A DNA stretch of 58,522 nucleotides from an uncultured Deferribacteraceae bacterium (GTDB lineage: Bacteria > Chrysiogenota > Deferribacteres > Deferribacterales > Mucispirillaceae): the NCBI GenBank assembly GCA_947039395.1, contig CAMQYS010000009.1, positions 1 to 58,522 on the forward strand, written 5' to 3'. Positions 1 to 58,522 of this stretch are shown piece by piece. Within the stretch, counting starts at the first letter, position 1. Every line of letters begins with the position of its first letter. The position numbers and the translations under genes were made by a program. The notes under the pieces are model-generated. The model was not told the origin of the DNA, did no database searches, and worked only from the letters and a program-made list of their open reading frames with translations.

Positions 1-2
1 AT

Positions 3-686
3 AAATCATCTAAAGAGTTATCGAAAAGAAAAGCTAACAGGTACATCTATAAACTATTAAACGGTTTAATAAATTTCTCTAACACCGTTGCTGTTGCAAT
101 AGCTCCAGTAGTTACAGCTAACGCCTCGCTAGAGCATCTATTATGGTTTGAGGTAGATAAGCTTGTTAATAGTCGTATCGCTCCTCTAAAGGCGTTATAT
201 AACAAGTATAGTTATAATACTGGACTTGATTATGAAGATTTAATAAATGAATGTAAACTGTTTCTATTTAAGAAATCTAAAAATAATAATATATCTCCTG
301 ATCAAATAAAAAGCACAACTATACATGGATATATCCGTCAATATTGTAATAGTCTGCGATCTAACTCTAGCAATGTAGAGATTGATAATATCGATCATCT
401 ACCTGCCTTAGAGTTTCAAAACGATCTGCATAGTGATATAGATAATTACGATTACGATAATGTAATGGATAAAGTATCTGACAAGTTCAAAGATATCCCT
501 GAGAAAGCTATGGCGATTATATTAGATATGCTTGGAGCTGACGGTATCAAACTAACTCAACGTGAGGCTTCAAAGAAGTATAGCATACCGTTAAGCTCAT
601 TTAACAACTATATTAAACCGTACTTCGATGCTGTTAAGCGTATTGCAGGGATCGATACAGACATTAAGGAACACTCCTCCTCTTAA
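3..686 (+). CDS. Sigma-factor-like protein, 5' end cut off by the window
   Basis: An open frame runs without a stop from base 3 to the TAA at 684-686, giving at least 227 residues; an internal ATG at 465 would give only the last 73. The middle contains DYEDLINECKLFLFKK followed by GYIRQYCNSLR, which resembles the DL..E...L and core-binding helices of sigma region 2. The C-terminal part (LTQREASKKYSIPLSSF) looks like the helix-turn-helix of sigma region 4. I infer an element-encoded sigma or sigma-like regulator. It is the natural candidate to recognise the 30-bp motif found before four operons, the first of which starts 374 bases downstream. Alternatives are an unrelated HTH regulator or a phage-type late activator. 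The missing N-terminus limits certainty. Confidence 0.45.
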   Translation, partial: KSSKELSKRKANRYIYKLLNGLINFSNTVAVAIAPVVTANASLEHLLWFEVDKLVNSRIAPLKALYNKYSYNTGLDYEDLINECKLFLFKKSKNNNISPDQIKSTTIHGYIRQYCNSLRSNSSNVEIDNIDHLPALEFQNDLHSDIDNYDYDNVMDKVSDKFKDIPEKAMAIILDMLGADGIKLTQREASKKYSIPLSSFNNYIKPYFDAVKRIAGIDTDIKEHSSS

Positions 687-1013
687 CCGATATAGAGTAA
701 TCACCGTACCTAAAACCTATCAAACACCATTTAATTCGATAAAAACACACTCTAACAGTACCACTATATCTAAAATTAAGTATTTATCGTGAAAATCAAT
801 CTAAAAAAATAGTAAAACCACCTAAAAATAGAAAAAACAACGATTTTTATAGTATTTATTACTCTATGCACCACTTTTGACCAACTATCCATTAAAAAGC
901 ACCAACTATCCCCCATTTTTAACAGGTATAAAGAAGATTTAAGATAAAGGTATTCTTATCTTTACTAATTAAAAATGTTTAATCCATAAAAAAAATGTTG
1001 TTAATTTATATAA
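687..1013. other. Intergenic region before the tra operon
   Basis: About 330 AT-rich bases with no convincing gene. A short direct repeat, CCAACTATCC, occurs near 881 and 902. No strong hairpin plus T-run terminator was seen after the sigma-like gene. The conserved operon promoter motif begins at 1014. Confidence 0.5.
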
Positions 1014-1043
1014 TTCTCGAACAAGGCTCTGATATATAAGGGT
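1014..1043 (+). promoter_or_regulatory. Conserved 30-bp operon promoter motif, copy 1
   Basis: It begins TTCTCGAACAAGG and ends CTGATATATAAGGGT. The same 30 bases occur in reverse complement at 48855-48884, and close variants occur at 52927-52956 (+) and 46474-46504 (-). The TATATAAG part looks like a -10 element and the CGAACAAG part sits where a -35 or activator site would be. A purine-rich ribosome site (AGAGGA, 1045-1050) and the ATG at 1060 follow directly, so the leader would be very short. I infer that it drives the transfer operon. Confidence 0.75.
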
Positions 1044-1059
1044 GAGAGGAATTTTATTT

Positions 1060-1854
1060 ATGATAGATAATAAACTAATTGATTTTACAAGTTGCGATAT
1101 AGAAGAGATTAATTCTTACGTTGAATCTATATCGAATAAATATAACCTTTCAACTGATAGCATATTAGATACTTTACAAATCATATTAAGTGAAGTTCTC
1201 ACAGATGAGTTAGGTTACAAAGTTATTGCTAAGATGAGTAGCACAACCCTTTCTATTTTTGGATATATAAATCAACACGGTATAGAGAATGAATTTCCAT
1301 TATCATTAAATAATATCAAAAAACATCATATTAAAAAAATCTTTCAATTGTTTTCAAATAAGTTAGCTATTAAAGAAGAGAGAGCGATATCTGAAGAATA
1401 TACTTACTTAGAACGTTTAATTGTGAAAGGTAAAATAGTAAAGGAGTATCAAAAAACATACCTAGTAGAGCTTTTTATAAACGATATAAATACTACTAAG
1501 GTTTTAGGCCACTGTGATAAAAGTTTACTGTTTAGGAGCGATACAGAAACTATACCATCAAATGAGTTACACTTTCTAATTACTACAGTTAAAACAGAAG
1601 AGCATGACGGTGCTTATCGATTATCAATTAAATTAACAAGAAGAAGTTCTTTATTTATTTTACAGTTCATCAAACAAACTGTCAATGACAGCACATTAAA
1701 ATTAAAAGCAATCTATCGTGCAAACGGTATTTATAAAATAAGAACATCAAGGAAAATTCCTAAATCAACATTAGAGATACTGTACAAAGAATTTAAAGAT
1801 GAGAAATTTATTTTTAAGTTAGATCAAAAAACAGTTGGTATTAATAATGGATAA
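1060..1854 (+). CDS. First gene of the transfer operon, unknown function
   Basis: 264 residues from the ATG at 1060, chosen because AGAGGA lies 9 bases upstream; the in-frame GTG at 1042 would put the start inside the conserved promoter motif. The protein is soluble, with no signal peptide or membrane segment, and rich in Lys, Ile and Glu. Its 3' end overlaps the coupling-protein start by 8 bases, implying translational coupling. No family was recognised. Being first in the operon next to the coupling protein, it might be a relaxosome or regulatory protein. That is inference from position only. Confidence 0.7.
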   Translation: MIDNKLIDFTSCDIEEINSYVESISNKYNLSTDSILDTLQIILSEVLTDELGYKVIAKMSSTTLSIFGYINQHGIENEFPLSLNNIKKHHIKKIFQLFSNKLAIKEERAISEEYTYLERLIVKGKIVKEYQKTYLVELFINDINTTKVLGHCDKSLLFRSDTETIPSNELHFLITTVKTEEHDGAYRLSIKLTRRSSLFILQFIKQTVNDSTLKLKAIYRANGIYKIRTSRKIPKSTLEILYKEFKDEKFIFKLDQKTVGINNG

Positions 1855-3202
1855 AGAAAGAAAACTACAACTAGGTATGGGATATCATCTAAAACGTATA
1901 GCTGATCGCAAGGTAATTAAAATATCAATACCTGCAACGCACAGAACAAGTCATATGTGGGTATTTGGTACAACTAGAGTTGGTAAGACTAAATTGCTTG
2001 AGAGTATTATTGAACAAGATATACCAGCTGGTCTAAGCGTTGTTATTATCGATCCTAAAGGCGATGACGGTTTATTTTCTAAAGTTGTGCAAGTTGCTAA
2101 AAAGTGTGGCCGTCTATCTGACTTGATGTTATTCACTCCGATCTTTCCAGAGTGTAGCGTACATTTTAATCCTCTAAAACATTTCTATATGATAGAGGAA
2201 CAAGTGGCTCATATTATCTCAGGAATTGCAGCAGGTAAAGAACCGTTTTTTAAGAATGTTGCTTATGAAGTTACTTTAGCACTTGTGATGACTGATAATT
2301 TAATTCGTGGATATGCAACTAACAACTCTAAAACTTTAACACCGTTCTCACTCATAAATGTTCTAAATGAAATGAGCCATGAAAAGATAGGAAAACTGAT
2401 CGGTAAAGTATCATCATATAACACACCAGAGGCAACACAGCTATCAGCTAATTTAGAAAAAATCTATCAATCAGGACAAGATTATTACAATAAAGTGTCA
2501 AGCAGTTTACGTGTTGCATTAATGGAGTTATGTAACGGTAATATCGGTGAAGTTATCGGTAAAACATCTACAAATAAATTTATAGATCGTATCGAAGAAG
2601 GCAAGCCTACAATATTTGTTGTGCAGTTAGGATCAATGCTTACACGTCAAGCAGCACAGACAGCTGGCAAAGTTATTCTATCATCAATTCAAGCGTTAGT
2701 CGGAAGAAAACAAGCATCAGGTAAAAAATTAGATCCACCACTTACCGTACATATCGATGAAGCACAATCTGTTTTATATCAAGGTATTGATGAGTTATTT
2801 GCAAAAGGTGGTTCAGCTGATTTGTTGTTACACGGATATTGCCAATCAGTATCACAGATGTATAAGGAGGTAAATAAAGATTACGCTCACTCTATTTTAG
2901 ATAACTGTAACACTAAGATTTTCTTGAGAGTATCGGACGCTATAACATCTAAATTTGTATCAGATCATTTCGGAATGAAGGGAGGATTTTCTCCTATGCT
3001 TAACGGTTCAGGATCGATGGGTTTTAGACAAGCAGAAGTTGAGTCAGTTAGAGCTAAAGAAGTTATGGATTTAGATCCTAGAAGATTTTATATGCTTGGA
3101 TATAACGGCAACTATTACGGCATGACTAACACCGTTTCAAAACAAACATTAAAGATAAAATTTCCTGAAAGCAAGTTAGAAAATGATAGTAACACAACAT
3201 GA
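1847..3202 (+). CDS. traD: Type IV coupling protein (TraD/VirD4-like ATPase)
   Basis: 451 residues from the ATG at 1847 (a TTG at 1835 is the longer alternative). Walker A is GTTRVGKT at residues 41-48, preceded by HMWVFG and followed by VVIIDPKGD. A Walker B-like VHIDEAQSV lies near residue 300 and LLLHGYCQS follows it, as in TraD/TraG-type coupling ATPases, which bring the relaxosome to the secretion channel. It lacks the N-terminal membrane helices of classical TraD. The next gene begins with one membrane helix and overlaps it by 4 bases, so it may provide the membrane anchor. The family call is confident; the exact subfamily is not. Confidence 0.85.
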   Translation: MDKERKLQLGMGYHLKRIADRKVIKISIPATHRTSHMWVFGTTRVGKTKLLESIIEQDIPAGLSVVIIDPKGDDGLFSKVVQVAKKCGRLSDLMLFTPIFPECSVHFNPLKHFYMIEEQVAHIISGIAAGKEPFFKNVAYEVTLALVMTDNLIRGYATNNSKTLTPFSLINVLNEMSHEKIGKLIGKVSSYNTPEATQLSANLEKIYQSGQDYYNKVSSSLRVALMELCNGNIGEVIGKTSTNKFIDRIEEGKPTIFVVQLGSMLTRQAAQTAGKVILSSIQALVGRKQASGKKLDPPLTVHIDEAQSVLYQGIDELFAKGGSADLLLHGYCQSVSQMYKEVNKDYAHSILDNCNTKIFLRVSDAITSKFVSDHFGMKGGFSPMLNGSGSMGFRQAEVESVRAKEVMDLDPRRFYMLGYNGNYYGMTNTVSKQTLKIKFPESKLENDSNTT

Positions 3203-3810
3203 TTACAGTAAGAGCAATTGTTCCTCTAATTTTTCTATTGATGGCAATACTCTTACTAATAAAAACATTTGTAAGAAGTAGATCAGATGATATCGAAGTT
3301 ATTGATCTAACTGATCTATGCAAAATATGGATAGATGATCAAAGCGTTGATGAAGTTTTAACACCTATTAAAATTGAAGATAAAAGTGAAATTAAAGAGA
3401 TCGTATCAGAGGATATAATCAACGTGAGTGATTTGACAATAGAAGAGGATACAACCGTAAGCATAACAGAAAGTTTTCTAAGTTTGATTAGAGAGAAAAT
3501 AAATATCGTAAATAGCAGTAATGAATTAGACGTTATTACGTTTAATGAAAGTGTTTATATTTTACGAGGCACAGTTTTAAAAATTGCAGATGAATTACAT
3601 ATTGATGAAGAGGTTTTAATAGCTGAATTAATAAAATGTGAGATCGCTAGATCATCATACAAGCTATATAAATATTTCTATGATGACAGTTTAAAACCTG
3701 ATGTAAAAAAGACATTGGTTATTAAAATTGATGAGTGGATGGAGCAGTACGAAAGCAGAAAAGGAAACGATTTTAAAATAAAAAATATTGAAGAGGTCAT
3801 CAAAAAGTAA
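3199..3810 (+). CDS. Single-pass membrane protein next to the coupling protein
   Basis: 203 residues. An N-terminal hydrophobic stretch (about residues 3-21, VRAIVPLIFLLMAILLLIK) is followed by a basic cluster and a long acidic cytoplasmic region. A helical C-terminal domain contains RGTVLKIADELHIDEEVLI. The ATG overlaps the coupling-protein stop (ATGA) and the next ATG follows this gene's stop directly. No known family recognised. Because the upstream coupling ATPase lacks membrane helices, this protein could act as its membrane partner. That is inference from order and topology. Confidence 0.7.
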   Translation: MITVRAIVPLIFLLMAILLLIKTFVRSRSDDIEVIDLTDLCKIWIDDQSVDEVLTPIKIEDKSEIKEIVSEDIINVSDLTIEEDTTVSITESFLSLIREKINIVNSSNELDVITFNESVYILRGTVLKIADELHIDEEVLIAELIKCEIARSSYKLYKYFYDDSLKPDVKKTLVIKIDEWMEQYESRKGNDFKIKNIEEVIKK

Positions 3811-4593
3811 ATGAAAAAAAATAACAGAACTAATAACCGTAGCAGTCAGAAAATATTAATTCTACTTCCGATACTTGTAGTAGTGGTTGTTACATTAAAG
3901 CTAGTTATCGGTGGCAACGGTTCAATCAGTATAGATAAAACTATAGAACTATTATCTAACCGTTTTGATATCGATGCAGGCTCACTATCTATATCAACTA
4001 TCAAAGGTGTAGATGGTTTCTATGAAGTTGTTCTAAACACTAGCCATGAAGTTTTCTATTCAGATAAGAACGCTGAGTATATTATTTTAGGTAGATTAAT
4101 TGATAAAGACGGCAACGATGTAACACTTGTTAAAGAGCAAGAGTTAGAGAAAGGAAATGTAAAACAACTACTATCAGATATAGATTACAGTAAGGCAGTT
4201 GTGATCGGTACTGGCGATATAAAAGTGATAGAGTTTACAGATGTTGAATGTCCGTACTGTTTAAAAGCTGAAGGTTTTTTTGATGATAGTATCGTAACAA
4301 GATATGTATTCTTTTCGCCTCTTAATCCAAACAATATTACTTCAAGAGAGAAGTCGGTTCATATCTTATGTTCAGATAATCCTACAACTGCATACAAAGA
4401 TATTATAAGTGGGAAAGTTACAAAACTTAATAGTTGTGAGAAAGGTAAACTACTGCTTGATGATCATCTACAATACTCAAAATCTGCATCAGTTAGAGGA
4501 ACGCCTCATTTTATCTTTCCTCAAGATCACTCAATTATCATCGGTGCTGATCCTAAGATATTAGATAAGATTAAATCTCTTGGTGGTAAGTAG
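3811..4593 (+). CDS. DsbC/TrbB-like thiol:disulfide isomerase
   Basis: 260 residues with an N-terminal membrane anchor (about residues 15-33), an N-terminal dimerisation-like region and a thioredoxin-fold domain with the active site CPYC at 147-150 in the context IEFTDVECPYC. A cis-Pro loop (RGTPHF) lies near residue 230. DsbC-family isomerases accompany F-type transfer systems and correct disulfides in Cys-rich periplasmic proteins; here TraN, TraU and TraH are obvious substrates. The start follows the preceding stop with no gap. Confidence 0.85.
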   Translation: MKKNNRTNNRSSQKILILLPILVVVVVTLKLVIGGNGSISIDKTIELLSNRFDIDAGSLSISTIKGVDGFYEVVLNTSHEVFYSDKNAEYIILGRLIDKDGNDVTLVKEQELEKGNVKQLLSDIDYSKAVVIGTGDIKVIEFTDVECPYCLKAEGFFDDSIVTRYVFFSPLNPNNITSREKSVHILCSDNPTTAYKDIISGKVTKLNSCEKGKLLLDDHLQYSKSASVRGTPHFIFPQDHSIIIGADPKILDKIKSLGGK

Positions 4594-4595
4594 TA

Positions 4596-5315
4596 ATGTT
4601 TAGCTTATTTTCAACTCTACTGCTTGCAACATCTCTATCATCGCCGTTCGGTTTTAGTGATGAGATGGTAGTAAATGAGATCGCATATCGAAGATTAAAA
4701 GAGGCTGAACATAATGTTGTATGGGCGAACAATCTTATTAAATTAGATAAATTAAATTTAGTAAGAATTATAGATATTTCTGAAAATCAGAGTTGGATCG
4801 TTGATACTCTAAACGGACGGATTATCAAAGAAGAGTTGTATCTCAAAGAAGTTAGGTTGAAAGAGATAGAGGCTAAAAAAATAGATGATATTGCAAACGC
4901 TACTAGATTAGAAAGGTTAAGAAATATCGGTTCATCTGATCTTGTAATCACGATTGATGATGATGGAAATATCATTCAGTTAAACACTTCAGAAATTAAA
5001 GACACAACTACAGATGTAGAAGTGGAGAAATTTATTATCAATTTTGAAGTAGGCGAACATACTCCAATTGATAATTTTGATTTCATAGATCAATTGGATT
5101 TTTCAGTAACAGATAAGTTATCAGTTACAGGTTTTGCATCTCCTGATGGTTTAAATCCTAAGATGCAAGTTGATTTAGCATATAGAAGAATGCAGGTAGT
5201 AAAGGACGCGTTAATTAATCGTGGCTACACGGTTGTTGATGAGTTAGGTATCGTTTGCCCTAAAAATATTGAGCGTTCAAAATGTTGGAAAACAGAGATA
5301 GAGATAGATAAATAA
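4596..5315 (+). CDS. Secreted protein with OmpA-like C-terminal domain
   Basis: 239 residues. A signal peptide-like start (MFSLFSTLLLATSLSSPFGF) is followed by a mainly helical charged region, then an OmpA-like domain with VTGFASPDG and AYRRMQVVKDALINRGY near residues 185-220. In OmpA-like proteins this segment carries the peptidoglycan-contacting helices. Inside a tra operon such a domain could tie the channel to the cell wall. It starts 2 bases after the DsbC-like gene. It is not a standard F-type component, so the specific role is unknown. Confidence 0.7.
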   Translation: MFSLFSTLLLATSLSSPFGFSDEMVVNEIAYRRLKEAEHNVVWANNLIKLDKLNLVRIIDISENQSWIVDTLNGRIIKEELYLKEVRLKEIEAKKIDDIANATRLERLRNIGSSDLVITIDDDGNIIQLNTSEIKDTTTDVEVEKFIINFEVGEHTPIDNFDFIDQLDFSVTDKLSVTGFASPDGLNPKMQVDLAYRRMQVVKDALINRGYTVVDELGIVCPKNIERSKCWKTEIEIDK

Positions 5316-5338
5316 ATATGGTTGTACTGAGGAAGTAG

Positions 5339-6517
5339 ATGAAGAGTTTATCAGCTGAAGAGAAGAAGAAAAGAAATTTAATTGTCGCAGGTATTTTAGT
5401 TGTTGTATCAATTCTATTTTGGGTTGTGCTTGATACGTCGCCTGATGTGAAAAAAGATACTGATGCACCTGATATAAAAATTATTGATGATGAAGCTACG
5501 CTTGAGGATTCATTTCGTCAACGTTATGGAACAGAGCTTGAACAGATCAAAAAAGATCTTGATGATATCGATAATCAATCTAAAGCTTTTATAGAAGAAA
5601 ATAGATTGTTACAAGAACAGAATTTAGCGTTACAAACTGCAAAATTATTAGAAGAAGATAATAGTACTGATGATCTTAGCGATGATGAAAGTTACACCTT
5701 TCCACCAGCTACTGATTACGATAAGAACACAGAGTTCAACTCTAATAATATTAATCAAGGTATACCTCCTGTTGTAACGGTTATGACTGGATTAATTAGT
5801 GTCGGATCGCCTATATCATCAACATCATCAACTGATGAGATCAGTAATACAAGTAACAGTAATAAAGCGAGTAAGAACGATCTTATAATCCCTACAGCAT
5901 CATTTATGCGAGGAGAATTATTATCAGGAGTAACTGCTCCAACTATGGGTAAAGGAACATCTGATCCTGTGCCTGCAATAATTAGAGTAACCGATTTAGC
6001 ACGTCTACCTAATTTTTATAGAGCTGATATAACCGAGTGTTTTATCTTAGTTGAAAGTAAAGGAAGTCTAGCAACAGAGATGGTATCTATGCGACTTAAA
6101 ACTTTATCGTGCAAAGATGTGAACGGCAAAACTATTGAGCGAAATATAGATGGCTATGTTACTGGCGAGAACGGTATGGAAGGTTTACGAGGGCGTGTTG
6201 TATCGAAACAAGCGACGATTTTAGGGCGTACATTTATCGCATCATTTATGTCAGGATTAGCTGAAGCGTTTGGAGAGAGTACTCAATCAGTTATCACATC
6301 TCCGTCAGGTACATTGACAACTGTTAATCCAGGAGACGCATTAGAAAGTGGATTATGGTCAGGTGCAGCAGGTGCTACAAATAGGCTTGCAGAGTTCTAT
6401 ATGGATTTAGCAAATGAGATGGTTCCAGTGATAGAGATTAACGCAGGCCGTAAAGTTGATATCATCTTTTTGAAATCAGTAAATCTATCTTCATCTACAT
6501 CTAAGGAGATCAATTAA
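5339..6517 (+). CDS. traB: TraB, VirB10-like channel protein
   Basis: 392 residues: a short cytoplasmic N-terminus, one membrane helix (about 14-31, NLIVAGILVVVSILFWVVL), a coiled-coil and low-complexity acidic region (about 50-180), and the beta-barrel domain. The last contains FMRGELLSGVTAPT, ECFILVESKGSLATEMVSMRL and the antenna-proximal region up to VPVIEINAGRKVDIIFLK. TraB spans both membranes and is the scaffold of the F-type core complex together with TraV and TraK. Its ATG follows GAGGAAGTAG, and the first TraV-like lipoprotein gene starts directly after its stop. Confidence 0.9.
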   Translation: MKSLSAEEKKKRNLIVAGILVVVSILFWVVLDTSPDVKKDTDAPDIKIIDDEATLEDSFRQRYGTELEQIKKDLDDIDNQSKAFIEENRLLQEQNLALQTAKLLEEDNSTDDLSDDESYTFPPATDYDKNTEFNSNNINQGIPPVVTVMTGLISVGSPISSTSSTDEISNTSNSNKASKNDLIIPTASFMRGELLSGVTAPTMGKGTSDPVPAIIRVTDLARLPNFYRADITECFILVESKGSLATEMVSMRLKTLSCKDVNGKTIERNIDGYVTGENGMEGLRGRVVSKQATILGRTFIASFMSGLAEAFGESTQSVITSPSGTLTTVNPGDALESGLWSGAAGATNRLAEFYMDLANEMVPVIEINAGRKVDIIFLKSVNLSSSTSKEIN

Positions 6518-6682
6518 ATGAGATTAATTTTAATAATTATAGCAACTGTAACACTTCAAGGTTGTGCAATATTTATGCCTTACTCAGAGAATTTTTCATG
6601 TGAGCGTGGTATCGGTGAAGGTTACTGTGGCTCTGTATCTGACAACTACGAATATTCAACTAAATTAAATAGTAACAAATAG
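6518..6682 (+). CDS. traV: TraV N-terminal-like lipoprotein (short)
   Basis: 54 residues, starting at the ATG that follows the traB stop directly. A signal peptide ends in the lipobox LQGC (Cys at 16), and two further cysteines lie in SCERGIGEGYCGSV. This matches the start of F TraV, which has a lipobox followed by two nearby cysteines. The C-terminal part of TraV is missing here and is instead recognisable in the next gene. Together they look like a TraV split into two separately lipidated proteins. Confidence 0.65.
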   Translation: MRLILIIIATVTLQGCAIFMPYSENFSCERGIGEGYCGSVSDNYEYSTKLNSNK

Positions 6683-6696
6683 TAAAGAGGTCATAA

Positions 6697-7173
6697 ATGA
6701 ACAAGAATTTTAAATATACAATAATCGCTATATTACTAATATCGACAGTCGGTTGTTCTAAGAGCAAGTTAATTAATGTCTACTCAGAAGATCAGATCGC
6801 ATCTATGAAGATAGAAGAGATTATCGATAATGATGATTTAACAAGTAAAGAGAAAGCAGATCTTCTACAGATAAAAATAGCAGAAGATATGGCAACTAAA
6901 AAGAAGTCTGTAGATATAGAGAAAGACACGAAACTTGCATCGATAATTAGTAAGCCAGTTGCACCGATGCGTACCTCTCCAACTATATTAAGAATACTGC
7001 TACTACCTTATGAGAATTCTGAAGGAGTGCTTAATTCATGGAGATACTCATTTTTAAAAGTTGATGATGGCGACTGGATTTTATCAGATCATCTTAACGC
7101 AAAAACAATCGGTGGCAATAAAATATTAACTCCATTAGATATAAATAAATCTGAGGTTATCAATCGTGACTAA
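6697..7173 (+). CDS. traV: TraV C-terminal-like lipoprotein
   Basis: 158 residues with a signal peptide and lipobox (STVGC, Cys at 20). A charged linker is followed by PMRTSPTILRILLLPYENSE and SWRYSFLKVDDGDWILSDH. These correspond to the conserved TraV C-terminus (pattern P-x-R-T...W-x-x-P-Y...F-V-x-x-P-x-x-W). It lacks the two-cysteine motif, which is in the gene immediately upstream. It sits between traB and traC, the normal traV position. The stop overlaps the GTG of traC by 8 bases. Confidence 0.7.
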   Translation: MNKNFKYTIIAILLISTVGCSKSKLINVYSEDQIASMKIEEIIDNDDLTSKEKADLLQIKIAEDMATKKKSVDIEKDTKLASIISKPVAPMRTSPTILRILLLPYENSEGVLNSWRYSFLKVDDGDWILSDHLNAKTIGGNKILTPLDINKSEVINRD

Positions 7174-9679
7174 CTCTGATCCGAACATATATTCTACATT
7201 AATTGATAGAGATAGTCTGCCTCTACCGTACTATAAATATAATGAAGATGATTATATTTTTCATAACGCTGATGGTGGCTTATCGATTGTCTTTCTATGC
7301 AAACCGTACGGTGGTGCAGGTGTTGAGTCTGGACTTATATCACTTATGAGTTCTATTCCTGAAGGAGCTGCAATACAGTTACTTCTATACTCATCTCCTG
7401 ATATAACAGATTTAATCGATAGATGGAAAACGATCAAGACAGTTGATGGAGATTTATATAGATCAACAAGAGATAGTTACGCTGATTTTATAGAGAGTAA
7501 AGCTAAAGAGATTATGTCTCCTAGTATGCGTGTTCGTATATCTGATTATAAACTTGTGATAACGATAAGTTTAGGTGGTAAATCTGATATCTTCTCATTA
7601 GGCGATAGAGTAAAAAACTTATTTGGTGGCAAAAAAAATAAAGATTACAAAAATGAATATATGGAAAGATATGAAAAAATGAAGGAGTTACACGGTAGAT
7701 TATCGGCAGCATTAAAGGCTGCAAATCTGTTTCCTGAGAATGTTGATCCTGATAAATTAATTCGTATAGTTTATCCTCTATTAAATCCTAACCATGATTT
7801 TAGAAATATTCCAAGATGGAAAGGATCAGAAGATATATCTGATAACTGCGTTGCAAATGATACCGTCTTTGAAGTTGCTCACGATCATATCCGTTTTGAT
7901 AATAGATACGCAAGAAGTATGTCTGTTAAGAATTATAGCTACGATTGGTATTGTGGTATGAGTGAGCATTTAATCGGTAATCCGTTCGGTAATCAAACTA
8001 TTGAGAGCAACGTTCTCTACTGTTTAAATGTAATCAATATCGGTAAAAGTGGTATCAATAAAGTTAAAAGAAAATCACAGATAATTTTATCACAAAATCT
8101 TCCTGATCATCTATTCCCTCTTTTAGGTATGAAGAAGAGAGATCTTGCAATGGCTAATAAAGAACTTGAACGTGGTAAAACATTATTCCATATAAACTAC
8201 TGCATAATCCCTATCGCTAATAGTTACGATGAACTCAACAACGCATCAGGACAACTGCAAGCATACTATCAACGTTTAGGATTTACGATTGAAGAGGATC
8301 GATATATTAATCTTCCAGTACTCCTATCAACACTTCCTGGTAACTATGATGAGAGATTTAAAGATGATCTTAAAAGAGGCATTATTGTATTCTTAGAAAA
8401 CGCAGTTGATCTAGCCCCTGTTGCTGCTGATTGGGGAGGCAATACTGCGAACCCTGAAGTGTTTTTCTTTACTCCTCGTGGACAGTTATTCTCGTTCGAT
8501 TTCTTCGCCTCAAACACAAACTATAATAGTTTTGTAATAGGCACATCAGGAGCAGGAAAATCAGTAGCGTTACAATCGATAGCTATGAACTATTTGATGA
8601 GTAATGATCTAGTTAGAATTATTGATATCGGTGGATCGTATGAAAATTTCTGTAATATTTTAGATGGACAGTATATAGATATCAAACCTGAAACACCTAT
8701 CTGTTTAAATCCATGGACAGATATATCTGATGAAAAAACATTCAATGAGTTTAGTGAGTTTCTAGCTGATTGGTATTGGATGATGGGTTCTCCTGCTGAT
8801 TATAAATTATCACAAGAACATGAAAAGTATATTAAAAGTTGGCTTGCAATCGCACTTAAAAAATCTTTTGATAAATACAGTATCGATAGTAATGTTGATA
8901 CCGTTGTTGAGTGCTTACGACATGAAGTTGTAAGGGATAGCAAAATCGGTATTTTAGATGCTCGTATGTCAGATTTCATACAGATATTATCAAGTTATAT
9001 GAGTAATGGAATTTACGGTGCATTTTTTAACGGTAAAGCTGAGATCACTTTCAGTTCTAATATCGTTGTGCTTGAAACTGGATCGATGGAGAATATCCCT
9101 GCACTGCGTGATCCGATAATTATGATCTTAACTTATCATATCTCTAAATCGATCTATCTAGGTCATAACACCGAAAATAAAAAACATCTAGTGATTATAG
9201 ATGAAGCACATAAATTTCTAGGTAATCATAAAATCGATGGGTTTGTTGAGCAAGCGTATCGTAGGTTTAGAAAGCATAAAGCATCGATGATAATCGGTAC
9301 ACAAGGTTATGAAGATTTATCAGGAGACGCTGGCAATAGTAGTCGTGCAGGTAGAGTTATAATCGATAACTCTGCATTTCAAATATTTATGAAACAATCG
9401 CCATCATCTGCTGAGAAACTTAAAAACTCTGAAAGTCATAATTTTGATGAGTATGAAAAAAGTATGATCGACTCAATCAAATCAGTTAAAGGAGAGTACT
9501 CTGAAGCTATCTTAATCCATGAAAATTTAAAAGTTAAATTGAGAATAGTTTTAGATCCGTTTCAGAAGAAAATGTTTTTCACCACTCCTGATATGCGTAA
9601 CTATATTCGTCAGAAAGTGCGTGAAGGAATGTCGTTTATCGACGCATTAAACAGTATGCCTGATGAGTTGATAATATAA
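7166..9679 (+). CDS. traC: TraC, VirB4-like conjugation ATPase
   Basis: 837 residues from a GTG, overlapping the previous gene by 8 bases. The N-terminal TraC/VirB4 domain is followed by Walker A GTSGAGKS at about residue 459 and Walker B LVIIDEAHKFLG at about residue 674, with a RFRKHKASMIIGTQ segment after it. Length matches F-type TraC (about 800-880). It powers pilus assembly and retraction and docks at the inner-membrane base. Its TAA shares its last A with the ATG of the peptidase gene. Confidence 0.95.
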   Translation: MTNSDPNIYSTLIDRDSLPLPYYKYNEDDYIFHNADGGLSIVFLCKPYGGAGVESGLISLMSSIPEGAAIQLLLYSSPDITDLIDRWKTIKTVDGDLYRSTRDSYADFIESKAKEIMSPSMRVRISDYKLVITISLGGKSDIFSLGDRVKNLFGGKKNKDYKNEYMERYEKMKELHGRLSAALKAANLFPENVDPDKLIRIVYPLLNPNHDFRNIPRWKGSEDISDNCVANDTVFEVAHDHIRFDNRYARSMSVKNYSYDWYCGMSEHLIGNPFGNQTIESNVLYCLNVINIGKSGINKVKRKSQIILSQNLPDHLFPLLGMKKRDLAMANKELERGKTLFHINYCIIPIANSYDELNNASGQLQAYYQRLGFTIEEDRYINLPVLLSTLPGNYDERFKDDLKRGIIVFLENAVDLAPVAADWGGNTANPEVFFFTPRGQLFSFDFFASNTNYNSFVIGTSGAGKSVALQSIAMNYLMSNDLVRIIDIGGSYENFCNILDGQYIDIKPETPICLNPWTDISDEKTFNEFSEFLADWYWMMGSPADYKLSQEHEKYIKSWLAIALKKSFDKYSIDSNVDTVVECLRHEVVRDSKIGILDARMSDFIQILSSYMSNGIYGAFFNGKAEITFSSNIVVLETGSMENIPALRDPIIMILTYHISKSIYLGHNTENKKHLVIIDEAHKFLGNHKIDGFVEQAYRRFRKHKASMIIGTQGYEDLSGDAGNSSRAGRVIIDNSAFQIFMKQSPSSAEKLKNSESHNFDEYEKSMIDSIKSVKGEYSEAILIHENLKVKLRIVLDPFQKKMFFTTPDMRNYIRQKVREGMSFIDALNSMPDELII

Positions 9680-10173
9680 TGAGAAATAAAAAGATAAATA
9701 AGATAGGGATACTTTTACTTTCTATCGCTATCTTACTGATAGTAACGGCAATTACCTTGAAATACTTTATAGCGATTAGTGGCGATATATCACTTCCCTA
9801 CTCTATTTGGTTGAAAGGTGATAAGAGTGATCAGTATATAAAAGGTAGTTACGTTATGGCATATCCTATAGGCACAAGAGCTATTAAATATGATTACATC
9901 ATTAAACAGATAAGTTGTGTTGCAGGCGATAAATTGACTGTCAAAAAAGACGGTAACATTAAAAATATGTTTTGTAATGATGAGTTAATCGGTGAGGTAT
10001 TAAGTGAAGATAGAACTGGTAAAAAGATTGAAAGTTTTACGATAAGTGATGAGTTTATAATACCTAACGGATATTATTTTTTATCAGGAACACATAAACG
10101 AAGTTACGATAGTCGCTACTTTGGAGTAGTAAATATTGAAAAGATTGTGATAGAAGTTTACCCACTTCTATAA
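9679..10173 (+). CDS. traF: TraF-type S26 signal peptidase
   Basis: 164 residues with an N-terminal membrane helix (about 10-30). SLPYSIW carries the candidate catalytic serine, and a lysine in DYIIKQISCVAGD matches the Ser-Lys arrangement of S26 peptidases. NGYYFLSGTHKRSYDSRYFG is the typical C-terminal box (G-D/H-x-x-x-S-x-D-S-R-Y-F/W-G). Conjugative peptidases of this type process pilin or other transfer proteins. It lies between traC and traW, where such peptidases occur in SXT/IncA/C-like systems. Confidence 0.85.
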   Translation: MRNKKINKIGILLLSIAILLIVTAITLKYFIAISGDISLPYSIWLKGDKSDQYIKGSYVMAYPIGTRAIKYDYIIKQISCVAGDKLTVKKDGNIKNMFCNDELIGEVLSEDRTGKKIESFTISDEFIIPNGYYFLSGTHKRSYDSRYFGVVNIEKIVIEVYPLL

Positions 10174-10182
10174 GGGGAATAG

Positions 10183-10779
10183 ATGAGATTAACATATATA
10201 TTACTGATACTTTTTATACCTGTATATCTACTTGCAAAAAGCTATCCCATTTTTGAAGAGGATCTGTTTGAGGCTATAAGTCGCTACAGCGAAACTAAAG
10301 AGTTTGAAGAGAAAGTTTTAAAAGATAGAGATGAAAAGGTAAAAACTATTGTAGAGATGTCAGGGATAAAACTGCCAACTGCAACTGATAACTACACTTA
10401 TAAAATAGTTGATAGCTACACTCTAACACAAGATATACCGAGGGTTGATAGAGAGGGAAATATTATAGGCGTTCTATATAAAAAAGGGTTTAAGTTTAAC
10501 CCACTTAAATTTATAAAAATAGCTCCACCATCATTAATTATTTTTGATGCTTGCAATATGAAAGAGAAAAAGTATGTACAAAACTTAATTAAAACAAGAA
10601 AGAACTTCATGCTTGTATCAGGTGGTTGCCAGCTACAAAATATCGAAGGATTTAGAGAGATGGTTTATTTAACTAATCAAGAGATGATAGATAAATTTAA
10701 GTTGAAAACCACTATATCAATAGTTGATGTAAACATAAAGGAGGCAGTCTATGAGATTAAAGTTATCGCTACTAATTAA
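10183..10779 (+). CDS. traW: TraW, periplasmic pilus assembly protein
   Basis: 198 residues with a signal peptide (cleavage near LLAKS). TraW-like features are KDRDEKVKTI, then DIPRVDREGNIIG..., a KKGFKFNPLKFI segment, and SLIIFDACNMKEKKY. TraW with TrbC and TraU forms the periplasmic pilus-assembly set of F-type systems. Its 3' end overlaps traU by 29 bases, a strong sign of coupling. Confidence 0.85.
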   Translation: MRLTYILLILFIPVYLLAKSYPIFEEDLFEAISRYSETKEFEEKVLKDRDEKVKTIVEMSGIKLPTATDNYTYKIVDSYTLTQDIPRVDREGNIIGVLYKKGFKFNPLKFIKIAPPSLIIFDACNMKEKKYVQNLIKTRKNFMLVSGGCQLQNIEGFREMVYLTNQEMIDKFKLKTTISIVDVNIKEAVYEIKVIATN

Positions 10780-11785
10780 TATTATTTTTCTAACTATCAT
10801 AACGCCGTCAGTATATGCCGATCCTGCATGTAATGCTGCAATGGGTAGTGGTGCAATTCTTGAAGTGAATAAAAACTTGTTAAAAACAATGAACAATATG
10901 GCTCCGCTCAGAATGGGTTCAGTTGAACTTATCTCAGGAGATGATTTGCCGTCAGTTGATAATGTTGATTCTAAGTTCATCTGTTGGTGTAAACGAGGCC
11001 CTATTGTTCTTCCTGGCATCGCTATAAGTTTTTGGAACAATGTAGGCATTGTTGAAACAAGTACAATACCGTACTGTTTTCCATCTTTATCACTAAAGAT
11101 ACCTCTAAAGTTCGGAGCAGATATGAGTTACGGACAGCGTAATACTGGTAGATTAGGTGAGAATAAAATCTCTGCACAAACACATTATCTAACATTAAAT
11201 TTATTAGGTTTGATTAATGAGGCGTTATCAATTTTATGTCTACATTTTGTAGAAACTCCAACGACTGGTATAGATCATATGAGCGAAGTGTATCCTTGGT
11301 GGCAGAACGATACATGGGCTGTAATATTTGCACCTGATAGTTTACTTGTTGCAAACCCTGTTGCACAAGCTGCCTGTTTTGCCGACTCTGCTGCATCAGT
11401 ATTAAATAAGCCGTTAGATTATCTTTACTGGTGTTACGGCACATGGGGATCAAGATATCCTAATACTGTAACTGTTGGATCAGGCGATGCTATCTCATCA
11501 TACGCACTATTAGTTGCAAGAACAGTATCATCACAATTTAAATCGCTAAAAATAACTTTAACAAGTGGCAAGCATATGTTTAAAGATTACTGTCAACCAG
11601 TACCGTCCTTACTTATGAAAAAATCGGTTGTGAATGTTTTTCCGATCCACCCTATTTTATACGATAAACGGCTATCGATCGGAGCATCATCATTTGTATG
11701 GGGCGTAGGACAAGATATGCCAATAAAAAATAAAGGTGTGATGACTTGGGCTGTATATCAGAAACGAGATTGTTGTGCATTATAA
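10751..11785 (+). CDS. traU: TraU, F-type pilus assembly/DNA transfer protein
   Basis: 344 residues: signal peptide (cleavage after VYA), then DPACNAAMG, CWCKRGPIVLPGIAISFW, PYCFPSL and many cysteines, the TraU hallmark pattern. The usual length is about 330. TraU is a periplasmic, disulfide-rich protein needed for mating-pair formation and DNA transfer. The DsbC-like and TraF-like proteins of this element are its probable folding helpers. The ATG overlaps traW. Confidence 0.93.
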   Translation: MRLKLSLLINIIFLTIITPSVYADPACNAAMGSGAILEVNKNLLKTMNNMAPLRMGSVELISGDDLPSVDNVDSKFICWCKRGPIVLPGIAISFWNNVGIVETSTIPYCFPSLSLKIPLKFGADMSYGQRNTGRLGENKISAQTHYLTLNLLGLINEALSILCLHFVETPTTGIDHMSEVYPWWQNDTWAVIFAPDSLLVANPVAQAACFADSAASVLNKPLDYLYWCYGTWGSRYPNTVTVGSGDAISSYALLVARTVSSQFKSLKITLTSGKHMFKDYCQPVPSLLMKKSVVNVFPIHPILYDKRLSIGASSFVWGVGQDMPIKNKGVMTWAVYQKRDCCAL

Positions 11786-11803
11786 TTATAAAAGGAGCTA
11801 CTC

Positions 11804-13843
11804 ATGTTTATAAAGTTTTTATGTTTTTCAACACCATTACTGGTGCTAATATTAATCGTCCCTATCTTCGCAGGTGCAAGCGATATGAGAGCTATATCAA
11901 ACGATGCTGTTGATACGATCGATCTAGGACAACAAAATAATCTAAAATCTAATAAAGATATGATCGACACATATCAGCAGATAGATAACTTTTCAGGTGG
12001 CCGTGATAAGAACGCTATATCTTCTAAACTATCAGGATTGATCGGTGAAACAGAGTCTCATTCATTAGACGGTTCTACTTCATTTGATGGACAAATAATA
12101 TGTGAAGGTAAAACTGCACTTGGCACTATCACATACACTAAAAATAGCAGTAATAAGCGTTTAACAATAAAATTAGATTTAGAAGAGTATGGAAGTAAAT
12201 CGATATCTAATATCTCATCAATCTGTTCAGATGGCGTTCTATCAAAATCAGGTAGTAACGCTTATGGGTACTCATTTATATTTTCTACAACTGGCAAGCT
12301 TGATGTTACGTCGCGTTCAAATCTATCTAACTGTGAAGGGATAGATATATATAGTAACTACTCTGCAACAGAAGATGATTACGATATGTTGACTGGTCAA
12401 GTTATTAAATTTTTATCAAGCAACACAAGTATCGGAGCTATCGTATCTGAGAAAGAAACGATGAGTGAAAATATCGCAGTTGTTAAATTGATGTCACAGA
12501 ACTCAACTCTTTGTGGAACAGATACAGTTATAGGTGGAACTGGTTCAGATCTATACTCGTACACCCCACTTGATAAATTATATCAAACAAATATAGATGG
12601 ATCACTCGCTATCCCTGATGGCTCATCTGCTATTAGCGACTCATTAAGTAATGAAGGCAGTATCTATTATATGATGAATAAATCGCTTGATACAGAGTAT
12701 GAAGATAATGTATCGATCGGTTCAGCAGATAATAATATATGTGCAATTGAAAATAAGATACTAAGTTCAACAGGTGGATTTATAACCGATGGTGGATGTT
12801 CTTTTAATAAAAATATCTGTACACAAATTATCGAAGATAAAGACGGATATAGTCTCTGTATAAGAGAGGCTATTATTACAGATACGACAGCTGGAGGCGA
12901 TCTATTTAACGGTATCTGTGGTGAGTATAATTTAGAGGTAACTAAACGAAAAGACTCTCCTAATTTTAAGTTTACTATAAATGGTAATGGAGGTATGGAC
13001 TGTAGTTTCTCAAGTGGTTCAAAAGGTACTATAGATAATATTAGTGAAACTTTAACCTACCATGCGACAAGTTGTAATGATGAAAATTTAACCTTAGATA
13101 TTAAGCTAACTACAAAATTTAAAGCTAATAACAAGTTATCATTAAATAGTAGAAACGATTGTGTAAGCAACGATAAAACATGTCAGATGATATCTGAGAA
13201 AGTATGTAAATCAGATAAAAAAGATTGTATCCAAACAGTTGAAAATATGAAGAGAGTAAGAACTGCAATTATTGAAAATGATGTAATAGAGATTAACGGT
13301 AAAAAATACACTCTAAGTGCTAACGGTTCTAAGATATCAGTTGTTGATGAGTTGAGTGAGGTAAAAGAATTCAATATCGATAACGGTCTTGGTTATGCGT
13401 ATATAGAAAGAGTTTACGCCTGCCCTAGTAATGATAACGACGGCTTAAAAGATGAGAAAGATATTTTAGGAAATATATTAGGTAACTATGATGAATCGTA
13501 TATTAACGGCAAATTAGTGCCTAAAGGTTGCACTATACCTATCTGTCTTGTAAGCATGCAGACAGATGACAGAACGGTTGTTAATAATGAAACTGGAGAA
13601 ACACGTATCGATGTAGGTAACTCAAGTTCAATCATAAAGGAGGTTAGATCGTGCCAACCTATTCTTGATAGCGATAAGTTTGCGTGTCCGTATGATCCAG
13701 TTAAAAAGGAAAGTATTCTAGAACAATGTTCATGCGATACAGAAATGCTTATGGATACAATCGGAGGCACTCTATCAGGTTTAGAAGTTATGAGACAGAT
13801 TGCAGAAGGCAACCAAACCCAGTGCAATCAAACAAAAGAATAA
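11804..13843 (+). CDS. traN: TraN, mating-pair stabilisation protein
   Basis: 679 residues: signal peptide (cleavage near IFAGA), a serine- and asparagine-rich N-terminal half, and a Cys-rich C-terminal half ending YDPVKKESILEQCSCDTE and then a short helix. It lies after traU with an AAGGAG ribosome site. TraN is an outer-membrane, disulfide-rich adhesin that selects and stabilises recipients. A second TraN-like protein with a different conserved C-terminal module is encoded at 39091-40770, so receptor functions may be divided between two proteins. Confidence 0.8.
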   Translation: MFIKFLCFSTPLLVLILIVPIFAGASDMRAISNDAVDTIDLGQQNNLKSNKDMIDTYQQIDNFSGGRDKNAISSKLSGLIGETESHSLDGSTSFDGQIICEGKTALGTITYTKNSSNKRLTIKLDLEEYGSKSISNISSICSDGVLSKSGSNAYGYSFIFSTTGKLDVTSRSNLSNCEGIDIYSNYSATEDDYDMLTGQVIKFLSSNTSIGAIVSEKETMSENIAVVKLMSQNSTLCGTDTVIGGTGSDLYSYTPLDKLYQTNIDGSLAIPDGSSAISDSLSNEGSIYYMMNKSLDTEYEDNVSIGSADNNICAIENKILSSTGGFITDGGCSFNKNICTQIIEDKDGYSLCIREAIITDTTAGGDLFNGICGEYNLEVTKRKDSPNFKFTINGNGGMDCSFSSGSKGTIDNISETLTYHATSCNDENLTLDIKLTTKFKANNKLSLNSRNDCVSNDKTCQMISEKVCKSDKKDCIQTVENMKRVRTAIIENDVIEINGKKYTLSANGSKISVVDELSEVKEFNIDNGLGYAYIERVYACPSNDNDGLKDEKDILGNILGNYDESYINGKLVPKGCTIPICLVSMQTDDRTVVNNETGETRIDVGNSSSIIKEVRSCQPILDSDKFACPYDPVKKESILEQCSCDTEMLMDTIGGTLSGLEVMRQIAEGNQTQCNQTKE

Positions 13844-13888
13844 CAGAAGTTTTATCCAATAAAAAAATAGTATTTAAGGAGAAAAGAA

Positions 13889-14173
13889 ATGATAAGAATT
13901 ATTTTATGTTTAGTAACAGTAGCAGTAGTAATAATGCCAGAGTTAGGTTATTCAGCATCAGCAGATGCAGCCGAGTTAGATGATGTATGGAATAAACTCA
14001 AAGTTGGAATAGCAGGTACATACGGTAAAATCGCATCGTTAGGAATTGTAATAGCGTCTATATGGAATAGAGAGCGTATCGGAATGATGGGTATGGGTGG
14101 TGGTATTATTATCGGCGTTATGATCCCTACCGTACCTGCAATTATCGACAAGCTCGGCACAGTAACATTTTAA
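13889..14173 (+). CDS. traA: TraA/VirB2-family pilin precursor
   Basis: 94 residues. A signal peptide ends near YSASA, giving a mature peptide of about 70 residues with two hydrophobic segments (GTYGKIASLGIVIAS, and the Gly/Met/Ile-rich GMGGGIIIGVMIPTVPAII). Size and topology match F-type pilins. A strong AAGGAG site lies 7-8 bases before the ATG, expected for an abundant subunit. It stands directly before traL, as in F. The leader peptidase could be the S26 enzyme upstream. Confidence 0.85.
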   Translation: MIRIILCLVTVAVVIMPELGYSASADAAELDDVWNKLKVGIAGTYGKIASLGIVIASIWNRERIGMMGMGGGIIIGVMIPTVPAIIDKLGTVTF

Positions 14174-14174
14174 T

Positions 14175-14474
14175 ATGAGTAACGCTAGATATATCCCTAA
14201 ATATTTAGATGCACAACCTCAGTTCTTATGGTTTGAATTAGATGAAGCAATGATCTTACTTATGGGACTTGTTACAGGAAGAATGTTAGATCAGATGCCA
14301 CTATTTATAGTCACCTCTTTTCTAGTTCAGAAAGTATACTCACGTCTAAAGAATGCAAAACAGACAGGGTTTGTGCAACACACATTATACGCACTAGGGC
14401 TTGTCAAATTTAAAAGTAATCTAGGGAAATTTAAAAAGATCCCTGATTACTATATAAAATTTTACGTTAAATAA
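14175..14474 (+). CDS. traL: TraL, VirB3-like inner-membrane protein
   Basis: 99 residues: IPKYLDAQPQFLWFELDE at the N-terminus, typical of TraL, followed by paired hydrophobic segments (MILLMGLVTGRMLDQMPLFIV) and a basic C-terminus. It starts 1 base after the pilin stop. TraL/VirB3 works with the TraC ATPase at the inner membrane in pilus assembly. Length agrees with the family (about 90-100). Confidence 0.9.
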   Translation: MSNARYIPKYLDAQPQFLWFELDEAMILLMGLVTGRMLDQMPLFIVTSFLVQKVYSRLKNAKQTGFVQHTLYALGLVKFKSNLGKFKKIPDYYIKFYVK

Positions 14475-14485
14475 TAGGATAAAAA

Positions 14486-15040
14486 ATGAAGACTAAATTT
14501 TTCAATGAATGGGATAAACTTAAAATGAGAGACAATATCAACTTTTATATAATTGTGATACTTGCAGTTATACTTGTTGTTCAAACGATTGCTATAATTA
14601 ATATCGTACAGAATAGAACTGTTGTAATACTACCTCCTCAAGTAGATCAAGAGTTTCAAATTGTAGGCAATACGTTATCTAAATCGTATCTTGAACAGGT
14701 ATCATTTTATATATCAGATCGGATAATGTCTCTCTCTCCTAGCAATGCAAAAGTGAGTTTAGAGAGTATCGCTCCGTTCTTATCAACAGATGTTGAGCAT
14801 TTAAAAGTTATTAAAAAAACGTTAGAGAAAGAAGCCGAACTAATCATATCTGAGAACTTGTTTCAATCGTTCTACCCTAACAAATTTCAGATAAATGAGA
14901 AAGATAAAATCATGACTGTTACAGGCGTACTTAGAAAATATATCGGAGATATGTTCGTGCAGTCTAAAGATCAAAAGATCGATTATCCGTATGAGATCAA
15001 ATCAGGCAGATTAATTATTAAAGGAGTTAATATAAGATGA
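14486..15040 (+). CDS. traE: TraE, VirB5/VirB8-like channel protein
   Basis: 184 residues: one N-terminal membrane helix (about 22-42, IIVILAVILVVQTIAIINIV) and a periplasmic domain with VVILPPQVDQEFQIVGN, SKSYLEQVSFYISDRIMSLSP and GDMFVQSKDQKIDYPYEI, the pattern of TraE. Usual length is about 190. Start GGATAAAAAATG. Its stop overlaps the traK ATG by 4 bases. Confidence 0.9.
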   Translation: MKTKFFNEWDKLKMRDNINFYIIVILAVILVVQTIAIINIVQNRTVVILPPQVDQEFQIVGNTLSKSYLEQVSFYISDRIMSLSPSNAKVSLESIAPFLSTDVEHLKVIKKTLEKEAELIISENLFQSFYPNKFQINEKDKIMTVTGVLRKYIGDMFVQSKDQKIDYPYEIKSGRLIIKGVNIR

Positions 15041-16026
15041 AATTATTAACCGTATTCATATTACTAACTATCTCTACAACTGTTTATGCAGATTTTGTTC
15101 CACGATTTGCAACAGCTAATATAAGAGAAGAAGCAAGTATAAATTCAACGATCATAGAAACAGTTCAAAGAGGAGCTGTACTTAAAGATTTAAAAAATGT
15201 ACGTCAAGGATTGAACAGTAGATTTTGGTATTATATCGAGACACCAACTGGTTTAAAAGGGTACGTTGCATCAGATATTATAAATGATTTTGAGTTAAGA
15301 GATGTAGCGTTACCTATAAAAAAATCTACTACCAATACTGTGAAAAACAGTAATACAACTGTTGTTTCTGATAACACACTCCATAGAGTAAATATATCGT
15401 TGAAAAATCTTAATAGACTTAGTTGTGGATCAAAAATATCTGATCCTATTTACAGTAAAGATAAAGAGTTTGAAGTTGTGCGTGGAGGTGATAAAGATCT
15501 ATTCTTAAAAATCTCTCCTATTAAAACAACTACGGCTGATGGAGTAACTGAGATCAAATTTAATACATTTGAAAGAGAGTTGTTTGTTGAGTGTTTAGGT
15601 AAGATTTATAACTTCACTTTTATACCAGTTGATAACCTACCTACTCAAACAATTATTATCGAATCAACTTTTCAAGAGATCGAAAAAGCACGCAACACGG
15701 AACGTATATCTGATTATGAAGAGTTAATTTATAGTTTAGTAAAACACGCATATCTTGAACAGATACCTGTAGGTTATAAAATGAGTAAAGGTAATTTAGC
15801 TTATCAGTTTAAAGAGTTAGAAATTAAGTTGCGTTACGTCTATAAAGGGTACGATTATGTTGTTGAAGATTGGGAGATAAAATCTGTATCCCCTCAAGTT
15901 ATAGATTTAGATGAGAGCAGTTTTATACCTTATATTAAATCAGCAAGAGCTGTAACATTTGTTGCACCACGATTATCTAAAAACGAGAAGACGAGAATGT
16001 TAGTTGTACGTCTCAACAGTAATTAA
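15037..16026 (+). CDS. traK: TraK (secretin-like) with an N-terminal SH3 domain
   Basis: 329 residues, longer than F TraK (about 240). After a signal peptide (cleavage after VYA) comes a bacterial SH3-like domain, about residues 20-85: ATANIREEASINSTIIETV...GAVLKDL...WYYIETPTGLKGYVASD. A Ser/Thr/Asn linker leads to the TraK domain (RVNISLKNLNRLSCG..., FTFIPVDNLPTQTIII...). TraK forms the outer-membrane ring with TraV and TraB. SH3 domains of this type usually bind cell-wall peptides, so the fusion may add a peptidoglycan anchor. Confidence 0.8.
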   Translation: MKLLTVFILLTISTTVYADFVPRFATANIREEASINSTIIETVQRGAVLKDLKNVRQGLNSRFWYYIETPTGLKGYVASDIINDFELRDVALPIKKSTTNTVKNSNTTVVSDNTLHRVNISLKNLNRLSCGSKISDPIYSKDKEFEVVRGGDKDLFLKISPIKTTTADGVTEIKFNTFERELFVECLGKIYNFTFIPVDNLPTQTIIIESTFQEIEKARNTERISDYEELIYSLVKHAYLEQIPVGYKMSKGNLAYQFKELEIKLRYVYKGYDYVVEDWEIKSVSPQVIDLDESSFIPYIKSARAVTFVAPRLSKNEKTRMLVVRLNSN

Positions 16027-16028
16027 TT

Positions 16029-16826
16029 ATGAAGATATTACTATATTTTTTACTACTAACATTACTATTAACTGGAGTTATAAATGCTGAAATTTTTAAT
16101 AGAGATGAAACCATGAAGAAAGGTATTGAGCTAGGTGCAAACGATATAAATCTTTTAGGTAACGATAAGTTTAAGAAAGAGGCAAACGAACTATACGATA
16201 TTATAACTAATACCGTTAAGCCAAGAGCTAACGAGATTGCCGAAACTATAAGCTTTGATAACTCAACTGGTGTTATTCATTTCAATCGTACAGTACCTAA
16301 AAATGATAGTAAAAAATTAGCAAAAAATATGGGTAATATTTTAAGAGATGATGAGAGAATTTATATATTTATTTCATCATCAATACCGATCGATGTTTTA
16401 AAAAGATACGCTACAGATATAGATCTATTAGGGATAGGCAGAAACACAGTTTTCATATTAAGAGGTTGTATTGATACAGGTAAAGGCGTTGGTGGTTGTG
16501 GCGATTTTAAAGCTACCGTAAACTTTTTTAAATCATTTGCAGAAGATAAAAAGGATAGTATCTATAATGTTCAAATTTGGATAGACCCTACCCTATTTAA
16601 AAAATACGATATTACTTCTGCTCCTACATTTGTTTATGCAGAGGGTATAACTTTATCAGGCGATATAGGATCAGAGGGATCAGATCAAAGATTAATCTCA
16701 ACACCTAAATATAGTAAAAGTTTAGGCGATTGGAGTTTTGATTATCATCTAAGAGAGTTACAACGCAGTTCAAACTCTAATACACTTAAAAATATTTTAG
16801 AGGGTTATAGTGATGATAAAAATTAA
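16029..16826 (+). CDS. trbC: TrbC, F-type pilin assembly protein
   Basis: 265 residues: signal peptide (cleavage near INAE) and a thioredoxin-like fold domain with IYIFISSSIPIDVLKRYATD, VFILRGCIDTG and a late IWIDPTLFKKYDITSAPTFVY. This is the TrbC/TraW-C pattern (FVSxSMP..L......, RG......T...). It works with TraW in the periplasm. It follows traK by 2 bases and overlaps the next small gene. Confidence 0.85.
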   Translation: MKILLYFLLLTLLLTGVINAEIFNRDETMKKGIELGANDINLLGNDKFKKEANELYDIITNTVKPRANEIAETISFDNSTGVIHFNRTVPKNDSKKLAKNMGNILRDDERIYIFISSSIPIDVLKRYATDIDLLGIGRNTVFILRGCIDTGKGVGGCGDFKATVNFFKSFAEDKKDSIYNVQIWIDPTLFKKYDITSAPTFVYAEGITLSGDIGSEGSDQRLISTPKYSKSLGDWSFDYHLRELQRSSNSNTLKNILEGYSDDKN

Positions 16827-17103
16827 AAATATATTAAATAATATTAGTAAGAGAATAACTTTTCCTAAACCTAAAATTATATCTATGAATAGATTCTATT
16901 TATCACTTTTTATATTCACTATAATTTTGTTTATAATTCAAATAACCTTTTTTCCAAGCAGTAATGTTGTTGTGTTTTCAAAACTGTACGGATTTATATT
17001 TTTCATCATTCCGATGATTATGTTTATATATTATTTTATTAGATTTATTCAGAATTTTAAAACACGAAAAAAACAGAGTAACGGAAATAATTATGACAAA
17101 TAA
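16813..17103 (+). CDS. Small two-helix membrane protein in tra operon
   Basis: 96 residues from the ATG at 16813 (GTG at 16810 is possible). Two hydrophobic segments, about residues 29-46 and 60-80, are separated by a short polar loop, with basic ends facing the cytoplasm. It overlaps trbC by 14 bases and traG by 11. No family recognised. By position it might be an assembly factor or entry-exclusion protein, but nothing in the sequence decides this. Confidence 0.65.
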   Translation: MIKIKNILNNISKRITFPKPKIISMNRFYLSLFIFTIILFIIQITFFPSSNVVVFSKLYGFIFFIIPMIMFIYYFIRFIQNFKTRKKQSNGNNYDK

Positions 17104-19495
17104 ATTTCTATCAAAAAGTATATTGGCAGTAGCGATGATTTTACTTCCAACGATCGTATCGGCTGCACCTGCTTATGAAGTTCATGCGTGGGGTTACGGC
17201 GATCTACTGTACAACGTCCTTCAAGCAACTAAAGTTCTTATAGGCTCAAACAACTATCTAAAAATGGTTCAAATCGCATTAACGATCGGTATAATGATAA
17301 CTGTATTATCGTTAATGAATGCGAAAGATTTTTCAATTTTTATGGTTGGACAGAAAGTTGTTGTAGGTGTTTTACTATATACTTTCATCGTTGGTAGCAG
17401 TACAGATGTTGTTATAACCGATCATACAACTGGTAAAACTCGTGATATCAGAAGTGTACCATCAGTAATTGGATTTCCTCTATACCTCTTTTCAAATTTA
17501 GAAAGAGGAGCAAGCGAACTTTTTAGAACATCACTCGCAATGACAGAGGGTTCGCTCACAGCACTCGGATCAGTACCAGTAACTACAGGGTATGATTTAC
17601 TATACACAGCAAGTAACTATCGTATTCAAGATCCTAAACTTAATCAAACTATAAATCAGTTTATACAGAACTGTGTTTACCCTGATGTTTTATCAGGATT
17701 TTTAGATCTATCAACATTAGGATCAGCAAATTTTTGGCAATCACTTTCAGGCAACACCCACCCTGCAAGAATATCAGGTATATACGAAGGCAAAACTGAT
17801 TTGATAGATGGAAAACTTAATCCATGTCCAGCAGTGTATACATATATAGATAACACCTTAGCTACATATACTAATAAAGGTGGAACAGGATTTAAACGAC
17901 TAGCAGCATCAATGGGGTTTTTAACTGCTGATACGGTATCAAGTACGTTAGGCACAATATCGAAACAATCATTCGGTTACGGTCAGAACGGTTCTATGTT
18001 TTTAAAGAATGCGATAGCTATGAATTCATTTAATGATGCGTATGTGCAGACTGCATCACAGGTAGGTATAGATTCATCAGCGTTAGCGTATGGTATGGCA
18101 AAAGGTAGCGAAACGACTGCAACACAGATGACGTTATCAGGGATAATGGCAAAGAAATATATGCCTTTCACAAAAGGTTTTATGACGGTTATATTGATCG
18201 CACTTATACCGTTAATTTTACTGATCGCACTAGCTACTAATTCACTTCGTAAACCTGCAGGAATGATTATAGGTATTTTAACTGCGTTGTCGTTATGGTC
18301 GATAGGAGCTCAATTGTTAGACTTCTTTATTTTGATAAGAACTCGTGAGATGTTAGAGACTGTTGCAACAGCTGGTGGAGAGTATTCACTAACAACAAAA
18401 CCGATAATTGATTCATCGATACTTGACTCAATAAATATGGCTATGAGTATGTATTGGATGATCCCTACCCTATCATTTGCAGTAGCCTCAATGAACGGTT
18501 ATGCAGCATCACAAATGATGAGTGGAGCAGGAGCAGCAGCGAACAGTGCAGTAGGTGGAGCAGCTGGCGAGATCGCCTCAGGATCAAGATCAATGGGCGT
18601 TGTCCGTGAAAATATGATGAGTGCAAATAAGTATGATGGAGCATCAAGCTTTAACTCAGGACAAAGCAGTCAAATGACTAACTCTAACTCTATTGTAGGC
18701 AAAAATGATAAAAATATTAGTGCAGATACAAAGAGTAGTGAAATGTATTCGTACGATGGTAGTCATAACGTAAACACTAGCAGCAATATCAACAGTAGCG
18801 ACAATGTAAACAATAGCAGTAATGTAAATAGTAGCAACAACGTAAACACTAGCAGCAATATAAACAGTAGCGACAACGTAAATAGTAGCCGTAATATAAA
18901 CACTAGCAATAACGAAAACAGTAGTAACAACATCAACAGTAGTGATAATAGAAATAGTTCAACAAATATTAATGACGAAACAAATATCAAAGAAGGATTA
19001 AATCTGTCAGGATCAGTTCAAACAGGTAGTACAGGAGACTCTATAGCACTTAAAGAATTAGCAAGTACAATGAACAATGAGGAAGCTAAAAACTTTCCAG
19101 CATCATTAAGAGGTAGTACATCATATTCTCCTCAAACAGTAGCCATGCAAGAACAAACAGCAGCAAGTATAGCTAGTCAAATGGCTGCATATTCAACACA
19201 AACGGAAGCTCAAAACGTTAGCACGAATGTGAAAGCAGACACAGGAGGATTTTTACCTTTTTTTAGTGCTAGCGTAAGTAAAGGAGATCAAACTCTTGAA
19301 ACTCAAAATTTATATCAACAAGAACTTGCAGATATAATGAAGGACTCTAACTCTACAAATATAGAGACAAATGTACAAAATTACCTAAATGAAAAGCTAG
19401 GTGATGATAACAACTTAAAACTTATTGATCTTAAAACAGAAAAGGTTGAAATAGATCCTACTAAAGAGGACAAAGTGTCAAGAACTGATTTCTAG
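17093..19495 (+). CDS. traG: TraG N-terminal-domain protein with long Asn/Ser repeat
   Basis: 800 residues: signal-like helix, then TraG-N features (YEVHAWGYGDLLYNVLQATKV, several membrane segments up to about residue 420, and MIPTLSFAVASMNGYAASQMMSGAG). From about 560 to 625 there is a low-complexity run built on an 18-bp DNA unit (18765-18960) coding N-V/I-N-S/T-S-S/N. The polar C-terminal tail is about 170 residues. TraG acts in pilus assembly and mating-pair stabilisation, and its C-terminal part is exposed and variable. It ends the plus-strand transfer operon. Confidence 0.88.
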   Translation: MTNKFLSKSILAVAMILLPTIVSAAPAYEVHAWGYGDLLYNVLQATKVLIGSNNYLKMVQIALTIGIMITVLSLMNAKDFSIFMVGQKVVVGVLLYTFIVGSSTDVVITDHTTGKTRDIRSVPSVIGFPLYLFSNLERGASELFRTSLAMTEGSLTALGSVPVTTGYDLLYTASNYRIQDPKLNQTINQFIQNCVYPDVLSGFLDLSTLGSANFWQSLSGNTHPARISGIYEGKTDLIDGKLNPCPAVYTYIDNTLATYTNKGGTGFKRLAASMGFLTADTVSSTLGTISKQSFGYGQNGSMFLKNAIAMNSFNDAYVQTASQVGIDSSALAYGMAKGSETTATQMTLSGIMAKKYMPFTKGFMTVILIALIPLILLIALATNSLRKPAGMIIGILTALSLWSIGAQLLDFFILIRTREMLETVATAGGEYSLTTKPIIDSSILDSINMAMSMYWMIPTLSFAVASMNGYAASQMMSGAGAAANSAVGGAAGEIASGSRSMGVVRENMMSANKYDGASSFNSGQSSQMTNSNSIVGKNDKNISADTKSSEMYSYDGSHNVNTSSNINSSDNVNNSSNVNSSNNVNTSSNINSSDNVNSSRNINTSNNENSSNNINSSDNRNSSTNINDETNIKEGLNLSGSVQTGSTGDSIALKELASTMNNEEAKNFPASLRGSTSYSPQTVAMQEQTAASIASQMAAYSTQTEAQNVSTNVKADTGGFLPFFSASVSKGDQTLETQNLYQQELADIMKDSNSTNIETNVQNYLNEKLGDDNNLKLIDLKTEKVEIDPTKEDKVSRTDF
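18765..18960 (+). repeat. 18-bp minisatellite inside traG
   Basis: Ten or so imperfect copies of an 18-bp unit of the kind GTAAACACTAGCAGCAAT encode alternating Asn and Ser/Thr residues. Such in-frame repeats can change in number by slippage or recombination without breaking the frame, so linker length may vary between strains. Confidence 0.8.
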
Positions 19496-19639
19496 CACCT
19501 AAAACAGTTTTAAATAGATTTTTAAAATCTATAACAATAAATAAATGTATCAACCCATTAATTTACTGAATTATTATATTCTGGACTTAATAATTATATT
19601 TAGTATAATAAATGTTAACACATAAAGGGGATATCTACT
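19496..19639. promoter_or_regulatory. Intergenic region with probable promoter for the Sel1 gene
   Basis: It contains an extended -10-like TAGTATAAT (19601-19609) about 30 bases before the ATG at 19640 and an AAAGGGGAT ribosome site. A weak AT-rich hairpin (AGATTTTTAAAATCT, near 19516) follows traG and has no clear T-run. Confidence 0.5.
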
Positions 19640-20398
19640 ATGAAAAAAATGTTTTTAATATTCACACTGCTTGCAACTTTAGTGATAAATGCAAATGCTC
19701 AAACTGACTCTAAAACTTCAAAAGAGTTAGGTGGTAAAATCAATGCACTAGCTAAGTCTTGCGACGGTGGAGATATGACGGACTGTTTTAATCTTGCAAT
19801 AATTTATGGTAATGGAGAAGGTGTTAAGCAAGACTTTAAGAAAGCAGCTGAACTGCTGACAAAAGCATGTAACGGAGAAAATATAGATGCTTGTTTTAGT
19901 CTTGGTTATCTGTATATGGAAGGAATTGGAGTTAAACTAGACTATACTAGAGCTGTCGAGCTTTCTACTAAAGCGTGTGATAATGGACAATTAGGCGGTT
20001 GTACTAATCTTGGCATTATGTATCAATATGCTAAAGGTACGAAACAAGACTACAATAAGGCAGTTGAACTATATACCAAAGCTTGTAACGGAGAAAATAC
20101 AGATGCTTGCACAAATCTTGGTTTTATGTATGAAAACGCTATCGGTATTAAACAAAACTATATAAAAGCGGTTGAGCTATACAGCAAAGCTTGTGATGGA
20201 AATAATATGATAAGTTGTAGAAATCTTGGTAACAGCTATTATCATGGACAAGGAGTTGTGCTAAACTATGACAAAGCATTAAGTTTATACAAGAAAGCTT
20301 GTGATGGAGGAAATGACGATGGGTGTAAATCCTTCGCTTTTACCTATAAAGAAGTCTGCTTAAATAATCCAAAAAAATACTGTTCAAAATACGAATAA
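19640..20398 (+). CDS. Secreted Sel1/Hcp-type cysteine-rich repeat protein
   Basis: 252 residues: signal peptide (cleavage after NANA) and six Sel1-like repeats of about 36 residues, each with a paired Cys and the pattern ...AC..L.YMY..G.GVKQDY.KAVELY.KAC.G. This is the Helicobacter cysteine-rich (Hcp) style, common in Campylobacterota secreted proteins. Its role here is unknown. It lies in the periplasm with the transfer apparatus and beside a periplasmic nuclease, and may be an assembly or lytic-enzyme partner. It has its own promoter-like region. Confidence 0.85.
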   Translation: MKKMFLIFTLLATLVINANAQTDSKTSKELGGKINALAKSCDGGDMTDCFNLAIIYGNGEGVKQDFKKAAELLTKACNGENIDACFSLGYLYMEGIGVKLDYTRAVELSTKACDNGQLGGCTNLGIMYQYAKGTKQDYNKAVELYTKACNGENTDACTNLGFMYENAIGIKQNYIKAVELYSKACDGNNMISCRNLGNSYYHGQGVVLNYDKALSLYKKACDGGNDDGCKSFAFTYKEVCLNNPKKYCSKYE

Positions 20399-20400
20399 AT

Positions 20401-21123
20401 ATGTTTACTAGACTGCAACTAATTTCAACTATCTTTTTAACTTTTACGAGCGTTTCATTTGCAGGCGTTCCTAAAAGTTTTTATAAAAGCAAAAAGTTAA
20501 TGCAGTCTGTTTATTTCGATAATCAAAAATCTTTCTACTGTGAATGTGATTACAATTATACCTTTATCAAAGGCAAGAAAAAAACTGTCGTAAATCCATT
20601 TACATGTGGCTACACTCCACGCAAGAATATTAATAGAGGTAAATATATCGAATGGGAGCATGTCGTCCCTGCATCTATCATCGGCAGAAATCTATCTTGT
20701 TGGAAAGATAATATCTGTATCAACTCTAAAGGTAAAAAATATAAAGGTAGAAAATGTTGTCAGAAAATTGATAACTATTTTAAAATAGCTGAAGCTGATA
20801 TGCACAATCTTGTACCAGCTGTTGGAGAACTAAATGGAGACAGAAGTAATTACTCGTTCGGTATAGTTAAGAATAAAATCAAACGATACGGTTCATGTGA
20901 GTTCTATATCGAAAACAAAATCGTTGAACCAAGAGATGAAGTCAAAGGCGATATCGCTCGTATATATTTCTATATGATAGATCGATACAAAATACAAATA
21001 CCAACTAATGAAATAAACATTTTACAATACTGGAACAAACTCGATCAAGTATCTATGTTCGAAAGAGTTCGCAATCAGAGAATTAAAAACACTCAAGGCA
21101 ATAGCAACCGATTTATAAAATAA
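20401..21123 (+). CDS. Periplasmic endonuclease I (EndA/NucM-like)
   Basis: 240 residues: signal peptide (cleavage after SFAG), then the endonuclease I motifs YIEWEHVVPAS (His/Glu metal site) and ADMHNLVPAVGELNGDRSNY (His-Asn), with several cysteines. The family are secreted non-specific DNases with a beta-beta-alpha metal fold. It starts 2 bases after the Sel1 gene, so they form one unit. On a conjugative element it could degrade extracellular DNA or act in recipient contact. That is inference. Confidence 0.88.
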   Translation: MFTRLQLISTIFLTFTSVSFAGVPKSFYKSKKLMQSVYFDNQKSFYCECDYNYTFIKGKKKTVVNPFTCGYTPRKNINRGKYIEWEHVVPASIIGRNLSCWKDNICINSKGKKYKGRKCCQKIDNYFKIAEADMHNLVPAVGELNGDRSNYSFGIVKNKIKRYGSCEFYIENKIVEPRDEVKGDIARIYFYMIDRYKIQIPTNEINILQYWNKLDQVSMFERVRNQRIKNTQGNSNRFIK

Positions 21124-21229
21124 AATATTCAATCACAATCTCCCCCTCTTCTCTTCTCTTCTCTCAACCACACAACACACAACCCAACTACATAATCTAC
21201 AATCTCAAAGAAGTCTTAACACAGCACAA

Positions 21230-21298
21230 GCTTTCACTTATTATTTATGAAGGGTTCTACCAAAAAACCCGTAATGAATAATAAGTACGATTGAAAGC
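21230..21298. other. Large inverted repeat, candidate oriT/nic region
   Basis: Nested inverted repeats: GCTTTCA (21230-21236) with TGAAAGC (21292-21298), a 12-bp stem from CTTATTATTTAT (21237-21248) with ATGAATAATAAG (21274-21285), and GGGTT (21252-21256) with AACCC (21266-21270). This is by far the longest hairpin in the gap after the tra block. A pyrimidine-rich strip (21137-21165) lies about 65 bases to its left. Such repeats are typical of relaxase or replication initiator sites. No relaxase was identified to match it. Confidence 0.35.
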
Positions 21299-21419
21299 GA
21301 TATAGTAACACATAAATGCTTATTACTTGCATCGACAACGGTTTAGGTTTTTTACGATCAAAACGTAGTGTAACAAAGTTTTGAGGAAGTGAAAAATCGT
21401 TCTTACCTAAAATAAACAC

Positions 21420-21448
21420 TTGCAATATTAAAATAACTAGTGTAATAT
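21420..21448 (+). promoter_or_regulatory. Promoter for structured RNA copy A
   Basis: TTGCAA (21420-21425), a 17-bp spacer and TAATAT (21443-21448). A transcript would start near 21455, just ahead of the folded element at 21471. Copy B also has TTGCAA upstream (49174-49179). Confidence 0.5.
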
Positions 21449-21470
21449 ATAAACATACAATCGCATTTAA

Positions 21471-21608
21471 TTATGTCTCTCTCACTAGGTGAGAGGAAGA
21501 TTAACTATTATGCTATTTAATTATGTTTAGGACATAGTCTTTATAGAGGATGTAGTAGTTAGTGAGCTAAATAGTAGCAATATAAATAGTTTATATTGAT
21601 TTCCCTAC
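21471..21608 (+). ncRNA. Two-copy structured RNA element, copy A
   Basis: Four helices are shared with copy B (49226-49361), with different bases but kept pairing: hairpin 1 CTCTCAC/TAG/GTGAGAG (21479-21495); a 9-bp outer stem 21502-21510 with 21553-21561; an inner TATGT/ACATA hairpin (21522-21536); and a 9-bp hairpin CAATATAAA/TAG/TTTATATTG (21578-21598) enclosed by GTAG/CTAC. Three loops contain TAG. The single-stranded blocks TTATGCTAT and TTATAGAGGATGTA are conserved. Function unknown: a leader RNA, small RNA or replication structure are possible. No protein frame spans it. Confidence 0.65.
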
Positions 21609-21787
21609 TAATACTAAAAATACTTTTCATAAGTATTTAATCAAAACAGATACATTATGTATCTTAATCCAAATAAAATATTATAAATTTAAAACGATAT
21701 ATTTATCAGTTTAGGACTGACAAATTTATTGTAATTTAAACTCTTATTTAGTAGCGTTAGACGTTATTAATTTAGATAAATATTAAA
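21609..21787. other. Non-coding stretch with several small hairpins
   Basis: Hairpins: AAATACTT/AAGTATTT near 21620-21640, AGATACA/TGTATCT near 21649-21664, and one with TCAGT/ACTGA arms near 21708-21733 around TTTAGG. No reading frame of note. It links RNA copy A to the first leader hairpin of the gene array. Confidence 0.45.
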
Positions 21788-21818
21788 ACCCATAGGGTGT
21801 AATTTTACCCTTATGGGT
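21788..21818 (+). promoter_or_regulatory. Leader hairpin L1 of the small-gene array
   Basis: ACCCATAGGGT pairs with ACCCTTATGGGT across a short loop and is followed by ATTTTTATATCC and the ribosome site of the SSB-like gene. It is the first of eight related leader hairpins (L1-L8). Confidence 0.7.
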
Positions 21819-21897
21819 ATTTTTATATCCTTTTTTAGGTTTTATATAAATAAAAAAATAAAATTATGTGAAAAATCACAAAAAAAGGAGATCAATC

Positions 21898-22395
21898 ATG
21901 GCAATGTACACAACAGTAAAAGGTTATATTAACAAGGTAGAAGTAAAAAGTTATGTTAGTGGAGTAGAAGCAGATAGCTCAACTAATAAAGCAAGTGGAA
22001 AAATGGCAGTAGTAAGTATAGCAATGGCATCTAAAAGAAAAGATGAGAAAGGAGCATACACTATTAAAGAAAATACTTTCTTTATACGTGCAGTTACCTT
22101 TTCTAAAAGTTTAATTGAAAAATTAGATGGACAAGAAAAGTTATTTTGCGAGTTATCACTTAAAGCTGAATCAGTTAAAAAAGATGAGAATTACTTTGAA
22201 AACTGGTACCTATTAGGATTTACTGATTTAACTTTATTAAAAGCACCAGAAGAAGCTACTTCTACAGATACTACAGATATTACTTCAACTGAAATTACTT
22301 CTACAGATACTTTTGAAATTACTTCTAGAGATACTTTGTCTGAGGAAGAAAAAGAAAAAATATTATCTGAGTATTTAGCAGGTAATAAGAAATAA
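21898..22395 (+). CDS. SSB-like OB-fold protein 1
   Basis: 165 residues from the ATG at 21898. That start is preferred because AAAGGAG lies 6 bases upstream and the paralogue at 24426 begins with the same MAMYT. The body (VEVKSYVSG..., VVSIAMASKR, FFIRAVTFSKSLIEKLDGQEKLFCEL, NWYLLGFTDL) has the strand pattern of an SSB-type OB fold. The tail is Thr/Asp/Ser-rich and acidic at the end, as in SSB tails. It may coat single-stranded DNA during transfer. It is enclosed by leader L1 and a terminator. A distant OB-fold protein of other function is possible. Confidence 0.6.
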   Translation: MAMYTTVKGYINKVEVKSYVSGVEADSSTNKASGKMAVVSIAMASKRKDEKGAYTIKENTFFIRAVTFSKSLIEKLDGQEKLFCELSLKAESVKKDENYFENWYLLGFTDLTLLKAPEEATSTDTTDITSTEITSTDTFEITSRDTLSEEEKEKILSEYLAGNKK

Positions 22396-22401
22396 AAATT
22401 T

Positions 22402-22424
22402 AGTGGCTTAGGCCACTTTTTTTT
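22402..22424 (+). terminator. Terminator after SSB-like gene 1
   Basis: AGTGGC/GCCACT hairpin followed by eight T. Near-identical GTGG...CCAC terminators end other units of the array at 23267, 23909, 24293 and 25447. Confidence 0.9.
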
Positions 22425-22451
22425 AAGTATTTTAAAATTAAATAAAAACAA

Positions 22452-22484
22452 ACCCTAGAGGGATTATAATTATCCCTTTGGGGT
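22452..22484 (+). promoter_or_regulatory. Leader hairpin L2
   Basis: A 13-bp stem with wobble pairs: ACCCTAGAGGGAT against ATCCCTTTGGGGT. It is followed by a T/A-rich stretch and a second mini-hairpin CTCTTTTAGAGG just before the GGAGG of the next gene. Confidence 0.75.
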
Positions 22485-22526
22485 ATTTATATATTCTCTT
22501 TTAGAGGTAAAAAAGGAGGAATTATT

Positions 22527-22856
22527 ATGGCAGTACTTTTTATTAGTAAAACAGAACTTACGGAATGGAATGAAGAAGTAACTTTTTTTAAAGGAATGGT
22601 ATCTATTAAATGGTATGAGTTACTTTCAGATGCACTTATATCAATAACGCTACTGTTATCTGTAATAGGAACGATATTTATATTTGGTGAGTTCACTTAT
22701 ATGAGTATTGCTTTTGTAATAACTTGTTGTTTTTCGTGCGTGTTATTGTTTTGTAGAAAATTACAAAAAAATATACATGAAATTCGTGAATATCGAAAAG
22801 ATGAAGAACAACTAAAAAATCTCATTAAAGAAGCAAATATTATGTTGAATAAATAA
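22527..22856 (+). CDS. Two-helix membrane protein of the array
   Basis: 109 residues with an AAAAAAGGAGG ribosome site. Two hydrophobic segments lie at about 36-55 and 58-78, followed by a charged coiled-coil-like C-terminus (LQKNIHEIREYRKDEEQLKNL). There is no signal peptide. No known family. It has the common leader L2 but no terminator of its own before leader L3, so read-through is likely. Confidence 0.65.
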   Translation: MAVLFISKTELTEWNEEVTFFKGMVSIKWYELLSDALISITLLLSVIGTIFIFGEFTYMSIAFVITCCFSCVLLFCRKLQKNIHEIREYRKDEEQLKNLIKEANIMLNK

Positions 22857-22867
22857 AAAACAAACAA

Positions 22868-22901
22868 ACCCTAGAGGGAGTATTTAACTTCCCTTTAGGG
22901 C
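22868..22901 (+). promoter_or_regulatory. Leader hairpin L3
   Basis: ACCCTAGAGGGA pairs with TCCCTTTAGGG around a 10-base loop, followed by GTTTTATA and the mini-hairpin CTCTTTTAGAGG before the ribosome site. Confidence 0.75.
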
Positions 22902-22939
22902 AGTTTTATACTCTCTTTTAGAGGTAGAAAGGAGACAAT

Positions 22940-23158
22940 ATGAAAAGAGTATTGCAAAAGTTTGACAAAAGCAATATGATAGGACTATTGAGAACTACGA
23001 GAGAAATAGCACTTTATGTATTTGTACTTGGTATTTTTTTATCAAAAGAAGATATACCTAGTTCTCTAGCATCAATAACGAGTTGTTTAATCATTATTGG
23101 TATCTATCTTATAGATCAAGTAGTGATAAATATGACTAAGGAGGATGAAAATGGGTAG
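22940..23158 (+). CDS. 72-aa two-helix membrane protein, family member 1
   Basis: Pattern shared with the genes at 23958 and 25095: a short amphipathic N-terminus (KRVLQKFDKSNMIGLLRTTRE), a hydrophobic helix (IALYVFVLGIFL), a polar turn, a second helix (SITSCLIIIGIYLIDQVVI) and a charged tail. Its last 8 bases overlap the next tiny gene. Holin-like, toxin-like or exclusion roles fit the topology, but none is shown. Confidence 0.65.
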   Translation: MKRVLQKFDKSNMIGLLRTTREIALYVFVLGIFLSKEDIPSSLASITSCLIIIGIYLIDQVVINMTKEDENG

Positions 23159-23261
23159 TATGTTTTTAATACTCTCCCTTGTACTTTCTACAATGGGAGC
23201 AATCTTAGGATTATATTCATTAAATTACTATGCTAAAAAAGAGAAGAAAAACAAAGAATAA
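23151..23261 (+). CDS. 36-aa single-helix membrane peptide, partner 1
   Basis: Begins MGSMFLILSLVLSTMGAILG, one membrane helix, then a Lys-rich tail (KKEKKNKE). It is preceded by AAGGAGG within the upstream gene and overlaps that gene by 8 bases. Peptides of the same design follow the other two family members, at 24176 and 25316. Confidence 0.65.
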   Translation: MGSMFLILSLVLSTMGAILGLYSLNYYAKKEKKNKE

Positions 23262-23266
23262 AATTT

Positions 23267-23290
23267 AAGTGGCTTATGCCACTTTTTTTT
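23267..23290 (+). terminator. Terminator of the first membrane pair
   Basis: AAGTGGC/GCCACTT hairpin followed by a T-run, the same type as the other array terminators. Confidence 0.9.
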
Positions 23291-23323
23291 TAATTAGTTT
23301 CAAAATTAAATAAAAACAAACAA

Positions 23324-23356
23324 ACCCTAGAGGGATTATAATTATCCTTTTAGGGT
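23324..23356 (+). promoter_or_regulatory. Leader hairpin L4
   Basis: ACCCTAGAGGGAT pairs with ATCCTTTTAGGGT, then ATTTTTATATTC and the mini-hairpin CTCTTTTAGAGG. Confidence 0.75.
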
Positions 23357-23400
23357 ATTTTTATATTCTCTTTTAGAGGTAAAAAAACGGAGAGTATATT

Positions 23401-23877
23401 ATGTTGAAAAAAATTATTAGAAAAATTAGAATTAAAAGAGAAGTTAATCAGAATTGGCAAGTTAGATTATTGATAGAATTACTTAAACCTACAGATGTTA
23501 ATATCAAGCATTACAAAAATCGTTTATCACTATTTTTAGTGAAAAATGATTTAAAGATGACTGATTTAAGATTATTGTTTAGTTCATATATCGGCAAGCT
23601 TGCATGGTTTGACTTTGATAACACAAATAACACAGTAGTAGTAAATATTACGACTAGAGATAGTAATGGTTACAATACTATTACATCAAAAACAGTCGAC
23701 AGATTCTCTATGACTTACTATGTTAAAAAAGACGAACTAGCGTTAGCAGACGAAACACAAGTTATGTTAGTGGTAGCACAAACAAGACAAATTATTCATG
23801 CAGATACTCCTTTTGATGGCAAACTTCTTAACATTGATGACTATATGTTGCCTACAGGCAAATATTTTAATCGTTAG
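23401..23877 (+). CDS. Unknown 158-aa soluble protein of the array
   Basis: Very basic N-terminus (LKKIIRKIRIKREVNQNW) followed by an alpha/beta region and a strand-rich C-terminal half (NNTVVVNITTRDS..., MLVVAQTRQIIHADTPF). It has no signal or membrane segment and no recognised family. The charge suggests nucleic-acid binding, which is inference. It has leader L4 upstream and a terminator at 23909. Confidence 0.65.
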   Translation: MLKKIIRKIRIKREVNQNWQVRLLIELLKPTDVNIKHYKNRLSLFLVKNDLKMTDLRLLFSSYIGKLAWFDFDNTNNTVVVNITTRDSNGYNTITSKTVDRFSMTYYVKKDELALADETQVMLVVAQTRQIIHADTPFDGKLLNIDDYMLPTGKYFNR

Positions 23878-23908
23878 AAAACATCAATAAGTATTAACCA
23901 ATAAAATT

Positions 23909-23933
23909 AAGTGGATTTATCCACTTTTTTTTT
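23909..23933 (+). terminator. Terminator after the 158-aa gene
   Basis: AAGTGGA/TCCACTT hairpin followed by a T-run; a variant of the array terminator. Confidence 0.88.
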
Positions 23934-23957
23934 AATGATAACCAAGGAGTTGACATT

Positions 23958-24173
23958 GTGAAAAACATATTTACTAATAAACTAAAAGGAATTATAATAG
24001 TTGTATTAGAAAGAATTAGAGATTTTATTTTTTATGGTCTGTTGTTAGGATTTACAGTAATATTAATTGAGAGTGGAAATTTTACCTTTATAGATATTCT
24101 AAAAATGTTTATACTTTTTATATGTACACTAATAATAGATATCATAGTAAAATTATACAAGAAGGAGGTTTAG
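23958..24173 (+). CDS. 71-aa two-helix membrane protein, family member 2
   Basis: GTG start behind AAGGAG. Same layout as the genes at 22940 and 25095: an amphipathic start, ERIRDFIFYGLLLGF as helix 1 with its basic lead (compare TSREFLFYGIL in member 3), and a second helix ending IIDIIVKLYKK. It is the only member without its own leader hairpin; it follows the previous terminator by 24 bases. Confidence 0.65.
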   Translation: MKNIFTNKLKGIIIVVLERIRDFIFYGLLLGFTVILIESGNFTFIDILKMFILFICTLIIDIIVKLYKKEV

Positions 24174-24175
24174 TT

Positions 24176-24286
24176 ATGGATACTTTTTTAAACGTTTTAC
24201 TAGTTATAGGAGCGATAGGTGTTTTTATAGCTTTGTTTATCGTTCCTAGACTTCCAGATAATAAAGAGAAACAAGATATTAAATAA
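24176..24286 (+). CDS. 36-aa single-helix membrane peptide, partner 2
   Basis: Begins MDTFLNVLLVIGAIGVFIAL, one membrane helix, then PRLPDNKEKQDIK. It lies 2 bases after family member 2, with AAGGAGG at the end of that gene as ribosome site. Equivalent in place and design to the peptides at 23151 and 25316. Confidence 0.65.
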   Translation: MDTFLNVLLVIGAIGVFIALFIVPRLPDNKEKQDIK

Positions 24287-24292
24287 AATTTT

Positions 24293-24317
24293 GAGTGGCT
24301 TATGCCACTCTTTTTTT
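24293..24317 (+). terminator. Terminator of the second membrane pair
   Basis: GAGTGGC/GCCACTC hairpin followed by seven T. Confidence 0.9.
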
Positions 24318-24350
24318 AAGTATTTTTAAAAATTAAATAAAAACAAACAA

Positions 24351-24383
24351 ACCCTAGAGGGATATTATAAATCCTTTTAGGGT
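24351..24383 (+). promoter_or_regulatory. Leader hairpin L5
   Basis: ACCCTAGAGGGAT pairs with ATCCTTTTAGGGT, followed by TTTTATATATCC and the ribosome site of the second SSB-like gene. Confidence 0.75.
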
Positions 24384-24425
24384 TTTTATATATCCTTTTA
24401 TGGAAATTAAAAGGAGAAGAAAGAT

Positions 24426-24812
24426 ATGGCAATGTATACGAAAACACACGGTAGTATTTATAAAGTTGAGTTTAAAATTTCTAGAAATGGTTTGAAGTAT
24501 GCTGATGTATGTATAAATATCGGAGTATTTAATAATCCTTTTTTTATCAATGCAAAAGTATATTCTAGGAAAGTTTCTACTCAATTAAAAAACTTTGATT
24601 CTAATGCACGTCTTTATTGTAAATTAATTTTACAATCAGAAGGAGTTGTAAATTCTGATAACTACTATCAGAATTGGACAGTTCTATCACTTGAAAAGAT
24701 CGATGAGAACACATCATTTAACTCGTATATGGAGAATGAAGAATTAATTAACGAAACAAATAATATCCCTACTCTACAATTTGAAAGTAAGGATATGGTC
24801 TATTTCTGTTGA
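24426..24812 (+). CDS. SSB-like OB-fold protein 2
   Basis: 128 residues with AAAGGAGAAG upstream. It is a paralogue of the protein at 21898: the same MAMYT start, IYKVEFKISRNG, FINAKVYSRKVSTQL, LYCKLILQSEGVVNSDNYYQNWTVLSLEKID. The long loop and the Thr/Asp tail of paralogue 1 are absent. It probably binds single-stranded DNA in the same way, or antagonises paralogue 1; neither is shown. Confidence 0.6.
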   Translation: MAMYTKTHGSIYKVEFKISRNGLKYADVCINIGVFNNPFFINAKVYSRKVSTQLKNFDSNARLYCKLILQSEGVVNSDNYYQNWTVLSLEKIDENTSFNSYMENEELINETNNIPTLQFESKDMVYFC

Positions 24813-24846
24813 TTATTAGTATTAAAATTTAAATAAATAAACATAA

Positions 24847-24879
24847 ACCCTAGAGGGAGTATTTAACTTCCCCTAGGGT
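24847..24879 (+). promoter_or_regulatory. Leader hairpin L6
   Basis: ACCCTAGAGGGA pairs with TTCCCCTAGGGT around a short loop, followed by AGTTTTATATCTCC and a purine-rich ribosome site. Confidence 0.75.
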
Positions 24880-24918
24880 AGTTTTATATCTCCTCCTAGC
24901 AGTTTAAAGGAGACGTTT

Positions 24919-25098
24919 ATGAACACAAAAAAACTCAATGCTTTACTAAGTAGGTATCAACTTACTTGTTGCGAAGTAGAAACTCTTATTGAAAAAGGGG
25001 TTCTATCAGTACAAGGCAAGTTGCTATCGACTGAAACGGCAATGATCACAGTACTTAGGTATCTAAGAAATGAATTAGCCGTAAAGGAGGCAATATGA
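24919..25098 (+). CDS. Small 59-aa protein, possible HTH
   Basis: Begins MNTKKLNALLSRYQLTCCEV. Residues 12-35 (QLTCCEVETLIEKGVLSVQG) resemble a small helix-turn-helix, as in short excisionase or adaptor proteins. It has AAAGGAG upstream, and its stop overlaps the ATG of membrane protein 3 by 4 bases. The HTH reading is tentative. Confidence 0.55.
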   Translation: MNTKKLNALLSRYQLTCCEVETLIEKGVLSVQGKLLSTETAMITVLRYLRNELAVKEAI

Positions 25099-25313
25099 AA
25101 AAGTTATTGCAAGAGATAGACAACAGTTATATAATAGCTGTATTAAAAACATCAAGAGAGTTCTTGTTCTATGGAATACTTATTGATTGGTTTTTAGGTA
25201 TTGAAAAATCAGACGTTATATCTATGATTTTAGTTGGACTAATATTAATATTAGTTTACTCAATAGATATAATTATAATCAAGCTAAGTAAAAATAACAA
25301 AGTGGAGGAATAA
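25095..25313 (+). CDS. 72-aa two-helix membrane protein, family member 3
   Basis: Same pattern as 22940 and 23958: KKLLQEIDNSYIIAVLKTSRE, helix 1 FLFYGILIDWFL, then helix 2 MILVGLILILVYSIDIIII and a Lys/Asn tail. It overlaps the upstream 59-aa gene (ATGA) and is followed after 2 bases by another tiny membrane peptide. This conserved order in three units points to a functional pair. Confidence 0.65.
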   Translation: MKKLLQEIDNSYIIAVLKTSREFLFYGILIDWFLGIEKSDVISMILVGLILILVYSIDIIIIKLSKNNKVEE

Positions 25314-25315
25314 TT

Positions 25316-25441
25316 ATGTATGACTTTACAATTTTTTTGTTTGTATTCGGAGTGATAGTTGTTATGTTTGGTAGTTTTGTAGTATACCAACAATCCCACT
25401 CTGAAAAAAAAGAGAAAGAAGAAGTTAATAACAAGAAATAA
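25316..25441 (+). CDS. 41-aa single-helix membrane peptide, partner 3
   Basis: Begins MYDFTIFLFVFGVIVVMFGS, one helix, then a strongly charged Glu/Lys tail (EKKEKEEVNNKK). Ribosome site GTGGAGGAA at the end of the preceding gene. Confidence 0.65.
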   Translation: MYDFTIFLFVFGVIVVMFGSFVVYQQSHSEKKEKEEVNNKK

Positions 25442-25446
25442 ATTTT

Positions 25447-25472
25447 GAGTGGCTCATGCCACTCTTTTTTTT
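25447..25472 (+). terminator. Terminator of the third membrane unit
   Basis: GAGTGGC/GCCACTC hairpin followed by a T-run, almost the same as that at 24293. Confidence 0.9.
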
Positions 25473-25510
25473 AATCAGTTTCAAAATTCAAATATACAGA
25501 TATTAAATCA

Positions 25511-25541
25511 GCCCTGTGGGATATAAAAAACCCATATGGGC
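25511..25541 (+). promoter_or_regulatory. Leader hairpin L7
   Basis: GCCCTGTGGG pairs with CCCATATGGGC, followed by TTTTTTGTATCC. The longer T-run makes this copy look like an attenuator-type terminator. Confidence 0.7.
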
Positions 25542-25585
25542 TTTTTTGTATCCTCGTACGGCAACAAAATTAAGAGGATAATAAT

Positions 25586-26050
25586 ATGAAAAAGAAAAAA
25601 GTTACAGAATGGTGTTCGCATTGTGATAGAGAGGTAAAGATACACGGAGATAGAATTTCTAAATGTCCTTACTGCAAAACCAGTATACGCCCTTGTATGC
25701 TCTGCGATATGGATATTGTAAATTGTAATGATTGTAAATTCGATAAAGCAATAGAAGTACTAAAAAAAGAATTGTTCATTGCTGTAGAGAAAAATCTAAT
25801 CGAACTGATAAAAGCAACACATTACAGTGGTTTTGATTTAAATATCAATAATCAATATAACGAAAGTTTATTATGTGTAGCAATCCAAAAAGGAAATGTT
25901 GAGATAGTCGATTTCTTAATTAGCAGTGGAGCAGTAGTTAATACTACAAATAGAAATAATAAAAGCCTATTAGAAATAGCCTCATTCATGTGTACGTTAG
26001 GTAAAGAACAGATATTAATTCACGATGCTTTAATTAGAGCTGGTGCATAA
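25586..26050 (+). CDS. Zinc-ribbon plus ankyrin-repeat protein
   Basis: 154 residues. The N-terminus carries four Cys pairs (WCSHCD, KCPYCK, PCMLCD, NCNDC), consistent with two zinc ribbons. Residues 60-154 form two to three ankyrin-like repeats (NESLLCVAIQKGNVEIVDFLISSGAVVN, then NKSLLEIAS...DALIRAGA). Ankyrins mediate protein contacts. It has leader L7 upstream and no obvious terminator before L8. Target unknown. Confidence 0.75.
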   Translation: MKKKKVTEWCSHCDREVKIHGDRISKCPYCKTSIRPCMLCDMDIVNCNDCKFDKAIEVLKKELFIAVEKNLIELIKATHYSGFDLNINNQYNESLLCVAIQKGNVEIVDFLISSGAVVNTTNRNNKSLLEIASFMCTLGKEQILIHDALIRAGA

Positions 26051-26109
26051 AAAATAGTATATGAAAAAGTAGTAAGTTAATGAGCAGTAAATAAAAATTA
26101 AAATAAAAA

Positions 26110-26139
26110 ACCCTATGGGATATAAAACTCCCTATAGGG
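26110..26139 (+). promoter_or_regulatory. Leader hairpin L8
   Basis: CCCTATGGGA pairs with TCCCTATAGGG, followed by ATAATTTTATAC and the mini-hairpin CTCTTAGAGG, then AGGAGA before the DUF6094 ATG. This puts the methyltransferase-helicase operon under the same kind of leader as the array. Confidence 0.75.
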
Positions 26140-26176
26140 ATAATTTTATACTCTCTTAGAGGTTCTAGGAGATTCT

Positions 26177-27238
26177 ATGTCAAGATTAGCAAGTCAAACA
26201 AAAATGGGTTTCTACCCTACCCCATCAACCGTAGTTAATGATATCACATCGATCGTCGCTTTAAATAGTGGAGCAAGAATTCTTGATCCATGTTGTGGTA
26301 AAGGCGATGCTTTAGCGTATATCAAAACTATGTATCCAGCAATAACTACATATGGAGTAGAGTTAGATGCTAACAGATACCAATCAGCAAAAGAAAAATT
26401 AGATCATGTTTTAAACTGTGATTCTATAGGAGAACTTAGAGCGACAAATGATGCATTTGATGTCCTCTTTGAGAACCCTCCATACGATACAGATATGAAA
26501 GATATTGATGGTACAACTATAAGGTTAGAGAAAAAATTTCTAACAAATCATCTAAGATATCTTAAAAGTGAAGGAGGATTATTGATCCTTATTATCCCTA
26601 TAACAAGTGTAGAGATAGTAAAAGGTTTTCTCACTAAACTTAAAGACCTTAGAATATTTGCATTTCCTGAAGAAGAGTATTTATACTTTAAGCAGGTTGT
26701 GATTACAGGAGTTACTACAAGATTTTCTGGTAAACAAAATTACGATAAAAACTCTCTACTGATAGATAAAGTTATTTACAATACAGATCATAAACACGCA
26801 TACAGAGATTTAGAAACAACCTCGAATGCCGTACTAAATGGAGTGCTTTATAATATAACTGATGACAAAAGAGAAGAGTTAAAAACATTTCACACAAGTA
26901 GAATTAATCCAGACGATGCAATTATGGATTTAACGAAACTATCAGGACTATATGAACAATTAAATGGTAACCTTTCACTTGCAAACAGATCGAAAGTAAT
27001 CACTCCTCTAACCGAATTAACTGAAGGACATTTAGCAATGCTAATAGCTTCAGGTATGGTGAATGGATTGATCGAAACTCATGACGGTGAGCAGTTAGTT
27101 TTAAAAGGTTATGTAAAAGAAGGTATGTATGTAGATATCGAAGCTAGTGATGACACTAAAGAGGTATTTAGGAAAACTTATCAAATTAATATCAATGCGT
27201 TAGACTTAAATACTGGCTCATTATGGAGGATACAGTAA
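26177..27238 (+). CDS. DUF6094-like SAM-dependent DNA methyltransferase
   Basis: 353 residues. KMGFYPTPSTVV at the start, SAM motif I ILDPCCGKGDALAYI near residue 35, acidic loop GVELDANRYQSAKEKLD, catalytic motif IV ENPPYDTD near residue 95 (N-P-P-Y, adenine N6 type), and a large C-terminal part. It matches the DUF6094 group of mobile-element methyltransferases often next to a helicase. It may modify incoming element DNA or act in defence or anti-restriction. The stop overlaps the next start (TAATG). Confidence 0.8.
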   Translation: MSRLASQTKMGFYPTPSTVVNDITSIVALNSGARILDPCCGKGDALAYIKTMYPAITTYGVELDANRYQSAKEKLDHVLNCDSIGELRATNDAFDVLFENPPYDTDMKDIDGTTIRLEKKFLTNHLRYLKSEGGLLILIIPITSVEIVKGFLTKLKDLRIFAFPEEEYLYFKQVVITGVTTRFSGKQNYDKNSLLIDKVIYNTDHKHAYRDLETTSNAVLNGVLYNITDDKREELKTFHTSRINPDDAIMDLTKLSGLYEQLNGNLSLANRSKVITPLTELTEGHLAMLIASGMVNGLIETHDGEQLVLKGYVKEGMYVDIEASDDTKEVFRKTYQININALDLNTGSLWRIQ

Positions 27239-27786
27239 TGGATTTAAAATATATCGAAGCTAGTTATCAAGGGATAAACGTATATGTAAACAAGTTAATA
27301 TGTTCTGAAAAGAAAACACCTATGATGTTATCAGTATTTGGTAATCTCGATCTTGTGAAAGCATTTTCAGCAGCATTTATTAGCGATAACAAAGTATATA
27401 TCAATGGTAATAGTGCCTACAGAGGAAAAAGTACTTATCGTTTTTTACAGCAGAAAGTCAAAAACTCTTTAGGCCATGCGATTATTTATGCTGAAGAGTA
27501 TTTCTCGCCCTATCACCTAAAAACACAATTTATTGCATACGGAAATACAGAGGAAGAAATGAAACAACGTATATGGGAAATTCTCAGTTTAAAGTGTAAT
27601 ATCCCTATGCTTGAAAGTTGGATCAATTACCTACTCCCTTATATCGATCAAGTTAATCTTGTATCTAGTGGGTTCGGTTTTAATTATGTTTCAATGATCA
27701 CTCTTCCAAATGATGAAGAGCTGTATGCAGTAATAAAAGACAATCTTAACGAATTAAAAAGAATAGAGGATAAACAAAAATTATGA
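27238..27786 (+). CDS. Unknown protein between DUF6094 and helicase
   Basis: 182 residues from the ATG at 27238, favoured over 27223 because GGAGG lies 8 bases upstream. It is soluble, alpha/beta, with no recognised motif; YRGKSTYRFLQQKVKNSLG is basic. Its end overlaps the helicase ATG by 4 bases. It is probably the third component of the methyltransferase-helicase operon. Confidence 0.7.
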   Translation: MDLKYIEASYQGINVYVNKLICSEKKTPMMLSVFGNLDLVKAFSAAFISDNKVYINGNSAYRGKSTYRFLQQKVKNSLGHAIIYAEEYFSPYHLKTQFIAYGNTEEEMKQRIWEILSLKCNIPMLESWINYLLPYIDQVNLVSSGFGFNYVSMITLPNDEELYAVIKDNLNELKRIEDKQKL

Positions 27787-30089
27787 ATATAGAAAAAGTA
27801 AATAATAGTAGTGATAGTGAAAACATTATCTCACTCACAGATTTTTTAGTGAGGTATGGAGAGACAATTAAGTCTAAAGTATTAGATCAACTTGATCCTG
27901 TTTTTCAACAAAACAATCTTGATGATTTTGATCATAATGCTATGAATAAATTAGGTAGAGTATCAACTCGTAAACCTTTTCAAGCTCAAGCAAAAACTGT
28001 ATTAGCCTTAAGTAAAGGTTTCTATAAGAAAGATAAAAAGAGTTTGATATTGGTTGGAGAGATGGGAAGTGGTAAAACTTTAATGGCTATAAACGTAGCC
28101 TCATTGATACCTAAAAAGAATTGTAGGGTATTAATTATCTGTCCAGGGCATTTAGTTAAAAAATGGAAAAGAGAGATTATATCTACAGATAAAAATCATG
28201 GAGAGATTCGTATCCTTTATAAAATATCGGATATCAATCTTGAAGCTCCGATCGGCAGAGAGTATTGGATCCTCGGTAAAGAGAAAGCTAAACTGCATTA
28301 CAGTACTAAAAAAGTTTATCATTACAGTCGACGAAAAGGTATCTGTTGTCCATCATGCTATAAACCACTTGATGAAGAAGAGAAAGAAGCAAATAAATGT
28401 AGTAAAAAAAAATGTGGATCAAAATTCACAACTGCTGATAATACTAAGTTTAGAAGATTTGCTTTAGCAGATTATATTAGACGCAAAAAGAATTTATGTA
28501 GAATTGAAATGTTGATAGCTGATGAAGTTCATGAACTTAAAGGTGGCGATACGGCACAAGGCCAGGCCTTTCATGCACTTTGTGTAGCTAGCAATAAAAC
28601 CTTAGCATTAACTGGTACGCTTATGGGTGGTTATGCTAGTAATTTATATTACTTATTATTTAGAATGTTTAGTAAGAAATTTATTGAGAGAGGATATAAA
28701 CATAACTCTTCAAGTAAGTTCTCTACAGACTTTGGTGTGATCGAAGAAGTTGTCGAACAGAAAGTTCTAAACGACAGAATTGCATCACTTGCAAAAGTTA
28801 AACAGACTAGAAAGATAAAAGAGAAGCCTGGTATATCTCCCCTACTCTTGCCAGAGTTTTTATTAGAGAACACTGTGTATGTGTGGGTATCAGATATATC
28901 TGACGCGTTGCCAAGCTATGAAGAATCTGTAGAGATCGTTCCGATGACTGATGAACAATCACATGTGTATAAGTTATTTGAGAGAGATCTACAACGTATC
29001 GTATATGAGGCGTTAGCGAAAAGAGATAACAGATTATTAGGAGCATTAGTCAATTCATTATTCGCATTACCTGATGGAGCAAGACGTGGAGAGATGGTGT
29101 TCGATCCTGATGCAAAAGCACATGGCGTGGAACAAGTGTTGTGTTCAGCCGAACCTTTGTATCTCGATATATTGCCTAAGGAAGAAAAATTAATTGAACT
29201 TGTCTTAGAGGAGAAATCTAAAGGACGTAAAGTTGCTATCTTTTTAGAGCATACTGGAACTAGGGATTTAATCCCTGATTTAGAGGAACGCTTATCAAGA
29301 AATGGCATTACTGCTTTAGTTTTACGATCAACTACTGTACCCACTGATAAACGTGAGGAGTGGTTGACGAAGAATATCGAAAGTGAAAATCCTGATGTTT
29401 TAATCTGTAATCCAAGCTTAGTAAAAACTGGTTTAGACCTGCTTAGTTTTCCAACTATAATCTATTTTCAAGTTGGCTTTAATGTGTATACGTTGAGACA
29501 ATCATCAAGACGAAGTTGGAGAATTGGACAAACTCAAGATGTTAAGGTTATATACCTTGCATACTCGAACACAGCACAGAGCAAAGCCTTAAACCTGATA
29601 GCTAACAAGTTAGAAACATCGAACGCAGTAGAGGGTAAATTCTCAGCTGATGGATTAACAAAAATGAGTTCATCATCAGACTCTTCATTATTGTTTGCAC
29701 TTGCTAAAGAGCTTGTCGGCAATAAGAGTGTCAATGATAATGAGATCAAAAGAAATTTTGCAAAGTATCGAAGTAGTGAGAGTGTACAAGACAGAAGTCT
29801 GGCCACTTCTGATACTTATGTAGAGGATCAATTCAAAGAGTTGTACAATAAGGTTTTCACTATCATATCGCCTGATCGTGCAGAAGAAGACAACGCTGTT
29901 ATTTGTGAAAGTGATAGTATAAGTAGTGTTGAGATTAGTAACCCAGTTAGTAATGAGGTTACGGATCAACAGAGTGATACAGTTTCTATTATCAAGAAGA
30001 AGAAGTCCACGAATTTTCTAGCAAAAGCGAGTATGTTATTTGACAACAATCGCCAGCTTACTGTGGAGGATTTTTTGTCGTTGTGTTAG
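27783..30089 (+). CDS. SNF2-like helicase with zinc-ribbon insertion
   Basis: 768 residues. Walker A GEMGSGKT near residue 98, motif Ia LIICPGHLVKKW, a zinc-ribbon insertion (CCPSCYKPL...CSKKKCGSKF, near 180-205), DEVH box (LIADEVHELKGG), motif III LALTGTLMGG, and a C-terminal RecA domain ending with QSSRRSWRIGQT, the SNF2 motif VI. SNF2 ATPases translocate on double-stranded DNA. Pairing with an adenine methyltransferase suggests a DNA-modification or anti-phage module carried by the element. Operon stop at 30089, terminator at 30141. Confidence 0.85.
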   Translation: MNIEKVNNSSDSENIISLTDFLVRYGETIKSKVLDQLDPVFQQNNLDDFDHNAMNKLGRVSTRKPFQAQAKTVLALSKGFYKKDKKSLILVGEMGSGKTLMAINVASLIPKKNCRVLIICPGHLVKKWKREIISTDKNHGEIRILYKISDINLEAPIGREYWILGKEKAKLHYSTKKVYHYSRRKGICCPSCYKPLDEEEKEANKCSKKKCGSKFTTADNTKFRRFALADYIRRKKNLCRIEMLIADEVHELKGGDTAQGQAFHALCVASNKTLALTGTLMGGYASNLYYLLFRMFSKKFIERGYKHNSSSKFSTDFGVIEEVVEQKVLNDRIASLAKVKQTRKIKEKPGISPLLLPEFLLENTVYVWVSDISDALPSYEESVEIVPMTDEQSHVYKLFERDLQRIVYEALAKRDNRLLGALVNSLFALPDGARRGEMVFDPDAKAHGVEQVLCSAEPLYLDILPKEEKLIELVLEEKSKGRKVAIFLEHTGTRDLIPDLEERLSRNGITALVLRSTTVPTDKREEWLTKNIESENPDVLICNPSLVKTGLDLLSFPTIIYFQVGFNVYTLRQSSRRSWRIGQTQDVKVIYLAYSNTAQSKALNLIANKLETSNAVEGKFSADGLTKMSSSSDSSLLFALAKELVGNKSVNDNEIKRNFAKYRSSESVQDRSLATSDTYVEDQFKELYNKVFTIISPDRAEEDNAVICESDSISSVEISNPVSNEVTDQQSDTVSIIKKKKSTNFLAKASMLFDNNRQLTVEDFLSLC

Positions 30090-30140
30090 AGCTGTATGAT
30101 GTAAGATTATATCAACGAAATGAAATTATATTAATAAAAT

Positions 30141-30168
30141 TAGCCTAGATTATTCTAGGCTTTTTTTG
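30141..30168 (+). terminator. Terminator after helicase, left copy of a direct repeat
   Basis: TAGCCTAGA/TCTAGGC hairpin and a T-run. The same 28 bases recur at 32600-32627, so the ATPase gene between is flanked by a direct repeat. Confidence 0.9.
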
Positions 30169-30242
30169 TGAGTAAAAATAATGTATAGTGCGTAGTATTC
30201 ACAATTTGCATATTGACATATATATGTACAACAAGAGGTAAT

Positions 30243-32483
30243 ATGATAAAAAGTATTCACATGAAAAACTGTGCCACATACGATCAAACTGGTTCGGAAA
30301 TTAGCGAATGCCATGAAATTAATTTTATTTATGGTTCAAATGGGAGTGGCAAGTCTACTATAAGTAATTTTCTTCAATCTCAAAAAGATGAGCTCTATGC
30401 AGACTCAAAAATTTCATGGGGAAATAACTCTCATCAAAAAGTAGTAGTTTATAATCGTAGGTTTCGTGATGAAAACTTTAAGATGAGTTCCGAGCAAGAT
30501 ATTAAAGGTATTTTTACACTTGGTGAAGATAATATTAAAAATATAGTAAAAATAAAAGATTTAAAAGATGAAAAAAATGACTTAGATAATAAATTAATCC
30601 AAAATAGTAACTCTTTGAAATCTAAAAAGCAAGAAATACACACACAAGATCTACAGTTTCAAGAATCTATCTGGACTACAATTTATCTGAAAAATAAAAC
30701 TCTTTTTCATAAAGGTGTTCCTTCTTTTAAAAAATCAAAAAATGATTTCAAAAATAAAGTAATTGAAAAATTTAACCCAACACATTCTTTAGCAAGTTCG
30801 GTTACTGATTTAAATCAAAGAGCAGAAGTGCTTCATAGTGACAATATTGAAGAGTACTCTTTAATTAATTTTAAAACAACCTCTTTATTATCTACATTAA
30901 TTAGTATTGAGGAAAATTCGTTTTGGGAGAAACTAATTATCGGAAATAAAGATATCCCAATCGGCAAATTAATTCAAACATTAAATAACAACGACTGGGT
31001 AAATACTGGTAGACAGTATATTCATGACACTGATGAATGTCCATTTTGTCAAAAACGTACTATTGATAGTGAATTCAAAAAACAATTAGGTGACTTTTTT
31101 AATAAAGAATATGAAAGCAATTTATCACATTTAGACACTATGTTAAATGACTACACATTAAATAGAAGTGATTTATCTACTCTACTAAAGTCAGAAACTT
31201 TCATCAGTCCAACTCTGCCTAATAATATAATTAATAAAGAAGAGTTCGAGGCTACTATCAAACTAATAGAAAATAATTTACAACAAAACATCTCTTATAT
31301 AGAAAGTAAAAAGCAAGAACCAAGCAAAAAGATACGTTTAAGTAGCTCAAGAGAACTATTTGACAAACTAATGTCACTTATAGAGAACACTAATGAAAAA
31401 ATCAATAAACACAATAACATAGTCAAGAACTCTGATAAAGAAAAAGAAAAACTTGAAAACGATATCTGGGGATACTTACTAAACGAACAGAAAAAGACAA
31501 TTAGTGATCACATTAGTAGTGTCTCTAATATAAATAAAGCTATCAATAGTTTAGAAAAAGCAATAGAATCTTTGGAGTCAGATATACGTATCAAATCTAA
31601 TGAAATAAGTGAGGCTGGTAAAGAGATCACTAGTATTCAACCCAGTGTAGATGAAATTAACAATTCATTAAAAAGCTATGGGTTTCAAAATTTCAGTATC
31701 TGTGTTTCAGAACAAAATAAGAACTATTACCAACTAAAACGTTCAGATGGCACTTCCGTAAAAGATACTTTAAGTGAAGGAGAAACAACATTCATTACAT
31801 TTCTGTATTTTATGCAGTTAATAAAAGGTGACTCTAATGAGTCCGATGTATCATTAAAGAAAATCCTAGTTATAGATGACCCTGTGTCTAGCTTAGATAG
31901 TACCATTTTATATATAGTTAGCACGATGATAAAAAAATTATGTAGAGATATTAGAGGCAAAATTGGCGATGTAGAGCAAGTATTTATATTTACACACAAT
32001 GTATCTTTTCATCGAGAAACTTCATTTACAGGCAACAGAGAGGATAAAAATAATGACACTAACTATTGGATTATTAGAAAAAACTCAGAAATCTCATCAA
32101 TTCAAAGTTATAATACAACAAATCCAATTAGTACTTATTATGAATTATTGTGGAATGAAATTAGAGAGCCCTCTGATAAAATAACTATAACTTCTTTGGG
32201 AAACACGATGAGAAGAATTATTGAAAACTATTTTCATATACTTGGCAATGAGAGAGATAATAAGATAGAAGAGTCTTTTACCACTATAGAAGATAAAATT
32301 GTTTATAAATCACTACTAAGTTGGGTAAACGTAGAATCTCATACAATGCCTGAGGACTTATTTATTGAGAGTGGCTCTGATCAAACTGAGAAGTTCAAAG
32401 AAATATTTAAAAAAATATTCATCAATATGGGACATGAAAACCATTACAATATGATGATGAAAATCACAACAGAAAATGAATAA
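30243..32483 (+). CDS. AAA_13/RloC-like ATPase with zinc-hook cysteines
   Basis: 746 residues from the ATG at 30243 (AGAGGT upstream). Walker A GSNGSGKS at 31-38, a long coiled coil interrupted by DECPFCQKR (Cys 266 and 269, zinc-hook style), ABC signature LSEGETTFI near 510, Walker B ILVIDDPVSSLD near 541, and H-loop FIFTHNVSFHRE near 585. This is the AAA_13 architecture of RloC/PrrC-related defence proteins, where the C-terminal region can be an anticodon nuclease. I cannot verify the nuclease triad. It is a single-gene cargo with its own flanking terminators. Confidence 0.75.
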   Translation: MIKSIHMKNCATYDQTGSEISECHEINFIYGSNGSGKSTISNFLQSQKDELYADSKISWGNNSHQKVVVYNRRFRDENFKMSSEQDIKGIFTLGEDNIKNIVKIKDLKDEKNDLDNKLIQNSNSLKSKKQEIHTQDLQFQESIWTTIYLKNKTLFHKGVPSFKKSKNDFKNKVIEKFNPTHSLASSVTDLNQRAEVLHSDNIEEYSLINFKTTSLLSTLISIEENSFWEKLIIGNKDIPIGKLIQTLNNNDWVNTGRQYIHDTDECPFCQKRTIDSEFKKQLGDFFNKEYESNLSHLDTMLNDYTLNRSDLSTLLKSETFISPTLPNNIINKEEFEATIKLIENNLQQNISYIESKKQEPSKKIRLSSSRELFDKLMSLIENTNEKINKHNNIVKNSDKEKEKLENDIWGYLLNEQKKTISDHISSVSNINKAINSLEKAIESLESDIRIKSNEISEAGKEITSIQPSVDEINNSLKSYGFQNFSICVSEQNKNYYQLKRSDGTSVKDTLSEGETTFITFLYFMQLIKGDSNESDVSLKKILVIDDPVSSLDSTILYIVSTMIKKLCRDIRGKIGDVEQVFIFTHNVSFHRETSFTGNREDKNNDTNYWIIRKNSEISSIQSYNTTNPISTYYELLWNEIREPSDKITITSLGNTMRRIIENYFHILGNERDNKIEESFTTIEDKIVYKSLLSWVNVESHTMPEDLFIESGSDQTEKFKEIFKKIFINMGHENHYNMMMKITTENE

Positions 32484-32516
32484 TTTTTAGACGAAACATA
32501 GAAAAACATTATCACC

Positions 32517-32628
32517 TTGCAATACAATACAACTATTGTATCATTCATTGTTCTTTACCAAAGTCGCAAAAAGTATTCATTACTTTACATTAACTTAATT
32601 TAGCCTAGATTATTCTAGGCTTTTTTTT
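32517..32628 (+). ncRNA. Possible small RNA unit or promoter remnant
   Basis: TTGCAA (32517-32522), 16-bp spacer and TATCAT (32539-32544) resemble the promoters of the two lipoprotein genes (36259, 37859), including the downstream string AAAGTC.AAAAAGTAT. A terminator follows at 32601, so a transcript of about 75-80 bases would form. It could equally be the remains of a lost lipoprotein unit. Confidence 0.35.
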
Positions 32629-32629
32629 G
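32600..32629 (+). terminator. Terminator, right copy of the direct repeat
   Basis: Same TAGCCTAGA/TCTAGGC hairpin with eight T as at 30141. Confidence 0.9.
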
Positions 32630-32749
32630 TAGTATTTTCAAAAAACTAGCACTAAAATTTTGATTGTGTTACAATGTTGACCATATAGCACATAAAACAA
32701 CTTTTTACTAACCAATGTAACTAAAATACGATTTATGCGAGAATAATAT

Positions 32750-34135
32750 ATGAATTTATGGATTTTAACAGAAGAAAGACCAAAAAAAGAAGTTATTGTG
32801 ATGATATTACAAGAATTTGTTAAGGACAAAGAACAGGGAGCTTTTTGTGATACACTAAGAATATTACCTATTCTTGATAATGAAACATTTAAATTTACAT
32901 ATAAGGTAATAGGTTTTTGTTGCAACTTAATAAGCAATATTTATATAAAAACTATTAGTGGTTATTCTAGTTTTGTTGATTTCTTAATTTTTTATCAAGA
33001 AAATCAACCTGAGCCAGATGACACTCCATTGTATATGATTGAAGAAACAAAAACTGATGACAAAGAAAGTCGAAACACAGGAGTGTATCAAAGATGTTCT
33101 AAGTTTATAGTAGCGAATCACTATTATCCTGATATCAAGAAAATAATGCTCTATAACTTAAAGGTAACTCAAAAAGAAACTCCCACACCAACATATATTT
33201 TTGGAACTAGATTGTTATTAACAATGGGAATTCATATATTAGGAAAGGATTTAGATGCAAATATTTTTAAACCGTTTGAGTCTGTAAAGGAATTAATAGC
33301 TTTAAAAGAGGCTATGAGAAAACCTCCGAATGGAAATGTTCCAATATTAATAATTAAAAGTAACAATGAAATTAAAATATCTGGTAGATTACTTAAAAGT
33401 GATTCATTATCTCATGATCCGAATATAGGAGCATTGACCGCTATTTCTGATTGTTTAAGAAAACTAGGGTGGGATAAAGATATTGTAATAACTGATCACG
33501 GTTTAAGTCAATCTCACTTAGGAAACAGGAATAAATTTACCCTAATAGCAAATAAGTTAAATATAAAGCTGTTAGGATTAATGATACCTAACGCTGACTT
33601 TAATCCAAACTATTGGAAATATGACTTAGACGGAGAAAAGCTAGGAACTATCTTTATTCACCTTATTGTAGAAAACTTTACAACAGGGTATGCTATTTTT
33701 GAAAATCATGCTGGATGTGAAAAAGGTTATTTTATAACAGCTGATTGTAGATATATCCCAATAGAGAAATATTCAGATAAAATTGCATATAAAGCAGGTG
33801 ATAAAACTAAAATAATTTACATTCCTGATTTAATATTAATAGATCTTGATAGGACTAAAATAATTAATGTGGAAGGCAAGAAATTTAAATTTAAAAACCA
33901 AGGTATCGAAGAGTTAGGAAACTATAATTGTATTGAAGAATATTATATTAAAGAAAACTATCCTAATTTTCAGATAATACGTACAGTTGTTCTATATGGC
34001 AGTAATAAAGAAGAAATTATGGAAATAGAAGTAGGGTTCTTACTGAATAAAAATGGAAAATTAATACTAGGTATTCAAGCTCCTGAGTTGTTTCATGAAG
34101 CAATTCGAAATTTACTAGATTTTTGGAGAACATGA
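32750..34135 (+). CDS. Probable restriction endonuclease (PD-(D/E)xK)
   Basis: 461 residues. Around residues 88-104, PDDTPLYMIEETKTDD contains a plausible P-D...E-x-K catalytic core followed by SRNTGVYQRCSKF. No close family is recognised. The call rests on this motif and on two adenine methylase genes directly downstream (34146 and 35068). Two methylases suggest an asymmetric, type IIS-like recognition site with one enzyme per strand. No strong ribosome site is seen at 32750, so the start is uncertain. The codon use is very AT-rich. Confidence 0.6.
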   Translation: MNLWILTEERPKKEVIVMILQEFVKDKEQGAFCDTLRILPILDNETFKFTYKVIGFCCNLISNIYIKTISGYSSFVDFLIFYQENQPEPDDTPLYMIEETKTDDKESRNTGVYQRCSKFIVANHYYPDIKKIMLYNLKVTQKETPTPTYIFGTRLLLTMGIHILGKDLDANIFKPFESVKELIALKEAMRKPPNGNVPILIIKSNNEIKISGRLLKSDSLSHDPNIGALTAISDCLRKLGWDKDIVITDHGLSQSHLGNRNKFTLIANKLNIKLLGLMIPNADFNPNYWKYDLDGEKLGTIFIHLIVENFTTGYAIFENHAGCEKGYFITADCRYIPIEKYSDKIAYKAGDKTKIIYIPDLILIDLDRTKIINVEGKKFKFKNQGIEELGNYNCIEEYYIKENYPNFQIIRTVVLYGSNKEEIMEIEVGFLLNKNGKLILGIQAPELFHEAIRNLLDFWRT

Positions 34136-34145
34136 GAAATATAAT

Positions 34146-35033
34146 ATGACAGATACTGATTTAATAAAATCTCCTTTAAACTATATCGGTGGTAAGAAAA
34201 AGATTGCAAAACAAATAATTAATTTATTTCCTAATAATATAAACACATTTATTGACTTGTTTGCTGGTGGTTGCAATATTGGAATTAATGTAAAAGCTCA
34301 AAAAATTATTTTAAATGACAACTTAATCTATTTAATAGAGCTATATAAGAGCTTGCGAAACAACTCATTAGATAATACTTTATCTTATATCGAAAAGAGG
34401 ATCACAGAACTGGATCTTTCTCTTGTTAATAAGGAAGGGTATATCAAATTAAGAGAATATTATAATAAAGATAAAAACCCCTTGGACTTATTAGTATTAA
34501 TATTTTATTCTTTCAATCATCAAATAAGATTTAATAATAATCATCAATTTAATAATCCTTTTGGAAAAGACAGAAGTTGTTTTAACTCTTCTATAAAAAA
34601 GAATTTAGAAAGATTTGTTAATCAGTTACAAATATTAAATATTGAATTCTCAAATATTACGTTTGATAACTTCGAATTATCAAATATATCAACTAAAGAT
34701 TTTGTTTATTGTGATCCTCCATATTTAATTACAAGAGGAACTTATAATGACGGAAAAAGAGGTTTTACAGGTTGGGGCATAAAGGAAGAATTAACCTTAT
34801 TAAAAAAATTAGATTATCTAACAAAAAATAAAGTAAAGTTCGCATTATCTAATGTTTTAATACACAAAGGTAAACAAAATATGATACTGAAAGAATGGCT
34901 TGATCAGAATAAAAGTTATATTATATATCATATTGACAGTAATTATTCAAACTCGAATTATCAAACGATTATTAGAGATAAGAACTCTACAAAAGAAGTT
35001 TTGATTACAAACTATGCACCTAAATTGCCGTAA
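34146..35033 (+). CDS. D12-class DNA adenine methyltransferase 1
   Basis: 295 residues. SPLNYIGGKKKIAKQI (motif X, D12 class), FIDLFAGGCNIGIN (motif I) and FVYCDPPYLI (motif IV, DPPY) are in the D12 order. Dam/DpnM relatives methylate adenine N6 in a short site. It lies 10 bases after the putative endonuclease and 34 bases before a second D12 enzyme. Together they look like one restriction-modification operon. Confidence 0.88.
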   Translation: MTDTDLIKSPLNYIGGKKKIAKQIINLFPNNINTFIDLFAGGCNIGINVKAQKIILNDNLIYLIELYKSLRNNSLDNTLSYIEKRITELDLSLVNKEGYIKLREYYNKDKNPLDLLVLIFYSFNHQIRFNNNHQFNNPFGKDRSCFNSSIKKNLERFVNQLQILNIEFSNITFDNFELSNISTKDFVYCDPPYLITRGTYNDGKRGFTGWGIKEELTLLKKLDYLTKNKVKFALSNVLIHKGKQNMILKEWLDQNKSYIIYHIDSNYSNSNYQTIIRDKNSTKEVLITNYAPKLP

Positions 35034-35067
35034 TGCAATTAGTTTAGTTAAACAAGAAGGTTTATTA

Positions 35068-36132
35068 GTGAGATTTATAGGTAATAAAGATAGTTTGGTA
35101 GATACAATATATAATGTTTTACAACATAAAGAAATAGAAGGCAAAAGTTTTTTTGATTTTTTTTCAGGAACTACAAATGTGGCACGTTTTTTTAAAAAAA
35201 TGAATTATCAAATCTACTCGTCTGACTTGCTATATTTTTCATACTGTTTGCAAAAAGCATATTTAATAAACAATGCCGACCCTAGTTTTGAAAGCTTATT
35301 ACCAAAACTCAAAATAAAAACCTCAACTTTATTTAATAATCCTTTTGAAAATATAATCGACTACCTAAATAGTCTAGTAGGAATTAAAGGTTTTATATAT
35401 AAGAATTATACTCCTGAAGGCACAAAATTATTAGAGATTCCACGCATGTACTTTACTAGTGAAAATGGAGCGAAAATAGATGCTATCAGGCAAATTATAG
35501 AAGAGTGGTATCAATCAAACAATATAAATGAGAATGAATATTATATACTTTTAACCTCTTTGATAGAAGCTGTTCCATTTTATTCTAATATCTCAGGAGT
35601 ATATGGAGCATTTTTTAAGCATTGGGATAGAAGAGCATTAAAACCTTTACAACTAAAACCAATAAACATAATTGAAGGAACTCAAGAAAATCAAGCTTTT
35701 AATACAGATAGCACTAAGTTAATAAATAATATAGATGTGGATATACTTTATTTAGACCCTCCGTATAATAATAGGCAGTATGCTCCTAATTACCATGTGC
35801 TTGAAACTATTGCTAAATACGATAATCCAATTATTAAAGGTATCACGGGCATGAGAGATTATAAAAACCAAAAATCTAACTTTTGTAATAAATCAAAAGC
35901 TTTGGAAGAATTAGACTTAATAGCAAGTAAAGCGAAATACAAACATTTAATATTAAGTTATAATAATGAAGGCATAATGACGGAAAGCAATATCTTAGAT
36001 ATATTAAATAAATATGGGAAAACCGAACTAGTTGAGTTTGATTATCTACGATTTAAAAGCCATAATATAGAATCCTTAAAAACAAAAAAATATATTAAAG
36101 AGCAGTTATACATACTATCTTGTAGTAACTAA
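35068..36132 (+). CDS. D12-class DNA adenine methyltransferase 2
   Basis: 354 residues from the GTG at 35068, chosen because VRFIGNKDSLVDTI is motif X and AGAAGG lies upstream; an in-frame ATG at 35014 would overlap the previous gene. FFDFFSGTTNVARFF is motif I and DILYLDPPYNNRQY is motif IV. It differs clearly from methylase 1 and probably methylates the other strand of an asymmetric site. This is the last gene of the module. Confidence 0.83.
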   Translation: MRFIGNKDSLVDTIYNVLQHKEIEGKSFFDFFSGTTNVARFFKKMNYQIYSSDLLYFSYCLQKAYLINNADPSFESLLPKLKIKTSTLFNNPFENIIDYLNSLVGIKGFIYKNYTPEGTKLLEIPRMYFTSENGAKIDAIRQIIEEWYQSNNINENEYYILLTSLIEAVPFYSNISGVYGAFFKHWDRRALKPLQLKPINIIEGTQENQAFNTDSTKLINNIDVDILYLDPPYNNRQYAPNYHVLETIAKYDNPIIKGITGMRDYKNQKSNFCNKSKALEELDLIASKAKYKHLILSYNNEGIMTESNILDILNKYGKTELVEFDYLRFKSHNIESLKTKKYIKEQLYILSCSN

Positions 36133-36258
36133 ATATTAAAATTTTGTTTTTAATTATAATCTTTACACGAAACAATAATTAATCGATTGCTTTCTCACAA
36201 TATATAGTTTTAATAATATTAATTTGCCCTAAGTTACTCTCCTTTTCATATAAAATCA

Positions 36259-36286
36259 TTGCCAAATAATATAGTTATGCTACTAT
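36259..36286 (+). promoter_or_regulatory. Promoter of lipoprotein gene 1
   Basis: TTGCCA (36259-36264), 16-bp spacer and TACTAT (36281-36286). Duplicated with small changes at 37859-37886. A leader of about 120 bases follows that is nearly identical in both units. Confidence 0.6.
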
Positions 36287-36410
36287 TCATTGTTATTTAA
36301 CAAAGTCAAAAAGTATCAAATCGTATCGAACAAAGCACCAAGCACTAAAATGTAACATCAAGAATAGAAACAAAATAATAAGTTATAAAATAAACATGAT
36401 GGGGAAAATT

Positions 36411-37460
36411 ATGAAAAAACGGTCGATCTTAACAGTTCTAATGGCTCTCTTTTTAGTCTTACTGATTTCTTGTGCTGATAGCAATACTGGTGGTGGTAGT
36501 GATAACGATGACACTGGTGACAATGGTGGTGGTGGTGGTTCTGGAACTGGAGGATTAAATTATACTCCTGAGTTAGAAGAGGATAATACAAACTATAATC
36601 TTGGTTACTATGTTTATGGTGATGGTAAACAGAAAGAGTTCTTTAATAAATGCGTAGGAGAGGCTGCTACAGGAGGTATGTTCGGTGTTGAATGTAATTC
36701 AGTTGACACTCTATTACCTTATTTAAATCCTATTGAGTTAGAACCAGCAGTTGATCAAACTCAAAAGATAATATATACTATAAATAATACTAATGAAAAT
36801 ATGTATATTTGCTTTTCGTATTCGCCAAGTGGTTCTTCTGCTGAAACATGTAAAACGGAGACAACAGTCATTCCGATTGACTCTTCTCCAAGCGTATATA
36901 TTGGACTTAATTCAACAAAACTTGAAGAGTTGAAAACAAATAACACTCCTGAACTAACAGGCTCATTTACAATATCTAATAATATAAACAGCGAAACTAA
37001 AACAGCTACATATAAAGTAAAGCTCATAGGAGCAGTTACAGCAGAATGTTTAAGTGGAGCAACTGTTGATGATTATTTTCCGAATGTTTTTACATGTAAT
37101 GCTCCAGATGAATCTAATGGAAAGTTTATATTAAATGACACAAACTCGTTAGCAAGTTTTTCTATTGGAGATATGCTTGTTAATGGAAGTAAAAGTAATA
37201 CTTTTACGAATTTAAAAGTTAAATTTGAAGAAGGTTTTTCAGACGTATTTACTATAGATCAAAGAAGCACTTGTAGTATCAAAAACAGTGTAGTATCTAT
37301 AGATAAAAACTGCGATTTATTTATAAATAAGAAACAAGGATTAACTGGGAAAAAAACTCTAACTATGACAGGAACTATAAATCTTTATGAGCAGACAAAC
37401 CCTCCAACACCATTACCTGCAGTTCCATTAAATGCTACTTATACATTTATAGCAGAATAA
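36411..37460 (+). CDS. Lipoprotein, tandem copy 1
   Basis: 349 residues from the ATG at 36411 (GGGGAAAATT upstream). Signal peptide with lipobox LISC, then a Gly/Asp/Asn-rich linker and the conserved GGLNYTPELEED. The body is mostly beta, with conserved CSIKNSVVSIDKNCDLFI near the end and a terminal TYTFIAE. Its paralogue lies at 38011. The two are nearly identical at both ends but differ strongly in the middle, as in surface antigens. Function unknown; surface exposure and variation are inferred. Confidence 0.8.
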   Translation: MKKRSILTVLMALFLVLLISCADSNTGGGSDNDDTGDNGGGGGSGTGGLNYTPELEEDNTNYNLGYYVYGDGKQKEFFNKCVGEAATGGMFGVECNSVDTLLPYLNPIELEPAVDQTQKIIYTINNTNENMYICFSYSPSGSSAETCKTETTVIPIDSSPSVYIGLNSTKLEELKTNNTPELTGSFTISNNINSETKTATYKVKLIGAVTAECLSGATVDDYFPNVFTCNAPDESNGKFILNDTNSLASFSIGDMLVNGSKSNTFTNLKVKFEEGFSDVFTIDQRSTCSIKNSVVSIDKNCDLFINKKQGLTGKKTLTMTGTINLYEQTNPPTPLPAVPLNATYTFIAE

Positions 37461-37502
37461 TTTATTACATCAATCTAGTTAAATTAACAATTAACAATTA
37501 AC

Positions 37503-37527
37503 AAAGGGAGCGTTTAAGCTCCCCTTT
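37503..37527. terminator. Terminator after lipoprotein gene 1
   Basis: AAAGGGAG pairs with CTCCCCTTT. It corresponds to the bidirectional terminator at 39036 after copy 2. Confidence 0.75.
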
Positions 37528-37537
37528 AATTTACCAT

Positions 37538-37609
37538 TTACTCATAAAATGTTTTCATATCATCTTGCATCTTTTTTTGTACATCTTCCAACCTACTCGG
37601 ATCTAACAA
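37538..37609 (-). pseudogene. Tail fragment of a traN-like gene
   Basis: On the minus strand it codes LLDPSRLEDVQKKMQDDMKTFYE and a stop. This aligns with the last residues of the intact TraN-like protein at 39091 (LDNDSLIEKQQKMRDEMKSFYE). It is a leftover from the duplication that produced the two lipoprotein genes, and it shows that the duplicated block reached into the convergent gene. Confidence 0.8.
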
Positions 37610-37613
37610 GCAC

Positions 37614-37781
37614 TATGCATTTGTATGGCTATCAAATTCTGTCACTAAAGCAAATATTAAATATATCAAAGATAAGCTTATTGATAAAGCTAGTGATAAC
37701 GAAAATCTAGAGTTTGCTTTGAACAACCGAACTTATTTAAGAGATCTTGAAGAAAAAGTATTTAATAACAATAGCAAGTAA
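37614..37781 (+). pseudogene. 3' fragment of a GIY-YIG/DUF4357-like gene
   Basis: A 55-codon open stretch without a start reads YAFVWLSNSVTKANIKYIKD and goes on to a stop at 37781. The pattern (..T.AN.KYI...LI..A......ALNN) resembles the segment after the nuclease core in GIY-YIG/DUF4357 proteins. It joins the traN fragment at about 37610, so it is a scar of another insertion or deletion. Confidence 0.4.
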
Positions 37782-37858
37782 ATATAAAACCACAACTTTT
37801 GACTACTTAAAACATCTACTTTTATTCATATAAATAGTTGGTATTTTATAAAATATTC

Positions 37859-37886
37859 TTGTCAAATAATATAACTATGCTATTAT
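37859..37886 (+). promoter_or_regulatory. Promoter of lipoprotein gene 2
   Basis: TTGTCA (37859-37864), 16-bp spacer and TATTAT (37881-37886); the duplicated form of the promoter at 36259. Confidence 0.65.
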
Positions 37887-38010
37887 TCATTATTATTTAA
37901 CAAAGTCAAAAAGTATCAAATCGTATCGAACAAAGCACCAAGCACTAAAATGTAACATCAAGAATAGAAACAAAATAATAAGTTGTAAAATTAACATAAT
38001 GGGGAAAATT

Positions 38011-39009
38011 ATGAAAAAACGGTCGATCTTAACAGTTCTAATAGCTCTCTTTTTAGTCTCTCTAATTTCTTGTGCAGATAGTAATTCTGGTGGTGGTAGT
38101 GGTAACGGTAATGGTGGTGGTGGTGGTTCTGGAACTGGAGGATTAAATTATACTCCTGAACTAGAAGAAGATGATGAATCAACATTTAATCTTGGTTACT
38201 ATATACGTGGTGATGGTACGCAAGAGCGACTCTTTAATAAATGCGAAGAAGGAAGTGGATATAAGCTAGAAAACTTTGGACCATCTTGCAATAATATTAA
38301 TAAATACTTACCTTATTCATCTCCTGCCAAGTTAGATATCCTCCCACATGCAACAGAAACTGTAAAACATACGTTAACCAGTACTAACGAAAATATGCTT
38401 ATCTGCTTTAATATAACAGGGAATGCTTGCGTAACAGAACTTGATAAATTACCAGCACATAAAAACCCGCATTCATCGGACATATTAGTACAAATTAACC
38501 CAGCTAAACTTGAAGAGTTAAAAGCAAATAAAACTCCAGAAATAACTGGTTCTTTTAATGTATTGAATAATTATACAAACGTAACTAATACATATCATTA
38601 TAAAGTCAAGTTTATTGATGCTGTTACGCCAAGCTGTATTAATGATTTAACATGTGACACTCCAAAAGAGATTAACGGAAAACTTATATTAACAAATGCA
38701 ACTCCATTAGCAGGATTGAATATATGGGATTGGTTTACTAAAGGACATGAGGTAGGATTTTTAAAAAATTTGGAAATAAAATTTGAGGATGGTTTTTCAG
38801 ATATATTTACGATCGATACAAGAACTACCTGTAGTATAAAAAACAGTGTGGTATCTATTGATAAAAATTGCGAACTATTTATAAGTAAAAAACAAGAAGT
38901 TACTGGAAAAAGTACTTTAAATATTGACGCAATAATGGTGTTTTCAGATGGCATACAAGCAGACGTAGAACTAGTTTTAGATGCTACTTATACATTTATA
39001 GCAGAATAA
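38011..39009 (+). CDS. Lipoprotein, tandem copy 2
   Basis: 332 residues from the ATG at 38011. N-terminal 20 residues as in copy 1 apart from a few changes, lipobox LISC, Gly-rich linker, then GGLNYTPELEED. The middle (about residues 60-230) has diverged from copy 1, while CSIKNSVVSIDKNCELFI and TYTFIAE are kept. The promoter and leader are duplicated too. A pair of variable lipoproteins beside traN suggests a surface, exclusion or receptor role. Confidence 0.8.
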   Translation: MKKRSILTVLIALFLVSLISCADSNSGGGSGNGNGGGGGSGTGGLNYTPELEEDDESTFNLGYYIRGDGTQERLFNKCEEGSGYKLENFGPSCNNINKYLPYSSPAKLDILPHATETVKHTLTSTNENMLICFNITGNACVTELDKLPAHKNPHSSDILVQINPAKLEELKANKTPEITGSFNVLNNYTNVTNTYHYKVKFIDAVTPSCINDLTCDTPKEINGKLILTNATPLAGLNIWDWFTKGHEVGFLKNLEIKFEDGFSDIFTIDTRTTCSIKNSVVSIDKNCELFISKKQEVTGKSTLNIDAIMVFSDGIQADVELVLDATYTFIAE

Positions 39010-39035
39010 TTATTTTTATATAGATAAGTTAATGA

Positions 39036-39069
39036 TTAATAAAGGGAGCTTAAAAACTCCCTTTATTAA
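39036..39069. terminator. Bidirectional terminator between lipoprotein 2 and traN-like gene
   Basis: TTAATAAAGGGAG pairs with CTCCCTTTATTAA. It serves the plus-strand lipoprotein gene and the long minus-strand operon. Confidence 0.88.
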
Positions 39070-39090
39070 TTGATATATTACCTTGATTAC

Positions 39091-40770
39091 TTACTCATAA
39101 AAACTTTTCATTTCATCTCGCATCTTTTGTTGTTTCTCTATCAAGCTATCATTATCTAACATTCCTCCTGGTTCTTTCAGTTCAGGGATAAGAACAATAT
39201 CTATATATGCTTTCATATCTTCAGAAAACTCAGGGTCATCCATATTGATCTTTCCTAATTCATCAACTGTTATACCTCTACAATCAGGTGTTGAAGGTTT
39301 TTTTTGGTACTCAAAATATTTACTTATGAACTCTAAATTCTCTCCCCATGTAATTTCTTTAGGTATCTGATCTCTTGCTGCAACATTAAACGCTTTCGCT
39401 AACGGAGAATCGAAACAACAATATATCGATGCTCTTCTTTTACATTCTGACATATCCTTATCCATAAAGTAATATGTCTTAGACCAGTCTTTACAATACT
39501 CTCCAATAATTTCACAAGAACCGTTATTACTTGATACTGCTCTTAACACTGAAAGTTGTTTCTCTTCATCAGTTGGCATATCAGCTAGGTTCTCAAGAAG
39601 AAATTTTGTAAATAGTTTAATCAATAGTTGTCCAGGAGCAACTAAATATCCAAGCCCACCACCTAAACTTGTCGCATCAAAAAACTTATTAAGTCCATCT
39701 AACATAGCTTTTTTTGTATTGTTATCTAAATTAGATATCAAGCATTGGTCAGGCGATGTTAAATCATTTGAAAGAATACCCTCTCCTTTATGTCTACAAT
39801 TATATTGCTTGCCATTAAACAATATAATATCATTAATATCACAACTAGTAACATTATCTTCCATTGTTATATTATCAGTTACAGTTGTATTATCCGTAGG
39901 TAAAATTTGATCAGGGTTGAGATTTATATCACCAGATATAACTCCACAAGGCGACGTTGAACAGAAATAATCTTTACCTTTATTTTCTGAAACACATGGA
40001 AGTGATCGATCAGATTCACAGTATACCGTTACATCATCTTTATTAAATAATACTGGTACTTTCACATTAATCACAGGGTTTTCTAATATCCCTTTTTTAC
40101 TTAAATGTCTATTTTCTCCAGCTAAGATAGATACTGAACTATTAATAGGTTCATCATCCCAAAAAAGCCATCCTTTCTTAATCGTAACAAAATTTAATGT
40201 TATAGGTGTTTTTTTAAGTGCTTCATAATCTATCTCAGCATCAATAGTTTCTTCAATCTTTTCTAATAGATTTAATGCACCGTAAGGAAATGGTTCAGGC
40301 TTAACATAATCATCATATTGATTAAGATAAACTTTTTCTAAAGTATCGTTAATTTCAAAATATGCCCCCTCGCCGTGTCTCTTTATCTTTTTTGTACGAT
40401 CATACATATACACTTCAGTCCATTTGTACTCAAAATCTACAAAACCAGGGACTTTCGTTGCAATTGTTTCTACCATACATTTCTCTTTAAATTTTACCAT
40501 TGGACAAACCTTAGATATTTTATCTTCATCGTAATTACCGATTACCGTATCTAAGTTTTCCTCCTCAGTCACTTTATCTTTATTGAATGTTCCATAACTT
40601 TTACAAGGTGTAAAAACAGGCTCTTTACCGTATGACTCATCTTGACATACGATACACTCTGTTTCACCTACTCCACATAAAGCATTCATAAGATCATCGC
40701 CAGTAACTGCATATAGATTTACACTTGATAACATAAAAATATACGTTACCATTAATATTATTTTTTTCAT
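39091..40770 (-). CDS. traN: Second TraN-like mating-pair protein
   Basis: 559 residues: signal peptide (cleavage after LYA), about 25 cysteines, and a C-terminal module with EIIGEYCKDWSKTYYFMDKD, CKRRASIYCCFDSPLAKAF and TPDCRGITVDELGKI. That is the conserved C-terminal part of TraN-family proteins (YC......C....SYCCF.S.LA..., DCRG). The other TraN (11804) lacks this module, so TraN functions may be divided or duplicated. It is the last gene of the minus operon; its start overlaps the traH stop by one base. Confidence 0.75.
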   Translation of the reverse strand: MKKIILMVTYIFMLSSVNLYAVTGDDLMNALCGVGETECIVCQDESYGKEPVFTPCKSYGTFNKDKVTEEENLDTVIGNYDEDKISKVCPMVKFKEKCMVETIATKVPGFVDFEYKWTEVYMYDRTKKIKRHGEGAYFEINDTLEKVYLNQYDDYVKPEPFPYGALNLLEKIEETIDAEIDYEALKKTPITLNFVTIKKGWLFWDDEPINSSVSILAGENRHLSKKGILENPVINVKVPVLFNKDDVTVYCESDRSLPCVSENKGKDYFCSTSPCGVISGDINLNPDQILPTDNTTVTDNITMEDNVTSCDINDIILFNGKQYNCRHKGEGILSNDLTSPDQCLISNLDNNTKKAMLDGLNKFFDATSLGGGLGYLVAPGQLLIKLFTKFLLENLADMPTDEEKQLSVLRAVSSNNGSCEIIGEYCKDWSKTYYFMDKDMSECKRRASIYCCFDSPLAKAFNVAARDQIPKEITWGENLEFISKYFEYQKKPSTPDCRGITVDELGKINMDDPEFSEDMKAYIDIVLIPELKEPGGMLDNDSLIEKQQKMRDEMKSFYE

Positions 40771-42320
40771 TATTTACCAACTCCTAATGCAGATGAACTT
40801 GCAGATATAACTGGGTGTCTGTTTAATTGTGCTTGCATATTTTTTGTAGTTATTTCAAGTGAATCTAATGTTCTATTTCTATCATTATAAGCATCGAATG
40901 CGTCTGCATATAATGAGTATGAGTACTCACTCATTTCTCTTAATATCTTTCTCATACTATCAATACCTTCTTTAAAGCTAGCCTCATTATTAATTAATTT
41001 GTATTTTTTAATCTCAGTTTCTAAAAGAGATAAATGAACTAACATCTCTTGAGTGATTAACGATATAGTTTCATAAGCCAGTTGAACACCTGCCAATATT
41101 TTAAAGTTCTCTATGAAACTTTTAAAAAGCTGAGGATTAGCAGAAGTGGTATTTAATATTTTATAGATAGGAGATTTAAAAGTGGATAAAAAATTAAGTT
41201 GGTCTTCATTTAACGCATGACGACTATTAAAATTTATTTCTATTCCATTAATATTTTTAATACTTGTTCCAACAAAACTTTCAATTTTATTGGGAGCAAC
41301 TTTATTCTCATGGTCTCGCCCATTAAAATTAATTTCAATATTACTCTCATCAAACTTAAAAGCTTTATCTTTTAGTTTTTTAGGATCTAAATTTTCATCA
41401 CCAGCAATCCAATAGTTAATTGCTTTTTGCATATCTTCTATACTATTAGCACGAACTGAAGAAAAGTAAACAATATCGACACTACCCTCTCCACCATCAT
41501 CTCCTTCTTTTATATCGAGTATGATATCTCCAGTAAATGATCTCACAATAGTAATTAATCCACTTATATGTTTTGTTGGATCATCGCCACCTTCTGCCAT
41601 ACCTAAATTTTCAAAACGTTTACTCCTAGAAAAAATAGTTTGTAAAAAAGTAGCATCGCCTACAAAAAATGTTTTAGGACATTTAAACGAACTAGTCGTA
41701 ACAACATCTTCAAGACAGATATCATCAACTGCATCTTTTATTCCCTGCATTAAATCTTTCATACCTGTATTCACTTTTTTTAATCCATCATTAAATGAAT
41801 CGGTTAACCCTGATGTAACACCCATATTTGTAGCAGCGGCTGAGACTAAATCGCCTCCCATATTAACAGCAGTTTTTGCAACATTACATGAATCTAAATC
41901 CATACTATTTAACGTATTCGCTGCCTCTCCAAGTGTGTTCATTAGATCGGTACATTGAGGACATAGAGTTTGCATAGCAAGATTAAAAGCGTACCCTGTA
42001 GAGTTTGAAACAACCTGTTTCATGAACTTAATAATATCATCGCCATTAACATGTTTAAAACCTCCCCAATCGATATCTATTCCGTTACAACCTGCCTTGA
42101 TCGATGGTGCACTTGCAGAGAACATTTTTAAGTTTCCACTCTCTACTGCGAACTTATATCCACCACCTGAATAATATGTTCCTCCTTGCGTGTCATACGT
42201 TGCAGGCGAGTTCGACTCTATACTACTAGCAAGTCCTGACAACCAACCTGCATTTGCCTGACTGCTTAAACTACCAAAAATTATTATAGTAGTTAGCAGT
42301 TTAATTAATTGTATTTTCAT
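40770..42320 (-). CDS. traH: TraH, F-type pilus assembly protein
   Basis: 516 residues from the ATG at 42320 (AGGAGA 8 bases upstream; the ATG at 42326 is too close to it). Signal peptide (cleavage after ANA), then GWLSGLASSIESNSPATYDTQ, YYSGGGYKFAVES, AGCNGIDIDWGGF and LAMQTLCPQC, all typical TraH. Coiled coil near the C-terminus. TraH is periplasmic, disulfide-bonded and needed for pilus extension. The start overlaps traF. Confidence 0.93.
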   Translation of the reverse strand: MKIQLIKLLTTIIIFGSLSSQANAGWLSGLASSIESNSPATYDTQGGTYYSGGGYKFAVESGNLKMFSASAPSIKAGCNGIDIDWGGFKHVNGDDIIKFMKQVVSNSTGYAFNLAMQTLCPQCTDLMNTLGEAANTLNSMDLDSCNVAKTAVNMGGDLVSAAATNMGVTSGLTDSFNDGLKKVNTGMKDLMQGIKDAVDDICLEDVVTTSSFKCPKTFFVGDATFLQTIFSRSKRFENLGMAEGGDDPTKHISGLITIVRSFTGDIILDIKEGDDGGEGSVDIVYFSSVRANSIEDMQKAINYWIAGDENLDPKKLKDKAFKFDESNIEINFNGRDHENKVAPNKIESFVGTSIKNINGIEINFNSRHALNEDQLNFLSTFKSPIYKILNTTSANPQLFKSFIENFKILAGVQLAYETISLITQEMLVHLSLLETEIKKYKLINNEASFKEGIDSMRKILREMSEYSYSLYADAFDAYNDRNRTLDSLEITTKNMQAQLNRHPVISASSSALGVGK

Positions 42321-43137
42321 CAACATCTTCTCCTAAATATTTTAACCCATAAATTATTGCAGAAATCATATCTGGCAATGTGTGTAGACCTGTTGCGATA
42401 CGTTGATACTTTGTGCCATTAGAATTAACGGCTAGAAATATATCAGGTGTAGTTTCAATTCCAAACTTCTCTATCATCTCATTTTTACCTGATACATCGA
42501 TCGTTACATAATCAAAACCGTACTTACGTTTAAGCTCATTTAAGATAGGTATCTGTCTTTTACAAAACTCACAAGTTGGCGATACAAAAATTATCAACCC
42601 TGCTTTTTGAGAGTAGTTTTTTAGAATATTATCTACATTCTCATTCGCAACAACTCTTGAAACAGAACTTTCAAAATGTCCCCTTTTACTAGAGTTCATT
42701 AACCCTGCTAAAAGATCGTTAGGGTTTTCTGTTCTAACCATTCGATCCTCATTCATAAAAGCTACCGTCTTATTTTGTATCCACTGAGAGAGTTTTCTAT
42801 ACTCCAATATATTCTCTTCAGTTGGATAAGTTATGGCCACTTTGCGTGCTTGAGGCTCTATGATTTTTGCAATCTGATCAGGATCAATTCTATCGATTTT
42901 ATCCCACGGTATATTCTGCGTATCTTCTAAAATAGTATAATTATCTTTGCTCTCAACAATAGGATCACTCACAATAGGCACACACTCTTTCTTCCAATAC
43001 CAACCTTTATCTGCATTACCATCATTCCAAAATCTTTTCTCATTACAGTTGTTAGACTCTTCACTCATGCCACCTGCTAATAATAAATTGAAACTACACA
43101 TCAGCAATATTATGGATATAATAAATTTATATATCAT
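42301..43137 (-). CDS. traF: TraF, thioredoxin-like pilus assembly protein
   Basis: 278 residues from the ATG at 43137 (GGCAGG upstream). Signal peptide (cleavage near LLAGG), a helical N-terminal domain with CNEKRFWNDGNADKGWYWKKEC, and a thioredoxin domain with FVSPTCEFCKRQ (active-site C-E-F-C). F TraF usually lacks the CxxC pair, but many relatives keep it, and here it is intact. With the DsbC-like gene at 3811 it forms a disulfide pathway for TraU, TraH and TraN. Confidence 0.9.
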   Translation of the reverse strand: MIYKFIISIILLMCSFNLLLAGGMSEESNNCNEKRFWNDGNADKGWYWKKECVPIVSDPIVESKDNYTILEDTQNIPWDKIDRIDPDQIAKIIEPQARKVAITYPTEENILEYRKLSQWIQNKTVAFMNEDRMVRTENPNDLLAGLMNSSKRGHFESSVSRVVANENVDNILKNYSQKAGLIIFVSPTCEFCKRQIPILNELKRKYGFDYVTIDVSGKNEMIEKFGIETTPDIFLAVNSNGTKYQRIATGLHTLPDMISAIIYGLKYLGEDVDENTIN

Positions 43138-43152
43138 ACTTATCACCTGCCA

Positions 43153-43356
43153 TTATGCTGCTAAAATATGAGTGTAATTAAACTCATCAATCTCTACTAT
43201 TTCAACCGATGTTGGTTGCTTATTATAGTCGCTCACAAACATCTCTCTAATTATATCTAGCCAATACGACACGCCTTTTGCATGTACATCTTGAGAGTAG
43301 ATACTTACGACAATACTCTCAGATATAAAGGGGTCTCTACTTACCGTTATATTCAT
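43153..43356 (-). CDS. Unknown 67-aa protein
   Basis: Soluble and acidic, between traF and a 149-aa gene in the same operon. No motif recognised. The ATG has AGAGGGTATAGAAA upstream. Confidence 0.55.
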   Translation of the reverse strand: MNITVSRDPFISESIVVSIYSQDVHAKGVSYWLDIIREMFVSDYNKQPTSVEIVEIDEFNYTHILAA

Positions 43357-43368
43357 TTTCTATACCCT

Positions 43369-43818
43369 CTACTCTTTACTTTTTTTACTACTATTACCAA
43401 CAGGCGTTGATGATTTACTATCAATAATCTCTTCAGCGTTGTTATCAATATTATCTTTATTAGACATATCTTTTATACGTTTTAAAGAGTTGCTCTCAAT
43501 ATAATTTACGCCAACTGTTTTGCTGTATTTTTCTGTAAACTTATCAATTCGTAAAACGATATCTGTCCATTCATCAAACGCTTTTTCTGCATCTTTTATA
43601 TCTAGTGATACACCTACTCTATTTTGAATTCTCTTGATTACATAATCAGTTTGTGCAAGCATATTGAGTGCTGTAATTACTCTTTCTGAACTTGCTTTAA
43701 TGACTAAAGTATCAGGTTCTTTTGCACGTTCTTGTTTCCAATTACTTCTTCTATCCCTGCTCAATGTTTGTGATGTTTGTGGATTTTGTACCTTCTGTTG
43801 ATTTTGATTTTCGCTCAT
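43369..43818 (-). CDS. Unknown 149-aa hydrophilic protein
   Basis: Gln/Asn-rich start, a basic patch (SRDRRSNWKQERAKE), a helical core (ASSERVITALNMLAQTDYVIKRIQ) and a Lys/Ser tail. The start overlaps the upstream membrane gene by 4 bases. Features fit a small DNA-binding accessory (relaxosome-like) protein, but no family can be named. Confidence 0.6.
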   Translation of the reverse strand: MSENQNQQKVQNPQTSQTLSRDRRSNWKQERAKEPDTLVIKASSERVITALNMLAQTDYVIKRIQNRVGVSLDIKDAEKAFDEWTDIVLRIDKFTEKYSKTVGVNYIESNSLKRIKDMSNKDNIDNNAEEIIDSKSSTPVGNSSKKSKE

Positions 43819-44513
43819 ATTCTAACTCTCCTGTTATTAATTATTTTATATACTACTCTTACCACCCACGGAATTGTGATGATAAAAACTGTTGTTATAC
43901 CGTAAATATAAATCGCTGGAATAAGATTAACTTTGATTGCTGAAAGTATTATATAAATCAAATTAATCATATTGTTTTCAAGCAATTTACTTTTTATAAA
44001 AAATGAAATCAGACTTGCAATATTGGTATCTGTAAAAACAAATATGTATAGAAGCCCATATATAAAACCTGTTATTATAAGTTTTATAACTGCCCCTACA
44101 CTCATACCTATTAAGATGTTGTTGGAGTAGATATTAGATATCGTTCCACCTCTTAATTTAGCGATATAGGTGAATAGAAGCATGAACCCTATCGAGTAAC
44201 CGAACGAGAATATATACGATAAAATCATGTCGTAAACTGTTGTATCGATATGCCCAAATATCGGTATATCTTGATTGATTACAGCACTGCAAATCGGTGC
44301 TAAAAAAAGCGATATTATCGTTCCAGTAAATATCGATCTTAAACCTAGATTGAAATAATCCATTCTATCTTTTAGAGTCGCTAAACGTTCATGTATCTCT
44401 GCTCCATCTTCTTCTGTAGCTGATAATATCTCTATCTCTGATATAGCCTCTAGTAGATCTTTCGGTTTCTCTCTATGCTGTACAAGAAACGGAGAGTTGT
44501 TATCATTACCCAT
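43815..44513 (-). CDS. Multi-pass membrane protein
   Basis: 232 residues: a hydrophilic N-terminal 55 residues (coiled-coil-like DLLEAISEIEILSATEEDGAE) and five or six membrane segments. It starts directly after the stop of the 73-aa membrane gene. No family recognised. Its position between the partition genes and traF leaves exclusion or transfer regulation as options. Confidence 0.65.
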   Translation of the reverse strand: MGNDNNSPFLVQHREKPKDLLEAISEIEILSATEEDGAEIHERLATLKDRMDYFNLGLRSIFTGTIISLFLAPICSAVINQDIPIFGHIDTTVYDMILSYIFSFGYSIGFMLLFTYIAKLRGGTISNIYSNNILIGMSVGAVIKLIITGFIYGLLYIFVFTDTNIASLISFFIKSKLLENNMINLIYIILSAIKVNLIPAIYIYGITTVFIITIPWVVRVVYKIINNRRVRI

Positions 44514-44735
44514 CTATAATATCCCTCCTTTTAATAATTTTAAAAATCCACCGAGATATGCAACTGTCATCGCCATCATTAATAGCAGTATCGATACGGC
44601 GTAAACTTTCCACCTAATAAATAAGAACACTGCAAAGATTATAAGCGTTGTAGAAATAACAATCGCAATTTTACCTTCAAAAATATTGTTGATTAAAAAG
44701 TACCAAATATCTTTTATAAATTTTTCATCATTCAT
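44514..44735 (-). CDS. 73-aa two-helix membrane protein
   Basis: Hydrophobic segments at about 23-40 and 46-64 (VYAVSILLLMMAMTVAYLGGF), with GAGATC upstream of the ATG. It abuts the next membrane gene without a gap. Confidence 0.6.
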   Translation of the reverse strand: MNDEKFIKDIWYFLINNIFEGKIAIVISTTLIIFAVFLFIRWKVYAVSILLLMMAMTVAYLGGFLKLLKGGIL

Positions 44736-44756
44736 GCGATCTCCTATTTTATGTAT

Positions 44757-45164
44757 TTAAAAATTAACCATTAACGTGTCATTATCTTCAACTAAACTAT
44801 CACTATCTTCAGCAGATGTTTCCTGAGTAGTATGTGTTTCTTTAGTAGTAGATTTCTCAACAATAAGAGTAGCTGGGTTTATCTCTACAGCGACTTCTGT
44901 ATCGATCGCCATATCTACATCTTTTGCATCACTGCTCTTCTCATGGACGACGGTATCGATAATCTTCTCTGCTTTTTTATTATCTACAGCCACTCTTTTT
45001 TGAGTTTTATTATTTGGATTACCGAATGTTTTTAGAATTTCTCTATACTCATCTGTCTGCATATAGTTTTTGATAGCCTCTTTAACTACATGCCTTTTAA
45101 CATCTTGAGGTAGAGTATCTATCTCTAAATATTTCTCATCCTTTTTTGTGATTGATATTCGCAT
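44757..45164 (-). CDS. Probable ParR/StbB-like partner of ParM
   Basis: 135 residues. Basic N-terminal half (RISITKKDEKYLEID, PQDVKRHVVKEAIKNYM), then an acidic Thr/Glu-rich tail. It overlaps the 3' end of the actin-like gene by 29 bases, as adaptor genes do in ParMR loci, where ParR binds the centromere and ParM filament ends. No sequence signature proves it; the call rests on size, charge and position. Confidence 0.5.
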   Translation of the reverse strand: MRISITKKDEKYLEIDTLPQDVKRHVVKEAIKNYMQTDEYREILKTFGNPNNKTQKRVAVDNKKAEKIIDTVVHEKSSDAKDVDMAIDTEVAVEINPATLIVEKSTTKETHTTQETSAEDSDSLVEDNDTLMVNF

Positions 45165-46104
45165 TATTCAATCTTCCTCTTACGTTTTGTTTATAGAAAC
45201 CTCTAGCATTTGAGTATTCAGCAAGCTCATCTCCTAGAAAAAGAATCCTTTTTTTATTATCCTCATTTATATACTCTTTGATTAATGCCGTTCCACCACC
45301 TGAGAAGATAACTAAATCAGCTTTCTCTAAAACCTCATTTGCTTTAATGAAGAGTTCATTTACTATTTTATCTGTGTACTCTTTTATGAGTTCTGTACAG
45401 ATATCAGTAATATCTTCAGATAGTCCATACCCAACATATCTTTTTGTTTCTAAAATTTTTTTTGCTTTAAACTCATCAACACTATGTTTGTATTTCTTTC
45501 CAAGCTTATCCATCAACTTAACAACGATTTGACAGATACCTTTATTATCTAGCATGAACGATAATGTAGAATCAGCACTACCTTTAATGATTGACAAGAC
45601 ATCAATTGTGTTGTAACCGATATCTATTATTGCTGCATTATTGATAATATTCTTTCGCTGTGCATGGTCGTCATACATATAGTCGTAAGCTATACCTGCA
45701 CCTTGTGGCAAAACATTAACATTGAAACTATAATCTTTTCCATCTGCTCTAAAACGAGTAACATTGTTTTTGATTTCATCTTTATTGTCTTTATAAAAAC
45801 CTAACGGTAAGCCTAATGTAACATCATGGAAGTCTGCGAACCGTTTTGCATAAGCTATAATCAATGGAGTGTACTCTCTCAAAAAACCAGTCGTTCTAGT
45901 GGGTAGAGGATCGTGTAGTAACGCTTCTTCTCCTAACATATATTTTTTGCTTTTATATGAGATCACTATTTTCTTACTTGCGAACGATCCTAAATCTACG
46001 CCTTGTCCATAATCGATTGCGACAGCTGTAGGGAACTTAAAATATTTATCTCTACACCATACTTTTGTATCTCCAAACCCTATATCTATACCTGCTACTT
46101 TCAT
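45136..46104 (-). CDS. parM: ParM/StbA actin-like segregation ATPase
   Basis: 322 residues: phosphate 1 AGIDIGFGDTKVW, then TLGLPLGFYK, phosphate 2 AAIIDIGYNTIDVLSI and adenosine motif LVIFSGGGTALI, the actin-fold order of ParM/StbA. Length matches (about 320-330). It polymerises to push plasmid copies apart, which implies an extrachromosomal or replicating stage of this element. A GAGAGGG ribosome site precedes the ATG. Confidence 0.9.
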   Translation of the reverse strand: MKVAGIDIGFGDTKVWCRDKYFKFPTAVAIDYGQGVDLGSFASKKIVISYKSKKYMLGEEALLHDPLPTRTTGFLREYTPLIIAYAKRFADFHDVTLGLPLGFYKDNKDEIKNNVTRFRADGKDYSFNVNVLPQGAGIAYDYMYDDHAQRKNIINNAAIIDIGYNTIDVLSIIKGSADSTLSFMLDNKGICQIVVKLMDKLGKKYKHSVDEFKAKKILETKRYVGYGLSEDITDICTELIKEYTDKIVNELFIKANEVLEKADLVIFSGGGTALIKEYINEDNKKRILFLGDELAEYSNARGFYKQNVRGRLNNANINHKKG

Positions 46105-46164
46105 TACCCTCTCCTTATTTATATTTCTATTACTAATAGAGGCAAAGCTCCTCCTCTATCTCTA

Positions 46165-46443
46165 TTAGTTGATTAACTTAATAACCCTCTCTTGTTGATC
46201 TATATGAGTGTTTAAAATCGCTGTAACTTTAATCGCTTGTTGTTTCGATACTTCAATCTCATACAACATCTGTTTTTCATTATTGTTTACCGTCTGTTTC
46301 ATCTCTTTCAATTTCTTGAGATCTGAAATCGATTGAATTGTTGAAATGATCGCAGTAACAACTACATCAGGAAATACCCTACTCTGATCATCGATATTGT
46401 CATTTCGCTTGTTTTTGTTTTTGTTTTTATTATCAGAAAACAT
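46165..46443 (-). CDS. Small coiled-coil protein, unknown
   Basis: 92 residues: Lys/Asn-rich start (DNKNKNKNKRNDN), then heptad-like helices (ISDLKKLKEMKQTVNNNEKQM). It stands directly downstream of a conserved promoter motif copy (46474-46504), so it begins its own transcript inside the minus operon, ahead of parM. Confidence 0.6.
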   Translation of the reverse strand: MFSDNKNKNKNKRNDNIDDQSRVFPDVVVTAIISTIQSISDLKKLKEMKQTVNNNEKQMLYEIEVSKQQAIKVTAILNTHIDQQERVIKLIN

Positions 46444-46473
46444 TCTTTATCACCTCTTAAATAAAATATCTTA

Positions 46474-46504
46474 TACCTATATATATCAACGCCTTGTTCG
46501 AGAG
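46474..46504 (-). promoter_or_regulatory. Conserved operon promoter motif, copy 4 (variant)
   Basis: Read on the minus strand: TCTCTCGAACAAGGCG and then TTGATATATATAGGTA. It keeps the CGAACAAGGC and ATATAT parts of the 30-bp motif. The ATG at 46443 follows 31 bases on, behind AAGAGGTGAT. Confidence 0.65.
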
Positions 46505-46567
46505 ATGCGTATATAGATATAAGTTACTGGTAATATTAACTATTTTACTGATATGTATTTTTTTCAA

Positions 46568-46753
46568 TTAATGTGCAGTTTTATTATCAATCAAGCTACT
46601 ATCGTAGTAATAAAACGCTTTACCGTGATCACGACTAGTTCTATTTCCACACTCTCTGCAGATATATTCTGTTAAGATCACACCTGTTTCATAGTGATCA
46701 GCGTTGACTGTTATTTGAAAACTATCACACTCTTTACATCTCAATTTATTCAT
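46568..46753 (-). CDS. Small zinc-ribbon protein
   Basis: 61 residues from the ATG at 46753 (GAGG 9 bases upstream, inside the previous gene). Two CxxC pairs, LRCKECD and YICRECGNRT, form a zinc ribbon. It overlaps the ParB-like gene's 3' end by 8 bases. Probably a nucleic-acid or regulator accessory. Confidence 0.65.
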   Translation of the reverse strand: MNKLRCKECDSFQITVNADHYETGVILTEYICRECGNRTSRDHGKAFYYYDSSLIDNKTAH

Positions 46754-47639
46754 TATCACTAACCTCATCTTCAGCTACTATTTTTTGAAGAAAGGATTTC
46801 AGCTTATCTTTAATGTTCCAGCTATTAAACTCTTTCTGTAGTTTCAATATTTTAACTTCATCATTTTGCTCTGGGACAAGCAGGTAGAAGTTACCTTCGG
46901 TGTCGTAACGTATAAAGGAGTCTTGATAATGTAGAATTTTAAGAACTGATGCAAATTGATTATCTGATGTTTCTGATCCATCATTTCTATTTCCTATATC
47001 TATACCTAGATTACTAACACTCTCATCATCACAGCTATCTTGATGTTCGATATACGTGTTTTTATAACTCATATAGATTTGATAGATCGATACTTCACTG
47101 TTTCTAATCTTATCGATATCCTCTTGAGTAGCCCTATCAAGTACAACCAATATCTGTTTAGCCTTGCTCTCTGATAATGTAGTAAAACGTTCTCTAATAA
47201 AATCTGCTTTAGATCCTTCGCCGTAACTCTTTATATAAGGTTCTAAAACTTTAGGTATCAAATCGATTAAATTACTATCAGTAATATTTCTTCTATTAAA
47301 CTGTAATTTATATGCATGCTTTAATGCCTCACTCTCATTTTTGAATGAATGGTAGATTACAGGTATATCTTCTATACCTAAAATCTCTACAGCTTTTAAA
47401 CGAGTGTGTCCATCGATCAAGATACACTTCTCTTTCCATACAACAACTGGTTGCGACATATCGTAACCGTTAATACGAATATCATTAACGATACTATCTA
47501 AAACTAAGCTATCGATATTGAATAACGATACAAACTGATCGTTAAGCTTGATACGATCTGTCTTCATAGTAGTAATTGCGTACGTTTCATCAGATCTATT
47601 TTTACTACTCATTTCTGTAATATTTATAACTTCTCCCAT
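46746..47639 (-). CDS. ParB/Srx-fold nuclease-like or partition protein
   Basis: 297 residues from the ATG at 47639 (GGAGG 8 bases upstream). ParB N-terminal domain: IVNDIRINGYDMSQPVVVW, then ILIDGHTRLKAVEILG (the D/E-G-x-x-R box) and IPVIYHSFKNESEALKHAY. A helical domain with NRRNITDSNLIDLIP and SKAKQILVVLDRA follows. No ParA is present, so it is more likely a DNA-binding regulator or an Srx-fold nuclease than a classical segregation ParB. Confidence 0.75.
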   Translation of the reverse strand: MGEVINITEMSSKNRSDETYAITTMKTDRIKLNDQFVSLFNIDSLVLDSIVNDIRINGYDMSQPVVVWKEKCILIDGHTRLKAVEILGIEDIPVIYHSFKNESEALKHAYKLQFNRRNITDSNLIDLIPKVLEPYIKSYGEGSKADFIRERFTTLSESKAKQILVVLDRATQEDIDKIRNSEVSIYQIYMSYKNTYIEHQDSCDDESVSNLGIDIGNRNDGSETSDNQFASVLKILHYQDSFIRYDTEGNFYLLVPEQNDEVKILKLQKEFNSWNIKDKLKSFLQKIVAEDEVSDNE

Positions 47640-47667
47640 TATGGATACCTCCGATTTTGAATTAATA

Positions 47668-47943
47668 TTATTTCTCAATTTTAACTTTAATCACTCTGCG
47701 ACTTTCTTTATTGTCATGCTTAACTGTACCGTTTGAGTGTATATACAAAATCCCTTTCCTCTCATTTTTGATAAACCAAACAGTAATCATGCTTTGTTCA
47801 ACATTTAAAGCAATGTTTGAAATATAGGCGTGCAACATATCTGAATTGCCTTTCATATCATAAAAAAATATATCTATAAATTTCCCTAACACCTTTTGTA
47901 AATGCTCATTAATATCTAAAAGTTCTGTTATATCGTATGTCAT
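47668..47943 (-). CDS. Unknown 91-aa protein
   Basis: Mixed alpha/beta with a basic C-terminus (KESRRVIKVKIEK). Ribosome site GGAGG before the ATG. Second gene of the minus operon; no motif recognised. Confidence 0.6.
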   Translation of the reverse strand: MTYDITELLDINEHLQKVLGKFIDIFFYDMKGNSDMLHAYISNIALNVEQSMITVWFIKNERKGILYIHSNGTVKHDNKESRRVIKVKIEK

Positions 47944-47963
47944 GCTTGCCTCCGTAAATCTAT

Positions 47964-48824
47964 TTAATAAAACAATATTAAATGCTTATCATTGATTGCA
48001 TTGAACAGAATATCTTTAGCTAGGTCATCTTCGATATACTCTAATACTGTTAAAACCTTCTCACTGTATTTAACTACTGCATTTTTTATATCTACTTGAC
48101 CGATCTCTTCAGTTGCGAAATCTCCACCTTTGACTAGTAGCTTGTCGCAGTAATCGTTATTAATCATGCTTGATATAAAGTCTTTAACTGGATACTCACT
48201 CAACATCATTTTTTTAGAACCTGATATATTGATATCTACTTTCAAACCTGATAAGTAAGTTATAAAACCTAACTTCTCTCCCTCATTACTGTTTGCAAAT
48301 GTTTCCATCTCTTCATAAGTAGGAAATATAAGTCTTGTTGATATGCTTTTAAAATAACTCCACGATAGAACAGTTTCATCTATCTTCTCTTCAAAAAAAG
48401 GTATCAATCTAACTGGACTTACACTTGAGAACTCATTGAAGAAATGTTTGAACGTTGATGTTCCTGATCCTGTTCTTGCTGGCATACATGCAATAAAACT
48501 ATCTTTAGGTGAAAAGATTCCGTAAAACTGATCACATAATAAATCTTCATTGTTACGCATCAGTTTAATATCTCCATCTTCTTCATTGAAAAGAATCGGT
48601 ACAGTTTTTTTCTCTTTAGCTATAGTTATGAAAAAGTACGGTTTGTTATTGATTACCTTTTTCTCCAAAACCTTCCACATATAATTAACCGATGAATAGA
48701 ACATATCAAACTTCTTATCCATTGTTAAAGTCTTCTCTAGTTCGTTAGATATCGCTGAAATAAAATTCTTGTCATTCGTATCAATTCTAAAAAATGATAC
48801 ATTTACTGTTTTACTGTTTCCCAT
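47964..48824 (-). CDS. First gene of the minus-strand operon, unknown
   Basis: 286 residues, soluble, alpha/beta, without signal peptide or named motif. It starts behind ACGGAGAGTGAT and 31 bases after the perfect inverted copy of the 30-bp promoter motif. Like the first gene of the tra operon it is unknown, and its leading position suggests a regulatory or initiation role. Confidence 0.65.
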   Translation of the reverse strand: MGNSKTVNVSFFRIDTNDKNFISAISNELEKTLTMDKKFDMFYSSVNYMWKVLEKKVINNKPYFFITIAKEKKTVPILFNEEDGDIKLMRNNEDLLCDQFYGIFSPKDSFIACMPARTGSGTSTFKHFFNEFSSVSPVRLIPFFEEKIDETVLSWSYFKSISTRLIFPTYEEMETFANSNEGEKLGFITYLSGLKVDINISGSKKMMLSEYPVKDFISSMINNDYCDKLLVKGGDFATEEIGQVDIKNAVVKYSEKVLTVLEYIEDDLAKDILFNAINDKHLILFY

Positions 48825-48854
48825 AAAATCACTCTCCGTAATATTTTTTTCTGT

Positions 48855-48884
48855 ACCCTTATATATCAGAGCCTTGTTCGAGAA
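48855..48884 (-). promoter_or_regulatory. Conserved 30-bp operon promoter motif, copy 2
   Basis: Exact reverse complement of bases 1014-1043, so it reads toward the minus-strand operon. All 30 positions agree, including the spacer, which is far more conservation than a plain -35/-10 promoter needs. Confidence 0.8.
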
Positions 48885-48950
48885 TGATTTTTTGACATAA
48901 AAATCAATTTTAATGGTTATTGTTAATTATCAATAAGTTACGTTAATAAT

Positions 48951-49112
48951 TGCCAAAATTGGCAAATTGGCAAAATTGGCAAATTGATAAAATTAATAAT
49001 TTATTTTTAAAATAATTATAAAAATATTACTGTTATGTATTAATGAGTTAGTTTAATTTTTGCCAAAATTGGCAAATTGGCAAAATTGTCAAATTGACAA
49101 AATTGGTAAAAA
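48951..49112. repeat. Iteron-like repeats, two blocks
   Basis: Blocks at 48951-48994 and 49061-49112 share an identical 28-base core made of TTGGCAAA/AATTGGCAA units with a 17-bp period. The flanks to their left are also similar, so a segment of about 110 bp was duplicated. Arrays of this type act as centromeres (parC) for ParR or as replication iterons. They lie beside the operon with parM and parR. Confidence 0.75.
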
Positions 49113-49225
49113 GTTATATTTTTTATTTTTTGAAATTATTTTATAGTGAATTTTAATCGATATAAAAAACTGCTTGCAATCGATATATATCTATTATAGA
49201 TTAGTGTCATCAACTGCGTTTTCAT

Positions 49226-49361
49226 AACGTCACCTCTGCATAGTGCAGGGACAGATCAACCATTATGCTATATCGATATGTTTAGAACATAACTGTTATA
49301 GAGGATGTAATTGTTGGTGGCAAAAAAGTAGCGACATGAATAGTTCATTTCGATCCCCTAC
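49226..49361 (+). ncRNA. Two-copy structured RNA element, copy B
   Basis: Same architecture as 21471-21608: hairpin 1 CTCTGCA/TAG/TGCAGGG (49234-49250), outer stem 49257-49265 with 49308-49316, inner TATGT/ACATA hairpin (49277-49291), and ATGAA/TAG/TTCAT (49336-49348) with CGA/TCG extension inside GTAG/CTAC. Many helix positions differ from copy A in both partners. TTATGCTAT and TTATAGAGGATGTA are unchanged. The upstream TTGCAA (49174) may be its promoter. Confidence 0.65.
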
Positions 49362-49524
49362 TTATGTAATGGATATTGTTCACAATATTCAATTTAAATG
49401 ATGTTAATTTCAACATCAAATCAAACAAATATAATCAAACAAATTAAGAGATGTATATGATACTTTTCAAAGGTCTTATATTATCTAAAATCAATCAAAA
49501 TTTATTCAAAAAAATGATTCTTTT
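49362..49524. other. AT-rich spacer with small hairpins
   Basis: GATATTG/CAATATT (near 49372-49391) and GATGTT/AACATC (near 49403-49420) hairpins. No coding frame or terminator found. Confidence 0.4.
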
Positions 49525-49645
49525 TTGACAAAATCTAAAAAATATTTTAAATAGCAAAAATTACTGTATTATCAGTAATTTACAAAAAAAATGCAGATCT
49601 GCATTTGGAAATTAGAGAAAAAGCGAGTTTCGAGCTTTTTTATCA
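49525..49645 (+). ncRNA. Possible small RNA with promoter and terminator
   Basis: TTGACA (49525-49530), 17-bp spacer and TAAATA (49548-49553). The would-be transcript carries AATTACTG/CAGTAATT and AATGCAGATCTGCATT hairpins and ends in AAAAAGC/GCTTTTTT (about 49618-49641). Length about 80 bases. Confidence 0.45.
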
Positions 49646-49689
49646 AGGTTTTAAAAATAATTTAAATCCAAAAAAAAATGAAATTTTAA

Positions 49690-50640
49690 AAGAAGTTTAC
49701 TGTTGAAATCTTTGCCATTCACGGCGGATGGATAGAAGTTAAAACGAACACGTTTGAAAACGTGATTATATAGATTGTTTTTTAGCCTGAATTGTCTAGG
49801 CAAGAGAGCTGAACGTAATAGAATTAGTCAATTCTGTTACTATTAGGTGTGTGGGTGCTAACTGGTTTAATCGACCAATTGTAGCTCACACGGGTGTCGC
49901 ATGGTGCAATGAGAGTTGCTCGCCATGTGGCAACGGCGGCTGCGAGTAAAATCGCTTCTAGCCACTAAAAATCCTCTCCTTTTTTGCACTTAGCACTCCT
50001 ACAATTGTTTTAGCGATAGAACACTTGCACGCTAAGTGATTTTCATGTAAAATTATTTTGTAACTGGGCGACACGGAAATTATGAACGATATATCGTTTG
50101 TACGTTATATATGAAGTGGTGATATGGCTAGTAATAGCTAAGTAATCCACCTTGTGGGATAGTCGTAATACTATAACACTAAGCATGCCAGGGGAGTCTG
50201 ATAGTAGTAATATTATCAGATGAATAGCTCAACCTGTAAAGGAACTAACAGAACAACGTTAGTCTAAAGCGTCCTATCCGCCTTGAGAAATCAAGGTTCT
50301 AGGAGGATGCAAGCATGTAAGTAGATTGAGAGTGGCAAGGCCGAACTTGCGTTGAAGAATCAGTGTACCGAAATATCTTAATTTTAAGATAAAGTAAGGG
50401 GGAGCTTCTAGTTTCTGCCCCGATACCATTGGTATCACAAACTGATTTCGAGCAGACCAGACTCAATGTACGTCGTATATAACTAACGTGGAAAGATCCG
50501 AACGGATAGGCTTGACAACCTATTGCGAGGATTGATTAGCGGAGATTAGTAATCTTAATATAGAACAGATGCAAGGCAGTGTCTGTTTAAATTCTAGAGT
50601 TGGCTGATTACCAACTTTGTAGCAGAATAGATGAAAATTT
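49690..50640 (+). ncRNA. Large structured RNA candidate, about 950 bases
   Basis: No reading frame of note, but dense complementary stems: 49749-49764 (UGAA loop), 49815-49840 (11 bp), 49849-49853 with 49887-49891 plus GCTA/TAGC inside, 49900-49927, CACTTAGC 49987-49994 with GCTAAGTG 50031-50038, 50197-50220, 50269-50310 enclosing CCTTGA/GAAA/TCAAGG, AATCAGT 50358-50364 with ACTGATT 50441-50447, and 50598-50616. Many loops are GNRA- or UNAA-like and base composition is richer in G and C than the surroundings. It is the size class of GOLLD, ROOL or OLE RNAs; I cannot assign it to any. Confidence 0.6.
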
Positions 50641-50683
50641 CCACCTTCTCTTACTAGACATTTACATTTTTTTCAGTTCGTTT

Positions 50684-50720
50684 AAGGGATAGTTTAGCTT
50701 AATTGCTAGCTATCCCTTTT
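50684..50720 (+). terminator. Hairpin closing the large RNA region
   Basis: AAGGGATAG pairs with CTATCCCTT, with inner TAGC/GCTA and a short T-run. It may terminate the large RNA or act as an attenuator before the gene at 50790. Confidence 0.55.
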
Positions 50721-50789
50721 AATTAACTGATATCTATCCGCCCTGAAGGGCAAGGCAAATCAAAAGATTTCTCCCGAAAAGAGGTGTCT

Positions 50790-51434
50790 ATGAGAAAAGT
50801 TTATCTATGTGAATTATGGCAAGGACTAATTCAACAGATCGTATCCTTAGTTTCAAGAGGTTACGAAGAATATCAACTATTAAATCCAAAAGGTAATGTT
50901 ACTGAAGAACGTTTGCGTAGAATTGATAAGCGTATTATTAAGGTTTTTAATCTTAAAGGGCAAAATCGTAATACTCGTTATACTAACAAAAAACGTGGTA
51001 TAGCAAACTTTATTTATTTACGTTGGGACAAGATAGCGATCATATTAAAAACAAAAGGAGAAGTACCTGAAAGCTTAAAGAATGAAAAGTTTTCAAGTGC
51101 TGCAAAAGGTATTATTATCGAAGTAAGTGATATAATATCAATGAAAATAGGCTATGCAAAAGGCGAAGCAGGTAGATATACTTGTAGACTTGAAAAGCAT
51201 AGTTATAATGAAATTCTAGGAGATTTATTAATTTTACTAGAACATAAAAAAATAAATGAATTAAGGTATATGTTTTCGATATTGAATAATTTGCCTGCAT
51301 ATAAAGGCGTTATTGAACAGAAGTTTGAAATTCGTAAGACTATACTAAAGAATGCTAAAAAGCATAATATTAAATTAGATATGAAATATTTTTTCATATT
51401 GACTAGAAGAAAAATGTATAAAGTCTTTAAATAA
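50790..51434 (+). CDS. Basic protein adjacent to the large RNA
   Basis: 214 residues from the ATG at 50790 (AGAGG 6-7 bases upstream; GTG at 50784 is the longer alternative). Strongly basic: IDKRIIKVFNLKGQNRNTRY, TNKKRGIAN, a helical C-terminal half and a terminal RRKMYKVFK. It is not a reverse transcriptase, HNH or LAGLIDADG protein by eye. It follows the structured RNA on the same strand with only a hairpin between, so an RNA-binding partner or a product controlled by that RNA is the natural inference. Confidence 0.7.
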   Translation: MRKVYLCELWQGLIQQIVSLVSRGYEEYQLLNPKGNVTEERLRRIDKRIIKVFNLKGQNRNTRYTNKKRGIANFIYLRWDKIAIILKTKGEVPESLKNEKFSSAAKGIIIEVSDIISMKIGYAKGEAGRYTCRLEKHSYNEILGDLLILLEHKKINELRYMFSILNNLPAYKGVIEQKFEIRKTILKNAKKHNIKLDMKYFFILTRRKMYKVFK

Positions 51435-51506
51435 CGATATTAATCATATTGTTTTATTTAAGAATTTATTACTTTATAAGCCATTAATATGGTTTATGAA
51501 ATGAGT

Positions 51507-51555
51507 AAAAAGCCCCTACAGAACTATTAGATAGTTTTGCTTAGGGGCTTTTTTT
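51507..51555. terminator. Bidirectional terminator between convergent genes
   Basis: AAAAAGCCCCTA pairs with TTAGGGGCTTTTT, with an inner AACTAT/TAG/ATAGTT hairpin. It has A-rich and T-rich ends on both sides. Confidence 0.92.
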
Positions 51556-51586
51556 ATTGTCTATTTTTTAGAATACAAGTTAAATA

Positions 51587-52840
51587 TTAGAAATGATCAG
51601 TTGTTAACAAACCTGTATTGTTCGTAAAAACAGAAATAATTTCATCAGTTGTTATTTCTTCTTTAAGGAATTTTTCAAATAACTTTAGAAAAGTTTCGGC
51701 AGTAATGATTAATATCTTGTATTTATCAGCACATTCAACTACTTCGTCATTGACTTTATCTTTTTTTCTTTCTTCTATATCTTTACTTCTAAATGTATTA
51801 ATTATAAGTAAGGGATACACCGTTTCACTAACTCCATCATCATCTAGCTTATCTTTATATCTACTTGCAGAAAGGTTTACTTGAGATACGTTAGCCTCTC
51901 TAACATTAGAGTTAACGCCTTTAATTTCTCCTATAAAAGTAATGCCACTCTTCATTTGTATTGAAAAATCTTCTTTCTTTATATCTACAAAGTTTGATAA
52001 ATCATAATCTAACATTTTTTCTAGCATTTCAAATATCACTTTTACAAGGTTAGGACTTGTTTCAATTAATATACTTTTATAATTTAAGTTTTCATTGATT
52101 TTTTCTTGAATTATACCGTTCTCTTTATTACGCTCATCTATTATAGCCATGTTATCATTTATTTTTTTCTTCTGATCATCATCATCAAAAAAGCTGTATT
52201 CTTGTAACCACTCTGGACAAATCTCTTTAGTATCAATCAATTTAATTTCTTTTAAAAAATCATAAATACCGTTTGGAAGAAAGTTGATTGTCGTAATAAA
52301 GATTCTATCTGCAAATTGTATTGTTGTGGTTTTTTCACTACACTCCGAAGTAGTTTTTATCACCCCCTTATCAACATCTCTAAAGTGAAAATCTGAATTA
52401 TATTCATTACCATTTAACTTATTACGACATTTTTCAAATGATAGTACATGTTTCTCTATCGTCTTCGTAAGAAGGTCAGGCATTATAGTAGTCATTAATA
52501 TAGTCAGCATATCTTTTAATATTCGTCTATAAAGATAGTCCTTCTTATAAGTGTCATAACGATATTTCATAACAATATTTTGTGGAAATATAACAATGGT
52601 TTTCGAACTTTTTGTGCTACATAGTATTGTCCTTAATGATAGAAAATCCCCTCTCTTGTCTATACTACTAACATTATTAGCATGATTTCGCCATAAATAT
52701 TCGCTTTGTAAATCTATAATATTTATATTATAGTCATCAAAAGATCTCGGTTCATCTATTGTGTGACATTCTAAAACCAAATTACCACTCACATTAACTT
52801 CTCTTGCTGCACCTCTATCCGTAATTAATTGTATTTTCAT
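51587..52840 (-). CDS. Putative PD-(D/E)xK nuclease-like protein
   Basis: 417 residues. The N-terminal half is unknown (LECHTIDEPRSFDDYNINIIDLQSEYLW is notable). The C-terminal half reads NFVDIKKEDFSIQMKSGITFIGEIKGVNSN, a D...E-x-K pattern, then VYPLLIINTFRSKDIEERK and YKILIITAETFLKLFEKF, which fit the strand-helix pattern of restriction-like nuclease folds. It is a stand-alone gene between the large-RNA locus and the Toprim gene, probably a defence cargo. The family is unnamed, so function is inference. Confidence 0.5.
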   Translation of the reverse strand: MKIQLITDRGAAREVNVSGNLVLECHTIDEPRSFDDYNINIIDLQSEYLWRNHANNVSSIDKRGDFLSLRTILCSTKSSKTIVIFPQNIVMKYRYDTYKKDYLYRRILKDMLTILMTTIMPDLLTKTIEKHVLSFEKCRNKLNGNEYNSDFHFRDVDKGVIKTTSECSEKTTTIQFADRIFITTINFLPNGIYDFLKEIKLIDTKEICPEWLQEYSFFDDDDQKKKINDNMAIIDERNKENGIIQEKINENLNYKSILIETSPNLVKVIFEMLEKMLDYDLSNFVDIKKEDFSIQMKSGITFIGEIKGVNSNVREANVSQVNLSASRYKDKLDDDGVSETVYPLLIINTFRSKDIEERKKDKVNDEVVECADKYKILIITAETFLKLFEKFLKEEITTDEIISVFTNNTGLLTTDHF

Positions 52841-52926
52841 AACTTGCTCGCAATATATTTTAAGTATCTAATCTGTAATTTTAAATTAATATCTAATTTT
52901 GTCAACAACATTAAGTATTTATACCG

Positions 52927-52956
52927 ATCTCGAACAAGCCTCTGATATATAAGGGT
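52927..52956 (+). promoter_or_regulatory. Conserved 30-bp operon promoter motif, copy 3
   Basis: ATCTCGAACAAGCC followed by TCTGATATATAAGGGT; 28 of 30 bases agree with 1014-1043. The Toprim gene ATG follows at 52987 behind TTGGAGGT. Confidence 0.75.
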
Positions 52957-52986
52957 GTAGGAAAATATTATTGGAGGTATCTCATA

Positions 52987-53880
52987 ATGGATAAGTTTAT
53001 GGAGATCGCAAAAGAGTTAGGTTTAATTATCGACAAACCGATAGCAAACGGAAGTATTCAGAGAGTGGCAGTTGAAGGAACTAAAAAGGCTAGTGCAAAA
53101 GATGGAGCATACTGTATTTACAACAATCCAAATGGTACAGCTGGGTGGATCAGCAATAACAGAACTGGAGAGTATAAAACTGTATCGATATCAGGAGAGG
53201 TTAATGAGTATCAAAAAGGATTAAACACTTATAATCCAAAAGAAAACAATCTAAGACAAAATGAAAAAGCAAGTCAAGCAACTTATCTTATTACTAAAAT
53301 CTTTAAAAAAGCTTTATATCATAAGTATTTATGTTTTAAAAAAATATCGCCTTACGGAGCATTAGTTGATAACTACGGCGTACTAATAATCCCTTTACAA
53401 AATATTAAAGGCGAATATCGTTCATTTCAACGTATCTATGAAGACGGCAGTAAATCGTTCTTTACAGGTGGACAGAAAAAAGAGTGTTTCTTTCTGATAG
53501 GTAAACAGATCGATAAAGAAGTTATCATCTGTGAGGGATATTCAACGGCTACAACGATCTATCAAGCAACTAAAATCCCTACAATCGCAGCGATGGATGC
53601 AGGTAATATTGAGCCAGTAGCAAAAGCAGTAAGAGATCAATACGGCAAATATCTGAACATTGTTATTGCAGGCGATGACGATGCTTTAAGAGATGATAAT
53701 CCTGGACGAAAATATGCAACTAAAGCTGCAGAATCTGTCGGAGCAAGTATCGTTTTTCCTGAGTTCACAGAACGAGAAATAGTTGATGGACTTACAGATT
53801 TTAATGATTTGTATGTTGTTAGTGATAACAAAAGAGTGCGATTGTTTTTTGAAAAACATTCTGTTATATCAGTTGACTAA
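52987..53880 (+). CDS. Toprim-domain primase-like protein
   Basis: 297 residues. N-terminal part resembling TraC/DUF-type primase accessory regions (AYCIYNNPNGTAGWISNN), then a Toprim domain: VIICEGYSTATTIYQ (Toprim Glu), IPTIAAMDAGN and IVIAGDDDALRDDNPG (the D-x-D part), KAAESVGASIVFPEF, GLTDFNDLYV. It lacks a helicase domain. It probably makes primers on transferred single strands in the recipient. It is the first gene of a unit with the integrase under the conserved motif. Confidence 0.8.
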   Translation: MDKFMEIAKELGLIIDKPIANGSIQRVAVEGTKKASAKDGAYCIYNNPNGTAGWISNNRTGEYKTVSISGEVNEYQKGLNTYNPKENNLRQNEKASQATYLITKIFKKALYHKYLCFKKISPYGALVDNYGVLIIPLQNIKGEYRSFQRIYEDGSKSFFTGGQKKECFFLIGKQIDKEVIICEGYSTATTIYQATKIPTIAAMDAGNIEPVAKAVRDQYGKYLNIVIAGDDDALRDDNPGRKYATKAAESVGASIVFPEFTEREIVDGLTDFNDLYVVSDNKRVRLFFEKHSVISVD

Positions 53881-53906
53881 ATACATACTAGAGGGGCGTT
53901 CATTTT

Positions 53907-54842
53907 ATGAAAGAATCAAATTTTGAAACAACAGTATTAAGCAGTTTATCTGATATCGCGAACTTGTTATCATTTACAAATATCAGAGAGGTAGAGGAGA
54001 TCAAAAAGACATATCTAAAAGATTATATATTAGATAAGTATAAGCCGTATTATATAGCAAAAGCTAAGAAAATGTCATCGATTAAAAGTGATCTTATTAG
54101 ATTAGGAGCAATTCTAAATCATCCTATATCTGAGCTAGCGATAGAAGATATTAAAACACATGATATCGAATTATTCTTAATATCGATAGAGAAGATGGGT
54201 AGAAGTAAAGCTACTATAAATCGTTATAGATCAAGGTTAAATGCTATTTTTAATCATGCAATAATTAATGATATTATAATTAAAAATGTTGTAAAAGGAG
54301 TAAAACAATATAAAGAACAAGGTAGAGATATTGCATTAACTGATGAGGAGATAGAAAAGGTATTAAAAGAAGCTAAAGCAAGTAAAAATAAGGAGTTATA
54401 TTTGATATTAATGATTGCTCTTAATACTGGTATGAGGCGAGGAGAGATTTTGAATTTACGAAAGGATAATCTCGTTGGATTGACTATAGTTTTGTTCGAT
54501 AATGAAACTAAATCAGGATATAAAAGAGTTATCCCAATTAACGATACTTTAAGAGAGCAGATTAAAATTCATTTAAGTGATATACTGTTAGATGAAAACA
54601 GGATTTTCAAATCTAAAGATATACGCACAGCATTTGCGAATGCTAGAAAGAGAGCAGGATTACGCTATTTTAGGATTCATGATCTAAGACGTACATTTGC
54701 AACAAAGTTGAAAGATAAAGATGTCAATCTCCATGATTTAAAAGAACTTTTAGGACATTGTAGTGTAGCGATGACAGAGAAATATCTAACAACAAGCATC
54801 TACACGTTAATGAAAGCTGTGAATAAGATAGCATATAGGTAG
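53907..54842 (+). CDS. int: Tyrosine recombinase (integrase/excisionase)
   Basis: 311 residues. N-terminal SAM-like core-binding domain (about 45-140) and catalytic domain with NTGMRRGEIL (Arg I), RIHDLRRTFATKL (His-x-x-Arg), LKELLGHCSVAMTEKYL (His and the Tyr nucleophile). Length and motifs fit ICE and phage integrases. It follows the Toprim gene on the same transcript, and the tRNA-Leu fragment 3.6 kb downstream is the probable target. Confidence 0.92.
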   Translation: MKESNFETTVLSSLSDIANLLSFTNIREVEEIKKTYLKDYILDKYKPYYIAKAKKMSSIKSDLIRLGAILNHPISELAIEDIKTHDIELFLISIEKMGRSKATINRYRSRLNAIFNHAIINDIIIKNVVKGVKQYKEQGRDIALTDEEIEKVLKEAKASKNKELYLILMIALNTGMRRGEILNLRKDNLVGLTIVLFDNETKSGYKRVIPINDTLREQIKIHLSDILLDENRIFKSKDIRTAFANARKRAGLRYFRIHDLRRTFATKLKDKDVNLHDLKELLGHCSVAMTEKYLTTSIYTLMKAVNKIAYR

Positions 54843-55169
54843 ATAGATTTATTCACAAGTAATAAAGCTCAAAAAGTCTATATTATTAACGACTTATATC
54901 AAGTTGCTTAATAAGTAATCAGACTGTATAGGGTTGACAATTAATATGTACTCAAAATAATAGCACTACTTTGTAAGGTAGTGCTATTTTATTATAATTA
55001 CTAACTAGACATACACATCAATTATTAATCACCAACTTCATAATTAGAAGTAAAAAGCCTTTAAATATAGACTTTTTTGTATATTTATACCATCAATTAT
55101 TTTAGTATCTGCATTGTCATATTAAGCAAAATGTACTATAATGAAATAGTTATGTTATACGAGGGTGTT
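54843..55169. other. Intergenic region with terminator
   Basis: AATAGCACTAC pairs with GTAGTGCTATT (54959-54988), a good two-way terminator after the integrase. A TTGACA...AATAAT pair (54934, 54956) overlaps it and is doubtful. The rest is AT-rich with nothing evident. Confidence 0.7.
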
Positions 55170-55271
55170 ATGATGATAGCTATTGAAGAAAAACTATGGA
55201 AGATAGCGAATAAGTTACACAACAATATGAAATCAAACGAATACAAATATATTGTCTTAGGAGAAATATAA
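55170..55271 (+). pseudogene. HsdM N-terminal fragment
   Basis: 33 codons from the ATG at 55170: IEEKLWKIANKLHNNMKSNE and then YKYIVLGEI and stop. This matches the opening of type I restriction HsdM methylases (LEEKLW.AADKLR.NM...EYKHVVLGLIFLKYI) and breaks exactly where LIFLKY is expected. It is a decapitated hsdM start, or a leader peptide kept for coupling, since the next ATG follows 1 base after the stop. Confidence 0.65.
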
Positions 55272-55272
55272 T

Positions 55273-56301
55273 ATGCCTACTATTAAAAGCGTAACAGATT
55301 TCATGCAATGGATCAGAGTAGAACGCCTATATAATGAGTATTGTGAAAACATGCATTGCCACCTAGAACATCAAGACTTTCTAAATGAAGTGTTTCCAAC
55401 ATCAAATAATTATAAGAACCATCAAGATAAGGCAGAAGATAAACTCTATTACGAAATTTATGAGAAATATCCCAATCTATTTGAATATACAACAACTGAA
55501 ATTGAAGAGATAAAATTGATATTAACAGACAGCTCTCTAATGCCTAAGGTAAACTCTCTATTTTTTAGAGGGCAAGGAAATCAAGAGTGGACTTTACTAC
55601 CCTCTGTTTTTAGAGATGATTTTTTAGAGGGAGAATCTGCAATATACAACGATGCGTTGAGTGATAGACCTTCTGATTTTTCTTCAACAAATACTATATT
55701 AGAAAACCTAATCATTATGCAACATCATGGACTGCCTACACGATTGCTAGATGTTACATCAAACCCTTTAGTGGCTTTATATTTTGCTTGTCAAAATATA
55801 GATCTCGATGGACGTGTGTTTATGTTTGACAGTAGATTAAGCTCACTTAAATCTGTTAATTTATTTACTCAATATGTCCATATGGAAATATATGACAACC
55901 TTGAAGATGTGCCAAAATTTATAGACTACGATTGCAATCACTCATACTCTAAAGATAGGCTTCTTTTTCAATCTCCTAAAATTAATAACCGTGTTATTGC
56001 TCAGGCTGGAACATTTTTTATCTATGGACATAAAAATATAGGCGAGATATATAACGAAACTTATCAAATTGATGACGAGGATAGAAGTATTCATATAGAT
56101 GCTGATGGAGAGCGAGAAGATGTTTTTATAACCTTAAAAGATATACCTGATGCATCTAACGATGATGAAATTAGTGTATTAATTCCTAAGAAGAATAAAG
56201 AGTATATCCTTAATGAGTTAAACACCTTAAATATCAATCAAGCATCTTTATTTCTTGATTTGGATAATTATAGTGCTTATGTTAAATCTAAATATAAATA
56301 A
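55273..56301 (+). CDS. FRG-domain protein 1
   Basis: 342 residues. FRG domain: LFFRGQGNQEWTLLPSVFRDD near residue 97, then MQHHGLPTRLLDVTSNPLVALYFAC (Gly-Leu-Pro-Thr-Arg-Leu-Leu-Asp, the family signature) near 155. Later IAQAGTFFIYG, and a C-terminal NINQASLFLDLDNYSAYVK. FRG proteins are common in phage-defence islands. It shares these blocks with the gene at 57066. It is coupled to the hsdM-like fragment. Confidence 0.85.
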   Translation: MPTIKSVTDFMQWIRVERLYNEYCENMHCHLEHQDFLNEVFPTSNNYKNHQDKAEDKLYYEIYEKYPNLFEYTTTEIEEIKLILTDSSLMPKVNSLFFRGQGNQEWTLLPSVFRDDFLEGESAIYNDALSDRPSDFSSTNTILENLIIMQHHGLPTRLLDVTSNPLVALYFACQNIDLDGRVFMFDSRLSSLKSVNLFTQYVHMEIYDNLEDVPKFIDYDCNHSYSKDRLLFQSPKINNRVIAQAGTFFIYGHKNIGEIYNETYQIDDEDRSIHIDADGEREDVFITLKDIPDASNDDEISVLIPKKNKEYILNELNTLNINQASLFLDLDNYSAYVKSKYK

Positions 56302-56318
56302 CTTGATAAGGTGTGAAA

Positions 56319-56378
56319 ATGTTTACTGAAAAAATAGATAAAAAACATACCTTAAAAATAATGGAGCTTAAAATATGA
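56319..56378 (+). CDS. Possible 19-aa leader peptide
   Basis: Short frame MFTEKIDKKHTLKIMELKI, overlapping the DUF4145 ATG by 4 bases; AAGGTGTG upstream. It may simply couple translation. Confidence 0.3.
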   Translation: MFTEKIDKKHTLKIMELKI

Positions 56379-57007
56379 TAGAAGAAAAAATATTGTCTTG
56401 TGATGATGACTATGCTAAATGCCCTAAATGTGGTGTGAATCTAAGTTGGGCATGGATTAAGTATGGATATAATAGTTATCAAAGTTGCCCGCATGTAGGA
56501 TCTTTTACAAGATGTAACCACTGTAAGCAAATATTTCTAGCTCTTGGGGATGAGATAGTCTATCCTCGTATTACTTCTCATATCAAACCTCATGAGTTAT
56601 TCACAGAATATCCTAAATCTGAAAAGTTATTTAAGGAGTCTTTAGCTGTAGCTAGCGATTCTCCACGTGCAGGATTAACATTATCTCGTATGTGTTTAGA
56701 GTGTTTAGTTCACGAAATATTAATTGAACGAAATGAAAAGCCTAGCGATAATTTTTCAGTAAATATAAAAAAATTGCTTGAACTAGAAATCATTACTAAT
56801 AAAATTAAAAATCTATTAGATGATACAAGAGTTATCGGCAATAAATCTACTCACAATTTCAATTTAATTGATAGTGAGAATGAAGTAGTTCTTGATGATT
56901 GTATGGTTGTATGGAAAGCGATCAATCATATTTTAGAATCTCTATCATCTGTACAAAAACTTGATGCAGATATAACTAATCTAAAAGACAAAGTCAAAGA
57001 GAAATAA
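56375..57007 (+). CDS. DUF4145-domain protein
   Basis: 210 residues. N-terminal zinc ribbon (AKCPKCGVNL...FTRCNHCKQIF), then the DUF4145 core SEKLFKESLAVASDSPRAGLTLSRMCLE followed by CLVHEILIERN, DDTRVIGNKSTHNFN and a helical end. DUF4145 domains occur in type I restriction HsdR proteins and other defence genes. It is flanked by the two FRG genes, so a three-gene system is likely. Confidence 0.82.
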   Translation: MIEEKILSCDDDYAKCPKCGVNLSWAWIKYGYNSYQSCPHVGSFTRCNHCKQIFLALGDEIVYPRITSHIKPHELFTEYPKSEKLFKESLAVASDSPRAGLTLSRMCLECLVHEILIERNEKPSDNFSVNIKKLLELEIITNKIKNLLDDTRVIGNKSTHNFNLIDSENEVVLDDCMVVWKAINHILESLSSVQKLDADITNLKDKVKEK

Positions 57008-57065
57008 AAGACTAAAGCAACAAGTGATATTCTCATTACGCACCTCATGAAAGGAGATATATATA

Positions 57066-58178
57066 ATGTCAAAAAATACTGAAATAACCAATCTAGTTGA
57101 ATTTATAGAATGGGCTCAACAATCTACTCTTGAAGACAAAGTCATATTAGATGAAAAAACCGAATTTAATGTTTTTTTTGAAGAGTATAGTCATAACAAA
57201 CAATTAAATAAAAATTGGGAAGAGTTATACAGACAAAAAAATGGCATTCTCAAACAGTTAGAGGTTGTAAACCTACTATTAGAAATACAAAACCTAGACA
57301 GTTCAAGAACTTCAATAAAATATATAAATTTAATGAAGAACTTTGCTACACAAAAAAGAAAGCTAAATGAATTTGAAGATTTGAAAAGACAAGTTGAGAA
57401 ACATAATTTATTAACCAAAGAAAAAATAGAGAATTATTTTAAAGATGAAAAATCTAAATCAATTAAAAGATTTTTTCGTGGATACTCAAACTCTATTTGG
57501 AAACTAGAACCAATTTTGTTTAGACATAACTATCTAGAACATGAACATGATATATATAAACAAGCACTAAGAGATTATCCTAAAGAGTTTAACCATAATT
57601 CAGTTTTAGATAATCTTGTCCACATGCAACATTATGGACTGCCAACTCGATTACTGGATATCACATCAAACCCGTTAGTAGCTCTCTATTTTGCAACTGA
57701 TCCTACAGTAGATGCCGATGGAAAAGTTTTTATGGTTTTAGAAGATACTAGCTCTGATATAGAAATTCAAAATAATCTAGAAATATTAGCACAACTTGTA
57801 AACATAGAATGTAATCATAAATTAGAGACAAATATCCTTTTTCACGAACTCTATAAAAAAACTAATATCAATACCCCATATTCAGAAATAAACTTAAATC
57901 ATTTTAAAGAAGAAAAACTGCTCTTTTCTGCCAATAAGATAAATAGTAGAATAATCGCACAAGCGGGAGAGTTTTATCTTTTTGGAAATCTTGATCCATC
58001 TAACAAGAAACAAAAATGTCCATGTGCGGGAACCTTAAAAGACGACATAAGTATTATTATCCCTAAACAACATAAAAAAGATATTAGAGAAAAACTTGAT
58101 CTACTGAATATTAATCAACCCTTCTTATTCCCTGATTTAGATAGCTACGGCAAGTATATAAAAAATAAGTACAAATAG
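57066..58178 (+). CDS. FRG-domain protein 2
   Basis: 370 residues. A coiled-coil-like region (about 45-130) precedes the FRG domain: RFFRGYSNSIWKLEPILFRHN and MQHYGLPTRLLDITSNPLVALYFAT. Later IAQAGEFYLFGN and NINQPFLFPDLDSYGKYIK. It is a paralogue of the protein at 55273 with a different N-terminal region. A strong AAAGGAGAT site precedes the ATG. Confidence 0.85.
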   Translation: MSKNTEITNLVEFIEWAQQSTLEDKVILDEKTEFNVFFEEYSHNKQLNKNWEELYRQKNGILKQLEVVNLLLEIQNLDSSRTSIKYINLMKNFATQKRKLNEFEDLKRQVEKHNLLTKEKIENYFKDEKSKSIKRFFRGYSNSIWKLEPILFRHNYLEHEHDIYKQALRDYPKEFNHNSVLDNLVHMQHYGLPTRLLDITSNPLVALYFATDPTVDADGKVFMVLEDTSSDIEIQNNLEILAQLVNIECNHKLETNILFHELYKKTNINTPYSEINLNHFKEEKLLFSANKINSRIIAQAGEFYLFGNLDPSNKKQKCPCAGTLKDDISIIIPKQHKKDIREKLDLLNINQPFLFPDLDSYGKYIKNKYK

Positions 58179-58185
58179 GTAACAT

Positions 58186-58302
58186 ATGACAAAATACTTA
58201 GATGAAAAAGCTCATGCACAAAGAGCTATTAAACTTTTAGAAAATAGAGTACACATATCAAAGTACAAGGCAAATAGAACTAGTATCAGATTAAATAAAT
58301 AG
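58186..58302 (+). CDS. Small 38-aa frame after FRG gene 2
   Basis: Begins MTKYLDEKAHAQRAIKLLEN and ends RTSIRLNK; basic. It may be the remains of a larger gene truncated at the element end. No family recognised. Confidence 0.35.
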   Translation: MTKYLDEKAHAQRAIKLLENRVHISKYKANRTSIRLNK

Positions 58303-58355
58303 TGCATAGTTGTATTAAAACTATATTATACTTTAAATCACGATAAACTAATCTA

Positions 58356-58385
58356 TTGACAATTATCAACCGATATGAGTAATAT
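58356..58385 (+). promoter_or_regulatory. Promoter pointing out of the element
   Basis: TTGACA (58356-58361), 18-bp spacer and TAATAT (58380-58385), followed by GGAGGGG and the ATG at 58418. It transcribes toward the tRNA-Leu fragment on the opposite strand. Confidence 0.6.
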
Positions 58386-58417
58386 ATGAATGAAATATAC
58401 TTATGGAGGGGTTTTAA

Positions 58418-58522
58418 ATGTTTATTGAAAATGATTTTGAATTGAATGACTTTTTACATACACAGGTTTTTAAATCCCTTGCGTCTACCTATTCCGCCAC
58501 TCGGGCTGATTTTATATTCCTT
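58418..58522 (+). CDS. Partial gene crossing the tRNA junction
   Basis: Open frame with a good ribosome site, beginning MFIENDFELNDFLHTQVFKS and still open at the window end. From about residue 17 its codons are the complement of the tRNA-Leu 5' half. The N-terminal part is probably a real element gene whose 3' end in the free circle differs; the integrated form would have a chimeric tail. Confidence 0.4.
   Translation, partial: MFIENDFELNDFLHTQVFKSLASTYSATRADFIFL
58468..58506 (-). tRNA. 5' half of tRNA-Leu(UAA), element junction
   Basis: On the minus strand: acceptor GCCCGAG, TG, D-arm GCG...CGC, anticodon stem AGGGA and loop TTTAAAA with anticodon TAA. After loop position 38 the expected TCCCT arm is absent and the sequence reads ACCTGTG. 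So only positions 1-38 are present, and the break lies at the anticodon loop, a classic tyrosine-recombinase crossover point. The 3' half is not in this window. Confidence 0.85.

Follow-up and report, generated by a model that had tools for sequence, protein, structure and literature searches.

The window, by which we mean the whole stretch of 58,522 nucleotides analysed here, is almost the whole of an F-type integrative conjugative element (ICE) of a Deferribacteraceae-like gut bacterium. To judge from its relatives, the element is a member of a rare class that carries the 5' half of a tRNA gene together with the promoter of this tRNA, and that restores the tRNA at its other end. The explanation that we consider probable for the data as a whole is an ICE with such 5'-type ends, which would form a sigma factor switch that depends on excision.

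Judged from genes and ends alone, the window can be assigned to the ICEs: it has a site-specific recombinase as well as type IV secretion genes with a coupling protein. On the plus strand, a gene for a NusA-like protein (1042..1854; TIGR01953 with an E-value of 1.7e-8, below the cut-off) heads the transfer operon and is followed by a TraD/TraG-type coupling protein (1835..3202) and by the F-type transfer genes TrbI/TraB, TraV, TraC, S26 peptidase, TraU, TraE, TraK, TrbC and TraG_N (5339..19495). The minus strand encodes TraN, TraH and TraF (39091..43146) and an actin-like (ParM/Alp-type) partition protein (45136..46104). A Toprim-domain protein (52987..53880) and a tyrosine recombinase (53907..54842; PF00589, E-value 2.9e-25) are encoded on the plus strand. 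Copies of this integrase in the genomes G001, G002 and G003 are 90-94% identical, and all other integrases in the five genomes searched have at most 40% identity to it. A Pfam scan that covered 50 out of the 70 window ORFs with at least 80 amino acids found no relaxase family in these 50 at E<=1e-3.

At the right end of the window, the 39 nucleotides at 58468..58506 of the minus strand correspond to positions 1-38 of tRNA-Leu(UAA) and are followed by unrelated element sequence, exactly as in the earlier note, where the element end splits this tRNA at its anticodon loop. This attachment-site core is identical to the 5' half of an intact gene on contig C34 of the same draft genome (G000; 64 contigs, 2.11 Mb, with the window as contig C9). 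The adjacent 16 nucleotides of tRNA 5' flank (58507..58522, minus strand) are also present in C34 and in contig C13. Across the 58,522 nucleotides, ARAGORN predicted no tRNA and an Rfam scan found neither a tRNA nor any other RNA family. All 55 bases between 58468 and 58522 match the start of C34 (E-value 2.5e-22), and this identity to a contig start with an intact tRNA (L004:17-100) excludes a chance match. Three places in G000 matched when the intact gene was used as the query together with its flanks: the complete gene on C34 and 5' halves on C9 and C13. The 5' half on C13 is accompanied by a copy of the element end that is older and frame-shifted; reading L002 by eye, this half appears to adjoin formate-dehydrogenase-like genes.

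The number of tRNA-Leu(UAA) genes of the host, for which the earlier note had asked, is thus one intact copy in this draft. The note had also considered that the tRNA is truly broken and that a second tRNA-Leu(UAA) gene covers for it. The split copy on C9 does lack a 3' half, but the single intact gene of G000 is the one at the restored end on C34, and G002 has its restored gene at the left end of the element. We regard a broken tRNA as very unlikely and reject it, as far as a draft genome allows.

Among 99 relatives searched with the query DNA, 63 gave a match, mostly via the tRNA alone; the element end was also matched in four genomes of the same genus (G000-G003), and a second DNA scan identified 14 loci, all from uncultured Deferribacteraceae or Mucispirillum. 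In G002, a single contig contains both ends at a distance of 29,029 bp: the left one has an intact tRNA-Leu(UAA) and the right one has the displaced 5' half in the same orientation, which is the layout of a tRNA island with a 5' fragment. Contig C152 of G003 is an empty site: the tRNA is present and the element is absent. The 5' flank of the tRNA at this empty site is the flank of the displaced 5' half in G002; the flank of the restored tRNA in G002 is another one, which matches the left end in G001. These flank matches indicate that the element brings a tRNA promoter along with the 5' half of the gene. The earlier note was therefore correct that no 3' half comes from this element end, and also in its suggestion that a restored copy lies at the other end (on C34 in G000, at the left end in G002); its contrast with elements that restore the gene does not stand, as this element restores it by giving the 5' half and a promoter where other elements usually give the 3' half. 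The two element ends are on different contigs in G000, and it is in G002 and G003 that defined ends and an empty site are present, the ends of the window's own element being cut by contig breaks. An intron or an assembly chimera would fit a break at the anticodon loop, a site of introns and also the place where the window ends, but the same end structure is found in the independently assembled G001 and G002, Rfam finds nothing in the window, and a 29-kb element with an integrase as well as an empty site in G003 are at hand. Such a split is hardly credible, and we rejected it on the structures of G002 and G003.

The restored tRNA-Leu(UAA) of G002 (C4:21157-21240, L024) is located between two elements, one of the 5'-type and one of the 3'-type. 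The displaced 3' half of the 3'-type element is at G002:C48:6535-6608 (L121), beside another integrase, and both halves of the working tRNA-Leu(UAA) gene of this genome are apparently supplied by elements. At tRNA-Leu(CAA), too, this kind of element has left ends (L044 on G000:C8, L066, L077 and L079), most of them with broken sigma-like genes; tRNA-Leu(CAA) is a second target of the element family.

Position 58522 is a contig end at a repeat, where the observed sequence stops, and not the junction between element and chromosome for which the earlier note had taken it. The last 55 bp of the window (58468..58522) overlap exactly with the start of C34 and the first 55 bp (1..55) are those of the reverse complement of C53; both are branch points of the assembly at which identity ends after exactly 55 bases. 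The default k of metaSPAdes is 55, and overlaps of this length would be what a de Bruijn assembler at k=55 leaves at branches. In G001 and G002, the two 55-mers bound a stretch of 995 bp, their own length included; by these relatives, the window is one ICE that is 995 bp short of complete. Codons 62-273 of the window allele of the left-end gene are on no G000 contig, as if the missing piece, which would hold the closed junction, had been dropped under a 1-kb cut.

The exact 55 bp shared with C34 and C53 may also mean that the window end continues into the left end of another copy of the element, older and broken, as in a tandem array. We think this rather likely, and it is compatible with the switch: C53 carries an interrupted left-end gene, a junction on G001:C28 has a truncated copy of this gene and C13 has remnants of an older element. 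Against it, the contig graph equally allows a circle, from the window end to the window start, and C13 agrees with the 55 bases at 54 positions, so that the path may be a different one.

The switch would start at the right end, with a module that faces out of the element. It consists of a sigma-70-like promoter (TTGACA-18-TAATAT; 58356..58385, plus strand), a ribosome-binding site read from the sequence (GGAGGGG; 58405..58411, plus strand) and a leader ORF of 35 codons (58418..58522, plus strand) that is open to the contig end and, in the closed junction, crosses the attachment core. A promoter and an ORF running outward across the tRNA half had been described in the earlier note, and both are there. 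The match to the promoter consensus is weak evidence by itself, not being above chance: four promoter-like sites were found against a mean of 3.2 in shuffled sequences. Eight copies of the module, which include remnants that lack the tRNA core or have a decayed one, align from AACTAATC onward: TTGACA is exact in five and TAATAT in seven of these copies, GGAGG is part of the alignment, and all eight have the start region ATGTTT(A/G)TTGAAAATGATTTTGAATT. Outside the module most copies differ in sequence, and the tail of the leader peptide is poorly conserved. Searches of viral contigs did not find the leader DNA, and with the integrase they returned only 18 distant relatives of 22-25% identity.

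What the leader runs into can be seen on G001:C28, where right end and left end are contiguous. Here, the leader ORF is 58 codons long and ends in a TGA that overlaps with the ATG of the left-end gene (ATGA), a gene that in this copy is truncated after 36 codons. When the ends of G002 are joined in silico, the leader likewise has 58 codons and keeps the ATGA overlap; a right and a left end from tRNA-Leu(CAA) in G003, joined in the same way, give 83 codons with the overlap kept. By sequence, the circle would thus bring an outward promoter together with a co-oriented gene from the other end. In the integrated form of G002 the leader also has 58 codons, with a tail that is different from the reconstructed circular one, and this bears out the prediction that integration alters the tail of the 58418 gene.

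Four of six left ends, two at tRNA-Leu(UAA) and two at tRNA-Leu(CAA), keep the leader frame open to the ATGA. The distances from core to ATG in these four are 123, 123, 198 and 204, all multiples of three. The frame-keepers at tRNA-Leu(UAA), from G001 and G002, have an intact left-end gene; of the other two, G003:C180 (L077) shows the gene for 28 codons before the contig ends and G001:C76 (L079) has an internally deleted gene. The remaining two left ends (distances 194 and 215) are out of frame and have truncated sigma genes: the gene on G000:C8 matches over 61 codons and that on G002:C1 over 106 codons with a stop. When spacers were shuffled at fixed length, the frame stayed open in 236, 123, 8 and 23 of 2000 shuffles for the four frame-keepers, that is in 12% and 6% at tRNA-Leu(UAA), so that this type alone is weak evidence, and in 0.4% and 1.2% at tRNA-Leu(CAA). 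No GGAGG-like sequence precedes the ATG of the left-end gene. The interval between tRNA and left-end gene in L024 has four promoter-like sites, all on the minus strand, and no promoter-like site was found there on the plus strand.

These data have to be weighed against an ordinary 5'-type tRNA island, with a fortuitous leader, a right end that is an arm-binding sequence of the integrase and a left-end gene that is expressed in some other way. Such islands exist as a minority: the accessible text on Islander (Hudson et al. 2014, PMC4383910) counts 159 with a 5' tDNA fragment among 3919. The third positions of the first 15 leader codons hardly vary, as under constraint at the DNA level, and the openness of the tRNA-Leu(UAA) frames is not rare in shuffles. 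Yet the conserved module combines a promoter with a strong ribosome site and a start codon, the frame and its ATGA persist in four of the six left ends and at both tRNA genes, the two left ends without them having truncated genes, and L024 offers the sigma gene no plus-strand promoter-like site of its own. We consider an ordinary island unlikely, although it deserves to be taken seriously, and continue with the excision-dependent switch.

The window holds the C-terminal 227 amino acids of the left-end gene (3..686, plus strand), which correspond to residues 274-500 of the G002 protein with 97% identity. Homologues are present in 12 of the 99 relatives, at 26 loci, 15 of which have a tRNA gene for Leu(UAA), Leu(CAA), Asn, Phe or Arg within the fetched stretch (some loci share one tRNA). 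In this clade, the predicted identity as a sigma-70-like protein derives from relatives that are 28-31% identical. L089 passes TIGR02937 (47.3 bits, cut-off 42.9), and Sigma70_r4 is above its cut-off in three of the four relatives scanned (L089, L091 and L094), the fourth, L084, being below the sigma cut-offs; the left-end protein L081 (g1) has no sigma match by itself. A profile of 11 family members matches sigma factors in the PDB, with a best E-value of 2.7e-5 over residues 329-520. Weak Pfam matches suggest a winged-helix-like N-terminal part. The AlphaFold model of the left-end protein has a mean pLDDT of 56.7 and a pTM of 0.32; Foldseek returned winged-helix proteins of low TM with this model and was not used as evidence for a sigma factor. 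A plasmid collection searched with the left-end protein gave no match.

In most relatives the homologue of the left-end gene faces the 3' end of the tRNA, and the 5' arrangement was seen only in G000-G003. The 3'-type elements (L057, L059-L064, L067, L069-L071, L073 and L074) have the sigma-like gene behind the tRNA 3' end or a fragment of it; strong hairpins lie between tRNA and sigma-like gene at these loci, recalling the attenuating stem-loops of ICEKp1 int.

Candidate targets of this putative sigma factor are marked by a motif at the heads of the three main operons. Its first copy (GAACAAGnCTCTGATATATAAGGG) is at 1019..1042 (plus strand), the second at 48856..48879 (minus strand) and the third at 52932..52955 (plus strand); the 22 bp GAACAAGnnTCTGATATATAAG are exact at 1019, 48879 and 52932, and a weak possible fourth copy with three mismatches is at 46478..46499 (minus strand). 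Each copy shortly precedes a start codon: that of the NusA-like gene, that of the first gene of the minus-strand operon for partition and TraFHN, and that of the Toprim gene in front of the integrase. The flanking sequence differs among the three sites. G000, G001 and G002 have three exact copies each and the fragment G003:C148 has two, and there are no other exact copies in G000-G003; the search of the four genomes gave these 11 plus two strays with three mismatches, and the reversed control gave three matches. The triplet occurred in none of 100 shuffles, and a de novo search recovered the motif as an upstream motif with three copies. The same type of search in one 3'-type element of G005 returned only two-copy repeats and no clear three-copy analogue. 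The natural reading of the motif is an element-specific promoter; it does not have the standard -35/-10 spacing, and may instead be an operator for another regulator.

The following sequence of events would connect these observations. On integration, crossover at the anticodon loop joins the 3' half of the host gene to a 5' half and a promoter that the element provides, and the displaced original 5' half lands at the far end of the element, as the left end, right end and empty site of the relatives show. From the right end, the outward promoter and its strong ribosome site would start the leader ORF, antisense through the tRNA half. In the integrated state, the leader would enter host DNA and the sigma-like gene would be disconnected; with the ends joined, transcription and coupled translation could cross the core and reach the sigma-like gene, whose start overlaps with the leader stop. 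The sigma factor would then read the motif in front of the NusA-like/TraD/tra, partition/TraFHN and Toprim/integrase operons, the conjugation genes would come on after excision, and integrase from the same burst could reintegrate the element and so reset the switch. In its strictest form, with the element sigma factor made in the excised state only, recombination writing and erasing a conjugation operon by means of a coupled antisense-tRNA leader, and a sigma-driven integrase operon as the reset, we put this forward tentatively, as a real possibility.

If true, excision is itself the regulatory event, no separate sensor of the integrated or free state is needed, and an integrated copy cannot make the transfer genes. 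Sigma factors would join integrases and transfer operons as targets of end-joining switches, and one attachment site would be under three constraints at the same time, as half of a tRNA, as the promoter of this tRNA and as a translated leader. The upkeep of the rare 5'-type island would also be explained, because the element has to bring a functional tRNA promoter with it.

Parts of this anatomy are known from other elements. Transcription of the Tn916 transfer genes is said, in work of Celli and Trieu-Cuot from 1998, to pass through the joined ends and to need circularization. Transfer functions would depend on circularization in both cases; Tn916 is reported to use direct read-through into the transfer genes, and neither a sigma factor nor a tRNA is known to take part. 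In ICEKp1, ICEclc and ICEEc1, as far as the accessible text of PMC13023037 goes, a state-dependent promoter at one end likewise drives a gene of the other end through the joined ends; here, the sequence predicts such an arrangement. In those elements, the gene is the integrase, the tRNA 3' end is used and the integrated form also transcribes the integrase gene from the tRNA promoter, whereas here there are a sigma-like gene, a 5'-type end, divergence from the tRNA and a leader predicted to be translated across the core. The accessible part of a review (PMC8371274) describes pTN3-like archaeal elements, whose attB is a tRNA 5' half and whose restored tRNA uses an element-side promoter, as it appears to do here, and calls a 5'-half attB seldom met in bacteria; the promoter in question is that of the integrase in pTN3-like elements and a separate copy of the tRNA promoter here, with a divergent sigma-like gene as neighbour. 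The 5'-fragment islands of Islander share the element-supplied 5' half, the displaced 5' fragment at the other end and the anticodon-loop crossover, and the accessible text of PMC4383910 describes no leader/sigma switch such as the one proposed here. In mycobacteriophage BPs, too, a reading frame crosses the attachment site and integration changes the end of the protein, which according to the accessible text of PMC4557955 is a functional repressor, unlike the short and poorly conserved leader of the element. A limited literature search, which covered few subscription papers, found no element-encoded sigma factor gated by excision; it also gave no match for the combination of a sigma-like gene with a leader predicted to be translated across the core, which is weak evidence of novelty.

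The cargo genes at 55273..58178 (plus strand) encode a DUF4145 protein and two proteins with FRG domains, all defence-like; the FRG proteins match the PADLOC candidate PDC-S15 and the DUF4145 protein matches PD-T7-4. This slot adjoins the element end and holds other cargo in G001 and G002. Further cargo includes restriction-modification and AAA_13 (PrrC-like) proteins. Between 21800 and 25500 there is an array of small ORFs, each behind a similar leader (CAAACCCTAGAGGGA ... CCCTTTAGGG ... TCTTTTAGAGG) and several preceded by a terminator-like GTGGCTTATGCCAC-T stretch, which gives a repeated, cassette-like layout. Two further pairs of repeats (30139-30165/32599-32625 and 36320-36410/37920-38010) are located downstream or upstream of neighbouring cargo ORFs, which suggests duplicated cargo units.
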